IMG/VR virus record: IMGVR_UViG_3300022847_000008
Span: 1 to 52,487 of that record
Reading direction: 5' to 3' (one strand)
Source of the DNA: a virus
Length of the DNA: 52,487 bases
Each line of letters begins with the position of its first letter. Position 1 is the stretch's first letter. The notes beneath the pieces are model-generated. The model made no database searches. It had not been told where the DNA came from and saw nothing but the letters and a program-made list of their open reading frames with translations. The translations under genes and the position numbers were made by a program. Of the stretch, positions 1 through 52,487 are shown in pieces.

Positions 1-60
1 ATTACAATGTAAAACAAATGATTACAATGTAAAACAAATGATTACAATGTAAAACAAATG
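1..60. repeat. Three tandem 20-bp direct repeats
   Basis: The window opens with three perfect head-to-tail copies of a 20-bp unit (ATTACAATGTAAAACAAATG) followed by a partial fourth start (ATTATGAG). The array may continue to the left of the window. Each unit contains ATTACAATGTAA, which is close to a palindrome. The function is not known: iterons, a protein-binding array or a simple tandem expansion all fit. The nearest gene starts at 312. Confidence 0.9.
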
Positions 61-104
61 ATTATGAGACTCAATCTCAATAAGCAAGAATTATTTTTGA
101 ACAC

Positions 105-120
105 GTTCCCTTAGAATTTT
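105..120 (+). repeat. 16-bp upstream element, copy 1
   Basis: GTTCCCTTAGAATTTT is found here and again at 1002-1017. Both copies lie some 120-150 bp upstream of a small-gene promoter, and both are followed by a loosely similar stretch containing GATATA or GATATAGAAT. It may be a shared regulatory site or part of a small transcript. Confidence 0.6.
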
Positions 121-227
121 TCGGCTGGAGTGGTCTGTCCCTCTTCGATATATAGAATCTAAAGGAAAGTATTCTAAAGGTCAATACATATATCAAAATT
201 CTTTTTTTTATATTTTTCGGAAAGGTA

Positions 228-255
228 TTGACTCTTTTCTATTTTATGCGACAAT
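228..255 (+). promoter_or_regulatory. Putative sigma70-like promoter for the gene at 312
   Basis: TTGACT at 228-233 is followed 16 nt later by GACAAT at 250-255. The -35 box is good and the -10 box is weak. The predicted leader is about 50 nt. Confidence 0.45.
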
Positions 256-311
256 GATGGAAGTTAAGAGCAAAACGTTCTTACAAACCCAAACATCAAA
301 AATAGACAAAT

Positions 312-854
312 ATGATCACCAAAATCAAAACCATCGATGCCCTTCGTTCCGCCACTGAAAAAGGATGCAAATTTATGTCATTCCTTTATACTGGTAAAGG
401 AACGGGTGAGACATCCCGCTATCTAATCAATTTCGGCATCAATTACCGAAATGCCTGCGATTCCGACAAGACCGTTCTCGAAGCCTACGAGCCTTCTAGT
501 GACCTCGAAATCCAAGCCAAAGGCGAAATGTTGAAAAGCCTCACGGAAACCCTTGTGGAAGGTGTTTCTCAGTCCTATACTCAGAAAGACACGTTTGACC
601 ACCTCGGCAAGGGAATCCGCCAACACCGAGAAACTGGAGAGATTTACATCTATGGATTCATCCAAAATAAAGAGCAAGTGGCCCCCCCTACAATCGAAAA
701 GAAAAAGGTCAATTCTCGCCCTCTAACTTTGGCAAAGAAGTCCATCGAAAAGGCTTGTGACTTTAAACGCAACAAGTTCGGACAGTTCATCTTGAGCGAT
801 TCGAACATCGCCGGGATCATCGTCAATGGTGACGTGATCGAAGTCCAGAGCTAA
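312..854 (+). CDS. Hypothetical phage protein, 180 aa
   Basis: An ATG-started, moderately hydrophilic protein with no signal peptide or membrane segment. I recognise no domain with certainty. The last 40 residues (NKFGQFILSDSNIAGIIVNG) look like a small beta-rich domain after a lysine-rich linker around residues 125-145. The gene has its own upstream promoter and a strong terminator directly after the TAA, so it is expressed alone. Its base composition is less AT-rich than the structural genes to the right. It belongs to the left-hand cluster of individually promoted genes, which suggests an early or host-interaction role; that is an inference from position only. Confidence 0.8.
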   Translation: MITKIKTIDALRSATEKGCKFMSFLYTGKGTGETSRYLINFGINYRNACDSDKTVLEAYEPSSDLEIQAKGEMLKSLTETLVEGVSQSYTQKDTFDHLGKGIRQHRETGEIYIYGFIQNKEQVAPPTIEKKKVNSRPLTLAKKSIEKACDFKRNKFGQFILSDSNIAGIIVNGDVIEVQS

Positions 855-869
855 GGTAGTCATAAGGGA

Positions 870-906
870 AAGGCCGGGAGGGAAGAAATTCCTTTCCGGC
901 CTTTTT
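870..906 (+). terminator. Rho-independent terminator
   Basis: GGCCGG pairs with CCGGCC, with a further inner GGAA/TTCC stem, followed by TTTTT. It starts about 15 nt after the TAA of the gene at 312-854. Confidence 0.9.
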
Positions 907-933
907 GTGTCAAAAATTATTTTTATTATTCGA

Positions 934-963
934 TTGACAATCTCGCAAAATTTTTGCTATAAT
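934..963 (+). promoter_or_regulatory. Consensus sigma70-type promoter
   Basis: Perfect TTGACA at 934-939 and perfect TATAAT at 958-963, separated by 18 nt. The nearest downstream gene begins at 1150, and a second promoter lies at 1112-1140, so this one may drive a short untranslated RNA across the 1002-1017 element. Confidence 0.75.
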
Positions 964-1001
964 TTAATCGACGAACTTTTTTTTCAAAAAATTTAGGTTA
1001 G

Positions 1002-1017
1002 GTTCCCTTAGAATTTT
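1002..1017 (+). repeat. 16-bp upstream element, copy 2
   Basis: An identical copy of the element at 105-120, here 39 nt downstream of the -10 box of the 934-963 promoter, so it would lie inside that promoter's transcript. Confidence 0.6.
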
Positions 1018-1111
1018 ATCGCTGGCGGTCTTCCCACTTGATACCTAAAAGATATAGAATGCTTTCGAGATAGTCAAGTTCTTTTCAATTTTATTTTTTT
1101 TGAGAAGGGGC

Positions 1112-1140
1112 TTGACATGGCGGGAAGGAAAGAGTAGATT
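1112..1140 (+). promoter_or_regulatory. Promoter, TTGACA-N17-TAGATT
   Basis: TTGACA at 1112-1117 and TAGATT at 1135-1140 with a 17-nt spacer. The -10 box ends 9 nt before the ATG at 1150, so the mRNA would be leaderless or nearly so. Confidence 0.7.
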
Positions 1141-1149
1141 GATTGCCTT

Positions 1150-1290
1150 ATGAAAAAACAAATTAAAAAATTAACCCGCGCTTATTTTTGTGAGACCTAC
1201 CCTCACACGAAAAAAATCCGTCGAAATGATCCCTTGCATTTTTCGACTATCTTTAACGATTGGAAGCGTTTAAGATCTGGAACAATCTAG
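1150..1290 (+). CDS. Small basic hypothetical protein, 46 aa
   Basis: An ATG at 1150 opens 46 codons ending in TAG. The product (MKKQIKKLTRAYFCETYPH at the N-terminus) is rich in Lys and Arg. No family is recognised. It is supported by context more than by sequence: a good promoter lies 9 nt upstream and a GC-rich terminator directly downstream, making a complete one-gene transcription unit. Basic proteins of this size in early phage regions are often inhibitors or nucleic-acid binders, but nothing here proves it. Confidence 0.65.
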   Translation: MKKQIKKLTRAYFCETYPHTKKIRRNDPLHFSTIFNDWKRLRSGTI

Positions 1291-1302
1291 TACATAAGAG
1301 GG

Positions 1303-1338
1303 AGCCGGTGGGGAAGAAATTCTCTCCCGGCTTTTTTC
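1303..1338 (+). terminator. Rho-independent terminator
   Basis: AGCCGG at 1303-1308 pairs with CCGGCT at 1327-1332, followed by a run of six T. It closes the 46-aa gene. Confidence 0.85.
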
Positions 1339-1385
1339 GTGCCTAAAATTATTCGTGCCGGGGGACACAAGCGATAAAAAAGAAT

Positions 1386-1414
1386 TTGACATGGGGAAGG
1401 AGGCATGATAGTTT
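1386..1414 (+). promoter_or_regulatory. Promoter, TTGACA-N17-TAGTTT
   Basis: TTGACA at 1386-1391, a 17-nt spacer and TAGTTT at 1409-1414. The -10 box ends 7 nt before the ATG at 1422, the same leaderless geometry as the promoter at 1112. Confidence 0.6.
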
Positions 1415-1421
1415 TTAACTT

Positions 1422-1778
1422 ATGAACAAGCAAACGAAAGAGCATTTTACTGATATTCTCGCAACGCTGCCAAGCTCCCGCCGTGACGCGCTGGAAAAAA
1501 TCAATCTTCCAGCAACTCCCGCCGGGAAAGAAAAACGACTTTTTGAAATCGGGGAAAGAATTTCTTCGAGCGAATTTTCACCATTTCGCGGGAGTGGAAA
1601 AATTGAGAAGATTTATTTTGAAAATGGTTTCGCGCGGTATATGGTGAGGCTGGACGGCGGGAGGAAAAAAGACCCGCTGGCAATGTTCAGACAAAAAGAC
1701 ATTGCCGGAAATGAGTATCTTGCAAAATGTTATGAGGCCGGGGAAGATTTGTTGCGGTCGTTCTGTGGGGGTAGGTAG
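1422..1778 (+). CDS. Hypothetical protein, 118 aa
   Basis: A soluble 118-residue protein with no recognised domain. The N-terminal 50 residues look helical (MNKQTKEHFTDILATLP); the middle has a beta-like stretch around residues 60-80 (KIEKIYFENGFARYMVRLDG). Its own promoter lies directly upstream. Base composition is relatively GC-rich, like its neighbours on the left. After the TAG a different frame stays open for about 20 codons encoding a plausible peptide (WFKFDLYGLYRGGVDLCY), so a longer ancestral product that lost its end by frameshift is possible. Confidence 0.7.
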   Translation: MNKQTKEHFTDILATLPSSRRDALEKINLPATPAGKEKRLFEIGERISSSEFSPFRGSGKIEKIYFENGFARYMVRLDGGRKKDPLAMFRQKDIAGNEYLAKCYEAGEDLLRSFCGGR

Positions 1779-1907
1779 CCCTTCCCACTGGTTCAAATTT
1801 GACCTGTACGGCCTTTATCGTGGCGGGGTGGACCTCTGCTATTGATACACAAAAAGAGGGGTGCACAGAGTCATTTGAGATCATCAAAAAGAGCGCGAAC
1901 AGAACCT

Positions 1908-2012
1908 ACAAGTCTTTTCCCTTTGTGCAATAAATTTAGACTATCATGGATTTAAAATTCATGCAATACATTTCTAGAGAAAGAACTATTTAAATTAAAT
2001 GAAAATGTTCTT
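1908..2012 (+). repeat. About 105-bp upstream block, copy 1
   Basis: Shares 52 identical bp (1908-1959) and a further 20 identical bp (1993-2012, AAATTAAATGAAAATGTTCT) with 2947-3040. A conserved CAATACATTT lies between the two blocks. It sits between the gene ending at 1778 and the one starting at 2089, so it is part of a duplicated upstream region. Confidence 0.85.
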
Positions 2013-2039
2013 TACCTTTTTCTATTTAAGAATAGTATT
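2012..2039 (+). promoter_or_regulatory. Possible promoter, TTTACC-N16-TAGTAT
   Basis: Placed by analogy with 3040-3068, because it follows the same duplicated block. TTTACC at 2012-2017 and TAGTAT at 2034-2039; the -35 box is weak. Confidence 0.35.
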
Positions 2040-2088
2040 CAAAAAGTTAGAAGAAACCACTACCCACTACCCACTACCCACTAAAAAA

Positions 2089-2883
2089 ATGTCTAAACAC
2101 TATAGCCGAAAACTCTCGAACGCTTTCACCAAACAATCTTCCCGCGAAAATATCGCCAATGATGTTAAGATCGATGCTGGAAAAACAAATATATCATTAC
2201 ATTATCTTGGTGGTGCTCATGGAAATCTCGAATTCGAAAAATTGTTTGATAGTCGGATGAAACGAACAACATTTTTTCGATACGAACGTTCGATGACAGC
2301 CACTCCCGAAAATTATGCTCAAACTCGTTCAGGTGATTACTACGAAAATCGTGGAGAAGATGATTATGGATATTTCATCCGTGGAGATTTTTTCAAACAT
2401 TTTAACAATTTTTTTGACGAATCCCTCCCTAATTATCTATGGTTAGATTTTTGTGGAACATTAACCGAAAAACTCGAAAAACATATATATGATATTCTCG
2501 AAAACATCTCTCTTTCCGATTTCACGGAAGTATGTTATGTCACTTTTTTTCTTAACCCTAGAGGTTGTAAAAATTCCAAGGAAATTTTTGGTGGAATCAA
2601 AGATATTGATGATCGGGCAAATACACTATGTAAACACTTCAAAAAAGATATGTGGGCAAATATTTCTTGCGAAGTTTTCGAAACATACTACAATGGACAT
2701 TCGCCCATGGGTGTTCTCAAATTCAAAAATATGACAAAAACAAAAACCAAAAAAACCGTATCCGATTACGTTGCGCTCGCAAACCGTGGATTCAGCAACA
2801 AACAAATCGCAGTCTTTTGGAAGACTGGAATCATGAATATTGCGGGATTCAACGCACAAGCAAAGCGCAAAGGCTTGATCTAA
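2089..2883 (+). CDS. Hypothetical protein with C-terminal helix-turn-helix-like segment
   Basis: The frame is open from 1999, but the ATG at 2089 (MSKHYSRKLSNAF) is preferred because the earlier codons cross a low-complexity tract made of repeated CCACTAC units. The 264-aa product has a central segment (about residues 110-185) with LWLDFCGT and YVTFFLNPRG, which recalls the beta-strand/loop pattern of Rossmann-like methyltransferases; no complete SAM motif was found, so this is weak. The last 40 residues (LANRGFSNKQIAVFWKTG) resemble an HTH of the recurring type that ends phage regulatory proteins. A terminator follows immediately. Confidence 0.7.
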   Translation: MSKHYSRKLSNAFTKQSSRENIANDVKIDAGKTNISLHYLGGAHGNLEFEKLFDSRMKRTTFFRYERSMTATPENYAQTRSGDYYENRGEDDYGYFIRGDFFKHFNNFFDESLPNYLWLDFCGTLTEKLEKHIYDILENISLSDFTEVCYVTFFLNPRGCKNSKEIFGGIKDIDDRANTLCKHFKKDMWANISCEVFETYYNGHSPMGVLKFKNMTKTKTKKTVSDYVALANRGFSNKQIAVFWKTGIMNIAGFNAQAKRKGLI

Positions 2884-2896
2884 AAGGCTCGGAATC

Positions 2897-2935
2897 AGCG
2901 GGATGGACTGAAAAGTTCGTCCCGCTTTTTCTTTC
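2897..2935 (+). terminator. Rho-independent terminator
   Basis: AGCGGGA at 2897-2903 pairs with TCCCGCT at 2920-2926, followed by a T-rich tail. It closes the gene at 2089-2883. Confidence 0.8.
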
Positions 2936-2946
2936 CCCTAAATAGC

Positions 2947-3040
2947 ACAAGTCTTTTCCCTTTGTGCAATAAATTTAGACTATCATGGATTTAAAATTTG
3001 GTCAATACATTTATGGACCTAAATTAAATGAAAATGTTCT
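2947..3040 (+). repeat. Upstream block, copy 2
   Basis: Second copy of the block at 1908-2012: 52 bp identical (2947-2998) and a 20-bp identical tail (3021-3040). Here it includes a 6-bp GCACAA/TTGTGC stem. A looser third version of the tail is found at about 3402-3424, just upstream of the DUF932 gene's promoter. Confidence 0.85.
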
Positions 3041-3068
3041 TGTAATACTTTGAAATGCTGGCTAGTGT
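3040..3068 (+). promoter_or_regulatory. Promoter, TTGTAA-N17-TAGTGT
   Basis: TTGTAA at 3040-3045, a 17-nt spacer and TAGTGT at 3063-3068. The -10 box ends 9 nt before the ATG at 3078. Confidence 0.5.
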
Positions 3069-3077
3069 ATTCCCTCA

Positions 3078-3230
3078 ATGAAAAATCTTACCACTCGAAA
3101 ACCTCTTCCTTCCTTCTTAGAAGACTTGCAAGCCATTCGCAAGGGTCAACCGCCCACAACGAAAGCTTTCAAATCTCGAAAGGAATACACTCGCAACCCT
3201 AAGCACAAAAAAAACCATGGCAATACCTAG
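3078..3230 (+). CDS. Small basic protein, 50 aa, overlapping an RHH gene
   Basis: Fifty codons from ATG 3078 to TAG 3228-3230. The product (MKNLTTRKPLPSFLEDLQAI at the N-terminus) is strongly basic in its second half. It overlaps the next start codon (3217) by 14 nt, so the two genes are translationally coupled. A short polypeptide followed by an overlapping ribbon-helix-helix gene is a layout seen in toxin-antitoxin pairs, but the short protein matches no toxin family that I recognise; it may simply be a partner of the RHH protein. Confidence 0.55.
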   Translation: MKNLTTRKPLPSFLEDLQAIRKGQPPTTKAFKSRKEYTRNPKHKKNHGNT

Positions 3231-3408
3231 AAATTCAGCAATGTCTTTCCGTCTTCCTGATGATGTCAAAGCAGGCTTGCAAGCCATCGCAGCAAAGCAC
3301 GATCTTTCTATGTCAGATGTCATTGTGAAATTTTGTCGCGATGGTTTGAAAAATTGTGGAAATGTAAAGACTTTGAATCCAACACTTTACACAATTGAAC
3401 AAAATTAA
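3217..3408 (+). CDS. Ribbon-helix-helix (CopG/Arc-type) DNA-binding protein
   Basis: 63 residues. Residues 9-45 follow the RHH pattern: a beta strand (MSFRLPDDV), helix A (KAGLQAIAAKHD), then the turn LSMSD and helix B (VIVKFCRDGLK). Proteins of this family bind operator DNA as dimers through the paired strand. An internal ATG at 3241 (MSFRLP) would give a minimal RHH and is a possible alternative start. The overlapping basic 50-aa gene and the DUF932 gene 100 bp downstream are possible partners or targets. It probably regulates the duplicated-promoter genes around it, which is an inference. Confidence 0.8.
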   Translation: MAIPRNSAMSFRLPDDVKAGLQAIAAKHDLSMSDVIVKFCRDGLKNCGNVKTLNPTLYTIEQN

Positions 3409-3420
3409 ATAAAAAAGTTC

Positions 3421-3449
3421 TTGTCTTTTAGATAAAAATAAAATAGATT
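3421..3449 (+). promoter_or_regulatory. Promoter for the DUF932 gene, TTGTCT-N17-TAGATT
   Basis: TTGTCT at 3421-3426 and TAGATT at 3444-3449, exactly 17 nt apart, following a degenerate copy of the duplicated upstream tail. The leader to the ATG at 3511 is about 55 nt. Confidence 0.5.
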
Positions 3450-3510
3450 TAATCCAAGTTAGAGACAACCTCTTACTGAAAACCAAAACCCAAATAGGAA
3501 AAATACTACT

Positions 3511-4524
3511 ATGAGCGCAAACATCTTCGAACGCGATATTCAAACTGGACTCTCACAAGCATGGCACGGAATGACGAACATTGTCGAGTGCATCAATCGT
3601 GAAAACTCCGGAATCGATTATGACATGGACATCGTTCCGCTGTACATCGACGGAAAAGACGGCGAAAAAATCGAAACTGATCATCGACAAATCATCTCTC
3701 TGGATGATTGTCTTCCTATCGGCAAACCGGTAAGCAACGCATATTGTCTTATTTCGAATCCTCGGATTTGGGACATGGTTAACGAGTCTCTGGCCGGAAC
3801 GAAACATGACATCGTTTCAGTCGGAACCGTGGATGATCGTTCCAAGGGTTTTATCACGGTCAAACTTGACGAAGACTTCCAAGCAGCATCTCGGAACACG
3901 GAACCACTCTTTAACATCTTATGGGGACATGGTGGAAACATTGCATTGATTGCGCGTTCTTCGTTCACCGTGACGGTTTGCGCCAACACCTTCGCAATGA
4001 ACCTCGGACGAAAAGGCAAGGATTTGAATCTGAGTGTTAAGCACACCAAAAACGCTCTCACACGTATCGAGGGGATGGAAGATGCGATTGAAACGTACTG
4101 TGGAGTCAAAGCAGAGTTTGAACTGGCAATGAACTCCCTCGAAGCGCAACCTTGCAATGAAGAGAACGCACGAAAGATTATCGGCGGAATCCTTGCCCCT
4201 GTTGGCTTTGAGTCGAAAGAATTGTCGCAACGTGGAAAGACTCGAATGGCCAACACGGTTGACCGTCTATCGACTCTCTTCATGAGTGGTGCCGGGAACA
4301 CAGGAAGCAACCTTTGCGATGTCTTCCAAGCGTCCACAGACTACTTCACACACGAATCAAGTGGCGGGGACAATCCGGAGAATGCAATGAGGCAATTCGT
4401 TTCCTCGGAGTTCGGAAGCGGTCAACGTATGAAGGAACTGTTCTTCGACACACTCACGGATGAGGATGAACTCGGACGGGTTACAAGTCGAGGGGAGAAA
4501 GTTCTCTTGGCAATGGCAAGCTAA
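3511..4524 (+). CDS. DUF932 (phage/plasmid-like) protein
   Basis: 337 residues. It matches the DUF932 family layout: an N-terminal segment with HGM and a run ending in the polar PVSNAYCLISNP, the central SFTVTVCANTFAMNL signature (about residues 150-165), and the C-terminal FQASTDYFTHES block (about 275-286). Family members are widespread in phages and plasmids, usually as single-copy accessory genes; their molecular role is not established. The gene has its own promoter and a very strong terminator, and a base composition like the rest of the left-hand cluster. Confidence 0.85.
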   Translation: MSANIFERDIQTGLSQAWHGMTNIVECINRENSGIDYDMDIVPLYIDGKDGEKIETDHRQIISLDDCLPIGKPVSNAYCLISNPRIWDMVNESLAGTKHDIVSVGTVDDRSKGFITVKLDEDFQAASRNTEPLFNILWGHGGNIALIARSSFTVTVCANTFAMNLGRKGKDLNLSVKHTKNALTRIEGMEDAIETYCGVKAEFELAMNSLEAQPCNEENARKIIGGILAPVGFESKELSQRGKTRMANTVDRLSTLFMSGAGNTGSNLCDVFQASTDYFTHESSGGDNPENAMRQFVSSEFGSGQRMKELFFDTLTDEDELGRVTSRGEKVLLAMAS

Positions 4525-4547
4525 TAGGGAAAGTAAAAAAGGAATCA

Positions 4548-4583
4548 GGGGAGGAACTCGAAAGGGTTCCTCCCCTTTCTTTG
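4548..4583 (+). terminator. Strong rho-independent terminator
   Basis: A perfect 10-bp stem GGGGAGGAAC (4548-4557) / GTTCCTCCCC (4566-4575) with an 8-nt loop and TTTCTTTG tail. It ends the left-hand cluster. Confidence 0.95.
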
Positions 4584-4800
4584 TTTGATCTGTTACAATG
4601 GTACGCAATGTTAGAGGGTCAAGATGGTTTGCAATGCATCGAGGATTGTCGAGGACAGGCTAGGAAATCTGGGGAAGGGTTGCCCCTCACCGGAAGGGTC
4701 GGAGGACCTAGGGAAGATCCTCGGGACAACCCACAATCCGGAACGAATGTCAATCAAAAAAACATCGAAAATATAAAACGAATATATTTGACAAGGTGCG
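4584..4800 (+). other. Intergenic GC-rich, structure-prone segment
   Basis: No convincing gene. From about 4610 to 4750 the sequence is much richer in G and C than its surroundings and holds nested inverted repeats (GGGTTG with CAACCC, CCGGA with TCCGG, GAGGA with TCCTC). A TGTTACAAT extended -10-like box is at 4591-4599. TTGACA at 4788-4793 followed after 17 nt by TATGCG could be another plus-strand promoter. A structured small RNA is possible. Confidence 0.35.
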
Positions 4801-4816
4801 TTTTTTTTGGTATGCG

Positions 4817-4862
4817 AAAAAAAAACACCGACCTGTCAAAATTTCGCTTGACTTCGGTGTTT
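4817..4862 (-). terminator. Minus-strand terminator of the Cas12/CRISPR unit
   Basis: Read on the minus strand, AAACACCGA (4862-4854) pairs with TCGGTGTTT (4831-4823), with an inner GTCAA/TTGAC stem (4852-4848 with 4839-4835), and is followed by a long T run. It lies just after the last minus-strand gene of the unit. Confidence 0.8.
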
Positions 4863-4869
4863 CAAAATG

Positions 4870-5061
4870 TTACCATGGGGGGCGATGCCGAATCTGGGGA
4901 ACAGGGGTATATCCTCCTGAGAGAACCACCCATCTTATTCCCAAGGTACCCATATATTTATCTTGGTATAGTTCATGGTTTTCCGGTTCCGATTCGAATT
5001 CTTTTACGAACTTATCCCACAATTTTTTGGATTTTTTGGTTCTAGATTTCCACGGTTTCAT
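4870..5061 (-). CDS. Small basic protein, 63 aa, at the end of the CRISPR unit
   Basis: Starts inside the last codons of the gene at 5042-5758 (20-nt overlap) with a good Shine-Dalgarno-like AAGGA about 9 nt before its ATG, and stops 8 nt before the strong minus-strand terminator. The N-terminal half is charged and helical (KKSKKLWDKFVKEFESEPEN); the C-terminal half is not family-like. No domain is recognised. Overlap, ribosome site and terminator position argue that it is a real, coupled gene; the odd C-terminus leaves the possibility that it is a truncated remnant. Confidence 0.5.
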   Translation of the reverse strand: MKPWKSRTKKSKKLWDKFVKEFESEPENHELYQDKYMGTLGIRWVVLSGGYTPVPQIRHRPPW

Positions 5062-5758
5062 ATTTATTTCCTTTGTTATATTCTTTCAGCACGGTATCTG
5101 CCCATAACCACCCTTTATTATATAACCTATTATCATATTTTAATTTGTAGAATCCTTGTTTATGGATTCCCATATCTCTAGAAAATGCCGCGATGTTATG
5201 GACAATATATTCCTTTTTATCGGGAGATATTAAAATATCCCATCTTTTAAGATTTTTTGGTTTTTTTGGTGTTTCGATCTTTCTGAACCCTTTATAATAA
5301 AAAACCGTTCCTTTTATCATTCTTACAATGATATTGGGTTCGAGACCATGTTCTAAACAGAACTCTAATATATGATCAACCGCATGTATATTATCATCGG
5401 GATCATATAGGTATATAGGGGTTTCTAATTTGACCGGATTATACCAACCATTTATACTTCGGTTACAATTTTTTAAAAGTAGTGAGAACTCTGTTAGTCT
5501 TATTCCGGTTTCTTTGGAACAGATTTTCCGACTCGGGAAAGTTTTTATTGTTCCATCTATATATTTTAGGGTTATCGGTATGGAAGGTCTGCCATGATTA
5601 TCTTTATGTTTTTTTTGTAGGTTTAGTAAAAATGATCGGTTAACGATAGATGGTGCGGATCTTTTCAGGTGATTCATGCAGTATTTTAGACCATTAATCC
5701 GATAATTATCTATCAGAAATTTCTCATCTTTTTTGGTCCATGTTTTATTTTTTTTCAT
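5042..5758 (-). CDS. Myb-like plus triple NUMOD-like repeat DNA-binding protein
   Basis: 238 residues. The N-terminal 45 residues (WTKKDEKFLIDNY...LKRSAPSIVNRS) look like a SANT/Myb-type helical DNA-binding module. Three repeats of about 45-50 residues follow, each with a short beta hairpin, a helical FCLEHGLEP-type or FSRDMGIHK-type segment and a closing KGF/KGW or NGW, the pattern of modular DNA-binding repeats on phage homing endonucleases. No GIY-YIG, HNH or other nuclease motif is present. It starts only 10 bp from the CRISPR array, in the same minus-strand unit as Cas12, and may be a sequence-specific binding protein, a regulator, or a homing endonuclease that lost its nuclease domain. 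Confidence 0.65.
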   Translation of the reverse strand: MKKNKTWTKKDEKFLIDNYRINGLKYCMNHLKRSAPSIVNRSFLLNLQKKHKDNHGRPSIPITLKYIDGTIKTFPSRKICSKETGIRLTEFSLLLKNCNRSINGWYNPVKLETPIYLYDPDDNIHAVDHILEFCLEHGLEPNIIVRMIKGTVFYYKGFRKIETPKKPKNLKRWDILISPDKKEYIVHNIAAFSRDMGIHKQGFYKLKYDNRLYNKGWLWADTVLKEYNKGNKYETVEI

Positions 5759-5768
5759 ATTTTAGCTA

Positions 5769-6333
5769 CTCTCAATCATATTCATTTTCTAAACTCTATT
5801 GTTAGTCACCACGGTCAATCTACTAAGGGCCGTTCTCTCAATCATATTCATTCTCTAAACTCTATTGTTAGAGGGCAGTGTATTGATTTGGATTGTCGAT
5901 GCCTCCTCTCAATCATATTCATTTTCTAAACTCTATTGTTAGCATCTTGAAGGCGATGACTCTCAATCATATTCATTTTCTAAACTCTATTGTTAGGTTA
6001 AACAAGGGCTGTTGCCCGAACTGGCAATACCTCTCAATCATATTCATTCTCTAAACTCTATTGTTAGTCATATCTGCGGCCTGATCTGCCACCCGCTCTG
6101 CTCTCATTCATATTCATTCTCTAAACTCTATTGTTAGTCGCCGACCGTCCACCAAGACTTGGTGTGATAAGCTCTCATTCATATTCATTCTCTAAACTCT
6201 TTTGTTAGTATCTTCAAGGCGATGACTCTCAATCATATTCATTCTCTAAACTCTATTGTTAGTCGGAAAGCATTTGGGGAGAAAGCCGGTGAGAAGCTCT
6301 CAATCATATTCATTCTCTAAACTCTATTGTTAG
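5769..6333 (-). CRISPR. CRISPR array, nine 37-bp repeats and eight spacers
   Basis: Repeats start at 5769, 5835, 5906, 5960, 6031, 6101, 6172, 6226 and 6297. On the plus strand each begins CTCTCA and ends TATTGTTAG (repeat 7 has TTTTGTTAG). Variation is limited: TTTTCT or TTCTCT in the middle, CATTC for CAATC in repeats 6 and 7. Spacers are 29, 34, 17, 34, 33, 34, 17 and 34 nt. Spacers 3 (5943-5959) and 7 (6209-6225) differ at only two positions. Spacers 5 and 6 contain 20/33 and 19/34 G or C, far above the local average, so they come from other DNA. No cas1, cas2 or cas4 is in the window. Minus orientation is preferred because the array sits within a minus-strand unit and the crRNA would then be purine-rich and Cas12f-like; plus is not excluded. 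Confidence 0.95.
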
Positions 6334-6334
6334 G

Positions 6335-6600
6335 GCACCCATTACAATCTATTGCCTTGTAATGGGTTGCATTCTCATTTTCGCTAACCTGTAGATTTTT
6401 GCAATTTTCATTTTTTTCTTTCATGTTTTCGTTATAAATCGTTGAATTGTAGTAAATAAAGAAAACTGCGAACCTCTTTGGCCTTTTAGAACCTCAGAGG
6501 TTCGCAGTATCTTTTGAATATGATTCTACCGTTCTCGGTAGATGTGGGTTGTTACCTTCCCACTTCGTTCTGGTCCTAATAGGTTTTACCCTAATGGCTC
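6335..6600 (-). ncRNA. Candidate tracrRNA / structured RNA between cas12 and the array
   Basis: On the plus strand, TGAATATGATT at 6515-6525 is 11 nt identical to the reverse complement of the commonest repeat, and CTAAC...TAGA...TTT at 6384-6399 matches the other end of that reverse complement. The two anti-repeats flank a perfect 13-bp hairpin (6465-6477 with 6496-6508). This is the order known for Cas12f tracrRNA: anti-repeat 1, stem, anti-repeat 2. Further hairpins are at 6526-6541 (6-bp stem, TTCT loop), 6601-6622 (ACAAAG/CTTTGT), and next to the array at 6335-6370 (CCCATTACAA/TTGTAATGGG plus an outer stem with one bulge). A third, looser repeat-like stretch is at about 6572-6593. Ends and strand are not fixed by sequence; minus would make it the 3' UTR of cas12. 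Confidence 0.6.
6452..6508 (-). terminator. Hairpin with T-rich tail, terminator or internal tracrRNA stem
   Basis: A perfect 13-bp stem (ACTGCGAACCTCT with AGAGGTTCGCAGT, 18-nt loop). On the minus strand it is followed by TTTTCTTTATTT, as in a rho-independent terminator for cas12. It also lies between the two anti-repeats, so it could be a tracrRNA stem, or both through partial read-through. Confidence 0.6.
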
Positions 6601-6660
6601 ACAAAGTTTTACCTTTGTCGAACGCCTTGATCGATTGAGCATCGACATATTTGTATATTA

Positions 6661-8283
6661 CTACAAAGTCTCAGGTATTGCAACCTTTTTATTAATCTTT
6701 TTCAAATTATTTTGTGATCCTACCACATCGGCATTGGCACTATGTCCACAATCAATGCATTCGAACTTTGCCTGTGTCTTTCTATTGTCTCTGGAAACGT
6801 GTCCACAGTCGGGACATGTCTGGGAAGTGTATTTAGGATCGATTTCGATAACCTTTGCACCTCTCCATGATGCCTTATATTTCAATTGGTTATTAAAAAT
6901 TCCCCAACCCTGTTCCAAGATCGACCTATTCAGACCTGCCTTTTGTTTAACATTTTTACCATGTTCATCTTTGGTTCCTTTACCGGATTTGGTCATGTTA
7001 GAAATTTGTAGATTGTCTATCCCGATGGTTCCATATTTATCGGTGATCACATTAGAAACATGATGTCTAAAATTTTTCAAAATTTCATTGATTTTATATT
7101 TCGTTTCAACCAGTTTTTGATTTGATCTAAACCAATTATTACTATGTCTCTGGAAATGTTTATAATCTGGATTTGTCTTGTCGGACATTTTTAGTTTCCA
7201 GTTGATTTCTATATAGTTCATCGGTTCGGCTCGTTCTAATCTCGAAATAATCGTCTGGATCATCTTCACCCGATTTTTCAAAATCGCCAGTCTTTTCTTA
7301 GAGGTTTTGTCTAATTCAAAAATTCGGGTCTTTTGGGAACTATCGGTGGTGGTCAAGAATTTGGTTACACCCAAATCTAGCCCTACCTGTGATTCGATGT
7401 GTTGATGTTCTGGTTCTATTACATTGGTCTTTAGACCATAAGAAATAAACCACTTCTTACCTATATTTGAAACTGTATAAGAAGTGATAATCCCTATGGG
7501 ATAAACATCTAATTTTGCCTTGATCGGTGTCTTCAAAGTTTGAATAAATACCTGTTGTTTTTCAAAATTCGGTCCTTTCAGATTTCCGGTAGAAAATAAA
7601 AGATTAGGAATTTCCCACTTTTTCATAAACTTGGGTTTTCCGAAATTATCAACTCTCTTTCCTTTTGCGGCTTTTTTCTTTTTTGCACCAACGAGATGTT
7701 GAACACTTTTTCCGTTCTTACAAATTTCGTAGAACGTGGTCCATGCCTTATCATTAGATTTTAAAATCCCTATGACCAGTGCCGAAGGTAGTTTATATTT
7801 TCCGGTTCCGACCTTATACATTCCTCCCTCTCCACATGCACCCAGATAACTTTTAGATGAATCTTTTAGATCAACATAATTGGGATATCTTTCTAATATA
7901 ATCTTATCTAAAAGTTCTCGATCTGGTCCCTTCTTATCTATGGTTAATTCTGTCCTGATTTCTTTAAAACCATTACGAATCGCGTCTTTGATCGGATATT
8001 GGTCCGAGAGTTGGTTATTAATAGTAACCCAGAAGTCTTTATCTTTTAGAACCTTAATTTCTTCTTCGGTTTTTCCAACATCGGTAAGTGCCTTTATTTT
8101 AAGTTCGACGATATCTCGTTTCTTTTCATCGAAAAATCTTTCCGAAACTGTTTGATTCCATAAAATTTCATTGCCATATGCTCTGGCACCATTTTGCCAA
8201 TCTTGGAAAATTTTGATTTGATCCTTTGTAGGATAAAGTCTATAAATCCTACCGTATTTTTTTAATATAATTTCTTTGTCCAT
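6661..8283 (-). CDS. cas12: Miniature type V CRISPR effector (Cas12f-like)
   Basis: 540 residues. The C-terminal half is a TnpB/Cas12 RuvC domain: RuvC-I GLDLGVTKF (D303), RuvC-II IGIDNLQIS (D423 where Glu is usual), a four-Cys zinc finger CPDCG/CIDCG (C490, C493, C509, C512) and RuvC-III ANADVVGSQ (D519). The first 300 residues are a lysine-rich recognition region much longer than that of TnpB (whole protein about 400 aa). Total length and spacing of the acidic residues are close to Un1Cas12f1 (529 aa; catalytic residues 326, 422, 510 from memory). No tnpA or transposon ends are seen. Co-location with an array and anti-repeat RNA points to a working crRNA/tracrRNA-guided effector; whether it cuts or only binds is open because of D423. 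Confidence 0.88.
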   Translation of the reverse strand: MDKEIILKKYGRIYRLYPTKDQIKIFQDWQNGARAYGNEILWNQTVSERFFDEKKRDIVELKIKALTDVGKTEEEIKVLKDKDFWVTINNQLSDQYPIKDAIRNGFKEIRTELTIDKKGPDRELLDKIILERYPNYVDLKDSSKSYLGACGEGGMYKVGTGKYKLPSALVIGILKSNDKAWTTFYEICKNGKSVQHLVGAKKKKAAKGKRVDNFGKPKFMKKWEIPNLLFSTGNLKGPNFEKQQVFIQTLKTPIKAKLDVYPIGIITSYTVSNIGKKWFISYGLKTNVIEPEHQHIESQVGLDLGVTKFLTTTDSSQKTRIFELDKTSKKRLAILKNRVKMIQTIISRLERAEPMNYIEINWKLKMSDKTNPDYKHFQRHSNNWFRSNQKLVETKYKINEILKNFRHHVSNVITDKYGTIGIDNLQISNMTKSGKGTKDEHGKNVKQKAGLNRSILEQGWGIFNNQLKYKASWRGAKVIEIDPKYTSQTCPDCGHVSRDNRKTQAKFECIDCGHSANADVVGSQNNLKKINKKVAIPETL

Positions 8284-8367
8284 ATAATTCTATGATTCTT
8301 TTATTTTTCTCTACAACGTTTTTTATTCATGTCTTTAAATTCCTAAATTTGATTCGGTCCACGATAT

Positions 8368-8595
8368 TTACCAGAGTTCGAATGTTACGGTTTTTCGAAT
8401 TAAAAGACATGTGTGTGTATCATCCACCAGTGCCTTATTCCAACCTTTAATTTTAATCAATGACATATCTTTCATACGATTTCTCCATATGAAAAGAAAT
8501 AACATTTGTTTAAAAAGTTCCATATAGAACTTCGCGATCCAAATTTGATTCTTTATCCAGTTTTTCATGCCGCCATATTGTCCTTTTTTTACCAT
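8368..8595 (-). CDS. Small hypothetical protein, 75 aa
   Basis: The start overlaps the end of the upstream gene by 7 nt; a second ATG nine codons in (MKNWIKNQIWIAK), preceded by AAAGGA, is an alternative start. Aromatic and hydrophobic residues are clustered (FYMELFKQMLFLFIW, about residues 23-37), which could be one amphipathic or membrane helix, followed by a basic tail. No family recognised. It lies directly upstream of cas12 in the same unit, 84 nt away. Confidence 0.5.
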   Translation of the reverse strand: MVKKGQYGGMKNWIKNQIWIAKFYMELFKQMLFLFIWRNRMKDMSLIKIKGWNKALVDDTHTCLLIRKTVTFELW

Positions 8596-8855
8596 TTGTC
8601 AATACTGTTTTTAGAAACTTCGATATTTTCACCCCGAAAATTTATAATTTTGGTTGGATTTGTTTGTAGGTAGATATATTCGTCACAGTGTGGTGTCTCA
8701 CATTTAAAAAATCTGTCATGATTATCAGAATAATTCTTAAAATCTTTTATTTCGAATTCAAACATTCCTTCACATTCTGGACATATAAAACACATCCCAA
8801 CCCAAGGGATAAGTGGGTCTCTTTTTTTAACCGTTCCAATTTTTATCGTTTTCAT
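8589..8855 (-). CDS. Small zinc-ribbon-like protein, 88 aa
   Basis: Contains CPEC (about residues 25-28) and CETPHC (about 52-57), four Cys suited to one zinc ion, within a beta-rich protein. No enzyme motif. Its ATG overlaps the stop of the reductase-like gene upstream by 4 nt (ATGA), so it is translationally coupled, and it overlaps the following 75-aa gene by 7 nt. Such single-ribbon proteins are common phage accessory genes of unknown role. Confidence 0.65.
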   Translation of the reverse strand: MKTIKIGTVKKRDPLIPWVGMCFICPECEGMFEFEIKDFKNYSDNHDRFFKCETPHCDEYIYLQTNPTKIINFRGENIEVSKNSIDKW

Positions 8856-9724
8856 AGTTCATTGATCCTTTTATTTATATATTTGTTGATCGATTCTTCT
8901 AGTGCTTCATCAACAGACCGCATTTCGATACCATGTCTAAATAATTTTTCGTTGCTCAATACACAAGAAGATCTTGGTGCTCTGATAGTTTTGTTGAATT
9001 CTTCTTCGCTGTTATAGAATGAAAATCCCTTTTCTGTAAAATATTTGGTTCTTCCGAAAATTTTAATAATATCTTCGGTCGTGATATCCCCATTGACCAC
9101 GTTATATATTCCAAATGGGATTTCCTTTTCCACACATTCTATAGATGCCTTGACAAAATCCCCAATATGTGAAATCGAATTTCTAACATTTAGCAATTTG
9201 TTGTAATTCAACAACTTATAAAGATAATTTCGAGTGTTGTCAATATCGGAATTGAAAGGAATTCTAAGTCTCCATATATAACATTCCATATCTCGGATCG
9301 TTTCTTCCCCTACTGCCTTGGTTCCACTATAAAAACTACAAGGTTCTTTCGAATCAAATGCAAAATTTGGTTTATCGGTCTCGGTGAATCCGGTTCCATC
9401 TTCTTTGGTTCCGTGATAAATACACCCAGAAGATATGTGACCCCACGGAATACCCAAAGTTTTACATATATTACCTATATGAAAAGGTAATTCGGCGTTC
9501 CCTTTAAAACATTCCAATTTTTGATCTTCGCAGGCATCGACGTTTGGTTTTCCGGTGAATCCGGCACAATTGATTAAAAATGTTGCTCCTTTAACATCTT
9601 CTTTTGTAAAATCTCTGCCGATGTGCACAAGGTTAGATCCCATTTCTGAAAGATATTTGGTGAAATATTGTCCAATATATCCATTCGATCCAACTATGGC
9701 AACGGTGTTTAGTCTATTATTCAT
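8852..9724 (-). CDS. NAD(P)-dependent sugar-nucleotide reductase/epimerase (RmlD-like)
   Basis: 290 residues of the extended short-chain dehydrogenase fold. The dinucleotide-binding GSNGYIGQY is at residues 13-21, INCAGFTG in the position of the usual strand-4 NAAA motif, and the catalytic pair YxxxK is in FYSGTKAVG (about residues 131-139). The size and the ISSGCIYHG segment fit the RmlD/NAD-dependent epimerase group, which makes or modifies nucleotide sugars such as dTDP-rhamnose precursors. In a phage it could serve surface-glycan alteration or DNA or virion glycosylation; no partner sugar gene is in the window, so the substrate is unknown. Confidence 0.85.
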   Translation of the reverse strand: MNNRLNTVAIVGSNGYIGQYFTKYLSEMGSNLVHIGRDFTKEDVKGATFLINCAGFTGKPNVDACEDQKLECFKGNAELPFHIGNICKTLGIPWGHISSGCIYHGTKEDGTGFTETDKPNFAFDSKEPCSFYSGTKAVGEETIRDMECYIWRLRIPFNSDIDNTRNYLYKLLNYNKLLNVRNSISHIGDFVKASIECVEKEIPFGIYNVVNGDITTEDIIKIFGRTKYFTEKGFSFYNSEEEFNKTIRAPRSSCVLSNEKLFRHGIEMRSVDEALEESINKYINKRINEL

Positions 9725-9763
9725 TTCTTATGATCTCCCGGTTTATAGATTTTGTCAACAATT

Positions 9764-9961
9764 TTATGCACCAATTATACCAATAAAGATAAGTGCAGCA
9801 ATAATAATAATTATTCCAAGAACGAACCCGCCTTGTAGTGCATATCCAATTGCATTGATTAGTAGAGTCACGAAAAGGCAGATAACCCATCCAGCAAATC
9901 CCAAAATGAGAATACCGATGAGGCTACCTACAACCAGCGTTATTAATGTTAAAATATCCAT
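9764..9961 (-). CDS. Small two-helix membrane protein, 65 aa
   Basis: Almost entirely hydrophobic: one membrane segment at about residues 3-36 and another at about 44-65 (GGFVLGIIIIIAALIF), with hardly a charged residue beyond the N-terminus. No lipobox. An excellent promoter (TTGACA-N16-TATAAA) ends 8 nt upstream of the ATG. Holin or membrane-effector roles are conceivable for such a protein, but no lysis gene is nearby, so no function is assigned. Confidence 0.7.
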   Translation of the reverse strand: MDILTLITLVVGSLIGILILGFAGWVICLFVTLLINAIGYALQGGFVLGIIIIIAALIFIGIIGA

Positions 9962-9969
9962 AGTCCAAA

Positions 9970-9997
9970 TTTATAGCAGATATTCGGATCATGTCAA
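9970..9997 (-). promoter_or_regulatory. Promoter for the membrane protein, TTGACA-N16-TATAAA
   Basis: On the minus strand TTGACA is at 9997-9992 and TATAAA at 9975-9970. The start codon follows 8 nt later, so a leaderless mRNA is expected. Confidence 0.75.
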
Positions 9998-9998
9998 G

Positions 9999-10006
9999 GA
10001 TAAATA
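9999..10006 (+). promoter_or_regulatory. Late-promoter-like octamer GATAAATA
   Basis: Lies 7 nt before the ATG at 10014; one mismatch to the T4 late promoter TATAAATA. It abuts the divergent minus-strand promoter. Confidence 0.5.
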
Positions 10007-10013
10007 TCTATTT

Positions 10014-10469
10014 ATGAGAGACAACGACACATTAATTTTAGAAAATCTTTATGATTCGGTATCGAACGAACAATATGAATGGGTTGATGTTGAAGATCAA
10101 GAGGTTATGGATGGTGCATGGGATCTGGCCTCCAATGCACCGATAAATATTTTGAGTGATAAAGAATTGATGGGTGCTCTGGAAGTTATACCATCCCCAC
10201 AAGAAGGTTATCGAATTATCGTCGGGGCACTATTCGGAAGTTCTTATAATGAAGGTATGGGACGACAATATTCGTTCGATATTATCGTTGACGAGAATTA
10301 TCAGGGAAAGGGTATCGGAAGAATGTTGTTTAATCAGGGATTGAACGAAGCAAAAAATGAAATGGCCGATGCTATCCATCTAGAAGTTCATAGCGAGTTG
10401 GTGTTAAATATGGTGAAAAGGGCTGGATTTACTCACATCGATGGTGTTATATGGGAAAAGGAATTATGA
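10014..10469 (+). CDS. GNAT-family N-acetyltransferase with N-terminal leader
   Basis: The ATG at 10014 is chosen because it follows the GATAAATA box and opens with the leader MRDNDTLILENLYDS shared with the next gene. The remaining 135 residues form a GNAT domain: the acetyl-CoA pyrophosphate-binding motif is DENYQGKGIGRMLFNQG (motif A, about residues 94-110) and the last strand is LVLNMVKRAGFTHIDGV. GNATs transfer acetyl groups to amines of proteins, antibiotics or small molecules; the target here is unknown. If the leader is a capsid-targeting peptide, this would be an injected acetyltransferase. It overlaps the next gene by 4 nt (ATGA). Confidence 0.85.
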   Translation: MRDNDTLILENLYDSVSNEQYEWVDVEDQEVMDGAWDLASNAPINILSDKELMGALEVIPSPQEGYRIIVGALFGSSYNEGMGRQYSFDIIVDENYQGKGIGRMLFNQGLNEAKNEMADAIHLEVHSELVLNMVKRAGFTHIDGVIWEKEL

Positions 10470-11914
10470 GAGACAACGACACATTAATTTTAGAAACACT
10501 CTATCGAGATATTCTCCTACTAGAATTCTCCGAAAAGGCGATTTCGATGATGGTAGCCCACTTTCAAAAAACAACCGATTTATCGGAAAAAACTATCAGA
10601 GATTATATATCGACCTTCGAGAAGGCTCGTGCAACGCTACCAAAAAAAGACCCATTTCAATATAAAACATTCGATGAGTTTGAACATGCAACCGACTCGA
10701 CAAGGGTGGGTGCCAGTAAACAGGTTGAGAGCGTTTCTAAGGATGATCTAAAGGTTTATGAGGATGCAGAGGTAATCGTGTATAAATCTACAAACACTGG
10801 ACAATCCATAATTCTAGGTGACAATGGTTATTATTCTTTTTGTGTATCTCGACCATCGGGAGGAAATTTATGGACCGGATATAGGTTACGAGCAGCATCT
10901 ACCTTTTATTTTGTGAGATTTAAAGAGAATACTTCTGAAAAAGATGATAGAGGTATGTTTAAAGATCCTAGTCATTATATTGTTATCGATGCACAAACAG
11001 ATGATCGATATCAATGGACATGGGCTGATAATGGTTCTCAGGGTCATGGAACCGATGATATTACCGAAGAAGAAATTGTAGAAGCCTTTCCTGATCTATC
11101 TAAGCCTTTTTCTAATGGTATTTTTAAAAACGATCCTTTATTGGAATCAGAAATCCAAAAAATTAAAAAATACGAATCTTTAAACTATGATTTTAGTGTG
11201 TATGTGTTCAATTCTCTAAAATATGTAGAAAAAGAAGAATATATAAAAAGTGGTTTTGGGGTTTCAGATTTATCATGTTTAGATAAGAATTTAAAAAATG
11301 AATATTTAAATATGGGTCATCAACTCAATTCTGAGAATTTTAAATCCTTAACACCATCGGAACAAAATCTTTGGATAAAAAAGAGAGGTGATGTTCTTGC
11401 CGGATCGGGTGATTCAAACGAATCGTCTAATTTTGCTATATTCTTAATCAAAAATGGAAAGGACCTTCCTGATATATTTTTAAATTCTATTGCAAAAGAT
11501 TCGTATGAATCATATAAGTTTGCCAAAGCTTTAATTGAAAAAGGAAAGGACCTTCCTGATATATTTTTAAATTCTATTGCAAAATATTCGGATAGTTCAT
11601 ATAGATTTGCAGTAGCTTTAATCGAAAATGGAAAGGATGTTCCTGATATATTTTTAAATTCTATTGCAAAAGATTCGTATGAATCATATAAGTTTGCCAA
11701 AGCTTTAATTGAAAAAGGAAAGGACGTTCCTGATATGTTTTTAAATTCTATTGCAAAAGATTGGGCACGTTCTTTTGAGGTTGCGAATATATTAATTCGG
11801 AATAAAAAACCCATTCCAGACATTATTATAAACGGTATTAAACCCCAAGATAAAGATAAATTAAATTTAACCGAATCGATATCCTTTAAGAAATTTTTCC
11901 ATAGAAATGTATGA
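10466..11914 (+). CDS. Leader-bearing phage protein with C-terminal tandem repeats
   Basis: 482 residues from ATG 10466. The leader MRDNDTLILETLYRDIL is followed by a domain at about residues 85-210 with VIVYKSTNTGQSIILGD, YYSFCVSRPSGG, TFYFVRF and YIVIDAQTDDRYQWTWAD; this arrangement recurs in large-phage proteins of unknown function. From about residue 325 to 445 there are roughly five units of about 32 residues built around FAxALIExGKDLPDIFLN and SIAK. The repeats are also nearly identical in DNA. The gene is coupled to the GNAT gene by an ATGA overlap. It is probably a virion-associated or effector protein, judging from the leader. Confidence 0.75.
   Translation: MRDNDTLILETLYRDILLLEFSEKAISMMVAHFQKTTDLSEKTIRDYISTFEKARATLPKKDPFQYKTFDEFEHATDSTRVGASKQVESVSKDDLKVYEDAEVIVYKSTNTGQSIILGDNGYYSFCVSRPSGGNLWTGYRLRAASTFYFVRFKENTSEKDDRGMFKDPSHYIVIDAQTDDRYQWTWADNGSQGHGTDDITEEEIVEAFPDLSKPFSNGIFKNDPLLESEIQKIKKYESLNYDFSVYVFNSLKYVEKEEYIKSGFGVSDLSCLDKNLKNEYLNMGHQLNSENFKSLTPSEQNLWIKKRGDVLAGSGDSNESSNFAIFLIKNGKDLPDIFLNSIAKDSYESYKFAKALIEKGKDLPDIFLNSIAKYSDSSYRFAVALIENGKDVPDIFLNSIAKDSYESYKFAKALIEKGKDVPDMFLNSIAKDWARSFEVANILIRNKKPIPDIIINGIKPQDKDKLNLTESISFKKFFHRNV
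11440..11800 (+). repeat. In-frame tandem repeats within the 482-aa protein
   Basis: Units of about 90-100 bp; the stretch starting GGACCTTCCTGATATATTTT at about 11461 recurs at about 11548, and with small changes at about 11635 and 11722. The near-identity in DNA, not only in protein, shows recent duplication. Confidence 0.85.
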
Positions 11915-12141
11915 AATATTTAACCGAATCATACCCTGAAACATTCAACTTTGAAGAGTTCAATAACATCAGGTCTTATGCAAAAAAATTAAAATATGCT
12001 ATCCAAAGTTTACGGAAAATATCTATAACAATGATATTCAAAACCATTTAGGGTGAAGGATTTGCACAATCTATCGGTGGTAACATCCCAGATCTAATCG
12101 ATGATGTCGATGGTTGGAGTTCTGAACAAATTATCGACTAG
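11911..12141 (+). pseudogene. Frameshifted gene remnant
   Basis: The ATG at 11911 overlaps the preceding stop (ATGA) and gives 46 codons (PETFNFEEFNNIRSYAKK) to TAG at 12049-12051. After the TAG the same frame stays open to 12141 and encodes a protein-like GEGFAQSIGGNIPDLIDD. A third frame in between encodes ENIYNNDIQNHLG, which joins the two parts better if two single-base frameshifts are undone. The N-terminal part recalls the start of phage proteins annotated as kinase-like, but too little is left to be sure. It converges with the metallopeptidase gene on the other strand. Confidence 0.45.
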
Positions 12142-13024
12142 ATGATCGACGAATCAACTCTCTGGTCACACCACCTAGTGCGTTCTTTATCTCTACAGGG
12201 TCGAAATTGATAGGTTTGTTCATAAAAGCATCATACAGTATGCGCGACATATTTTGATAGAATTCTGGCGATAAACTTTTAAATGATTTGAATGCCAATG
12301 ACGAAACTCTACCGAATGGTTCTTTTTCTTTTACAGATCTAAAGAAACGGATGAGGAAATCTTTCTTATCTGGGTCGGATTTTTCCATCTGTTCCCAATT
12401 ATCCTCATGTTCTTTGTGATACATATATTGTAATTCTCGGATCGAACTAAGAAGATCTGGGTAGTATTCGACAGGTCTTTTCGAGTGGGCTTTTTTATAT
12501 CCATTATTAGTGTAACCCATTACACTCGATTGACCTTTCATGTGACGTTTCGATGGTAGTCCACCTATTTTAGATCGTTCGATATTCTTAACGTCTCTGT
12601 TATATTTTTGTATTAAAAATTGAACGAAGTGGGACATCTCATGTTCTATAACATCATAAACTTCGCGAGCAGGTTCAAATAAACTCAATTGAATGATACC
12701 ATTATTATCATCAATGTTTATATTGTTGTAATGGCTACCCTTAGATATCGATAGCTTAACATCAACATTGGGTTTTGGTGATAACTTATTTAAATGTTCA
12801 TATGATGTCCCCGTGAAATCTATGATAAAATTCTTAGAAGGTAAATTCTTTTTGGTTATTTTCTTAATACCTTCAAGTTTAACCTTTTTATATGCAGTTA
12901 AGTAATAGTTTTTTACATCCTTATATATCTCTTGTGGAACGTGGAAATACCCTTCGGTGATATTTTTCATATTATAGATATTTCCCATAAACTCTTTTAA
13001 AATATGTGAATCGTGCTGCGGCAT
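12131..13024 (-). CDS. HExxH zinc-metallopeptidase-like protein with leader
   Basis: 297 residues from the ATG at 13024, chosen because a TATAAGTA box lies 6 nt upstream; the in-frame TTG two codons earlier is less likely. The N-terminus MPQHDSHILKEFMGNIY resembles the leader of the neighbouring proteins. The zinc-binding motif is HEMSHFVQF (about residues 127-135), preceded by PAREVYDVIE. A late lysine- and histidine-rich region (KRHMKGQSS) follows. The substrate is unknown. It is divergent from the ArdC-like gene, from which it is separated by back-to-back promoter boxes. Confidence 0.75.
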   Translation of the reverse strand: MPQHDSHILKEFMGNIYNMKNITEGYFHVPQEIYKDVKNYYLTAYKKVKLEGIKKITKKNLPSKNFIIDFTGTSYEHLNKLSPKPNVDVKLSISKGSHYNNINIDDNNGIIQLSLFEPAREVYDVIEHEMSHFVQFLIQKYNRDVKNIERSKIGGLPSKRHMKGQSSVMGYTNNGYKKAHSKRPVEYYPDLLSSIRELQYMYHKEHEDNWEQMEKSDPDKKDFLIRFFRSVKEKEPFGRVSSLAFKSFKSLSPEFYQNMSRILYDAFMNKPINFDPVEIKNALGGVTRELIRRSSSR

Positions 13025-13030
13025 AATCAA

Positions 13031-13038
13031 TACTTATA
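13031..13038 (-). promoter_or_regulatory. Late-promoter-like octamer TATAAGTA
   Basis: On the minus strand, 6 nt before the ATG at 13024. Divergent from the box at 13048. Confidence 0.5.
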
Positions 13039-13047
13039 ACACCAAAG

Positions 13048-13055
13048 TATAAATA
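13048..13055 (+). promoter_or_regulatory. Late-promoter-like octamer TATAAATA
   Basis: Exact T4 late promoter consensus, 7 nt before the ATG at 13063. Confidence 0.6.
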
Positions 13056-13062
13056 TATAGAT

Positions 13063-14352
13063 ATGAGAGATGTTGATACAATAATTCTTGAAAATCTTTA
13101 TAAGGAACTACTAAATCCCACGGAAACGATTGAAGAAAATTTAATCCTTAAACGAAAACGAATGGATGATGGGAAATTCATTTTTGTTGTTGATAGTGAT
13201 ATGCCAGATTCTGCTGGAAGAAACGAAACATTTAAAAAGAAAACTGGTATTAGAGATACTGGTTTATTTTATTTTGATAAAGCGAACCTTCGAAGATGGG
13301 TTTCAAAGGATAGTTTTGAGGAATCCGATTTTCACAAAGCTGCTCCAACATATAAGAAAGCGGTCATGTCTCTTAATAAATCATCTGGATCATCACCTAT
13401 AAATTTAGATGATGCATCCGAAGAAATCGAAGAATTGGCTGATTTAGGAGCACAAGATCAAATTGAAAACTTTTTATCCAGGTTGAAAAAGGAACTAGAA
13501 GAAAATATTAATTCCCCAGAAATTCAAGATTTTCTAAATTTTAGAAAGAAATTCCGAAATTATTCATTCAACAACCAAATGCTCATATATCTACAAAGAA
13601 AAGATGCAACACATGTTGCTGGTAGGGTGAAATGGGAAAAAGAATTTGGACGAAAATTAAAAAAAGGATCGAAGGGTATACAAATTTTTATCCCCATTAT
13701 CGTAAAAGATAAACCCGAAGATGGTCATGTTCCTGCGCCAGATGATGAAGTGCGTAAAATCACCCGATTTAAATTGGGTCCAATTTTTGATATTTCTGAT
13801 ACGGAACCAATTGAGGGTAAAGAAGATATTGCAAAGATACCAGAAAAACCAAAATGGTATTCTGATGAAAATCTAGACGAAACCACAGAATCCATTTTCG
13901 AGGCCCTATCGAGTTTTGCCGAGATGAAAAACATCAAGGTAAAAATTGGTTCCGAGGGTTTGGGTGATGCTCGCGGTGTGAGTTCGGTGGGTTCGATACA
14001 ATTACTACAAAAAAATATATCGACCATGGTTCATGAAATTGCCCATGAATTGATTCATACTATGGAAATTAGAATGCGTGGTGAAATTCCTAGTAATATA
14101 AAAGAGCTTCAAGCCGAAGGTGTGGCATATGTAGTCTTGGAAGAATTCGGTTTGAGTAGTGAACATGCTGCGAAATATTTGGCACTTTGGAAAATTGATC
14201 CAGAGCATATCACTCAAAATCAAGATGTTATACGAAAAACAGCAAACGAAATTATCGATTATGTTTATGGTTTTGTCCATAAACAACCTGAACAAACTGG
14301 TCCGGTAAAGGAAAATTTCGACTATCTTTTTAGACTATTTTGTGGTCTGTAA
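13063..14352 (+). CDS. ArdC-like anti-restriction protein with N-terminal leader
   Basis: 429 residues. The leader MRDVDTIILENLYKEL comes first. Residues about 160-215 match the ArdC N-terminal ssDNA-binding domain (FRNYSFNNQMLIYLQ, AGRVKWEKEFGRKLKKGSKG). The C-terminal third has a metallopeptidase motif HEIAHELIHT (about residues 324-333) with a downstream ELQAEGVAYVV glutamate segment, as in ArdC and ImmA/IrrE-like proteins. ArdC proteins of plasmids protect incoming DNA against restriction. The combination with a leader shared by its neighbours suggests a protein carried in the head and delivered with DNA. Confidence 0.82.
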   Translation: MRDVDTIILENLYKELLNPTETIEENLILKRKRMDDGKFIFVVDSDMPDSAGRNETFKKKTGIRDTGLFYFDKANLRRWVSKDSFEESDFHKAAPTYKKAVMSLNKSSGSSPINLDDASEEIEELADLGAQDQIENFLSRLKKELEENINSPEIQDFLNFRKKFRNYSFNNQMLIYLQRKDATHVAGRVKWEKEFGRKLKKGSKGIQIFIPIIVKDKPEDGHVPAPDDEVRKITRFKLGPIFDISDTEPIEGKEDIAKIPEKPKWYSDENLDETTESIFEALSSFAEMKNIKVKIGSEGLGDARGVSSVGSIQLLQKNISTMVHEIAHELIHTMEIRMRGEIPSNIKELQAEGVAYVVLEEFGLSSEHAAKYLALWKIDPEHITQNQDVIRKTANEIIDYVYGFVHKQPEQTGPVKENFDYLFRLFCGL

Positions 14353-14375
14353 CGATCCATCATATAAAATAGTTT

Positions 14376-14404
14376 TTGACAAACCCAAGTAACCATCGTA
14401 TTAT
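14376..14404 (+). promoter_or_regulatory. Promoter, TTGACA-N17-TATTAT
   Basis: TTGACA at 14376-14381 and TATTAT at 14399-14404, 17 nt apart; the ATG at 14415 is 10 nt downstream. The TTG of the -35 box is in frame with the gene but is not its start. Confidence 0.8.
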
Positions 14405-14414
14405 AAATCAAATT

Positions 14415-15491
14415 ATGCAAGAAACACCGAAACAAACCGCGAAACGCCTCAGATATGAGGGATACACATTTAAAACCATTGGAACCATGTTGGGTATTGG
14501 GCGGGAGACTGCAAGATCATGGATAAATGATACCGTGGATGTCCCAAAAACACCCACGGTAGGGTTAGGATCTCCCACCCCTTATGTCAACGTCAAACGG
14601 AATGATTATTCTGATTCTGATGATTTAAAAGAATTCATTTTAAATTTGGCACCAATCCAATACGAAGAACCAGACCCGATTGATGTTGCGCTGGAACCAA
14701 ATAAAATTGCAATGGTAATTGGTGATACACATTTTGGATCAGAGTCCGAAGTTACACTTGACATCTTTTTGAAGACAGTCGAAGAACTTCGACCCGAAAC
14801 GGTTATTTTGAATGGTGATACATTGGATATGTTCGCATTATCGCGATATCCAAAAGACATCAGAACATCTTCGAGTCTTTTGCAAGAGCGCGAAGCATAT
14901 CACAAGTTCTTAAAAACGCTTCATGATATCACAAGTTCTTATGGTTCCGATATTTACGAAACAAATTCTAACCATAGTGGTAACGGGGTAGAAGGTCGTT
15001 ATTGGAGATACCTATCAGATAGACTCGGTGATATGGCTAGTTTACCAGATCTACAGGAACATCTTTCATATGAAAATGTTTTCTTCCCTCACGAATCATG
15101 GTCTAGAATCAAATTGGTCGATTATGTAGAAATTGTCGAAGGGTTCATCGTTCTACATGGTGATGTTGTAAGAAAACACGGTGGACAATCTGCATTGGGT
15201 ATGATGGAAAAATGGGGAACAGTCTCTATGATAATCAACCACACTCATCGATTTGGTGCAACATCCAAAAGGATTCCATCTATTGGTTCCCAAAAAGAAA
15301 AGATTGTTCGAGTCTATGAAAACGGTTGTGCATGTGATTTGACACCGTGTTATGCAACTGCTGCAAATTGGCAGAATTCATTCTCGATTGTCAATTACAA
15401 CGACACATCTGAACCTGCTGTGGAGCAAGTTTTGGTTGCCAAAAAATCAGCATGTATCTCAACTCTGGGATATACTATCAAGGCAAGTTAA
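14415..15491 (+). CDS. Calcineurin-like metallophosphoesterase with N-terminal HTH
   Basis: 358 residues from ATG 14415, fixed by the promoter just upstream. An HTH-like segment comes first (TAKRLRYEGYTFKTIGTMLG, then IGRETARSWI). The phosphoesterase metal-binding motifs follow in order: GDTHFG, LNGDTLDM, TNSNHSGNG in place of GNHD/E, VLHGDVV and INHTHR. The enzyme should be a di-metal hydrolase acting on nucleic acid or nucleotide phosphoesters. The added HTH suggests that it is brought to specific DNA. It has a strong early-type promoter, unlike its neighbours. Confidence 0.85.
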   Translation: MQETPKQTAKRLRYEGYTFKTIGTMLGIGRETARSWINDTVDVPKTPTVGLGSPTPYVNVKRNDYSDSDDLKEFILNLAPIQYEEPDPIDVALEPNKIAMVIGDTHFGSESEVTLDIFLKTVEELRPETVILNGDTLDMFALSRYPKDIRTSSSLLQEREAYHKFLKTLHDITSSYGSDIYETNSNHSGNGVEGRYWRYLSDRLGDMASLPDLQEHLSYENVFFPHESWSRIKLVDYVEIVEGFIVLHGDVVRKHGGQSALGMMEKWGTVSMIINHTHRFGATSKRIPSIGSQKEKIVRVYENGCACDLTPCYATAANWQNSFSIVNYNDTSEPAVEQVLVAKKSACISTLGYTIKAS

Positions 15492-15508
15492 TGCGAACAC
15501 CGCATCAT

Positions 15509-15516
15509 GATAAGTA
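15509..15516 (+). promoter_or_regulatory. Late-promoter-like octamer GATAAGTA
   Basis: Lies 5 nt before the ATG at 15522 and so argues against the earlier in-frame ATG at 15507, which overlaps the box. Confidence 0.45.
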
Positions 15517-15521
15517 TTATT

Positions 15522-15695
15522 ATGATGAAGCGAAGAGATAATTATCCGACAGGGATATTAAACGACGACGTTTTCTTTTTAAAAAAAGGAAGCGTTGTTT
15601 GTATTTTAGAAGAAAGGGGCGATAACTATATTGTTCGAATGTATCACAATACTCCTGCTCTTACGGTCAATAAATCTAAAGTTGATAAGCCTTAG
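15522..15695 (+). CDS. Small hypothetical protein, 57 aa
   Basis: Starts at 15522, just after the octamer box; ends in TAG. Alternating hydrophobic and charged residues (VFFLKKGSVVCILEERGDN, YIVRMYHNT) suggest a small beta barrel of SH3-like type. No function assigned. It lies between the phosphoesterase and a leader-bearing structural-type protein. Confidence 0.6.
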   Translation: MMKRRDNYPTGILNDDVFFLKKGSVVCILEERGDNYIVRMYHNTPALTVNKSKVDKP

Positions 15696-15696
15696 A

Positions 15697-15704
15697 TATA
15701 AGTA
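15697..15704 (+). promoter_or_regulatory. Late-promoter-like octamer TATAAGTA
   Basis: Lies 12 nt before the ATG at 15717. Confidence 0.5.
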
Positions 15705-15716
15705 TTGATATATTAT

Positions 15717-16223
15717 ATGAAATATCAAGATCATCAATTATTAGAAGACGCCTACGACGCTATCGTAGAAAAAGAAGCCCTTCTCGAAGAAGGCATTTTC
15801 GATAGACTTAAAGGAACTGCTGCCGGAATCGGTAAAGCCGCTGGACGAACCTTAGAGGCTGGTAGAGATATGGTTGACAGTGCTCGCAGTCGCGAGAACT
15901 TCACAGGAAAGAATAGTTTTTTCGGTGATCTCAAGAAGAGTGGTAAAGATATTAAATCTGGATTTGTGGGTGGAAAATCTTCATCGGTTATTCGCTCTCA
16001 TGTTAATAAACTTTCCCATTGTATCGATGATTTTGTAAATGATCTTAAAAAGGTCGGTGGTGTTACTGATAACAGTATTGCCAACTACGATCAAGTTGCT
16101 CAATTCCTAAAAGGAATAATTAAAAAGGCGGCTAAGACGGGTGGGTCTGGAAAAGTTTCGGTTCCTTCACTTAAAACTAATTTAGGACAGGCTGGATTTT
16201 TACACCCATCCGAGAACGAATAA
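15717..16223 (+). CDS. Leader-bearing, Gly/Ala/Lys-rich virion-type protein
   Basis: 168 residues. ATG 15717 follows the octamer box; an upstream in-frame ATG at 15705 abuts that box and is less likely. The leader is MKYQDHQLLEDAYDAIV, and LLEEG at about residues 22-26 matches the T4 prohead protease rule (L/I)xE before G/A/S, so it could be cleaved there. The rest is basic and small-residue-rich (LKGTAAGIGKAAGR), then helical. No enzyme motif. The properties fit an internal head protein. It overlaps convergently with the DUF1289 gene. Confidence 0.7.
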   Translation: MKYQDHQLLEDAYDAIVEKEALLEEGIFDRLKGTAAGIGKAAGRTLEAGRDMVDSARSRENFTGKNSFFGDLKKSGKDIKSGFVGGKSSSVIRSHVNKLSHCIDDFVNDLKKVGGVTDNSIANYDQVAQFLKGIIKKAAKTGGSGKVSVPSLKTNLGQAGFLHPSENE

Positions 16224-16407
16224 GTTTTTCTTCCTTCAGAGATAACCAATCAGGTCTATCGACGATTTGATTGATAATATCCATTCTTTCAGATATCCCG
16301 AGATTCTCCCACTGGGTTATCTCTAATAATGTTCGTTTACATGAAATACAGGTTCCATCTCTAACCGTACACTTTTTATTACAGGGTGATTGATTATTTT
16401 TCATCAT
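16177..16407 (-). CDS. DUF1289-family small zinc protein
   Basis: 76 residues. The DUF1289 signature is clear: SPCNKKCTVRDGTCISCKRT, then LLEITQWENLGISER. Four Cys (CxxxC and CxxC) form a metal site. Family members are small bacterial proteins of unclear role, usually annotated as putative Fe-S or zinc proteins. Its 3' end overlaps the convergent gene at 15717-16223, and its start overlaps the lipoprotein gene by 14 nt, so it is the second gene of a short minus-strand pair. Confidence 0.85.
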   Translation of the reverse strand: MMKNNQSPCNKKCTVRDGTCISCKRTLLEITQWENLGISERMDIINQIVDRPDWLSLKEEKLIRSRMGVKIQPVLN

Positions 16408-16582
16408 AACTTATATTATAAGTATGTTTTGATATCCATTTTTGTTTATTTAAAATATAGAATGGTGGGTTATAGTTTATATATTTCGGATAACCATATT
16501 CATTAAGATCTTTGGGATTCGTTGTTACGCACCCCAATAACCAAACAACACATAATATAGATAAACATATAATTTTTTTCAT
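16394..16582 (-). CDS. Small lipoprotein, 62 aa
   Basis: MKKIICLSILCVVWLLGC is a short lipoprotein signal peptide with the lipobox LLGC, cleaved before Cys18. The mature part is about 45 residues, Tyr- and Asn-rich. It could be an outer-membrane spanin-like or superinfection-exclusion lipoprotein. No inner-membrane spanin partner is visible, so the role is open. The start is 4 nt after the end of the ribonucleotide reductase gene. Confidence 0.75.
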   Translation of the reverse strand: MKKIICLSILCVVWLLGCVTTNPKDLNEYGYPKYINYNPPFYILNKQKWISKHTYNISYDEK

Positions 16583-16586
16583 ATGT

Positions 16587-19500
16587 TTAATCTAAGAGAC
16601 ATGCACCACCCGCACATGCCGCTTCATTTTTATGCTCGGTCATATCCTTCTTTTCTTTGATATTTTCAAATTTAAAGTTTTTTTCGCATTGTTTAAAGGA
16701 TTTTTCGAGAATATCGAACACTTCTGGGTGTGGTGGTTGACTATATGGCAAATATGCATAGTCACCACCATCGAACGGAATCAGACTAATACCAATGTAG
16801 GATTCTCGATTTTCGATCATCCATTCTTTAATATTATTCTTCTCATGTTCATGGTAGCTGACTGTTAGACTTACGTTGTGGGTATTATCCCCTTCGACAT
16901 GCCCCGGTAGAATCCAATTATCATATACGTTTTTCATACGTTCTAACAACTGAATGGATGTTTCCTGTGTTCGAAGTAGTGTCGTCTCATACATACTGAT
17001 AGGAATTTGTATAATAATATCACCCTCTTTAAATGTGTCGGGCACGATGAAATTAGGGAAGTATCTTTGTAGTGCCTTTCCCAATTTCGATTCCTTATCT
17101 AATCGGACTCTCCGTAGATATTTGATAGCATGACCTGCATGGATTCCTGCCGTAGTTCCTAACCATGACGAGGCTGTTCCTGATGGTTTAACACACGTAA
17201 TACGTTTAGCCGGATTAATACCTATTTTTTCAGCCCATTTTTTATTAATTTCGACTGCTAGTTTCGCACCTTCTTGTAAATTTTCAGGGGTTAAAATAGC
17301 AATATTTTCGGCTTGTCCGGTAATGGAAACACCCAAAAGTGATTCCTGTTCGGCATTTTTCTTCCATTCTGGCTGGATGTAAGAAAAGTTGGTATAAGAT
17401 GCTTGAAGTGTACCGATAATTGTAGCAGTTTCTACCGCCTTTAACCAATCTTCTTTTGATAAACATTTGGACGCATTAACCTCAGTTAAGTTACAAACAC
17501 CAAATCCTCCCACGGAGCCAGAAAAAGAAATTTCTGCGCATGGATTTAGTCCGGCATCATCGTGGTTGGTCCAAACCAATCCTGGTTCTGCCTGACCACC
17601 CGCGAAACATGCATCAATAATCATGCGAGCCTTTTCTTCCGATTGTGGATCTGCGCGATTAACGACTGCTGAATTATTGGCTCGGGCCAATTCTGGATAT
17701 TTTTCCCACCATTTTCCAGACTTGCAGTTCAGCATGACAGTATCTTCGGGATCGAATAACACGATTGTTGCTGAATTGTGGGTTAGTATTCCATTAATGA
17801 AAAATGAATGATCCTCTTCCACTTCGATATCAAAAACTTCTTCCTCCATGTTCGTCTTCAATACCCCCAAGATATTGACTGGTATAAAGTCTACGGCTTG
17901 CTTTTCTTGCATTATTTCATAAGAGATGTGCGGGTTATTATTCCACAAATTGTATTTTTCTCCGTGCTTTGATGCAAGGTTTTTCAGAAACGAGAGACCG
18001 CTACTTTCTCTGCTTTTTTTAGTAACCACGTAGTCATGAGCTATTTTTATGGAATAGTCACTAATTTTTTCTACAAGTATATTTCTAAAACTAGAAGATA
18101 TGGATTTTATTATATGTTCGTCCGATTTTTGCTCTCTGTGTTTAACTAACCTTCTTGTGGGAATGCCACTAAGAGAGATAAGGGATTGTAATTCTTTTGC
18201 AAAATTTTCGTATTTTGTTGAAACAATGGCAACTTGACCAGTGCCAATGCCATCTTCTGTTGTTTCATTTCTTACGGTACCGTCACTATCCAGAATTCCT
18301 GCAATGAACGCCATTCTTATCTCTTCTCTGGCTTGCATTATCCAAGTAGGAATTTTTATGGGAGAATTGGGTTGTTTTAGGTTTTCCAGCCCCCATTTTG
18401 CGATATTTCCTCTACTCGTAGTGAACTCTACCACTTTTTTTCTTTCATATAGTGAAATAGTTTTGATAAAGAGTGGAAATATATTTTGAATTTTTTCAAT
18501 TATTTTTGGGTAATTTTTGGGAGCAGCAATTCTAAACTTACAATCCAAGTTTGCATTATCTGCACGTTTTCTAACAGAGCATGAACCGTTCCCAAGAAAG
18601 TATCCAACAAACCATGCCGTATCTTCGGTTAACTCTGGTGGGGTATATTCAAGCGATGATGGCATTTGGGTTTCTGTTCCCTCGATTTTAGTTTTATTAA
18701 AAACCAAAGTGTCTTCCACGCCAAGTTCATTTGCCAGTTTTTCCGATACGCCTCCATATAGGTCAGTTGCAGTAATCCACTTATGGTTTTCCGTAGAAAA
18801 GAAAGAGCCAATGTTTGTTTTTATTTCAAGTAGATTTCTACTGCCATTGTTAACTTTTGAAACAACTTTTTGAAACCTATTCTTGTGAGTTAATACCATG
18901 TCTCCATTTTTTACGTCCCTAAGTTTTACACACCCACGGTCTGTGAGAACGTCGTCAGTCCCCAACAAGCACCTCCTAACACCTCCCACTACCACGCAAT
19001 CTGAAATGAGGCAACAAATCCGATGAGTCTCGAAGGATGTTAATTGTTTACCGATAGATTTTCGTAAAATTTGTCTAATATTCGAGTGCATATGAATCAA
19101 CGATTTTGGACCCGATGCCGTGCCTCCTGTAGATAATGGTTCGCCCATCAATCTAATTTGGGAATAATCAAATTGTATATCAGGATTTTCGAGAAGTTTA
19201 ATCAAACTATTTGACCAACCCTCCGCAGAATCGGGGATAACGAATTTCTCGGTATTAATACCATCACTAATAATCGGTAATTGGGAAATGTGCCTTTGTT
19301 TAACACTATAACCAACACCAGCACCAGACATCGATTGATAAAAAAGATCAGCCATATCGACAAATTTTGTGATATTTAAAAATGTACAATTAAATGCGCG
19401 ATTTTGTCGCCGTTCGATTGGTTCACCACTAAATTGCATACAATTATGAGTCACAATCATTTCCCTACCAGCGAGAAATGTTCTATCTGGTGAAGAAACA

Positions 19501-20651
19501 ACAAAACATGTTGCTGATCCTTTTTTAACAAAATCTACAGATATAATTTTTCTATGTTCTGTTTGTTTCAATATATCTTTTCTTATATTTTCTTTCTTTC
19601 TAGGTAATCTGGAGATTTCGAGGCCGGATGTGAACCTAATAATATGAGACGGTTTATGGTTTTCACTTTTTGGTTTTATATCTTCCTGAGTATATTTTAT
19701 TCCTAAACTCGATATGAGTTCTACGATACCAGAAATCATTTTTTTATTTGTGTTAGAAAAATGTACCTTTCCGTTCTTATCTATACAGCCATCGGAATCG
19801 ATAAGACCCTGTAATAGCGACAATCTCTGCTCAATAGATCCATTGAGATATTCTTGTGGAATATGTTTATTATTTATTAAATCATATTTGCATAAATCGG
19901 TAGAAAGTCCACGACATGTCCAAGTCCATATGTTGGTTGATTTACTTTGTATTCCTTCATATCCAGCATTTTTATATTGTTCGGAGAAGAACGAAGAGTC
20001 TTCGACACTACTTGAATATTGGTATTCTGGTGAGTATCCATCACCAAGCCATAAACCCATTATATATGGATCTATAAATAGTTCTTTATGAGGTAGTTTG
20101 ATGGGCTTTGGATTATATATACAAAAATTATTAACCTTTCCTTGGGTTAAATGTTCTTTTATATGCTTTGTTGTTACAATGCGCGTTTTTCCAGAAAGTC
20201 TATCATCAGCAGATGCAACTACCCATAGATGTTCATCGCATGATGTTAATTTTGATCCATCACTAAAACATACATCATATAAATCTACGTTATCAAATTT
20301 TAAAACCTTTTCCACACATGTTGGTTCACCTATGGAGTCAAAAATCATATCACCAGTTTTTATCTCACCGACTATCGACCATCCGATATCTGTTCTAATC
20401 GGGGTACTATCTTCCAATGCTCGCATAGCAGGGATCGCCATTTCTTTATAAACGGGATCATAGGCTTTGGTGATTTCTTCTCTAAGATGTGGAAATCTTT
20501 TGCAGTGCATTTCCAAATTTCGAGTAATCGTCTCATATTTGGTTTCTCGTCTTTGGTGTTCTGGGAGATATTTTGCGTAGGTTCGGTGGTGGACTAGATT
20601 GCTTAGAAATTCTTTTGACATGTGTTTATATTTACATAATTCCGTCCACAT
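16587..20651 (-). CDS. nrdJ: Class II (B12-dependent) ribonucleotide reductase with two inteins
   Basis: 1354 residues, of which 629 remain after removal of two inteins (78-403 and 561-959). The exteins match monomeric adenosylcobalamin-dependent ribonucleoside-triphosphate reductase: MQFSGEP, AFNCTFLNI (C422), MSGAGVGYSV, LMGEPLSTGGTASGPKS, NPCAEIS (C1038), GVCNLTEVN (C1053), VKPSGTASSWLG, and a C-terminal redox pair C1346/C1351 (CAGGAC). It would supply deoxynucleotides for phage replication without oxygen or a small subunit. No ATP-cone domain is seen. The start at 20651 lacks a strong ribosome site; the ATG ten codons in is an alternative. Confidence 0.92.
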   Translation of the reverse strand: MWTELCKYKHMSKEFLSNLVHHRTYAKYLPEHQRRETKYETITRNLEMHCKRFPHLREEITKAYDPVYKEMAIPAMRALEDSTPIRTDIGWSIVGEIKTGDMIFDSIGEPTCVEKVLKFDNVDLYDVCFSDGSKLTSCDEHLWVVASADDRLSGKTRIVTTKHIKEHLTQGKVNNFCIYNPKPIKLPHKELFIDPYIMGLWLGDGYSPEYQYSSSVEDSSFFSEQYKNAGYEGIQSKSTNIWTWTCRGLSTDLCKYDLINNKHIPQEYLNGSIEQRLSLLQGLIDSDGCIDKNGKVHFSNTNKKMISGIVELISSLGIKYTQEDIKPKSENHKPSHIIRFTSGLEISRLPRKKENIRKDILKQTEHRKIISVDFVKKGSATCFVVSSPDRTFLAGREMIVTHNCMQFSGEPIERRQNRAFNCTFLNITKFVDMADLFYQSMSGAGVGYSVKQRHISQLPIISDGINTEKFVIPDSAEGWSNSLIKLLENPDIQFDYSQIRLMGEPLSTGGTASGPKSLIHMHSNIRQILRKSIGKQLTSFETHRICCLISDCVVVGGVRRCLLGTDDVLTDRGCVKLRDVKNGDMVLTHKNRFQKVVSKVNNGSRNLLEIKTNIGSFFSTENHKWITATDLYGGVSEKLANELGVEDTLVFNKTKIEGTETQMPSSLEYTPPELTEDTAWFVGYFLGNGSCSVRKRADNANLDCKFRIAAPKNYPKIIEKIQNIFPLFIKTISLYERKKVVEFTTSRGNIAKWGLENLKQPNSPIKIPTWIMQAREEIRMAFIAGILDSDGTVRNETTEDGIGTGQVAIVSTKYENFAKELQSLISLSGIPTRRLVKHREQKSDEHIIKSISSSFRNILVEKISDYSIKIAHDYVVTKKSRESSGLSFLKNLASKHGEKYNLWNNNPHISYEIMQEKQAVDFIPVNILGVLKTNMEEEVFDIEVEEDHSFFINGILTHNSATIVLFDPEDTVMLNCKSGKWWEKYPELARANNSAVVNRADPQSEEKARMIIDACFAGGQAEPGLVWTNHDDAGLNPCAEISFSGSVGGFGVCNLTEVNASKCLSKEDWLKAVETATIIGTLQASYTNFSYIQPEWKKNAEQESLLGVSITGQAENIAILTPENLQEGAKLAVEINKKWAEKIGINPAKRITCVKPSGTASSWLGTTAGIHAGHAIKYLRRVRLDKESKLGKALQRYFPNFIVPDTFKEGDIIIQIPISMYETTLLRTQETSIQLLERMKNVYDNWILPGHVEGDNTHNVSLTVSYHEHEKNNIKEWMIENRESYIGISLIPFDGGDYAYLPYSQPPHPEVFDILEKSFKQCEKNFKFENIKEKKDMTEHKNEAACAGGACLLD
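17775..18971 (-). other. Intein 2 of the ribonucleotide reductase (399 aa)
   Basis: Residues 561-959. It starts with C561 (CLLGTDDVLTDRG), has TEN-HKW as block B, two LAGLIDADG motifs (FVGYFLGNGS at 681-690, FIAGILDSDG at 782-791), and ends FINGILTHN with Ser960 next. Removal joins GGVRR to SATIVLF, a normal class II sequence. The splicing and endonuclease motifs look intact. Confidence 0.93.
19443..20420 (-). other. Intein 1 of the ribonucleotide reductase (326 aa, Ala-1 type)
   Basis: Residues 78-403. Extein logic puts the boundary after PAMR, so the intein starts with Ala78 (ALEDSTPIRTDIGW), not Cys or Ser, and ends VTHN before Cys404 (CMQFSGEP). It has LAGLIDADG motifs IMGLWLGDGY (197-206) and LQGLIDSDGC (280-289). 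N-terminal Ala inteins use direct attack by the +1 Cys. Confidence 0.88.
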
Positions 20652-20672
20652 TTCAAAAATTATTTTTTATTT

Positions 20673-21059
20673 TTATATCTTACTCCTTTTCAAAATTTTA
20701 CGAACACTGGTGTCTCTCTGGTTTTTGAGTCTTTTACGCAATTCGTTCTTATAAAGTGCTGTGGATAAATACTTTAAGAATTTTGCTATATCGAAAAAGT
20801 CGGCGCGGTTTATAATTCTCGACTCAGCATACAGAACCTGCGATTCTGACCAATCGGGTTCTAGATAGTGGACACACTCATGTATACTTGTTGATATAAA
20901 AGCCCGTCTCGGGTCCATTTCCAAACTTATCCAATAACAATACCCCCATGCACCACGCAATTTTTTCATATTAAAAAATTCAGGTGGTTTCCTTTGAACC
21001 AATTTAATACATCGACCCATGAGGATGTCTACGTCTTTTTTGGTCATTTTTTTTCGCAT
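20673..21059 (-). CDS. Small HExxH metallopeptidase-like protein
   Basis: 128 residues from the ATG at 21059, preferred over 21086 because TATAAATA lies 5 nt upstream of it. The motif is TSIHECVHYLEPDWSE (HECVH) with a following ESQVLYAESRI. The strand before it (GAWGYCYWISLEMDPRRAF) and the short length recall SprT- or toxin-like minimal metallopeptidases. The C-terminus is very basic. It is divergent from the AAA ATPase gene and 22 nt upstream of the reductase gene on the same strand. The substrate is unknown. Confidence 0.65.
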   Translation of the reverse strand: MRKKMTKKDVDILMGRCIKLVQRKPPEFFNMKKLRGAWGYCYWISLEMDPRRAFISTSIHECVHYLEPDWSESQVLYAESRIINRADFFDIAKFLKYLSTALYKNELRKRLKNQRDTSVRKILKRSKI

Positions 21060-21064
21060 AGAAG

Positions 21065-21072
21065 TATTTATA
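21065..21072 (-). promoter_or_regulatory. Late-promoter-like octamer TATAAATA
   Basis: On the minus strand, 5 nt before the ATG at 21059. Confidence 0.45.
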
Positions 21073-21108
21073 TTTTGATTTTTCATAAAAGTTGTGTATT
21101 GTGGGTGA

Positions 21109-22290
21109 ATGAAGACCGATCATTTCAATGAAATAGCTCTATCACCTAAAGGATTATACCCCCAACTGGTAGATAAATCAAAAAATTACTTTTCGTCCGA
21201 ATCGGGGTCAGATTTTCCGATTCGGAATTACATCGTTCAAATATATGATCGTTTTCCGGTAATGTTCCATTCTGATGATGTTTTCAATGATAAACTATTA
21301 GATTTTCTTATGGAAACCGGATCGCTGATATCGTTTACCAGTAACGGTAAATGTGAAAAAGCTATCGGTGAACCAATGGGTTTTCGCGGAGGGACATTTT
21401 GGTTCACATATAAAAACGACAATTTCATCAAAATAACGGTGAAAAGTCAAGATGATTCGGATTCACATTTCTGGGATGAAGAAAATATTAATTATACATC
21501 AAAAAAATATTTTAATCTGTCTATTATCGCACCCTGTGGGTCAAAAATGACTATAGATGACTTCATACCATTCATTGCTGAGATTGAAGGGTCTAAGATA
21601 CATTTATTCATCAAAGACGGTTACGGTGAATGCACGTTAGAACCACTAAAGGTGAAAGTCCCTAAAAATATGGATCTAGCTCTGAACTATGGTGAAAAAT
21701 TTGTTCCCATTTACAATATGATTCATAAGAGATTGGAAGAGAAACCCAATGGATTATATATGTTTCATGGACCTCCCGGAACCGGAAAATCAAGTTTAAT
21801 CAAATATTTGGCAGGAAATGTTAAAAGAGATTTCATTTATATTCCGACTACTATGCTAGAAACATTCGCCACAGATCCAGCATCTTTAAAAATGCTAATC
21901 GAAAAGAATAATTCAGTGTTCGTTCTCGAAGATGCTGAACGGTTGGTAATGCAACGCCATGGTGATAATCAAGATTCTTCCGCCGTATCAGCATTATTGA
22001 ATCTTTCTGATGGTATTTTGAGTGACATATTAAACATATCGATTATTATCACATATAACTGCCAAACGGATAAAATTGATAAGGCTCTTTTGAGAAAGGG
22101 TAGATTACAATCAAATTATAAGTTCGACCTACTATCGGTTGAAAACGCACAAAAACTTTGTAAATATCTTGAATACCCCGCCAAACTCACCGAATCTATA
22201 GTAGAACCGACAAGTTTGGCAGACATTTACAACCTTGAAACCGAAACAACATTTTATGAAGAACCAGAAGAACCAAAAGTTGGATTTTAA
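21109..22290 (+). CDS. BCS1-like AAA+ ATPase
   Basis: 393 residues. The N-terminal 200 residues have no recognised fold. The AAA+ core follows: Walker A GPPGTGKSS (about residues 222-230), Walker B VFVLEDAE (about 265-272), a sensor-1-like IIITYN and the arginine-bearing LRKGRL. The GTGKSSLIKYLAG and LSDGILSD segments fit the BCS1/AFG-like AAA branch. It probably remodels a protein or protein-DNA complex. The C-terminus (EEPEEPKVGF) is encoded over the start of the nuclease gene (35-nt overlap), so the two are made together. Confidence 0.85.
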   Translation: MKTDHFNEIALSPKGLYPQLVDKSKNYFSSESGSDFPIRNYIVQIYDRFPVMFHSDDVFNDKLLDFLMETGSLISFTSNGKCEKAIGEPMGFRGGTFWFTYKNDNFIKITVKSQDDSDSHFWDEENINYTSKKYFNLSIIAPCGSKMTIDDFIPFIAEIEGSKIHLFIKDGYGECTLEPLKVKVPKNMDLALNYGEKFVPIYNMIHKRLEEKPNGLYMFHGPPGTGKSSLIKYLAGNVKRDFIYIPTTMLETFATDPASLKMLIEKNNSVFVLEDAERLVMQRHGDNQDSSAVSALLNLSDGILSDILNISIIITYNCQTDKIDKALLRKGRLQSNYKFDLLSVENAQKLCKYLEYPAKLTESIVEPTSLADIYNLETETTFYEEPEEPKVGF

Positions 22291-23107
22291 TCCATCATTC
22301 GATTCCTACAACACACTTTTAGACCCTTTTAAAGACGTTGTATTTATAGCCAAGAACCATACCTATGAGATAGATGGTAATAAGATCCCCTTATCCGTGA
22401 CAGGATTATTATCTAAATACAAAAAACCATTCGATTCTCATAATATGTCGAATATCATTGCTCGAAAAGATGGTGTTGACCAAAAAGATGTATTAGATAA
22501 ATGGGATTTCGCCCGAGATTATGCAAATCATGCCGGAACCGAATTTCATGCATATGTTGAAAATTATCTCGAAAGACGACGGCTCGCTCTAGATAAGGAA
22601 TCTATTACAAAATTTTTTAAATTCCGAGAAGATTTTAAAGAGAGTGATTCTATACAAAAATATTATATCAAAATGGCCAAGATGATATCTGGTTTTCATG
22701 AATGGTATGAATGGTATAAGGAAGATCATACACTAATCAAATCAGAATTGGTTATCGGTGATAAAGAATGTAATCTAGCCGGAACGCTTGATAATCTTTC
22801 ATTCAACCGAAAAACTAATGAATTGGTAATTTTCGATTATAAAACTAACAAGGCTATCAATGTCGTTAGCAAGTATAAAGATCGTATGTTGGACCCCATA
22901 AGTCATTTAGATAACTGCGAACTTAATACATATAGCCTACAGATTTGGTTATATAAACTAATGATCGAAAGAAATACTCCTTACAAGTTGGGTGATTGTC
23001 ATATTCTATGGTTCAACGGTGATCGATGTGAAACGTTTGGGATTCTTGATCTTAAAAAAGAAGCATCAGATCTTTTGGATATTCAAACTAGTGGACACCG
23101 ATCTTAA
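22256..23107 (+). CDS. PD-(D/E)XK nuclease (RecB/Cas4-like fold)
   Basis: 283 residues from ATG 22256; an earlier in-frame ATG at 22235 is possible. Active-site pattern: HAGTEFHAYVE (motif with conserved His/Glu), AGTLDNLSF (Asp), ELVIFDYKTNK (the D-YK part of PD-(D/E)XK) and TYSLQIWLYKLM (Q-xxx-Y). It lacks the Cys cluster of a Cas4 iron-sulphur domain. The family acts as exonucleases in recombination and DNA processing. It overlaps the AAA+ gene, suggesting an ATPase-nuclease pair. Confidence 0.85.
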   Translation: MKNQKNQKLDFNPSFDSYNTLLDPFKDVVFIAKNHTYEIDGNKIPLSVTGLLSKYKKPFDSHNMSNIIARKDGVDQKDVLDKWDFARDYANHAGTEFHAYVENYLERRRLALDKESITKFFKFREDFKESDSIQKYYIKMAKMISGFHEWYEWYKEDHTLIKSELVIGDKECNLAGTLDNLSFNRKTNELVIFDYKTNKAINVVSKYKDRMLDPISHLDNCELNTYSLQIWLYKLMIERNTPYKLGDCHILWFNGDRCETFGILDLKKEASDLLDIQTSGHRS

Positions 23108-23256
23108 TATGACAAAATTTTAAAAAATGGAACATTGATCATATCAAACCTACAACCATTATAGGCTTGGGAAAATCATCATACGGGAGTAAAATAAACA
23201 ATAATGCAAATTTCTATCATCTTTGTTGACAGAATACACTAAGTAATTTCACAATT

Positions 23257-24342
23257 ATGCAAGACGAAATTCTCAGTTCATATTTAAAGGTTCTCAACGA
23301 AGATACCGAAACCAAATCGAGTGCTGTCAAAGGTGCTACTGCTCCAAGTGATAAACCATTCGGAGATAGTGCCGGAAAATTTGAAGATGGCAACGATTCT
23401 GATGAATTCGTTGATATCGACAAACCATCCGAAGATAAAAATCTTTCAGGTGATGTCAAAAAAGGTGAACCTAAAAAACTAAAAAAAGAGTTCAAGAACC
23501 CATTTGATGATCTTTACAACAAGATCCTTGGAGAAAATAGTTTCAACTTTTCAACAGACGAAGATGAAATCGAACCAGTCGAAGACGAAGAATCTGGTTT
23601 TGGATCAGAAGACCTTGAAAATGGATTCGGTGATGAAGACGACCTAGATCTTGATGATCTCGGTGATGAAGACGATCTCGGTGATGAAGATGATCTCGGT
23701 GATGAAGATGATCTCGGTGGTGAAGAAGTTGATCTCGGTGTCTTAGTTTCTACTCTTAGAGATGTCCTTTCACAATTAGAACAAATTGTCGGAGACGACG
23801 AAGATGAGGATTCTAACGATGATGAAGATATCGAAGATATTGAAGACTTGGAAGACGAAGACGATGAAGATGCTTTCGGTTCCGATGAAGAAGACAACGA
23901 AGACGATGATGAAGACGATGATTCTGACAACCCATTCGGTGAAGGGTTTAAGCGTGACCAATTCGATAAAAAGAAGAAAGGTGATAAGACATCCAATAAA
24001 AAGAACAAGTCTATGAAAGGCAAGTTCAAAAAGTTTGAAAAAAATCGCGGTAACGAATCCGATGATGTCAAAGAAGAAGCTGTCAAAGTAATTGGTTTGA
24101 AAAAAAATGTAAATCTTAAACCTTTCAAGGGTAACATCAAACCCCTTCAAAGCAAAAAGGCAGAAGTCCCCGGAAACAATCCAAAGGCTTCGAGCAAGAA
24201 AGCGCAAACCCCTTCCACTGGAAAGGGATTCGATGGTGTTCCTTCCAAACTATCTCCATCGGCTGGACACAATTTGATGAAAGCATCAAGTCACTCGGTT
24301 TCTGGTGCTGTTAAGACTGGAAAAGGTTTGTTCGATCAGTAA
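23257..24342 (+). CDS. Very acidic prohead-core-like protein
   Basis: 361 residues. The N-terminus is leader-like (MQDEILSSYLKVLNED), followed by a linker and a segment around residues 105-220 dominated by Asp and Glu, with repeated LGDEDD units. A basic, low-complexity C-terminal third (KKKKGDKTSNKKNKSMKGK) follows. Such acid/base block proteins are typical of T4-like prohead core or scaffold proteins (compare gp67), but no direct homology can be claimed. A strong terminator follows. The DNA repeat GATGATCTCGGTGATGAAGA reflects recent slippage. Confidence 0.6.
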   Translation: MQDEILSSYLKVLNEDTETKSSAVKGATAPSDKPFGDSAGKFEDGNDSDEFVDIDKPSEDKNLSGDVKKGEPKKLKKEFKNPFDDLYNKILGENSFNFSTDEDEIEPVEDEESGFGSEDLENGFGDEDDLDLDDLGDEDDLGDEDDLGDEDDLGGEEVDLGVLVSTLRDVLSQLEQIVGDDEDEDSNDDEDIEDIEDLEDEDDEDAFGSDEEDNEDDDEDDDSDNPFGEGFKRDQFDKKKKGDKTSNKKNKSMKGKFKKFEKNRGNESDDVKEEAVKVIGLKKNVNLKPFKGNIKPLQSKKAEVPGNNPKASSKKAQTPSTGKGFDGVPSKLSPSAGHNLMKASSHSVSGAVKTGKGLFDQ

Positions 24343-24367
24343 CAAATATTAAAATTATCCCCCTCTC

Positions 24368-24398
24368 AAAAGGCAACATTTCACGATGTTGCCTTTTT
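24368..24398 (+). terminator. Rho-independent terminator
   Basis: AAAAGGCAACAT (24368-24379) pairs with ATGTTGCCTTTT (24386-24397), loop TTCACG, T-rich end. Confidence 0.92.
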
Positions 24399-24402
24399 TG
24401 TT

Positions 24403-24410
24403 GATAAGTA
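24403..24410 (+). promoter_or_regulatory. Late-promoter-like octamer GATAAGTA
   Basis: Lies 7 nt before the ATG at 24418 and just after the terminator. Confidence 0.5.
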
Positions 24411-24417
24411 ATATTAT

Positions 24418-25458
24418 ATGGATTTTTTAGAAATTTTAGAAGAAGCGTTTAACACTAAGACCCTTGGGTCAAAGGTGGGGCAACAAACATTTCAGGCTAA
24501 TATGTTGACATCTGAACTTGCTCGTAAGTTGCAACCATCAGATAGAAATAAAAGATATGTATATAAACATCTATTCGGTGCTCTCCGCGAATCTTTAACA
24601 CCTGAAAAGTTTGATATCTATAAATCTTTTATACACTCTAGCGATGATCGAAACAATTTTTTAGAAATTCTACGCCATACAATAAATACAAAATTTAATA
24701 ATATGATAGGATCAGGATCATCTATAAATTTCTTGGGTAAAAATACTATTAGACAAATTATTGATATATTCCCAACATCAGATTACTCCCACGAATCTGA
24801 TAAACATGGTGACCCTATGACAACTCGACGCAAGGTAACACAATTTAAACCAAAGGAACGGGTAGAAGAATCGGCATCACCTAGGCAGATAATCAGTCAT
24901 TATATTAAGAGAGTTATTCTTTATACAATTCAAAAAGATCCAAAAATGCATGGTGTCCGTAATATTGCATCAATGATTAAAAATATTATAGAAACGGAAT
25001 TAGGAGAATTATCAACCAATCAGTTAGATTATTTCGCCAAGGGGGTAGAAAAACAAATAATTAATAGGAATCAGCGTTATAAAATAGGAACATTACGCGG
25101 TTTATTGACAAATGTTCAGGTTGAGAATGTTGCTACACCATTTCAAAAATATAATAAAAAACACACTAATACTAATTCCCATCAACATTCTATGAGACGA
25201 ACGATGGGTAATGATACGGATAGAGAATCAAAAACTATGGTTCCTCGGGTTAGAAAAGATTTAAAGACTCCCTACCAATCTAGTGTTGCAAACGTGGCCC
25301 AGAATCAAACAAAAATTTTAACACCTTTTGATATTAGAAATTTAGAACAAGATTATCAAATCGATTTTAGCGATAGAAGAGTCAAAACTATCAAAGGTAA
25401 AACTAATATGATGTTAGTCCCTCTACAGAATGGTGGTTGGAAATTGGAACATAAATAA
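24418..25458 (+). CDS. Hypothetical structural-region protein, 346 aa
   Basis: The N-terminus MDFLEILEEAFNTKTLGS resembles the short leaders elsewhere in the window, and LEEA fits the T4 prohead protease rule. The middle is helical and basic; the C-terminus (MMLVPLQNGGWKLEHK) is beta-like. No domain recognised. It stands first in a run leading to a neck-like protein and the tail fibre, with one base between its stop codon and the next start. A virion role (neck or head) is likely from position. Confidence 0.65.
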   Translation: MDFLEILEEAFNTKTLGSKVGQQTFQANMLTSELARKLQPSDRNKRYVYKHLFGALRESLTPEKFDIYKSFIHSSDDRNNFLEILRHTINTKFNNMIGSGSSINFLGKNTIRQIIDIFPTSDYSHESDKHGDPMTTRRKVTQFKPKERVEESASPRQIISHYIKRVILYTIQKDPKMHGVRNIASMIKNIIETELGELSTNQLDYFAKGVEKQIINRNQRYKIGTLRGLLTNVQVENVATPFQKYNKKHTNTNSHQHSMRRTMGNDTDRESKTMVPRVRKDLKTPYQSSVANVAQNQTKILTPFDIRNLEQDYQIDFSDRRVKTIKGKTNMMLVPLQNGGWKLEHK

Positions 25459-25459
25459 T

Positions 25460-26089
25460 ATGTCGAGATTACGATATCAGAATAAAAATTTAAATCTGAA
25501 TGAACGTCAACTGTTCTCGGCTCAGTGGAGAGAACAGATTGATATTTATGGTCAGGAAGTTGGATATTATTCCAATAAAGCAACATTGGATACGATGCAC
25601 CCTTTATATGGTGAAGACCCTAATTCTGGATTTTTAAAACCTAGAGAGATTATTTTATTGTTGGATATGAACAATGATGCATATCTTCTTTCAAAATTCG
25701 GTATTATTGCTGATTCTGACCTTAGCGGAGTCATCCATCCATTTCACTTCAACGCCCTTTTTGGGGGCACTATAGAGCCAAAGGCGGGGGATCTACTCAA
25801 GTTGACCGAATTCGGTGCGGACCGTTTGAATTTTCCGAAACGTGGTGCCAATGTTTATGAGCTAACCGAGATAAAAGATGAATTCGAATTGAATGCACTT
25901 GGGGGTCACTACGTGTGGTTCTTCAAAAGTCGTCGTTACGATTTTTCTAACGAACCCGGAAGCCCCGGTGCTGGTGTTGGAAACAATCCTGCTAATGATA
26001 ATGATGCAATAGAAGCAGAATCCCTAGATAACTTCGATTATCTTAAAGAAAACCCTTGTGCCGATACAAATATTTATGGTGATTATTAA
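25460..26089 (+). CDS. Putative neck protein (T4 gp14-like)
   Basis: 209 residues from ATG 25460, directly after the preceding stop. NERQLFSAQWREQIDIYGQE and VGYYSNKATLDTMHPLYGED, followed by REIILLLDMNNDAYLLSKFG, fit the pattern of T4-type neck proteins, where an IYG-V-Y-Y element precedes a segment describing the connector-binding domain. The protein ends in a Gly/Asn-rich linker and a short acidic tail. It would join head and tail. Similarity is judged by eye, so the exact gp number is uncertain. Confidence 0.6.
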   Translation: MSRLRYQNKNLNLNERQLFSAQWREQIDIYGQEVGYYSNKATLDTMHPLYGEDPNSGFLKPREIILLLDMNNDAYLLSKFGIIADSDLSGVIHPFHFNALFGGTIEPKAGDLLKLTEFGADRLNFPKRGANVYELTEIKDEFELNALGGHYVWFFKSRRYDFSNEPGSPGAGVGNNPANDNDAIEAESLDNFDYLKENPCADTNIYGDY

Positions 26090-26134
26090 ATGGTTAAATA
26101 AATTTAACCATATTGCCAAATAATTACTATGAAT

Positions 26135-26142
26135 AATAAGTA
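26135..26142 (+). promoter_or_regulatory. Late-promoter-like octamer AATAAGTA
   Basis: Lies 5 nt before the ATG at 26148. Confidence 0.4.
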
Positions 26143-26147
26143 ATTAT

Positions 26148-26504
26148 ATGTTACCAGCTTTAGCCAACTTACCGGATTGTTATAGAGGGGATTCTTACGG
26201 TCCTATAACATTTACATTCTTAGATTCTGAAAAGAATCCTTTAGATGTTACTAATGCAATCGTTATATGTTCTGTTGGTAATATCGGAGAAACCAGAGAC
26301 CGAGAAATCGTTTTAAAATGGCCTTCGGACACCCATGGTGTTTCTTTGAGTGCTAATGTTATCACCTTAGAAACCGTTCCGGCTAGTGCAATGAAAATGT
26401 CACCGGAAATATATTATTATGATTTTCAGGTGACTATCGATAATTACACTCGAACATATCTCCGTGGAAATTTAACGGTTATTGATGAAGTAACGAATTA
26501 CTAA
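26148..26504 (+). CDS. Tail-fibre-adjacent beta-sandwich protein
   Basis: 118 residues. The N-terminal DCYRGDSYGPITFTFLD and PLDVTNAIVICSVGN, then IYYYDFQVTI, form the pattern of small Ig-like proteins that precede tail-fibre or upper-baseplate genes in many phages. Its stop overlaps the fibre start by one base (TAATG), so the two are co-translated. It is likely a fibre-attachment or baseplate-periphery protein. Confidence 0.6.
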   Translation: MLPALANLPDCYRGDSYGPITFTFLDSEKNPLDVTNAIVICSVGNIGETRDREIVLKWPSDTHGVSLSANVITLETVPASAMKMSPEIYYYDFQVTIDNYTRTYLRGNLTVIDEVTNY

Positions 26505-29500
26505 TGTCCGAAGAAGTTAAATATTATATAGAAGTTTCGAGTCCGTCTTCTGATGAAAATTATAACATCAGCGTTTCTGGACCACAAACTAATGTGTCAC
26601 AGATCGTTCTCAAAGAAGAATATTCTTGTTTTCCGGTTTATGGTGCATTAGATCATCTATTAGAAGGTTCTGTAAACTGGAACAGTGTATATGCATCGGT
26701 TACTTCGACGAGTTCTTTTTGGAATAGCGTATATTCATATGTTAATACTACTAGTGCTCTAGATTTTAACATAGAACAGATAACAACCTTTGTTATTACC
26801 AATAGTGCAAATTTATTAGAAGTCGATACTCTGGTGAGTTTAACCTCGGCTCAATGGAATAGTGTATATGCTTATGTGAATTATACTAGTTCCATAGATT
26901 TTAATTGGGGAGATATCCACGGTGATATAAATGATCAGATCGATCTAAAAAATGCACTAGATTTAAAGGCAACCACCATAGATTTAACAGACCATACTAC
27001 AAATTCATCTAACCCACATAATGTTACCAAATTACAGATCGGATTGGGTAGTTCTGATAATACATCGGATATTTCTAAACCTGTATCCAATTTAACATTA
27101 TCAGCACTCGATTTAAAATCTAATATTGGTCACACTCATACCGAGAATGAAATAACAAATTTAGATAAATATACCCAATCTCAGACCAATACTCTATTAA
27201 CCGGAAAAATTTCCACATCAGAAAAAGGTGCTAACAACGGCGTATCGACTCTAGATTCCGGAGGCAAAGTTCCAGCCTCACAATTACCTTCAACGGTCAT
27301 GGAATTCAAGGGAACTTATGATCCCAACACGAACACGCCCACATTGGCTAATGGTTCTGGTGACATTGGGGATGTTTATATTGCAATTTCAGGGTCTCAT
27401 GATTTTGGTGCCGGATCTATTACATTTGATGACGGGGATTGGGTTATCTATGCAAATTCGATATGGCAAAAATCTATAAACTCTAACAAAGTTGTATCTG
27501 TCAACGGACAACAAGGTGTTGTCTCCCTAGATACTGGAGATATTGTAGAAGGTAGTAATCTATATTTTACAGAAGGAAGAGTATCTGCAAATTCTAATGT
27601 TAGTGCAAATACATCGGCAAGGCATTCGGCTCTTTCTGTAACCGATAGTTCAGAAATTGATTTTGCGTTAACCGGACAGAATCTTAGTGCATCTCTTATT
27701 GCAGGATCTATTGATGTTTTAAAATTAGACTCAGGTGTTCAAACGTCTCTAGGCAAAGCTGATAATGCATTATTAATAGGTAACAACCTTTCTGACGTAC
27801 TTGATGCAGGTACAGCAATATCTAACTTAGGTGTAGATACGTTGCTAGATTTAAAAGCTCCCTTGGCAGACCCAGACTTTACAGGAGATATATCTGTTAA
27901 TACAGATGATTTATTTGTTGAAGAAAGTACGGGTAACGTAGGAATTGGGACGACATCACCGAGCACACCTCTTCATGTTTCAAGTGATAGTTCCACAACT
28001 ATAAGATTGGAAAGGCCGCTTGTTAATGGGGCTTGGGTTTGGGGTGTTGGAAATGGGGGATTTGGTACTACGCGAGACCTTATTTTCAGACCTGTGTATC
28101 AAGATAATCGTGTAGGTATACAAAATCAAGGTTCTGCCGCATTAAGATGGTGGGCGAATTCAAGTAGTGGGGATACCTACCAATTGGGTAGTCTTGGTAT
28201 TGGTATAAGCACATTTAACAGTAAGTTGAATGTTGTTGGAAATGCTGCCATCGGTACGACATATTCAGGAATTGCTGCCCCAACAAATGGTTTAATTGTT
28301 GAAGGTAACGTAGGAATTGGAACCACAACACCAAGTTCAAAACTTCAAATAGACACAGGAATTGCAACAACAAAAGGTCTAATAGTAAAAGGCTTTACTT
28401 CACAATCTGCTAATTTGCAAGAGTGGCAGAACTCAAGCGGGACAAATCTTGCCTATGTGAATTCCAAAGGTAAATTTACTAGCAGTGCAGGTTCTAATGG
28501 AGGATTTGCTTTTGATTATGGAACAAATGGAATGCTTTGGGACCCAACACACGGCCCCTATTTCGTGAGTTCCGGAGGGTTTGTAGTGCAGATTGATGGA
28601 GACAATAATGATTCAGACACAAGATATTTTGGTGTTTTTAAAAATTCTAATAATTATGGTGGCGGTACAGAATTGTTCAGAGTGGGTGAGGACGGCAACG
28701 TAGGAATTGGAACGACGACTCCCGGTGCCAAATTGCAAATAGATACAGGAGCAACAGGAACTATTGGTCAGATCATCAAAGGTTTTGCAGGGCAGACAGC
28801 TAATCTTCAAGAATGGCAAAACAGTTCAGGAACCGTTTTAAGTGTCGTTAATTCTGTCGGTAACGTCGGGATTGGAACCACATCACCAAGTTCAAAACTA
28901 ACGGTTCAGGGTGATACTGTATTGAATTCAGGCAAAACATTGAGCCTCAGAGATTCGGATGGATTCGAACGGTTTTACGTAGCAGATGATGGTACAGTTC
29001 TATTTCAATCGGGAAATAAAAATGCCGCTTACTATATGTATTGGTCACCAACCATTGCTGGTGGTGCTGGTGGTCTTAGCATGTCTAATTGTGGAATTTA
29101 TCTTTGGGGTAGTGGTAGTAAGCTCACATCAATAAATAGTCCACTATATTTGAACGGCTCACACACAAGCGGCAAAGCCGTCTATATGTATGCGTCTAGT
29201 CCATCAGTTCCAGACATGGCTGTTAAGGATGGAAGTGTAGGAATCGGCACCGGGACTACTGCCCCATCTTCTAAGTTGCAACTACTTTCAACCACTGAAC
29301 AATTCCGTTCAGGATATGATGCCTCAAACTATTGGAACGCAACTACAGGTTCAACAGGCATCACTACATTTAATGCGGCTGGAAGTGGAGCAGGGTTTAA
29401 TTTTGCAGGTGGCAACGTAGGAATTGGGACTACCTCCCCCGCATTCAAGCTCGACGTAGCCGGATCAGCAAGATTCACCGACAATGTTCTCATAGGAGAT

Positions 29501-30283
29501 GCCGCAGGGGACTCGCACGTTGTCAGAGGCAGCATCACAGCACAAGACGCCACAGCGGTAGGAGCAAATGACTTGGCGAATGTTGGGGCATTGGATGCTC
29601 GATATCTTCTAACATATTGGCCTATGCCTTCGATGAATTCCAACCCTAGACAAGACAAAACAGTAGGTGGTCCAGCCATTACTTATGGAGACGCACAACT
29701 GAGCCTTACGACAGGAGATGTGGAAACAAATTTCGCCTTACAATATTATTCCGCATATGAGGGACAATCCCTTACCTTCGATTCTAGTAATCGAAAAGTA
29801 TTCGGAACAAATTTTGGATGGGCATTCATAGGATATTGTGGTTGCAGAGAAATATCCAAGCTTCACAGAATAATCATTGGGGGGGTGGATTCTTCCGCTG
29901 AAAGTTATGACTACGGAAATTTAGCATCCACTGGAATATGCATTGAATCAATTTCTGATACTGCTAATAATCCAAAGTTTCGAATATTAGTGAAGACAAA
30001 CAATACCACTTTAACTACAGGTGTATGGAGCGGCGTCATTGCAAGCTCTGTATTGATGTATCATTATTGGTTGGTGCAAGACGCAGCATCTTGTTATCTT
30101 TATGGGCGCGAGAACCCTACCGCCGCATGGTCCTTAATTTGTTCTGTTGCGGCTGTCCCTTCTGGAAGTATCACTAGTGGTCGTGCCTTCTCTTTCTGTA
30201 GGTTTGTGTATGGAGCTTCGGCGGGAACAGGAGGGAAGTTGACCGCCTATAGATTAGTGGAAACCTATGGATCACTTCCTTAA
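26504..30283 (+). CDS. Long tail fibre / receptor-binding protein
   Basis: 1259 residues. The N-terminal 200 residues have repeating NSVYAYVN-type units and an HTHTENEITNLD collar motif. A VVSVNGQQGVVSLDTGDI hinge follows near residue 330, typical of tail fibres. From about 476 to 980 there are six NVGIGTTSPSSKL-like modules (around residues 476, 601, 733, 786, 911 and 970), which build the trimeric shaft. The C-terminal 300 residues are a different, beta-rich domain, probably the receptor-binding tip. No chaperone/autoprotease domain is visible. Base composition is richer in G and C in the shaft and tip than at the start, suggesting exchange of the distal part. Confidence 0.88.
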   Translation: MSEEVKYYIEVSSPSSDENYNISVSGPQTNVSQIVLKEEYSCFPVYGALDHLLEGSVNWNSVYASVTSTSSFWNSVYSYVNTTSALDFNIEQITTFVITNSANLLEVDTLVSLTSAQWNSVYAYVNYTSSIDFNWGDIHGDINDQIDLKNALDLKATTIDLTDHTTNSSNPHNVTKLQIGLGSSDNTSDISKPVSNLTLSALDLKSNIGHTHTENEITNLDKYTQSQTNTLLTGKISTSEKGANNGVSTLDSGGKVPASQLPSTVMEFKGTYDPNTNTPTLANGSGDIGDVYIAISGSHDFGAGSITFDDGDWVIYANSIWQKSINSNKVVSVNGQQGVVSLDTGDIVEGSNLYFTEGRVSANSNVSANTSARHSALSVTDSSEIDFALTGQNLSASLIAGSIDVLKLDSGVQTSLGKADNALLIGNNLSDVLDAGTAISNLGVDTLLDLKAPLADPDFTGDISVNTDDLFVEESTGNVGIGTTSPSTPLHVSSDSSTTIRLERPLVNGAWVWGVGNGGFGTTRDLIFRPVYQDNRVGIQNQGSAALRWWANSSSGDTYQLGSLGIGISTFNSKLNVVGNAAIGTTYSGIAAPTNGLIVEGNVGIGTTTPSSKLQIDTGIATTKGLIVKGFTSQSANLQEWQNSSGTNLAYVNSKGKFTSSAGSNGGFAFDYGTNGMLWDPTHGPYFVSSGGFVVQIDGDNNDSDTRYFGVFKNSNNYGGGTELFRVGEDGNVGIGTTTPGAKLQIDTGATGTIGQIIKGFAGQTANLQEWQNSSGTVLSVVNSVGNVGIGTTSPSSKLTVQGDTVLNSGKTLSLRDSDGFERFYVADDGTVLFQSGNKNAAYYMYWSPTIAGGAGGLSMSNCGIYLWGSGSKLTSINSPLYLNGSHTSGKAVYMYASSPSVPDMAVKDGSVGIGTGTTAPSSKLQLLSTTEQFRSGYDASNYWNATTGSTGITTFNAAGSGAGFNFAGGNVGIGTTSPAFKLDVAGSARFTDNVLIGDAAGDSHVVRGSITAQDATAVGANDLANVGALDARYLLTYWPMPSMNSNPRQDKTVGGPAITYGDAQLSLTTGDVETNFALQYYSAYEGQSLTFDSSNRKVFGTNFGWAFIGYCGCREISKLHRIIIGGVDSSAESYDYGNLASTGICIESISDTANNPKFRILVKTNNTTLTTGVWSGVIASSVLMYHYWLVQDAASCYLYGRENPTAAWSLICSVAAVPSGSITSGRAFSFCRFVYGASAGTGGKLTAYRLVETYGSLP

Positions 30284-30287
30284 TTTT

Positions 30288-30467
30288 ATGAACAGTACAC
30301 CACAAACCGAGAACTCAGGTTTCGAAAATCTCGATACATTTGATAGAATAATTTTCTTCCATATCGAAAATCTTGGCACCCAAGGGAAAATTGCTTGGGA
30401 CGCCTCTTATATGTATGTATGCACCGCAACTGATACTTGGAAAAGAAGTGGACTATCTACTTGGTAA
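30288..30467 (+). CDS. Short tail-fibre-tip-like protein, 59 aa (chimeric)
   Basis: The C-terminal GKIAWDASYMYVCTATDTWK is the usual end of short phage fibre-associated proteins. The middle 20 residues are encoded by a 60-bp segment (30324-30383) that is 59/60 identical to the antisense of the ATPase gene at 30740-30799, so the gene is a recombination product. The ATG at 30288 is used here; one at 30267 overlaps the fibre stop. It could be a fibre chaperone or adhesin, if it is functional. Confidence 0.55.
   Translation: MNSTPQTENSGFENLDTFDRIIFFHIENLGTQGKIAWDASYMYVCTATDTWKRSGLSTW
30324..30383 (+). repeat. 60-bp duplication, copy inside the fibre-tip-like gene
   Basis: Starts GAAAATCTCGATACATTT and ends GGCACCCAA. 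One mismatch to 30740-30799 in the same plus-strand orientation. Confidence 0.95.
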
Positions 30468-30497
30468 TTTTTAAAGCTTGTAATTAACCAATCCGCG

Positions 30498-30505
30498 AAT
30501 AAATA
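30498..30505 (+). promoter_or_regulatory. Late-promoter-like octamer AATAAATA
   Basis: Lies 7 nt before the ATG at 30513. Confidence 0.4.
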
Positions 30506-30512
30506 TTGATAT

Positions 30513-30722
30513 ATGTCAGATACACCAACAACCAAAAATAAAGATTCCAAAGCACCGGAACAAGGAGAAATCACCCCAATTCAGGCACTGAACAATTTGT
30601 ACATGGCATCAAAAATGGCACCTCTTACGGCGAATGATCATGAAGTCTTAAAAAAATCAGCAGTACTTTTACAAGAATTTATAAATGGTCAGACTGTGGA
30701 TTCTAATTTACCAGTGAGGTAA
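30513..30722 (+). CDS. Small hypothetical protein, 69 aa
   Basis: A polar, Lys/Pro-rich N-terminal 20 residues is followed by a helix pair (ITPIQALNNLYMASKMAPL and NDHEVLKKSAVLLQEFI). This small coiled-coil-like fold is common in minor phage virion proteins. It converges with the ATPase gene, overlapping it by 34 bp at the 3' ends. Function unknown. Confidence 0.6.
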   Translation: MSDTPTTKNKDSKAPEQGEITPIQALNNLYMASKMAPLTANDHEVLKKSAVLLQEFINGQTVDSNLPVR

Positions 30723-31471
30723 TCCTTCACACAAGTCTGGAAAATCTCGATACATTTGGTAGAATAATTTTCTTCCATATCGAAAATCTTGGCACCCAAA
30801 TTAAACAAAACAAATGGACTGTGGGTTGCAATAATGATCTGATAGTTGTCAGAGAGTCCTTCCAAGAGTCTGAATAATTCCATTTGTTTAGGTAAAGACA
30901 GTGCTCTTTCTGGTTCATCGAATAGAAGAGTTACCTTACCATTTTTCGGAAGTGTCTTGATATAGTTTCCCTCTGGTGTGCTACCATGTAGAACAGGTGG
31001 TGATTCGATGACATTTAAGATTTTGTTGATTTTCTGTAGACGATACTGTCCAGATGATGGTTTTAGGGCCATGGTGTCCATATGATCGTCTCCGGTGCTG
31101 ATACCGTCCTCTGACATCTTTTCATTGGAAAAGAACCATGAGAGTCCATCTACCTTCACATCACCCTCATTAAAGAAAGATGGTGTTCCGTCCCACCCAA
31201 CATTGGCCAAACAATTCCCCGGAGAAAAAATATTATAGGCATGTGGGAATTGGTCTGCCCGAGATGCCGAAAAGGATAGTTCCTCACTTATCTGTGACCA
31301 ACCACCCTGACGAATCCCACAATATGCCTTCATAATCTTCAAGAGGCTAGACTTTCCACAACCATTTGGGCCGAACAATACATTCATTTTATCGGTAAAG
31401 GTGAATGTATAATTTTTTACACACTCTAGGTCGGTTGCATAACCTTTAAGAACTTGGATATTATCGATCAT
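30689..31471 (-). CDS. SMC/RecF-like ABC-type ATPase
   Basis: 260 residues from the ATG at 31471, chosen because AAAGGGA lies 6 nt upstream; an ATG at 31486 is possible. Motifs in order: Walker A GPNGCGKSS (near residue 34), an ABC-signature-like KPSSGQYRL, Walker B VTLLFDEPERAL and H-loop IIATHSPF. No long coiled coil or TOPRIM domain. Such short AAA-ABC ATPases often act with a small partner in DNA repair or defence-like modules. It overlaps the 104-aa gene upstream by 11 nt, making a two-gene operon. Confidence 0.82.
   Translation of the reverse strand: MIDNIQVLKGYATDLECVKNYTFTFTDKMNVLFGPNGCGKSSLLKIMKAYCGIRQGGWSQISEELSFSASRADQFPHAYNIFSPGNCLANVGWDGTPSFFNEGDVKVDGLSWFFSNEKMSEDGISTGDDHMDTMALKPSSGQYRLQKINKILNVIESPPVLHGSTPEGNYIKTLPKNGKVTLLFDEPERALSLPKQMELFRLLEGLSDNYQIIIATHSPFVLFNLGAKIFDMEENYSTKCIEIFQTCVKDYLTGKLESTV
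30740..30799 (+). repeat. 60-bp duplication, copy inside the ATPase gene
   Basis: Here the segment is the sense of the minus-strand ATPase near its C-terminus (NLGAKIFDMEEN region), so this copy is probably the original one. 59/60 identical to 30324-30383. Confidence 0.95.
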
Positions 31472-31775
31472 TTTCGTCCCTTTCACTGTAAAAGATGTCG
31501 ATACCGTGCATATCTCGAAGTAACTGTCTATGGTAATTATCCACGGTTGCTTCCATATACTCTTTGATTTTGATGGGAGATAGATCTACATCATCCAAAA
31601 CAATCCCTCGTTCTTCGGCTTTGTCATAAACAATGTTGATAGCATCATAAAGACATATCCATCGTGCTAGTAATTCAGCATTGGCATTCGCCTTTTCCCA
31701 ATATTTTAGAACATCTTCTTTTTTGTGTTTGGCTCTATAATAGATTTGTTTTGGTTTTGGTTTTGTATTAATCAT
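31461..31775 (-). CDS. Hypothetical partner of the ATPase, 104 aa
   Basis: Basic N-terminus (KPKPKQIYYRAKHKKEDVL), then helical segments with ELLARWICLYDAINIVYDKA. No known domain. The 11-nt overlap with the ATPase gene suggests that the two products are made together and may bind one another. Confidence 0.6.
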   Translation of the reverse strand: MINTKPKPKQIYYRAKHKKEDVLKYWEKANANAELLARWICLYDAINIVYDKAEERGIVLDDVDLSPIKIKEYMEATVDNYHRQLLRDMHGIDIFYSERDENDR

Positions 31776-31815
31776 TTTTATATCATAAAAAATTTATACC
31801 ACAATGTCAATACAA

Positions 31816-32271
31816 TTAATCATTTTTATAGGTATCGTTATCGATAATATCATTCATTTCAACGGGAATTCCTTGAACCGTGGGGTTTTCAAGTGGTTGA
31901 GAAATTTGGGCAACAACGAACTGCATCGATACCAGATTTTTATTTTTACAATGATCACATACAAATTCGATTCGCTCGGATTGATCTGGATTGAAGATCA
32001 TGACATTTTGTTTTTTACAATACGCACAATCCAACAAGGTTGATAAATTTTCTAGCTTATCGAGTTCTAGTTTTTTACGACCTTCTGATAGATAATGTTT
32101 AAAAATCGACCCGAAAAATGAGAATAAAATGAACTGTAGGACGAAGAACAGTATAAACGCCGCGAAAAAATTGACACCAAACAAGAAGAGAGCAAATGCA
32201 CCAATAAACGATGTTGCACTGGTGATGGCAGTAGATTGTAGGGTATTTTTTATGGTTGGATTAAACTTCAT
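31816..32271 (-). CDS. Membrane protein with C-terminal zinc ribbon, 151 aa
   Basis: Two membrane segments at about residues 17-58 (FIGAFALFLFGVNFFAAFIL and a following hydrophobic run), then a Lys-rich helix and a zinc ribbon CAYC...CDHC (about residues 82-85 and 104-107). The ribbon would face the cytoplasm. Acidic tail. No family assigned; it could be an inner-membrane factor acting on host or phage nucleic acid. Confidence 0.65.
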   Translation of the reverse strand: MKFNPTIKNTLQSTAITSATSFIGAFALFLFGVNFFAAFILFFVLQFILFSFFGSIFKHYLSEGRKKLELDKLENLSTLLDCAYCKKQNVMIFNPDQSERIEFVCDHCKNKNLVSMQFVVAQISQPLENPTVQGIPVEMNDIIDNDTYKND

Positions 32272-32301
32272 TCCACCATCTTATACATCTTTTGAATAAA
32301 G

Positions 32302-32763
32302 TCAATTCTTTTTAATACTTTTCTTCCCAGATGTGGGGACAAAGGCATCGGGAGTAGGTTGCTGGGCAATATTTCCGGCATTTTCGATACTCATACCAAC
32401 TTTTTTTACAACCATTGCAGCATCTTTTGTTGCTCTATACAACTCTAAAAGTGCCTTTTTCTGTTCATCAGAGATAGACTTACTATTTTTAGCGCAGTTT
32501 GACATCTTTTTCATGGCAACTTCAAGGTAAATAAAAGCATCTACTAGATCATCAACAATATGATTTAATTCCCAAGGCATCGAAGACGGACTTTCTGGAG
32601 TCGGTGCCGCTGCCAGAATACTATCGTTGTTTTGTTGTCGATTAAAGTTATTAGCATTTTTCTTCTGAGGAATAAAATCTTTTCTGGGTGGTGATGATGC
32701 CGCTGGATAAGAATTGGGTCCATAAGATCCCATGGCTTCTTTTAAAATTTTATCTAATCTCAT
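32302..32763 (-). CDS. Leader-bearing hypothetical protein, 153 aa
   Basis: The N-terminus MRLDKILKEAMGSYG contains LKEA, a good match to the T4 prohead protease rule. A Pro/Asn/Gln-rich linker follows (about residues 15-60), then a helical domain (MPWELNHIVDDLVDAFIYLE, DEQKKALLELYRATKDA). The basic C-terminus is rich in Lys. Probably a virion-internal or structural protein. Its start is 9 nt after the stop of the zinc-ribbon gene upstream. Confidence 0.6.
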   Translation of the reverse strand: MRLDKILKEAMGSYGPNSYPAASSPPRKDFIPQKKNANNFNRQQNNDSILAAAPTPESPSSMPWELNHIVDDLVDAFIYLEVAMKKMSNCAKNSKSISDEQKKALLELYRATKDAAMVVKKVGMSIENAGNIAQQPTPDAFVPTSGKKSIKKN

Positions 32764-32772
32764 TACAAAGAT

Positions 32773-32964
32773 TTATGATGCCAATCGACCAACTCTAGAA
32801 ACGTTTCCACATCTGGTGCAAACCCAATGACACTCTTTAATGACTTCTTTGGTAGTGTGATCTTTTCTCTCTTGAACTCTTCCGTTTATAGAAGCACCAC
32901 AAAAAGAGCACGGCATTGGTCGGTTTTCTAAAATTGGGTAACCGTAGGATGTTTTATTTGACAT
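32773..32964 (-). CDS. Small zinc-ribbon protein, 63 aa
   Basis: Cys pairs CSFC (about residues 19-22) and CTRC (about 49-52), each with the C-x2-C spacing of a zinc ribbon, separated by a charged beta hairpin (RVQERKDHTTKEVIKE). An octamer box GATAAGTA lies 5 nt upstream of the ATG. No enzyme motif. Confidence 0.7.
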   Translation of the reverse strand: MSNKTSYGYPILENRPMPCSFCGASINGRVQERKDHTTKEVIKECHWVCTRCGNVSRVGRLAS

Positions 32965-32969
32965 AAAAA

Positions 32970-32977
32970 TACTTATC
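32970..32977 (-). promoter_or_regulatory. Late-promoter-like octamer GATAAGTA
   Basis: On the minus strand, 5 nt before the ATG at 32964. Confidence 0.5.
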
Positions 32978-33006
32978 TACTTTCGATACGCTTTCAACAT
33001 TTTCAA

Positions 33007-33321
33007 TTAAATAGCTGGTGTGTTTGGGGAATTTACTGGTGGTGTGCTAGTTTGTTGGGGTTTTTGGGTTTGCGATACTTGTGGAGGTTCGGGGTTATCA
33101 CCACCCAAGAGTTGTCCAAATGCTTCCAATTCATCAGGTGTTAGATTTAAAGGTTGGTTATTCTGTTTTGCCAAGGTCCATTTTTGCATTAGAGTATTTA
33201 TATGGGTTTGATCCAGTTTTGGTTTTGGTTGGACACCTTGGGGTTGTGTTGTGGTTTGCGATGGATTTTGTGGTGTTGCCATATTAACCAATGCTTCTTT
33301 ATATACGTTGTCGAATTTCAT
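33007..33321 (-). CDS. Leader-bearing Gln/Pro-rich protein, 104 aa
   Basis: MKFDNVYKEALVNM is leader-like (KEA fits the protease rule). The rest is Gln/Pro/Thr-rich with one helical stretch (LDQTHINTLMQKWTLAKQ, about residues 36-53). Low complexity at both ends. Divergent from the sheath gene. Perhaps a minor virion protein; no domain recognised. Confidence 0.55.
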   Translation of the reverse strand: MKFDNVYKEALVNMATPQNPSQTTTQPQGVQPKPKLDQTHINTLMQKWTLAKQNNQPLNLTPDELEAFGQLLGGDNPEPPQVSQTQKPQQTSTPPVNSPNTPAI

Positions 33322-33366
33322 GTGTAACTAATTATCATCGATTGATCCTTTTTGTAGAGTTAAAAG

Positions 33367-33374
33367 TATAAATA
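33367..33374 (+). promoter_or_regulatory. Late-promoter-like octamer TATAAATA
   Basis: Exact T4 late consensus, 13 nt before the sheath ATG at 33388. Confidence 0.65.
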
Positions 33375-33387
33375 GTTAATATAAATT

Positions 33388-35571
33388 ATGGCATCTAGAA
33401 CAATTGCATCACCCGGTATTCAAATTAATGAAGTTGATTTAAGCATTATCGCTCGTCCTACAGCCGAGACTAATGTTTTTATGACGGGTTTTACACCCCA
33501 AGGACCAACTGATGAAATCATAAATGTTGGTAGCACTAGTGAATTTGAGGACATTTTCGGTCAACCAGAAAACTCAGCAGAAAGATATTTTTACCATTCC
33601 GCCAAACAAAGTTTAGAAGGATCTGCAAATCTTTTGGTAACTCGTATGCCTTACGGTTCGGGTGCTGGTGCTGGTTTTGCAAATAGTTATAGTGCATTGG
33701 TTTACCCTTTATCTTCTAACACTGCTAAGTATGCAACTTCCACTGAATTTGTTGTTCTCGAACCATATTCGGTTCTTTTGACCAACACAGAATATCAAGA
33801 TGTGGTTGATGGGAGCATCAATTGGAATGATGGATATTCTACTGGTAATATTACCGATGCTTCTGGTTTGAGTAAAGCTGGTATCGTTGTTTTGGATTAT
33901 GCAAAAACAACCATAAACAATATCTTTGAAGGTTACTATGTTGGATTTGCGGATAATAGCAACAACAACCCTGCCACAAATTTCGACGCTCTTAGTGGTG
34001 TCAAATCTGTAAATTCAATCACAAACAACAAGTATCAAAGTTTTACATATGTACCACCTGCTAGAATGTCATTCACCTTGACAAGCACATATTCTGCATA
34101 TGGTAGTGGTTCTATATCTGAGGCAATTGAAGCACTTCCTACCGGATTCGATTTTGGCAATCCTTCTTACACGGATAGTTTGACATTGGGTATTTTTAAA
34201 CTTCGCCCATCGATCTACAACCAAGATACTGTAACTCTCGATTATATCACTTCCGAAGGATATACCGGTTCTTTGAATAAAAACAGAACTCAGAATGATC
34301 CCAACGGTGGATCACCTAAGACATTTTTCTTGGAAAGCATGGTAAACCTTCGCTCTCCTAGTTTTAAGGTTATCACGAACCCATATATTTCATCTAGTGG
34401 TGATTGGACAGCACCGGATGGTAATCCACAAAAGACGGTAACAGTTTCCGATGGTGCCAAGAATCTATATTCTGCTGGTATTTACGCTACCGATACAGAT
34501 AAAAGCGCAAAAGATGTCGGAAATGTTCCGGCAAAACTCCAGAGAATTTTAAGAATCTTAGAAAATGCCGATGATGTCAGAGTTGATGTCATTCCGGAAG
34601 CTGGTTTAGGAACTGTTTGGGTTGGTGCTAAGGCTCGCCAAGTTGCTTACTCGACACAACCACAGATCTTTGATGATACTTTTAATGTTGATTATAGTGT
34701 TCTTAAATCTACAGACGGGTCTATCGTCGGTGGTGTCAGAGATGATTATCTATCAATTGTTAATCAGTTTGTTAGCTTTGCTCAAAATGTTAGAAAAGAT
34801 CATTTGTTCATTGCTGATGCTCTTCGTTACATTTATGTAAACGGAGATAACACCAAAACAACGAAGAGAGAAAATTATATATTTTCTACCGATATCTATT
34901 GGCCTTTGAAGAATCTCTTTGCTGGTGTTGAAACATCATATGCAACGGTGTTCGGTAACTGGTTGAAATTAAACGACACTGCATCTGATAGCCAAGTATG
35001 GGTTCCTTCTTCTGGATTTGTAGCTGCTAAATGCGCAGAAGTTGATCGAACCGCTTACCCTTGGACCGCAATTGGTGGTTTTAATCGAGGATCTTTGAAT
35101 GGTGTTTCCGATATTGGTGTAACAACAACCCAGAAGCAAAGAGATCTTCTTTACAAAATTAATATCAACCCAATTGCATTCTTCCCCAATGATGGATTTG
35201 TTCTTTATGGACAAAAAACATTATACAGAAAACCATCGGCATTTGATAGAATTAATGTTAGAAGATTGTTTTTATATCTCGAAAAGAACACACAAAGTGT
35301 TTTGAAATATTTCCTATTCGAACCCAATACGTTCTCAACCAGAACTCGTCTGGTTGGTGCTCTGACTCCGGTTTTCGAAAAAGCCAGAATTAACGATGGT
35401 GTCTATGACTATCAGATAGTATGTGACGAGAGGAATAATACTCCTGATGTTATCGATGCTAATGAACTTAGGGTATCTCTATACATCCAACCAGTTAGAA
35501 CTGCTGAATATATTTTGGCTGACTTCATTGCTACTCGAACAGGGGTCAATTTTAACGAATTGATTGGTTAA
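33388..35571 (+). CDS. gp18: Tail sheath protein (T4 gp18-like)
   Basis: 727 residues. The N-terminus SRTIASPGIQINEVDLS, FMTGFTPQGPTDEI and GSTSEFEDIFG is the hallmark of contractile sheath subunits. The C-terminal third (VWVPSSGFVAAKCAEVDR, PWTAIGGFNRG, NPIAFFPNDGFVLYGQKTL, FDRINVRRLFLYLEK) is the conserved sheath handshake and core domain. The size is close to T4 gp18 (659 aa), with a longer variable middle. Transcribed from a T4-type late promoter and closed by a terminator, separating it from the endonuclease gene. Confidence 0.96.
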   Translation: MASRTIASPGIQINEVDLSIIARPTAETNVFMTGFTPQGPTDEIINVGSTSEFEDIFGQPENSAERYFYHSAKQSLEGSANLLVTRMPYGSGAGAGFANSYSALVYPLSSNTAKYATSTEFVVLEPYSVLLTNTEYQDVVDGSINWNDGYSTGNITDASGLSKAGIVVLDYAKTTINNIFEGYYVGFADNSNNNPATNFDALSGVKSVNSITNNKYQSFTYVPPARMSFTLTSTYSAYGSGSISEAIEALPTGFDFGNPSYTDSLTLGIFKLRPSIYNQDTVTLDYITSEGYTGSLNKNRTQNDPNGGSPKTFFLESMVNLRSPSFKVITNPYISSSGDWTAPDGNPQKTVTVSDGAKNLYSAGIYATDTDKSAKDVGNVPAKLQRILRILENADDVRVDVIPEAGLGTVWVGAKARQVAYSTQPQIFDDTFNVDYSVLKSTDGSIVGGVRDDYLSIVNQFVSFAQNVRKDHLFIADALRYIYVNGDNTKTTKRENYIFSTDIYWPLKNLFAGVETSYATVFGNWLKLNDTASDSQVWVPSSGFVAAKCAEVDRTAYPWTAIGGFNRGSLNGVSDIGVTTTQKQRDLLYKININPIAFFPNDGFVLYGQKTLYRKPSAFDRINVRRLFLYLEKNTQSVLKYFLFEPNTFSTRTRLVGALTPVFEKARINDGVYDYQIVCDERNNTPDVIDANELRVSLYIQPVRTAEYILADFIATRTGVNFNELIG

Positions 35572-35577
35572 TTAAAT

Positions 35578-35612
35578 AAAAATAAAGACTTGAAAAGGTC
35601 TTTATTTTTTTG
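35578..35612 (+). terminator. Rho-independent terminator after the sheath gene
   Basis: AATAAAGAC (35581-35589) pairs with GTCTTTATT (35598-35606), followed by T residues. It overlaps the next promoter. Confidence 0.85.
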
Positions 35613-35618
35613 TATAAT
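35590..35618 (+). promoter_or_regulatory. Promoter for the homing endonuclease, TTGAAA-N17-TATAAT
   Basis: TTGAAA at 35590-35595 in the terminator loop and TATAAT at 35613-35618, 17 nt apart. The ATG at 35634 is 15 nt downstream. Confidence 0.7.
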
Positions 35619-35633
35619 AGTGTAATTAATACT

Positions 35634-37427
35634 ATGACATACGATCTCAAAATTATAAACGACATTAAAACAAATCTCATAAAAACAGATGGAGAAACCG
35701 TAAATTCCGCAATTATTCGACGGGATTGGTTCAAGTCATCGGAAACATATAAAACTATATTAAAAATTACTCATTTTTTGGATATCAAAAATCCATCAGT
35801 AAGTGAAAGAATATATTGTATTATGAATGGCATAGAAAAATCTCCTACATGTAAATTTTGTAATATATACGAGAAAAGGTTTGTATCATCTAAGCAAGGA
35901 TACAGATCATGTATCAATAAAAAATGCCAAAGAATGTATAAAAAATGGAAAAGTCCATCAAAAAATAAAATAGATAATTATGCTCAATTATGTTTGGAAC
36001 TATCCGATAAATTTAAATCAAACCAGTATAACCTATCAGAAATCTCTAAATTAAAAGAATATATAGAGATGAAGGTAGATAGAAAATATAAAAATATATC
36101 ATATGTAAATCCGAAGATTATTAAAAATGATTTCGATTTTCTTTTAAGTGCCGTATATTATACCCAAGATATATTACCACTAACATCTGATAAAACATCT
36201 TTAAATATGAGCGAACGGTATTTTTTAATAGTAAATGATCTAAAAACACCCCAAAAATGTTTGTGCGGTAATAATAGAAAATTTTTGAATTTTTATTCCG
36301 GATATCAGAAAGAGTGTGGAAATGTATGTAGGCGCGGGAAGAGGTTAATAGAAATTAAAGACAATGTTTTAGACACCCAAAATATGACAATATTATCAGA
36401 TTTTAATACTCTAAAAAATAATACGTTTCAAATCCAATGTAATGAGTGCAATAAGATCCATGAAAGATCGTTAACCAATGCGCGTTGGATGGATATATAT
36501 TGTCCAACATGTTATGGTGATGCTAATTCTTCAAAGGAAGAAAAAGATGTTTTGGCGTATATCCAAACCTTATATTCTGGTGAAATATTAGAAAATTCCA
36601 AAATCGATAATTTAGAAATAGATATTTTGTTACCCGATATAGGTGTGGGGTTTGAATATGATGGTCTTCTTTGGCATTCTTTTGGATCAAACTTTCCTAA
36701 CAATCAAGACAAAGAAAAAAATAATAAAAATAGAGGATTAATAAAAACCAAAAAATGTGAAGAATCTAATATTAAACTTTTTCATATCAATTCAGATGAG
36801 TGGTATTCTCCAAATAATAAAGATATCTGGAAATCTATGATTCGTAATGCACTGGGAAAATCTAATAGAATATATGCACGAAAATGCTCTATTGTTAACG
36901 ATCTACCATTCGAAGAAGTCCGAAAATTTCTAGAAAATAATCATTTACAGGGGCACGACAAAAGTCCTATAAGATCTGGATTATATTTTGATGGGGAATT
37001 GGTCTCTATTATGACATTTTCAAAACCCAGATTTAATAAATCATATGAATATGAACTTGTTCGTTTTTGTAATAAAAAAAATTGTGGAGTTATTGGTGGT
37101 GCTTCTAAACTATTTTCGAACTTTCTAAAAATTTACAATCCTCTATCTGTTATCAGTTATGCCGACAGACGGTATAGCGGTGGTAATTTATACAAATCGT
37201 TGGGGTTTTCGTTTAAAGAAAATACAAGAATTGGATATTTTTATATTAAAAATATCGGAACCAAAACATATAAAAAAGTATCTAGAGTTTCGGCCCAGAA
37301 ACATAAACTCCCAAAGTTCCTAGAAAAATTTGATGAAAATTTGACCGAAGTTGAAAATATGTTTATGAATGAGTATAGAAGAGTTTGGAATTGTGGCAAT
37401 TCTACATTCATTTATCGTAGACTGTAA
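35634..37427 (+). CDS. Free-standing homing endonuclease, Vsr-like (EDxHD-type)
   Basis: 597 residues from ATG 35634; an upstream TTG at 35610 overlaps the promoter and is rejected. Zinc-finger-like Cys pairs come first (CKFC, CLCG, CNEC, CPTC). The nuclease domain near residues 325-395 has NLEIDILLPDIGVGFEYDGL, LWHS and IKLFHINSDEW, the Vsr-like layout of phage endonucleases described with fractured (split-intein) genes. The C-terminal part (LYFDGELVSIMTFSKPR, ISYADRRYSGG) is the usual DNA-binding/GNAT-like tail of this group. It lies between intact sheath and tube genes in its own promoter-terminator cassette, so it is an intergenic mobile gene. Confidence 0.85.
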   Translation: MTYDLKIINDIKTNLIKTDGETVNSAIIRRDWFKSSETYKTILKITHFLDIKNPSVSERIYCIMNGIEKSPTCKFCNIYEKRFVSSKQGYRSCINKKCQRMYKKWKSPSKNKIDNYAQLCLELSDKFKSNQYNLSEISKLKEYIEMKVDRKYKNISYVNPKIIKNDFDFLLSAVYYTQDILPLTSDKTSLNMSERYFLIVNDLKTPQKCLCGNNRKFLNFYSGYQKECGNVCRRGKRLIEIKDNVLDTQNMTILSDFNTLKNNTFQIQCNECNKIHERSLTNARWMDIYCPTCYGDANSSKEEKDVLAYIQTLYSGEILENSKIDNLEIDILLPDIGVGFEYDGLLWHSFGSNFPNNQDKEKNNKNRGLIKTKKCEESNIKLFHINSDEWYSPNNKDIWKSMIRNALGKSNRIYARKCSIVNDLPFEEVRKFLENNHLQGHDKSPIRSGLYFDGELVSIMTFSKPRFNKSYEYELVRFCNKKNCGVIGGASKLFSNFLKIYNPLSVISYADRRYSGGNLYKSLGFSFKENTRIGYFYIKNIGTKTYKKVSRVSAQKHKLPKFLEKFDENLTEVENMFMNEYRRVWNCGNSTFIYRRL

Positions 37428-37436
37428 GCCTTTTTA

Positions 37437-37444
37437 TATAAGTA
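37437..37444 (+). promoter_or_regulatory. Late-promoter-like octamer TATAAGTA
   Basis: Lies 9 nt before the tube ATG at 37454; restores late transcription after the endonuclease cassette. Confidence 0.55.
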
Positions 37445-37453
37445 TTTTAAATT

Positions 37454-37996
37454 ATGAGTGGATTATTAGACCAAACCGGAATTGAAAACTTCTATGATGT
37501 AGCATCGGTAAACGATTTTGCAAGAAAAAACTTATTTAGAGTAGTTGCCCTTGGTGGGCAGAGGTTTAATCTTAATGAACTTATCTATATGGAGACAGCA
37601 ATTCTTCCTGAAAGAGAGATCACCAACATCCAAATCCCATTTATGGGATTAGATTTCAATGCGCCGGGAACCGCGAAGTATCCCGGTTCTAGTGATTGGA
37701 ACGTTCTTTTTCGTATGCCTCAAAACCTTTCTATCCGTAGAAAGTTAGAAGACTGGTCGAACTACATATTCAACGACCAGACATCAACGGGTGCATATGA
37801 TATCCCTAATAAGGACGTTTCTAACCAAACTATCATTACTCTGATAGATAAGCAAGGAAATCCAATTAGAACATATACACTCTTCGGGTGTTATTGTCGT
37901 AAAGTCGGAACCTTTGATTTAGATATGAAAGATACTGGAACCCTTGTAACAACAACCGCTTCTATCGCATATCAATATTTCCGTTTATCTCGTTAA
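37454..37996 (+). CDS. gp19: Tail tube protein (T4 gp19-like)
   Basis: 180 residues, close to T4 gp19 (163 aa). Features: ARKNLFRVVALGGQRFNLNE at the start, YMETAILPEREITNIQIPFM, then KYPGSSDWNVLFRMPQN and SIRRKLEDWSNYIFND, and a closing beta strand set ending in ASIAYQYFRL. It forms the inner tube inside the sheath. Follows the sheath gene except for the inserted endonuclease. Confidence 0.93.
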   Translation: MSGLLDQTGIENFYDVASVNDFARKNLFRVVALGGQRFNLNELIYMETAILPEREITNIQIPFMGLDFNAPGTAKYPGSSDWNVLFRMPQNLSIRRKLEDWSNYIFNDQTSTGAYDIPNKDVSNQTIITLIDKQGNPIRTYTLFGCYCRKVGTFDLDMKDTGTLVTTTASIAYQYFRLSR

Positions 37997-38023
37997 TTTG
38001 ATCTTATTTCCATAATTAGTTTT

Positions 38024-38710
38024 ATGGCAACCGGAGCACAAAGTCCTTACGAATATTATCTAGAGCTTCTAGGTAATTGGTCAACTAATATAGCACTACC
38101 TACTTTATGGTACTGCCATTTTCATCTAGATTCGGTCAATTGTCTAAAAGGCACTCTAAATAACCAATTAGGTAATTATGAATCTGCTCTAGGAAATAAT
38201 GGTTGGGGTATCAACAAGGAGAGTGTTAAACACCTGATCGATGGACGGTTACAGTATGCAACCGACAGTTTAATTGGTTGTGTATTTGCCAAACAGGTAA
38301 ATTTACCGGGAGAACTCATAAAGACTAGTCATGAGGGTTTAGATTATGGTGGATTCATGGCACCAGCAACTACCAATGGTAGACGCGATGTTGAAAATTT
38401 ACAAATAACTTTACTGGAGACTAATCTATCGTTTCTTGATTTAGTCATACGACCTTGGAGTATTCTAGTCGGTTATAATGGGTTTGTTGCGCGATCTAAA
38501 AAATCCATTAAAAATGTAAAATGTTCTCAATGTGATATCGTGATGTTATCAAAGGCTGGGCCTGATAATCCTTTAAGTATTAGAAAGATTTTTAGATTTT
38601 ATAATATTGCACCAATGGATATTTCTGGGGAATCATATAGTCATATGACAGATGCTCTCAAAACAACTCAGGTTAATTTTGCATACGATGGTTACACGGT
38701 TCTAGGATAA
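38024..38710 (+). CDS. Tail-tube paralogue (gp19/gp54-like baseplate-tube protein)
   Basis: 228 residues. The order of features is that of a tube protein: a CVFAKQVNLPGELIKTSH strand region, then RRDVENLQITLLETNLSFLD, FLDLVIRPWSILVGYNGF and a late KTTQVNFAYDGYTVL strand. It is longer than gp19 and diverged, as expected for a tube-initiator or tail-terminator paralogue. Which of these roles it has cannot be told from sequence alone. Confidence 0.65.
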   Translation: MATGAQSPYEYYLELLGNWSTNIALPTLWYCHFHLDSVNCLKGTLNNQLGNYESALGNNGWGINKESVKHLIDGRLQYATDSLIGCVFAKQVNLPGELIKTSHEGLDYGGFMAPATTNGRRDVENLQITLLETNLSFLDLVIRPWSILVGYNGFVARSKKSIKNVKCSQCDIVMLSKAGPDNPLSIRKIFRFYNIAPMDISGESYSHMTDALKTTQVNFAYDGYTVLG

Positions 38711-38744
38711 GTAGACTTTTACCATTTTACTTGTAAGTTTTTTT

Positions 38745-39680
38745 ATGCGTTACCATTACACTGTTGAATTACCATTCACCAAAACGGTGTTAACATATAG
38801 AGAGATTACCACAGAAGAACAATTGGATTTAGGTAAAGCGCAATATTCTTTTTCGGATAATTCTTTAGGATATTTTAAATTTGTTTACAACATAGTAGAA
38901 AATTGCGTATCTAATAAAGATGATCTATCTAAGATTGATATAATAGAATTTATACTATTCTCTATAAAGCTAAGAATCGTAAGTGTTGGGTCATCTATCG
39001 AATTATATAGTAAGATCGATGGACAAAATACAAAAATAACCTTAGATTTAAACACATTGTTGAAAAATATATACACTCTGATGGAGAAATATACCTACGA
39101 TTTTTCACATAACGCGATTCGGGTTAAGATAGGATTCCCATATATTGCAGATCTTCCAGAATTTTTAAGTTTGGAAAACGATTCTAATTCTATATCAGAA
39201 ACTTTCCCACTTTTTATCAAAGATCTTACCCCATTTAAATTTAAATTGAAATGGTCAGATTTATCAACAAAATCTAAAAGAATTGTGTTTGGTAATTTAC
39301 CTGTGTCATTATCCAACGAGATTCAAACCAATATTTTAAAAACTTTGAAAGGTGCTTCCGAAGAAGATATATTCGCATTAGAAATTTTCAAAGATTTCCG
39401 AATCAACATGTATAACAACACTATTCATGAACTTATAAAATTGGTTTGTTCGTATGATATCAAGAGTATCCATAGTGAAATTTATGTATTATCGGCATTA
39501 GGTCCAAATTATATAAAAAGTTTGTCACCCAACGAACGAAAAATTTATCTTTCTCTATATATTCAGGATAAGAATACAAAAGGAAACTCGTCAAATCCAT
39601 CAGAAGGGGCCACAAACGAACAGACAAGCCCCGTAGACGCTTTGGCTCTTGAATTTGGGCAAAGCCCTATAAATAGTTAA
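38745..39680 (+). CDS. Baseplate hub assembly protein (T4 gp26/gp51-like family)
   Basis: 311 residues. YREITTEEQLDLGKAQYS, then IVENCVSNKDDLSKIDIIEF and ILFSIKLRIVSVGSSIEL are the pattern of the T4_baseplate family (gp26 type), in which the N-terminal beta part is followed by a helical domain reading the number of structural Cys-free loops. Here the typical Cys motif region is degenerate. The C-terminal tail is low complexity. It precedes a smaller paralogue (4-nt gap), as in baseplate hub gene clusters. Confidence 0.7.
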   Translation: MRYHYTVELPFTKTVLTYREITTEEQLDLGKAQYSFSDNSLGYFKFVYNIVENCVSNKDDLSKIDIIEFILFSIKLRIVSVGSSIELYSKIDGQNTKITLDLNTLLKNIYTLMEKYTYDFSHNAIRVKIGFPYIADLPEFLSLENDSNSISETFPLFIKDLTPFKFKLKWSDLSTKSKRIVFGNLPVSLSNEIQTNILKTLKGASEEDIFALEIFKDFRINMYNNTIHELIKLVCSYDIKSIHSEIYVLSALGPNYIKSLSPNERKIYLSLYIQDKNTKGNSSNPSEGATNEQTSPVDALALEFGQSPINS

Positions 39681-39683
39681 AAT

Positions 39684-40508
39684 ATGAGCACCGAAGACAT
39701 TGTAGAAGAAATTGTAGATAAAAATGAATTTGATTTTAATAGTGCATTAAGTGCATTATCTGATCTGGTAGACACTTACAGTAGTGATGTATATATCCCA
39801 TCAACCAAAAGTGATTTGAAACTAAGGGAGATCAATGCAAACCAACAGAAAGAACTTATTGGGTCATCGGTTGACAATTCTTTATACAACACGGTATTCA
39901 TTATATCTTTTTATAAAATCCTAGTCGAATTGTTAGGTGATGAAATCCTCAAAACTTTGACGGTTTTTGATAAAGCATCACTTGTTCTTGGGGTGAGAAA
40001 ACAAATTTCGGATGTGTTGATGGTTCGCTTCGATGAAAAATCCGAAGAATCTTCCAAAATTTCTCTCGATGTAATTCTAAAACAAATCAAAAAAAATTAT
40101 CAACATCCCAAACCCACAAAGTTGGGAGATAAGAAATTGTCGGTTACTGTTTCTACACCTTCTATATATACAGAGTTCTTATATGAAGATCTGATGCACA
40201 AAAAAGAAAAGACTGTCAATGATATTAAGACATCACAAGATGTTAAAGACATAATTTCGAAAGAATTTCTAGGAGAGATTTCTAAATATGTTAAATTGGT
40301 TAGTATGGGTAAAGATCATATCGATTTTGACACTCTAACATTTCCGCAAAAGATTCGATTGGTTGAGAAATTGCCTAGTAGCATCGTTCAGGAGATATTA
40401 TCAAAGATATCTGATTGGAAAAAAGATCTAGAAAGTTATTTAATAGTTTCCGACGATTCTGGTAAGCAAGTTACCATCAAGATAGACCCTATTTTATTTG
40501 TTAATTAA
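39684..40508 (+). CDS. Second gp26/gp51-family baseplate-like protein
   Basis: 274 residues. YIPSTKSDLKLREINANQQK, NTVFIISFYKILVELLGDEI and FDKASLVLGVRKQISDVLMV repeat the domain layout of the preceding protein (beta start, helix with FYKIL, then LxxR), so the two are likely paralogues. The C-terminal half (TFPQKIRLVEKLPSSIVQEI) also follows the upstream gene's plan. A role in hub or wedge assembly is inferred from position. Confidence 0.6.
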   Translation: MSTEDIVEEIVDKNEFDFNSALSALSDLVDTYSSDVYIPSTKSDLKLREINANQQKELIGSSVDNSLYNTVFIISFYKILVELLGDEILKTLTVFDKASLVLGVRKQISDVLMVRFDEKSEESSKISLDVILKQIKKNYQHPKPTKLGDKKLSVTVSTPSIYTEFLYEDLMHKKEKTVNDIKTSQDVKDIISKEFLGEISKYVKLVSMGKDHIDFDTLTFPQKIRLVEKLPSSIVQEILSKISDWKKDLESYLIVSDDSGKQVTIKIDPILFVN

Positions 40509-40532
40509 CTCTTTAGGCCATAATTATTTAAT

Positions 40533-42968
40533 ATGGCTGAGTTAGACATTGATGCAGTAATTTCGAGATTAACATTTGATCCTATTAATGGGGATGATCT
40601 GTTAAAAATCATATTCCAAAATGTAGACTCATCGGCAATATCCTCAAGTTTAAAGGATACTGTTATAAATCCCCTTATCAATAAGATAAGATTTTTATAC
40701 GAAAAAGCCGGGACCAATGTTCAAGATCTAACGAATAACAAGGACAAGCTCGCAAAGATATCTGAGCCTGCTGGTTTATTTGAGTTTTCGAAGAAGGCTA
40801 CCTATGCCAAAGATTTAGGAGAAAAGGTTATTTCTCCTATAGTGAGCAAACTAAAAAGTTTGTATAGTAAGGTCGAAAAAGAAATTGATGATAATCAAGA
40901 TGAAAAGATCGGTGCAATGGCTGATCCGACTGGTATCATCGAACTTAGAAAAGATTCTAAAGATAGGATAAAGGATGTTATCGATAAGATGACATCGCGT
41001 ATATCTGGTGATACATCACCAGATATTAAATCCTATTCCAACCAATCAAATGATTCGGATAATATAAAAATATCGGATGATGGTGTTTCATCGGTCCGAT
41101 TTAGTGATGGTGGTCTAAAAGAACTTTTATCATCGGTATTAACAGTAAAAATTCAAAAATCTGGTAGCGAACAAGATACATTCGATGATCCGTCTGATAA
41201 AGGTAATAATATATCGGACGCTCTCGCGCAAGCATTTGAGAAAATTGGACTTTCTAAAAACTTAGAAAAATTAGAAAGAAGTAATAATTCTATAATAGAT
41301 GTTCTTAAAGAGTTAAATTTGGACCCCAACAAGACTATGGGGATTCTGGGTATGATAGCCGCTGGTGCCGCTCTAGTAGGTGTGGTGGGGATGTTTTGGG
41401 GTAGTCATATCAAGCCATGGATCGAAGAAAAATTCGGTATTAAATTTGATTTTCTGGATAAATTTAGTGGTATATTCGAATCTATAGAAAAATGGTTTTA
41501 TGTTGGTGGTGCTGCCGCTGGTGGTGCTGCATTAAGAATAGGTGGAGAAATTTTTGAAACTGCCGGAAAACTTGGTGAGAAAATGATAGGGAAAGTATTT
41601 TCGGCTCTTCTAGGCGAAGGTGCTGAAAAGGGGTTAGGCGCAGGAACTATGAAGCTATTATCAGGAGCAACCGTTAAAAAGATTCTAGGTAAAACTTTAG
41701 GCAATGTTGGTAAGGCCGCTTTGAGGGGAATTCCTATTATCGGATCTTTGATTAGTTTGGGATTTGCTATTGACAACTTTCAAAAAGGCAACACAACCCA
41801 AGGGTTATTGGATTTATTAAACGGAGTAGTTGGTTTAATCCCCGGTGTTGGTATTCCATTGAGTTTAGGTGTGTCTGCATTGCAAATAATGCTAGAAGTA
41901 CAAACTTTAGATTTGGAAGGATCTGAAAAAAGTTCTGCACAGGCTAGTATGGTTTGGAGCGGCATTAAAGGTATTTGGGGTACTCTAAAGAAAACTCCGT
42001 TCATACAGACCTTTGTGAATTTAAGCGAAGGATTATATAAATTAACTACTGGTGATTTTCGTGGTGGGTTTGAACAATTGAACGGTGTTCCGGTTATCGG
42101 AACTATCATTACACCCTTTATGGCGTTCTTTGATAATATAGAACACACAAGCGAAGGTGGATTGAGTTTCAACTTTAAAGGTTTTATGAAGGATTTCAAA
42201 CGCAGAACACTTCGTGGGTTATTATCATGGTTCCCGTCAGTATTTGGATTTAGATCTAAATTAGCCGATATGATGGGAATGGGTGATGAATTTCGACAAG
42301 ATGAATATGACTCGTTAGAATCATCCGATGTAACTAATGCTGAAAATAATGTAAAGAAAATGATAGGCTCTTCGCCACACTCTCAAGATCGAGAAAGTAG
42401 TATATCAAAAAACATAGAAGAACTGAATAAAAAATTAGAAAATTCTAAAAAACAACTTGAAAATGAAAAGCTTAAAAATTCCGAAATAAGTAGTCTAAAG
42501 GCTGTGTGGGATGGTGAATATTTCGCAAACAAAGAGGGTAGTATGGAACAGGATGTTTCATACTATGCATCGCAACTTAATAAAGAAAGGGGATTATTGG
42601 AATTAGAAAAAAGTAAAAAGCGTGTAAAAGCCGATGACTTATTCTTACCATCGAAGAGTGTTTATAATCCGTCAAACAATACCCAATATGATTTGGCACC
42701 CGATGATAATGTGTTGGCTTACAAATCTGGTGGTATGTTGGATACAATGTTAGGTGAGATGAAGAATGCAATTCTAACCATGAGTAATACCATTGTTGGT
42801 ATGCAAAAATCTGATAATTCTCAAGGTTCCAACGTGAACGTGAATAATGTATCAAACGTAAGCAATGCATCAGGTGGTGATAGTTCCATGAGTGGTAAAC
42901 GCGATCCTATATTCGATTCTCGAACAAATTATTGGAGAAAATATCCCAATGAGAGAAGTTTTGCTTAA
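40533..42968 (+). CDS. Tape-measure-like tail protein
   Basis: 811 residues. The N-terminal 260 residues are helical and polar. Residues about 265-460 form several Gly/Ala-rich hydrophobic stretches (GILGMIAAGAALVGVVGMFW, YVGGAAAGGAALRIGG, GLIPGVGIPLSLGVSAL). The C-terminal third has a coiled coil (ELNKKLENSKKQLENEKLKN) and an Asn/Ser-rich end. Membrane-active Gly-rich segments inside a long helical protein are typical of tape measures, which set tail length and enter the host envelope. Its place between baseplate hub and gp48-like genes supports this. A large baseplate protein is the alternative. Confidence 0.65.
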   Translation: MAELDIDAVISRLTFDPINGDDLLKIIFQNVDSSAISSSLKDTVINPLINKIRFLYEKAGTNVQDLTNNKDKLAKISEPAGLFEFSKKATYAKDLGEKVISPIVSKLKSLYSKVEKEIDDNQDEKIGAMADPTGIIELRKDSKDRIKDVIDKMTSRISGDTSPDIKSYSNQSNDSDNIKISDDGVSSVRFSDGGLKELLSSVLTVKIQKSGSEQDTFDDPSDKGNNISDALAQAFEKIGLSKNLEKLERSNNSIIDVLKELNLDPNKTMGILGMIAAGAALVGVVGMFWGSHIKPWIEEKFGIKFDFLDKFSGIFESIEKWFYVGGAAAGGAALRIGGEIFETAGKLGEKMIGKVFSALLGEGAEKGLGAGTMKLLSGATVKKILGKTLGNVGKAALRGIPIIGSLISLGFAIDNFQKGNTTQGLLDLLNGVVGLIPGVGIPLSLGVSALQIMLEVQTLDLEGSEKSSAQASMVWSGIKGIWGTLKKTPFIQTFVNLSEGLYKLTTGDFRGGFEQLNGVPVIGTIITPFMAFFDNIEHTSEGGLSFNFKGFMKDFKRRTLRGLLSWFPSVFGFRSKLADMMGMGDEFRQDEYDSLESSDVTNAENNVKKMIGSSPHSQDRESSISKNIEELNKKLENSKKQLENEKLKNSEISSLKAVWDGEYFANKEGSMEQDVSYYASQLNKERGLLELEKSKKRVKADDLFLPSKSVYNPSNNTQYDLAPDDNVLAYKSGGMLDTMLGEMKNAILTMSNTIVGMQKSDNSQGSNVNVNNVSNVSNASGGDSSMSGKRDPIFDSRTNYWRKYPNERSFA

Positions 42969-42976
42969 TTATTTAT

Positions 42977-44137
42977 ATGCCTGATGTTTCTGATAATACA
43001 ACCACCAATCAAGGGGGGAGTTCTATGATAACAGAATCCGAGACTTTGAACCAAGCCAATGATCACACTCGGGGGGGAGGGTTGTATAATATAGTTGATA
43101 AAGAAGTTGTTATAAAACTATTCGGTCAAACTGTAAAGTTTACATATCCTTATGCAAAGCATAAAGGAGATGGTATTATAAATCTACATAGCCAATTTCC
43201 GTGGTGTAATTCATCTATGGATAAATCGGAGGTTCCTGCCATATGCGCCCAAGAATTTGAATTGACATGGGGACAAACCGTGACAAATTTACAAAGGTTA
43301 TTGGAGGGTGTCGATGAATATAGTGGATCTAAATCTTTAGATACTTATCTAACAATGTATTCAGGAAAACCAACAGGATTTACATATTATTTTCCACATT
43401 TATTAAGGGGTGGAAGCAGTCTACGAGAAATTTCTAATACTTGGTCAGCGGGAAATGATTTTAATCTAACTGGTTCGATGTTGAAAGGGTTGAAGGGTAG
43501 ATTTGAGTCGATTTCAGGACTTGTTGATTTGGGCGAAGAAATCGCTGGTGGAATTCTCCCCGGTTTTGGTTTCGAAGATACTCAAAAATATGGGGGAACC
43601 GCTCCTAAAACCGTAACAGTTTCTTTCCCGTTATATAACACCGTCGATACCAAGTCAGCATTTAAGAATTATTGTTTTTGTCTATTGTTCGCGTTTCAAA
43701 ATCTAAAAACTCGAACAACTATGATGACTTATATTCCACCTAAGTTATATAAAATTTACAATGCTGGATATAATGGTGGAATTTATATGCCTTCTGCTAC
43801 TGTTTCTAAATTTTCGGTTGAAGGTATCGGAACAACCCGAGTATTAGATGATCAGTTAAAGGATGGGTTAACTAACTCAAGAATATTAATACCTGAGGCT
43901 TTTAAGGTTACCATAGAATTTCAAGAAATATTATCTCAAAGTTCTAATATTATGTTGGGGTCAATGGGTGGTCAACAAGTTGAGGTTATTAATGATAAGG
44001 GAGTAGATAAAATTATGGATGTTGCTTCTAATATTACCAGTGGTGTAGCAGATGGTGTAGCAGCTATTTCTAATAAATTAGGAATAACACCTCCCGAACC
44101 TACGGTGTCTACCGATACTAAACAATTATATAAATAA
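42977..44137 (+). CDS. gp48: Baseplate tube-cap protein (T4 gp48-like)
   Basis: 386 residues. NYCFCLLFAFQNLKTRTTMM, TYIPPKLYKIYNAG, MPSATVSKFSVEGIGTTR and IPEAFKVTIEFQEILSQSSN have the order and spacing of gp48 and related tube-cap proteins; VSFPLYNTVD is the strand before them. gp48 sits on the central hub and starts tube assembly. Size matches T4 gp48 (364 aa). The following gene is gp53-like, as in T4-type baseplate clusters. Confidence 0.8.
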   Translation: MPDVSDNTTTNQGGSSMITESETLNQANDHTRGGGLYNIVDKEVVIKLFGQTVKFTYPYAKHKGDGIINLHSQFPWCNSSMDKSEVPAICAQEFELTWGQTVTNLQRLLEGVDEYSGSKSLDTYLTMYSGKPTGFTYYFPHLLRGGSSLREISNTWSAGNDFNLTGSMLKGLKGRFESISGLVDLGEEIAGGILPGFGFEDTQKYGGTAPKTVTVSFPLYNTVDTKSAFKNYCFCLLFAFQNLKTRTTMMTYIPPKLYKIYNAGYNGGIYMPSATVSKFSVEGIGTTRVLDDQLKDGLTNSRILIPEAFKVTIEFQEILSQSSNIMLGSMGGQQVEVINDKGVDKIMDVASNITSGVADGVAAISNKLGITPPEPTVSTDTKQLYK

Positions 44138-44138
44138 T

Positions 44139-44495
44139 ATGAACAACCCAATTTCAAACCCTAATAAAATGTCATCATATCGCTTTGAGAATTTCTTTAA
44201 AGTTTTTACAGACAATGATTACGACTGGTCATTTTATAATATATTGAAAAATATATCGATATTTCCAGCCGATGACCCTTCGGTCGAAGATGATTATATT
44301 ATTCGTCCGGGTGATACGTGGGTTTATATTTCATATAAATATTACAATACGATGGATTTATATTGGTTGGTGATGGAATATAACAATATTAGAAATCCCA
44401 CGAAATTCCCAGAAGTAGGCACAAAAATCAAACTTCTTAATGCTTCGTATGTTTATCCGGTTCTAACAGAACTAAAGAAACAGATTGATAGATAA
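44139..44495 (+). CDS. gp53: Baseplate wedge protein (T4 gp53-like)
   Basis: 118 residues. SYRFENFFKVFTDNDYDW, then YIIRPGDTWVYISYKYYNTM, DLYWLVMEYNNIRNPTKFPE and VGTKIKLLNASYVYPVL. The middle is the LysM-like domain of gp53, which clamps the wedge to the hub (T4 gp53 is longer, 196 aa). It begins one base after the preceding stop (TAATATG). Confidence 0.88.
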   Translation: MNNPISNPNKMSSYRFENFFKVFTDNDYDWSFYNILKNISIFPADDPSVEDDYIIRPGDTWVYISYKYYNTMDLYWLVMEYNNIRNPTKFPEVGTKIKLLNASYVYPVLTELKKQIDR

Positions 44496-44498
44496 GTA
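44491..44498 (+). promoter_or_regulatory. Late-promoter-like octamer GATAAGTA
   Basis: Lies 5 nt before the GTG start of the first terminase part. Confidence 0.5.
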
Positions 44499-44503
44499 GT
44501 TAA

Positions 44504-45190
44504 GTGGCAAGAAAACAGAAACCCATTCCAGTAGTTGATGATGATATTCTAATCAACGGCCAATTCTATAAAGGTAACGAGCAGTTATTAAATAAGAACG
44601 CAAAAATAGGGTTCACTCCAGAGATGTTGGAGGAACTAAAATCTTGCACGAAGAACGTTTTATTCTTTGCAGAAAGACATTTTAATATCATCACCGAGGA
44701 TGGTCGAGAGGTTATTAAACTTAGACCGTTCCAGAAAAAAATTCTCAAGAATCTTAAGAATTTTAAAAGACATGTGTTGTGTTGTACTAGACAGGCAGGT
44801 AAAACCACAATTGTTTCTGTATATGCTCTATGGAAAGCATGTTTCTTTGATCATCAAAGGATTGCTATTCTTGCAAATAAAGGGGAAACTGCCGAACAAA
44901 TTTTCGAACGAGTTAGAATGGCCTTCGAGAATTTACCAATGTATCTCAAACCAGCCGTAAAATCTTGGAGAAAAAATGGTTTCGATCTAACTAATGGTTC
45001 GAGTATCATCATTAGTTCAGCATCTTCTTCTTCTATTCGTGGTAGATCGATTAATTGTGTGTCCGGTGATAGTATAGTAACAATGAGAAATAAATTAACA
45101 GGAGAAATTTTCAAAATTCCTATGAAAAATATCCCAGAAAAAATCGGTGGGATAAAATATTCGGATACCGAATTTATTTTAGATGATTAG
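44504..45190 (+). CDS. terL: Large terminase part 1 (ATPase N-terminal) fused to split-intein N-half 1
   Basis: GTG start at 44504, 228 residues. Residues 1-184 are the N-terminal ATPase part of T4 gp17-type TerL: FAERHFNIITEDGREVIKLR, PFQKKIL, Walker A CTRQAGKTT (94-102), then ILANKGETAEQIFERVRMAF and IIISSASSSSIRGRSIN. At C185 the sequence becomes an intein N-terminus (CVSGDSIVTMRNKLTGEIFK, block A), and stops with TAG after 44 intein residues. Walker B and the nuclease domain are not in this polypeptide. After the TAG the same frame stays open for 28 codons. Full function requires trans-splicing with the next gene's product. Confidence 0.95.
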   Translation: MARKQKPIPVVDDDILINGQFYKGNEQLLNKNAKIGFTPEMLEELKSCTKNVLFFAERHFNIITEDGREVIKLRPFQKKILKNLKNFKRHVLCCTRQAGKTTIVSVYALWKACFFDHQRIAILANKGETAEQIFERVRMAFENLPMYLKPAVKSWRKNGFDLTNGSSIIISSASSSSIRGRSINCVSGDSIVTMRNKLTGEIFKIPMKNIPEKIGGIKYSDTEFILDD

Positions 45191-45606
45191 CTGTATGTCG
45201 AATCGTCAAGAATTACCTATTGGTTGGATGAAAAGAACCGATCATACAAAAACAAAAAAATGATATGGCAGATGTAACAAATTACAAAATATTTAAAAAT
45301 GATGACTTCGAAATCTTAACCAAAGATGGATTTCAGGATTTTAAAGGATTAATTGTTGGGAAAAATATAAATAAACTATTATTAACATTTTCGAACGGCA
45401 AATCATTATTATGCACTCATCATCATAAAATTATGATAGATGATTTAAACTTTATTTATGCACATGATATGGTGGTCGGTGATCACATTTTCGGTGGACA
45501 TATATTGATATCTTCCGAAAATGTTGAGAACGATGAGCCTGTATACGAATTTCTAGAAATTGAAAATAATCACACTTATTATGCCAATGATATATTATCC
45601 AACCAA
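45056..45606 (+). other. Split intein 1 in terminase (44-aa N-half, 114-aa C-half)
   Basis: N-half 45056-45190, C-half 45265-45606, separated by a 74-nt gap. The C-half has a block B-like TFSNGKSLLCTHHHK, and block F/G VYEFLEIENNHTYYAND-ILSNQ, then Cys+1. The last residue is Gln (Asn-Gln, not His-Asn); a terminal Gln is known from a few inteins. The short N-half makes it an atypical split. Confidence 0.88.
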
Positions 45607-45996
45607 TGTCTGATCATTGATGAAGCTGCACATATTCCAAATGATTTGATGAAAGAAATTTGGAAATCTGTCATTCCTACCATCTCGGCCAATAAAAATG
45701 GAGAAATTATAACCATCTCAACTCCTAACGGTGCCGATAAAGATAATAAATTCTATCAATTATATCTAGAAGCTCAAAAAGAAAATAGTATATGGGCACT
45801 AATGTTGGTAAATTGGTGGGAAATTGAGGGTAGAGATGAAGAATGGAAAAAACAGGAAATCGAAACCATTGGATCTTTACATGACTTTTTACAAGAATAT
45901 GAAAATTGTGTAAGTGGTGAAAGTATTCTAGATTTGATAAGTATTGATAACGAATACACCAAAAAATCAATTGAACAACTCTATATCGATATGTAA
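45265..45996 (+). CDS. terL: Large terminase part 2 (Walker B region) between intein C-half 1 and N-half 2
   Basis: 243 residues. 1-114: C-half of intein 1 ending ILSNQ. 115-214: extein CLIIDEAAHIPNDLMKEIWK (Walker B, D119/E120), ISTPNGADKDNKFYQLYLEA (motif III/C-motif STPNG), to HDFLQEYEN. 215-243: N-half of intein 2, CVSGESILDLISIDNEYTKK, then stop. The central extein of only 100 residues can have no enzymatic role on its own. Both ends must be spliced. The ATG at 45265 follows a stop in an overlapping frame, so coupling to part 1 is possible if the TAG is read through. Confidence 0.95.
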   Translation: MADVTNYKIFKNDDFEILTKDGFQDFKGLIVGKNINKLLLTFSNGKSLLCTHHHKIMIDDLNFIYAHDMVVGDHIFGGHILISSENVENDEPVYEFLEIENNHTYYANDILSNQCLIIDEAAHIPNDLMKEIWKSVIPTISANKNGEIITISTPNGADKDNKFYQLYLEAQKENSIWALMLVNWWEIEGRDEEWKKQEIETIGSLHDFLQEYENCVSGESILDLISIDNEYTKKSIEQLYIDM

Positions 45997-46572
45997 ACTC
46001 GATAAAGGACTTTATAGTTCCGTCCCAATCAAACGAGAAAACGCAAACACCAAAAGGAGAGAAACCAATTTTAAATTGTATGGGAATTTTTCACCAAATA
46101 CTTTTGGGGTATTATCCCGATGGTTATTGTCATGAGACCAATACTATCTACGAACTATATAAAAGATATGATAAACAGAAGAATTCTGATAATAGACAAT
46201 CTGAAATTGTCGAAAACTCGGGTGTAATTTTGTAATCATATGGGATATTAAAAAATGAAAAAAAACAATAAAGGTTATAAAATTTTAACACCATCTGGAT
46301 ATCAATCTTTTGATGGTATACGAAAAATAAAAAAGAAAGTATATAAAGTCGAAACCGAGACTAAAATTATTCGGGTTACTCTGGATCATCCATTTCAAGT
46401 GGATGGTAAAGTTGTTTTAACCAGAGATTTATCTCTATGGGATATGTTAGAAACTAAAGCGGGTAAGGAGATGGTTTTAGATATAAGCCCAGATGGTGAA
46501 GAATGGGTTTTTGATCTAATAAATGTAAAAAATGGAAGTATTTATTATGCAAATGACATATTGGTTCATAAC
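45907..46572 (+). other. Split intein 2 in terminase (29-aa N-half, 106-aa C-half)
   Basis: N-half 45907-45996, C-half 46255-46572. The C-half has GYKILTPSGYQSFDGI, VTLDHPFQV (block B-like) and WVFDLINVKNGSIYYAND then ILVHN before Cys+1. The sizes match the atypically split AceL-TerL intein (about 25 + 104 aa, from a T4-type TerL of an Antarctic lake), as I recall it. The 258-nt gap contains a small remnant. Confidence 0.9.
46080..46235 (+). pseudogene. 51-codon remnant between the halves of split intein 2
   Basis: ATG 46080 to TAA 46233-46235. The frame is also open upstream to at least 45987, so it continues the region from before the N-half's stop in another frame. The product (MGIFHQILLGYYPDGYCHET at its start) matches no family that I recognise. 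Its place, where fractured genes usually hold a homing endonuclease, suggests a decayed endonuclease or intein linker. It could also be a real small gene. Confidence 0.35.
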
Positions 46573-47610
46573 TGTTTCCACCCTCCCGGTAAATCTGTCA
46601 TTGATCCTGCCTTATTGGAAAAGCTAAAATCTCAATGCAATGAACCAATTTTGGTTACTGATGATGGTGCATACAAAATATATACACTACCGAAACCCAC
46701 AAGTTTTTATGTGATAGGCGTTGATGTAGGTGAAGGTATCGGTCGAACAAATAGTGTTGCTCAAATATTAGATATATCTGATTTAAGAAATATTGAGCAG
46801 GTTGCTGTTTATGCGCGGAACGATATGAGTCCCTATGTGTTTGGAACCCGTTTAATGGGCATTCTGAACGATTGGGGACGACCTCCGATAGCAATTGAAA
46901 CAAATAATTACGGTCAACAAATATTGGATGTGTTGAATAATACACACAATTACGAATCGTTGGTGACTTATAGACCGGATGGTCAATCTTCGCACTACAA
47001 TCGCGAAGGTCGATTGGGAATCTATAGTCATACAAATACCAAATATAAAGGTTTGACGAATTTCCGATATTGGATCGATAGTATAAAGGCCGTTAAGTTC
47101 AACGACTTGGATACTCTTATCGAAATTTCCGAATTTATCCAATTACCAAATTACACATTTGGTAAAAAGAATGATTCTGATAGAGATGATCGCGTATTTG
47201 GATTAGTTTGGGCATTGTTTATGTTAGAACCATCATTAACCAGAATGTTTTTCAACATAGTTGAAACCGATGAACAAGGAAGACCCTTGATTATTACACC
47301 ATTCATCGACAATTCTGATCTAATTAAGAAAAGTCCAATATTTAGTGGTGATGTTAATGTTTATAAAAAAGAAGAAAGTGTGTTTAATCCGTTAGCATTT
47401 ATGCCAACCGCCCCAGATAAAGATTCTACATTAGCAGATGAGGAAAGTATGTTAGGAGGTTGGTTGCTTAAATGGGAACCCACCGATAAACCGTTGAACG
47501 AGTATAAACAATACAATCCAGAAATTATATGGAAATCTGATGATGTTATAAAACAAGAGGAAAGATTAATCGACGAAGATAATTCTAATAGACCAATTTT
47601 TCTATTCTAA
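46255..47610 (+). CDS. terL: Intein C-half 2 fused to large terminase part 3 (nuclease domain)
   Basis: 451 residues. 1-106: intein C-half 2 ending VHN. 107-451: extein beginning CFHPPGKSVIDPALLEKLK, then the RNase H-like nuclease: FYVIGVDVGEG (D157), PPIAIETNNYG (E215) and DRDDRVFGLVWAL (D311/D312), as in T4 gp17. Summed exteins (184 + 100 + 345 = 629 aa) equal the length expected for one T4-type large terminase (610 aa). This enzyme packages and cuts DNA at the prohead portal, so its assembly from three chains is essential for the phage. Confidence 0.95.
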   Translation: MKKNNKGYKILTPSGYQSFDGIRKIKKKVYKVETETKIIRVTLDHPFQVDGKVVLTRDLSLWDMLETKAGKEMVLDISPDGEEWVFDLINVKNGSIYYANDILVHNCFHPPGKSVIDPALLEKLKSQCNEPILVTDDGAYKIYTLPKPTSFYVIGVDVGEGIGRTNSVAQILDISDLRNIEQVAVYARNDMSPYVFGTRLMGILNDWGRPPIAIETNNYGQQILDVLNNTHNYESLVTYRPDGQSSHYNREGRLGIYSHTNTKYKGLTNFRYWIDSIKAVKFNDLDTLIEISEFIQLPNYTFGKKNDSDRDDRVFGLVWALFMLEPSLTRMFFNIVETDEQGRPLIITPFIDNSDLIKKSPIFSGDVNVYKKEESVFNPLAFMPTAPDKDSTLADEESMLGGWLLKWEPTDKPLNEYKQYNPEIIWKSDDVIKQEERLIDEDNSNRPIFLF

Positions 47611-47622
47611 CTAATTATTTCT

Positions 47623-48231
47623 ATGAATCAAGCAATCCTAAACAAACAACGCCATGATAAATTCATTATGGTTTTGAGTATTCCACCGATCATGCGAGAT
47701 ATAATTGATGTGGTGTCAGATGATAAATTTGACCCGGATTCTTTACAATTTTCGTGCTATGGTTCCCCGGTCCCTAATGTAAGTATTCCATCTATCGATG
47801 TTCCTTATGGCGGTCAGGTGATAAAAATATCTAGCAATTCTCGACCAGTTTTTCCATCATTTGTATTAACATTTGTCATCGATAATGGTTGGAGAAATTA
47901 CTGGATTCTATTATCGTGGTTAAACTTGTTCAACGATCAAAAAGATGGTTCGACTAGCTATAACCATGGAAATAGATCCGAATCAGAACCTTATGCAGCA
48001 GATAAAAATAATATACCTTTCCGCGATATGGTATCATCCTTTAAGACCTATGCAATCGATGAGTATAATAAAAAAATTATGGGGTTTGATTTTACCAATG
48101 TTTTCCCAACAGAAATAAGCGAAATTGGGTTTTCCCATCAAGACCCATCTGAAATTATTTGTAAGGCATCATTTGCCTTTAACCAACTTCATCCTAAGTT
48201 AATTAGAGATATTGATAAGAACAATTGTTAA
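47623..48231 (+). CDS. Tube-like baseplate/tail protein, 202 aa
   Basis: KIMGFDFTNVFPTEISEIGF and SHQDPSEIICKASFAFNQL form the closing strands of a gp19-like beta fold; WRNYWILLSWLNLFND is a mid-domain helix. It looks like another tube paralogue (gp54-type baseplate-tube junction, or neck-side tail completion). It follows the terminase cluster and starts 12 nt after its end; 3 nt separate it from the hub gene. Confidence 0.6.
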   Translation: MNQAILNKQRHDKFIMVLSIPPIMRDIIDVVSDDKFDPDSLQFSCYGSPVPNVSIPSIDVPYGGQVIKISSNSRPVFPSFVLTFVIDNGWRNYWILLSWLNLFNDQKDGSTSYNHGNRSESEPYAADKNNIPFRDMVSSFKTYAIDEYNKKIMGFDFTNVFPTEISEIGFSHQDPSEIICKASFAFNQLHPKLIRDIDKNNC

Positions 48232-48234
48232 TTT

Positions 48235-49893
48235 ATGAGTAATATAGAAGACATCGTAAATTCTCAGAAAGATGAGAGTAAATTACATTCGATTGATGAT
48301 CAGGTTTATTATTTCGAAGTGTGGATATATAATCAAATAGTTGGGCAAGATCCTTTTCAGGTTCCGTATCTCTTTATCGATTCCTTATCTATAGAAGAAT
48401 CTATAGAAGATTTCAACACCAGTGGATGGATCGTTCTTAATAATGATTATGAGATTCTTGAAAGGTTTTTTCCTAACACGTCTAAGGCACCATTTATATT
48501 TAGGACCGATGGTCGGAACAAAATTCGATTGCAAATATACCCAGTATTCGAAACATCTCAAGATTTTCTAATATTAGATGATTCTAATAAAGAAGCCGAT
48601 AAAGAACTTAGAAAAAAATGGGAGATCGATTTAGACTGTGTGGTTTATGATGTGGAAGATATTGATGTTCCAAATGCCAAAAATAAGAAAAAGAAATTTT
48701 ATTTTCATGATGAACGTTATCAAATATTCTCAGAAAAGAATATAGAATGGAGCACTGCCGTAGAAGGAAAATCTCACCAATTCGAAGGAACTGCTCCTTA
48801 CATAAATACGGCAATTTTACCAGATCATCAAAGATGTTGTAGGGCTAATTATGCACTACGATCCATCATAGAAGAAGCAGGTATTTCTCCGGATAGTAAA
48901 TCATTGTTAAAGGTAGGTGGCGGAACGATTGATGACCCATCATACACTATACAAGGCGACAGGACAATTTGGGATATAGGAACAGAAGATAATAACATTT
49001 TTTACACTTCACCCGCCTATAATACGGTTCTTGATGATATTGATTATGTTTTAAAATATTGCGGAACCAAAGAAAGAGGACCATCATTTCTTAGTCTAAC
49101 CCGTTGGGCTGGTGAAGGAGCAAAGGTTTTTGAATTAAAAAGTTTAAAAAGTTATTTTGATGATGCCAAGACAGAACAAGTCGAACATTTAATTATTGAA
49201 GATGGTGTTCTAGAGGTTGGTGGAGATATAAAAAATGGTTATGTATCAACCATGAAACCTTATTTTCCTAAAGCACCTAATGACGTTAGTAATAATGTTC
49301 AGAACTTTACATCTGGTAAGGCTTCTAGAATCCATTCTTATAGATTTTCTCCTATGGTAGCTTCTGATGATTCTCGTATATGCACAACACCATTACATAA
49401 TTTCGATTTCTCCAAAGGATCTTTTAATATTATGTTCAATGGTAACAAAATCGATGACGTTCATATATCTATGACCGATTATGCCAAAGATGGTTTACAT
49501 TCGTTTGTAGAATCTTCCAATAAGGCGCACATCTTGATGAATATCAATCAGACTAAAAAGAAAGGTATAATGATTAATAACCATTTTGAACCTTTGCAAT
49601 TTATGCCTAAATTTTTACCACAGACTAATATGATTCGTGATTTGTTATTTTTAAATGAATGTATATGTTTTACCGTCACCGGATTGACTATTAGATCTCC
49701 GGGAAGATTTTTGTTTATTGATAAATTAACCAGTAATGGTGACCCAGATCCACACGCCGATAGATTTTTAGGTCAGTGGTTTATCATTCGTGTGGTTCAC
49801 TTGTTCCAACAAGGTAGATATATTTCAGAAGTCGTTGCAACAAAAGTAGATACGTTCAAAAAAATTTGGGATATGGAAGACGCAAAATATTAA
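48235..49893 (+). CDS. Baseplate hub protein (gp27-like)
   Basis: 552 residues. QVYYFEVWIYNQIVGQDPFQ and LFIDSLSIEESIEDFNTSG start the hub beta barrel. The C-terminal third has FTVTGLTIRSPGRFLFIDKL, LGQWFIIRVVHLFQQGRYIS and EVVATKVDTF, the usual end of gp27/gpD-like hub proteins, which form the trimeric collar under the tube. The middle is phage-specific. The stop codon overlaps the next start (TAATG). Confidence 0.75.
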   Translation: MSNIEDIVNSQKDESKLHSIDDQVYYFEVWIYNQIVGQDPFQVPYLFIDSLSIEESIEDFNTSGWIVLNNDYEILERFFPNTSKAPFIFRTDGRNKIRLQIYPVFETSQDFLILDDSNKEADKELRKKWEIDLDCVVYDVEDIDVPNAKNKKKKFYFHDERYQIFSEKNIEWSTAVEGKSHQFEGTAPYINTAILPDHQRCCRANYALRSIIEEAGISPDSKSLLKVGGGTIDDPSYTIQGDRTIWDIGTEDNNIFYTSPAYNTVLDDIDYVLKYCGTKERGPSFLSLTRWAGEGAKVFELKSLKSYFDDAKTEQVEHLIIEDGVLEVGGDIKNGYVSTMKPYFPKAPNDVSNNVQNFTSGKASRIHSYRFSPMVASDDSRICTTPLHNFDFSKGSFNIMFNGNKIDDVHISMTDYAKDGLHSFVESSNKAHILMNINQTKKKGIMINNHFEPLQFMPKFLPQTNMIRDLLFLNECICFTVTGLTIRSPGRFLFIDKLTSNGDPDPHADRFLGQWFIIRVVHLFQQGRYISEVVATKVDTFKKIWDMEDAKY

Positions 49894-51257
49894 TGAATAC
49901 ACAATTTTTAAATTCATTTTCCAAAGGTTCTAAGAACTATACAGGAGATTATCCTATATATTTAGACGGGTCTATTAATTGTGTTAATGAATCTTCGTTG
50001 GTAAGCAATATATATCCTAGCGAAAAATTCACATGCGAATCTATAGGGTATTCATCTACACCATTTGGAGCATGTCCAAATGGTTCAAACAGTGTAACAT
50101 ATACAGATGCCGTTGGAAATCAACATATATGTTATACAAATTGCATTGTTCCTTTCGAATTTGATGGTCCTGTATATGATGTCGATTATGATAACGTTAG
50201 AAATCGAGTATGGGTTGTTGGGGAATTTTCCGAAAAAATTAAAAAGTTAGATGTTGATTTACAAGATGATACATCATTTGACCCACAACTAGCACCCACA
50301 ACTAATTTTGATCAGGTGTATAGTTTGCGTTTAACTGGTGGGTGTTTTGTAGGGTCTTTTTCTAAGATTATTCCACATGTTGGAGCAACCAATGCAAGAG
50401 GGTTTCGTTATAAGTCCGATGGAGAATTTATAGATACTTTCGCAATAACTGATACACATCATGATGGTAATAGATTTAACTTTATTGTTTTAGAAAATCT
50501 TGATGTAATACATATTGGAACATATGTAAATTTTAACAGTTATAATTTGTCATCTGGTAGTAGAATTTTTACACAGAGTATGCCCGTAAACTGTCATGGT
50601 GTATTGACAAACTTCGACAGAGATAAGGTCGTATTAACAACTAGACCCACTGTTAGTGGTCCTAAAACAAACCCACTAAACCCAAGATCCTTAAAATATT
50701 TAGACGGGACATCTTTACTATTAGAACCATCGTTTACTTCTAATGGTGGAACGGGGTTGGGGGCGTCTACATTTGCAGGTCTTAACGAGTCTAATGCTAA
50801 GATAGGAACAAACCCACTGAACTCTTATATATATGTAAGCACAAATGATAATGCTAGTTGGGGTGGGACAGACTATTCTTGGAATGGTGGGTCAGCAACA
50901 AAACATACGTTTATAGCCAAGATAGGGATAGACGGTATAGAAGCTTCTGATTGGAACACTTCTGGAAATGATAGTCTTGGATATTACTATAATTGGAGTG
51001 TATTTACGGTTGATTCCAATGATAGAGTATATGTGGGAGGCTCTATAGCCGCCATCAGGGGCGTTTCTGTAGATGCTGGCAGGTTATACCGCTTACTAGA
51101 AAATGGTGATTACGACACATCCTTTTCCCACACTTTTAATGGTATGGTGAGGGGTGCATTATGGTGCGAGATTGATAATTCTCTACTTGTATGGGGGGAT
51201 TTTACCGAAGTTGATGGTGATGATACGAAAAAATATCTAACAAAAATAGCTTTATGA
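49893..51257 (+). CDS. Beta-propeller virion/adsorption protein
   Basis: 454 residues from ATG 49893; an in-frame ATG at 49866 lies in the preceding gene and is less likely. Repeating blades of about 45-50 residues carry the pattern xVYDVDYDN-VWVVGEFS, VYSLRLTGGCFVGSF, VYVGGSIAAI and a last LLVWGDFTEVDG. DTSF-type turns recall delta-60 propeller repeats. No hydrolase motif. Such proteins in tail operons usually bind receptors or cap the baseplate. It starts with a Cys-rich segment (about residues 40-90). Confidence 0.7.
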   Translation: MNTQFLNSFSKGSKNYTGDYPIYLDGSINCVNESSLVSNIYPSEKFTCESIGYSSTPFGACPNGSNSVTYTDAVGNQHICYTNCIVPFEFDGPVYDVDYDNVRNRVWVVGEFSEKIKKLDVDLQDDTSFDPQLAPTTNFDQVYSLRLTGGCFVGSFSKIIPHVGATNARGFRYKSDGEFIDTFAITDTHHDGNRFNFIVLENLDVIHIGTYVNFNSYNLSSGSRIFTQSMPVNCHGVLTNFDRDKVVLTTRPTVSGPKTNPLNPRSLKYLDGTSLLLEPSFTSNGGTGLGASTFAGLNESNAKIGTNPLNSYIYVSTNDNASWGGTDYSWNGGSATKHTFIAKIGIDGIEASDWNTSGNDSLGYYYNWSVFTVDSNDRVYVGGSIAAIRGVSVDAGRLYRLLENGDYDTSFSHTFNGMVRGALWCEIDNSLLVWGDFTEVDGDDTKKYLTKIAL

Positions 51258-51568
51258 TAAGCCGAAACGATCTTAAAAAAAGAATACAGCAACACGCGAA
51301 GATAAGAGACTTGGCAACATCTAACAAGTCTATGCCGTCTATGTCCCAAATGGTCCAAAATGTTGGCCATAGTGTGGTTAAAAATGTTCGAAGTGTTGCT
51401 TCTGGAAATGCACTAAAAATATCCGAAGAGGACAAAAACTCTAGATTGGATATTTGTAAATCGTGTGAGTTCTTTGAATCTGTTAAACAACGGTGTCTCA
51501 AATGTGGGTGTTTTTTATCTGTAAAAACATATTTAAAGGCCGAAAAATGTCCAATTAATAAATGGTAA
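51254..51568 (+). CDS. Small C-terminal zinc-finger protein, 104 aa
   Basis: Couples to the propeller gene by a 4-nt ATGA overlap. The first 60 residues are basic and helical (ISRNDLKKRIQQHAKIRDLA). The C-terminal 40 carry RLDICKSCEFFESVKQRCLK and CGCFLSVKTYLKAEKCPINKW: CxxC, CxxCGC and a final CPxxKW. This cysteine module is frequent in phage tail regions; its role is unknown. Confidence 0.8.
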   Translation: MISRNDLKKRIQQHAKIRDLATSNKSMPSMSQMVQNVGHSVVKNVRSVASGNALKISEEDKNSRLDICKSCEFFESVKQRCLKCGCFLSVKTYLKAEKCPINKW

Positions 51569-52153
51569 TCAATAAGTTGAATCGCTCTTAAACCATTCTT
51601 CTATAATGGTTTTTGCATATCGCAATGGTTCAATTTTTAGATCTTCGTCGTCAAAGGTGGGCCAATTTATGCATAAATTGGCACGTTCTTTAATTCTTTT
51701 ATTATTTTCTCTCTCGTAAACGTTGGCCGGAAGTATACCGTCTCTTTCTAAATAAACCAAAAAACCTTTAACTTCATCGGTGATCCAACTTAATTCATCT
51801 TTTTCATATTCATCATATCTAATATCTGGAACAATATCTATGTTTCCAGAAGGTTCGAACATATCAATAAAATATCGACCGCCTGTAACTTTTCTCTGAA
51901 TCCTACCATACTCAACCATAATTGGCCGTATAAGAGTTTTTTCTTCATCTGTGGGGGTATGAACGTTTATTCCGAATTTAGACTCTACAAGTTCTTCTAG
52001 ATCTTTCCTAACTCGATCCCCGGCAATTGATCTACGAACGGCCTTTAGATGGAATAGTCTATAAAAACATTCGATCATTGCGGTGCATAAAACATCTTTA
52101 CCAACAAGACCATTTCCAGAAATTCCAATAACAAGTTTTGATTTTTGAGTCAT
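51569..52153 (-). CDS. Deoxynucleoside-monophosphate-kinase-like P-loop protein
   Basis: 194 residues. The P-loop is GISGNGLVGKD (residues 10-20), with Asp where Ser/Thr is usual, as in phage dNMP-kinase-like proteins. RRSIAGDRVRKDLEELV and DIVPDIRYDEYEKDEL (a late Asp-Arg pair in the base-binding position) follow. The family phosphorylates dNMPs for phage DNA synthesis; T4 gp1 is the classic case. It would work with the ribonucleotide reductase. It lies convergent to the zinc-finger gene with no gap. Confidence 0.75.
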   Translation of the reverse strand: MTQKSKLVIGISGNGLVGKDVLCTAMIECFYRLFHLKAVRRSIAGDRVRKDLEELVESKFGINVHTPTDEEKTLIRPIMVEYGRIQRKVTGGRYFIDMFEPSGNIDIVPDIRYDEYEKDELSWITDEVKGFLVYLERDGILPANVYERENNKRIKERANLCINWPTFDDEDLKIEPLRYAKTIIEEWFKSDSTY

Positions 52154-52175
52154 ATATGTAAGTATTTTAACATAG

Positions 52176-52487
52176 ATGACCGATAATACAACTAATAATT
52201 CAACAGAAAGTTTGGAAAGACAAACTCTTTTATATGGATCAGAACCTTTAAATGTACTTATACAAACCTACGGGAATGATGAGGCCGAGTATAGAAAATA
52301 TCTTCATATTCTTATAGATGGTGTTGATGCTGTCGGTCAATCGTACCCATACATCGATGATGCTGGTCAATCAAACTCATATCCTGTCACAAATATTGAG
52401 TTCCAAAAAATACACCAACACGCACAATCAAAACAATATTCTGCATTCAAAACAATGACTCCTGCCGGAAAAGCGGGAGCGTTTGAA
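52176..52487 (+). CDS. Partial gene running off the window end
   Basis: ATG at 52176, open for 104 codons to the last base. The N-terminus is Asn/Thr/Ser-rich (MTDNTTNNSTESLERQTLLY), then AEYRKYLHILIDGVDAVGQS and a YxYxDDAGQ-type repeat. No domain recognised. Position among tail genes suggests a virion protein. Its start lies 22 nt from the divergent kinase gene; an imperfect octamer (TGTAAGTA) is about 10 nt upstream. Confidence 0.6.
   Translation, partial: MTDNTTNNSTESLERQTLLYGSEPLNVLIQTYGNDEAEYRKYLHILIDGVDAVGQSYPYIDDAGQSNSYPVTNIEFQKIHQHAQSKQYSAFKTMTPAGKAGAFE

What the first reader, a model, noticed from the sequence alone, without database searches (positions are those of the whole stretch)
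44504..47610. Large terminase fractured into three genes by two different split inteins
Part 1 (ATPase Walker A) ends in an intein N-half, part 2 has a C-half, 100 extein residues with Walker B and another N-half, and part 3 has a C-half and the nuclease domain. The summed exteins are 629 aa, just what a T4-type TerL needs. Both inteins are split atypically near their N-terminus (44+114 and 29+106 aa), like AceL-TerL. Correct assembly of an essential packaging enzyme thus needs two orthogonal trans-splicing events. I do not recall a described three-piece TerL.
Basis: partly seen in the sequence, partly recalled or inferred. Interest (0 to 1): 0.92.

Follow-up and report, generated by a model that had tools for sequence, protein, structure and literature searches.

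The report
Packaging motor in three trans-spliced pieces
An uncultured T4-like phage, most likely from Antarctic Ace Lake, encodes its DNA-packaging motor as three separate proteins that two different split inteins should stitch into one; related phages do this too, some with four pieces, so essential phage enzymes can depend on several protein-ligation steps at once.

Summary
Three ORFs (44504-45190, 45265-45996, 46255-47610) encode a T4-type large terminase (TerL) cut at two points. Each cut has a short intein N-half (44 and 29 aa, Cys1, then stop) and a Hint-fold C-half (114 and 106 aa) with its own start. Removing the inteins gives 629 aa that align without gaps across both junctions with L186, an intein-less TerL of a close relative (54% identical). 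The region is base-for-base identical in three assemblies. The two inteins belong to different, site-specific lineages; the nearest solved structure is the Cat (AceL/GOS-TerL consensus) atypically split intein.

It is not unique. 25 contigs (about 18 lineages) have a TerL with two or three split inteins; three lineages have four pieces. Cultured Salicola phage SCTP-2 has three TerL pieces in distant loci. The gap at site B holds a relic of a homing endonuclease (HEN) that lies intact between the halves of a sister intein, so HEN-borne fracture, then HEN loss, is the likely origin. Trans-splicing itself is inferred. I found no published three- or four-piece TerL, but key papers were not readable. 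New variant of a known kind.

The parts
44504..45190 (+). TerL piece 1 ORF (GTG start, 228 aa)
44504..45055 (+). N-extein, 184 aa: ATPase first half with Walker A (RQAGKTT)
   Evidence: Terminase_6N 3.6e-10; aligned to L083 and L186
45056..45187 (+). Intein A N-half, 44 aa (CVSGDSIV...), then stop
   Evidence: Cys1 block A; relatives at the same site have tails of about the same length
45191..45264 (+). Gap A, 74 bp; possible tail-end relic of a GIY-YIG homing endonuclease (about 45207-45260)
   Evidence: weak: E 0.72 to HENs of L015/L016/L041 in the same gap; intact GIY-YIG HENs sit here in L015, L034
45265..45996 (+). TerL piece 2 ORF (ATG start, 243 aa)
45265..45606 (+). Intein A C-half, 114 aa, ends in Gln (ILSNQ|C)
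   Evidence: CatC 5.3e-6; AlphaFold/Foldseek best hit 6dsl chain B; A1-site clade
45607..45906 (+). Middle extein, 100 aa: Walker B (CLIIDEA) and coupling motif (ISTPNG)
   Evidence: PHROG TerL family 2; alignment
45907..45993 (+). Intein B N-half, 29 aa (CVSGESIL...), then stop
45997..46254 (+). Gap B, 258 bp, with a relic (46101-46181) of a DUF559/Vsr-like homing endonuclease
   Evidence: E 4.6e-6 to the intact HEN between the site-B halves of L060/L061
46255..47610 (+). TerL piece 3 ORF (ATG start, 451 aa)
46255..46572 (+). Intein B C-half, 106 aa, ends HN|C
   Evidence: CatC 1.9e-10; clade with L034_B and L060_B
46573..47607 (+). C-extein, 345 aa: RNase H-like nuclease domain (ORF3 residues D157, E215, D311, D312 invariant)
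   Evidence: Terminase_6C 0.0056, weak alone; alignments A1 and A5; L186

Best explanation
The gene for the large terminase is fractured into three genes by two naturally split inteins at two insertion sites: one just before Walker B (site A), one just before the nuclease domain (site B). The three polypeptides are made separately. IN-A of piece 1 docks on IC-A of piece 2 and IN-B of piece 2 docks on IC-B of piece 3; each pair completes a Hint fold and trans-splices, yielding one 629-aa TerL. No piece alone has a full ATPase site (Walker A in piece 1, Walker B in piece 2) or both ATPase and nuclease. The likely origin is two separate invasions by intein-plus-homing-endonuclease elements, each with the HEN gene inside the intein so that the gene is broken there, followed by decay of both HENs. 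Shown: anatomy, homology, empty sites, separate intein lineages, HEN relic at site B. Inferred: splicing, cognate-only pairing, order of events, function of the product.
For: ORFs and motifs. TerL profile continuous over junction A. The computed spliced sequence aligns gap-free over both junctions with intein-less TerLs L083 and L186 (617 aa, 54% over 609 columns; the +1 residue is Cys in the window, Leu/Lys in L186). IC halves match Cat, gp41-1 and VidaL inteins by sequence and IC-A by fold. Intein tree: window A in an 18-row clade of site-A1 inteins (SH-aLRT 94-96), window B with two site-B inteins (97). Identical in three assemblies. Same design in about 18 lineages; dispersed pieces in cultured SCTP-2 and CP81, where only association of separate proteins can rebuild TerL. 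HEN relic in gap B. No Rfam intron in the window.
Against: No splicing assay or junction peptide. The site-A intein ends Asn-Gln instead of His-Asn, which may slow splicing or favour cleavage (general knowledge of intein chemistry); but Gln is common at this site. An intact TerL elsewhere cannot be excluded because the record is a 52-kb fragment (none found in the window). The Terminase_6C match of piece 3 alone is weak.
Confidence: 0.88

Rival explanations
1. The three proteins assemble non-covalently into a working motor; the intein halves act only as docking domains or are splicing-dead.
For: Split genes that work without ligation are known (genes-in-pieces RNR, cited in PMC3322345). Site A lacks the usual terminal His-Asn.
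Against: Catalytic residues kept: Cys1 at both N-halves, TxxH in both C-halves, N or Q at the end and Cys at +1 where the intein-less relative has Leu or Lys. The same signatures recur in the lineages read.
Confidence: 0.06
2. RNA-level joining: the gaps are introns or other spliced or bypassed segments, so that N- and C-halves are translated as ordinary cis inteins.
For: Campylobacter phage IBB_35 TerL was described as carrying both an intein and an intron with a HEN (PMC3322345); ICP1 terL transcripts are spliced (PMC10448857).
Against: No Rfam hit in the window. Gap A is 74 bp, too short for a group I intron. In SCTP-2 and CP81 the pieces lie 20-170 kb apart on different strands. The C-halves have their own start codons.
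Confidence: 0.03
3. Assembly error or a decayed pseudogene.
For: Metagenomic contig; other contigs in the survey do look frameshifted (L030, L042).
Against: Identical in three assemblies; all three frames open with catalytic residues kept; same arrangement in many other contigs.
Confidence: 0.02

Closest known systems
AceL-TerL and GOS-TerL split inteins (reviewed in PMC11766414), consensus intein Cat (PDB 6DSL)
   Same: Same host protein, same insertion site as site B (AceL locus L093/L094: FE|CVYGD...SHN|CEFLGS), same short N-half with long C-half; best sequence and fold match.
   Different: The AceL locus is a two-piece TerL. The window carries a second split intein at another site, giving three pieces, and its site-B intein lies in a different branch from AceL.
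Fractured genes of Dassa et al. 2009 (gene broken in two by a split intein with a free-standing HEN between; from memory, paper not held)
   Same: Split intein breaks an essential phage gene; HENs (GIY-YIG, DUF559/Vsr-like) lie in the gaps of relatives.
   Different: Two or three breaks in one gene; in the window both HENs are gone apart from relics.
Salicola phage SCTP-2 TerL genes gp534, gp267, gp224 (MF360958)
   Same: Three TerL pieces with two matching split inteins; all three annotated as terminase large subunit by the depositors.
   Different: Breaks at Walker A and at LLY|CDE instead of A and B; pieces dispersed at 429, 256 and 216 kb on both strands; an extra cis intein in gp224.
Two-piece TerLs of cultured phages: Shewanella Thanatos-2, Vibrio VP-1, Serratia 92A1, Providencia PSTRCR_127, Campylobacter CP81
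   Same: Homologous split inteins in TerL at site A2 or site B.
   Different: One split intein each (VP-1 also has a cis intein at Walker A).

Membership tests
Atypically split inteins (AceL-TerL/Cat type) | Short N-half (about 25-45 aa) starting with the nucleophile Cys1 | tested here: met
   44 aa and 29 aa, both CVSG[DE]S
Atypically split inteins (AceL-TerL/Cat type) | C-half of about 100 aa forming most of a Hint fold, homologous to Cat | tested here: met
   CatC 1.9e-10 and 5.3e-6; for intein A the model matches 6dsl, TM 0.80 on target
Atypically split inteins (AceL-TerL/Cat type) | Block B TxxH | tested here: met
   THHH in IC-A, TLDH in IC-B
Atypically split inteins (AceL-TerL/Cat type) | C-terminal His-Asn followed by Cys/Ser/Thr | tested here: inconclusive
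   B: HN|C met. A: NQ|C, a Gln-terminal variant shared by 17 of 26 inteins at this site
Atypically split inteins (AceL-TerL/Cat type) | Trans-splicing activity | not testable with these tools
   needs expression
T4-type large terminase (gp17 family) | Walker A, Walker B and coupling motif of the packaging ATPase | tested here: met
   RQAGKTT in piece 1; CLIIDEA and ISTPNG in piece 2; Terminase_6N
T4-type large terminase (gp17 family) | RNase H-like nuclease with acidic residues | tested here: met
   D157, E215, D311/D312 invariant in alignment A1; Terminase_6C only 0.0056 alone
T4-type large terminase (gp17 family) | Genomic neighbourhood of structural genes of a contractile-tailed phage | tested here: met
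   tail sheath, tail tube and baseplate genes nearby
Fractured gene with free-standing HEN between intein halves | Intact HEN gene between the halves | tested here: not met
   only a relic in gap B (E 4.6e-6) and a doubtful one in gap A; intact in relatives

The most novel reading that the evidence does not exclude
Multiple fracture of TerL is not only parasite debris but is kept because it gates the packaging motor: assembly needs all three or four polypeptides and two or three independent splicing reactions, delaying active terminase until late in infection.
Probability: 0.08. Interest if true: 0.93.

Novelty: new variant of a known kind. Interest (0 to 1): 0.8.

Why it matters
Natural split inteins are normally described as one break per protein. 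Here a single essential enzyme depends on two, in relatives three, simultaneous trans-splicing reactions, with breaks at six distinct points packed around its catalytic motifs. That makes cross-reactivity between coexisting split inteins a natural selection problem that can be tested directly, offers many new pairs that have coexisted in one cell (useful for multi-fragment protein ligation), and shows TerL as a hotspot where parasitic elements can break the packaging motor repeatedly without killing the phage. The HEN relic and the cis, split, HEN-bearing and empty alleles of the same sites give steps of the path from mobile intein to stable split gene.

Tried and rejected
A junction-specific DNA pattern found nothing; I had left one residue out of the pattern. 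An alignment of distant site-B proteins was too diverse to scan with. A simple electrostatic pairing idea does not explain specificity: charges at pH 7 are IN-A -1, IC-A -10, IN-B -4, IC-B +2. A GIY-YIG relic in gap A is only suggestive (E 0.72). Group I intron explanation: no Rfam hit. I first read Serratia 92A1 and Providencia PSTRCR_127 (three ORFs each) as three-piece TerLs; the middle ORF is a GIY-YIG HEN, so they are two-piece. L042 and L030 look broken by frameshifts, not inteins. Papers: ten searches found no description of a TerL in three or more pieces; Dassa 2009 is not held and the original AceL-TerL paper did not come up, so priority is not proven.

Full report
WHAT IS THERE. Three adjacent ORFs on the + strand, 44504-45190 (228 aa), 45265-45996 (243 aa) and 46255-47610 (451 aa), lie among tail and baseplate genes. 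ORF1 is 184 residues of terminase with Walker A followed by 44 residues of intein N-half; ORF2 is a 114-residue intein C-half, 100 residues of terminase with Walker B and the coupling motif, and a 29-residue N-half; ORF3 is a 106-residue C-half and 345 residues with the nuclease acids. Pfam finds Terminase_6N in ORF1 at 3.6e-10 and PHROG TerL family 2 runs on from ORF1 into ORF2 at the same profile position. Frames this long are not expected by chance (longest 166 aa in 500 resamples). Two other assemblies of the same phage, L002 and L003, are identical over the whole region.

EMPTY-SITE TEST. L186, from a 111-kb contig, is a close relative whose TerL is one uninterrupted 617-aa frame. The computed splice product of the window (629 aa) aligns to it with 54% identity and no gap near either junction: IRGRSIN|CLIIDEAAHIPND against PRGTTSN|LLIIDEMAHCPND, and FLQEYEN|CFHPPGKSVID against FDQEYGN|KFHDPNKSVVD. 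At the first residue after each junction the window has the Cys that splicing needs. L083, another intein-less relative, gives the same picture and has a native Cys at both places.

THE INTEINS. Both C-halves hit the Cat consensus intein best in the PDB, 1.9e-10 for B and 5.3e-6 for A, followed by gp41-1 or VidaL among others. The AlphaFold model of ORF2 is confident over the C-half (block means 79-95 for residues 11-110) and low in much of the terminase part and the N-half tail, as expected for fragments; its best Foldseek match is Cat (6dsl chain B, TM 0.80 on the target). A tree of 82 non-redundant C-halves groups by insertion site far more than shuffled labels (21 changes against a mean of 42.8; few columns, many unresolved forks). 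Window intein A sits in an 18-row clade made only of site-A1 inteins (94-96), window intein B with L034_B and L060_B (97). So the two are separate, site-specific lineages, not a recent duplication. Intein A ends in Gln; 17 of 26 non-redundant site-A1 inteins do, against none of 31 at site B.

KIN. An AceL-TerL sequence recalled from memory found loci 99% identical to it (L093, L094) in viral contigs; these are two-piece TerLs cut at the same place as site B. A partial AceL-TerL locus (L105) comes from the same IMG sample number, 3300022851, as a near-identical copy of the window, and AceL-TerL is reported from an Antarctic saline lake (PMC11766414); I infer that the window phage lives in Ace Lake.

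SURVEY. Scans of viral contigs and profile parsing, with reading of the actual ORFs, show TerL inteins at six insertion points: W (Walker A, GK|C...N|T), A0 (RGKS|C), A1 (|CLIIDE, the window's site A), A3 (LLY|CDE), A2 (IDE|CAF) and B. Sites occur empty, with a cis intein, or split, in mixed combinations. Twenty-five contigs carry two or three split inteins; grouping near-identical contigs by eye gives about 18 lineages. Three lineages have three split inteins and hence four pieces: L053 (contig ends inside the nuclease), L064/L110/L111 (two assemblies), and L112. The window type (A1 + B) recurs in L034 and L040. These counts are from the best 80 hits per scan, so they are lower bounds and not frequencies; the number of independent origins was not established.

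CULTURED PHAGES. Thanatos-2, VP-1, 1.244.A, Serratia 92A1, Providencia PSTRCR_127, Va1 and EniLVp02 have two-piece TerLs. Campylobacter phage CP81 has its pieces more than 20 kb apart on opposite strands. Salicola phage SCTP-2 has three TerL genes, gp534, gp267 and gp224, at 429, 256 and 216 kb, on both strands, with intein halves at W and A3. That arrangement cannot be repaired by local RNA splicing and supports trans-splicing as the general mechanism.

ORIGIN. Relatives carry HEN genes between the halves: GIY-YIG types at site A (L015, L034, L040), DUF559/Vsr-like types at W (L053, L064) and at B in L060/L061. The window's 258-bp gap B keeps a stretch matching the C-terminal part of the L060/L061 HEN (E 4.6e-6), and L060 carries a sister intein of window B. 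The 74-bp gap A may keep the last residues of a GIY-YIG HEN but the match is not significant. The simplest history is two invasions by HEN-bearing fractured inteins followed by loss of both HENs; the intein pairs stay because the gene cannot be expressed without them. L098/L099, where an AceL-like intein is in cis, show that split and fused states exist within one intein lineage.

MECHANISM AND LIMITS. The best-supported mechanism is two protein trans-splicing reactions producing one TerL. Shown here: anatomy, homology, empty sites, conserved catalytic residues, separate lineages, recurrence. Inferred: splicing, specificity of pairing, timing. The literature searches found no TerL in three or more pieces, but the library lacks several central intein papers.

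Noticed in passing
L053 1837-7242; L064 1806-6842; L112 about 500-5500: TerL in four separate ORFs with three split inteins (Walker A, Walker B region, pre-nuclease).
   Followed up: yes
L107, L108, L263 (Salicola phage SCTP-2 MF360958): Cultured jumbo phage with TerL in three genes dispersed over more than 200 kb on both strands, plus a cis intein in gp224.
   Followed up: yes
45595-45609 and site-A1 inteins of relatives: C-terminal Gln (ILSxQ|C) is common in site-A1 inteins (17 of 26), a possible natural Gln-terminal intein family.
   Followed up: partly
16587-20651 (- strand): B12-dependent ribonucleotide reductase of 1354 aa interrupted by what look like two cis inteins with LAGLIDADG domains.
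   Followed up: partly
35610-37427: Free-standing HNH-type homing endonuclease gene (phrog_3339, 3.8e-95) between tail sheath and tail tube genes.
   Followed up: no
37454-37996 and 47623-48231: Two tail tube-like genes (both phrog_45), about 10 kb apart.
   Followed up: no
6661-8283 (- strand): Transposase-like gene (phrog_506, 1.8e-54) in the phage genome.
   Followed up: no
L098, L099: AceL-TerL-like intein in cis (fused) at site B, next to split versions of the same intein in other contigs.
   Followed up: partly
L264 (Vibrio phage Kuja), L266 (Salmonella kuttervirus pSC20): TerL with a cis intein at the Walker A site in cultured Ackermannviridae.
   Followed up: partly
L010 and L269 (Campylobacter phage CP81): TerL in two pieces more than 20 kb apart on opposite strands, split at IDE|C.
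   Followed up: yes
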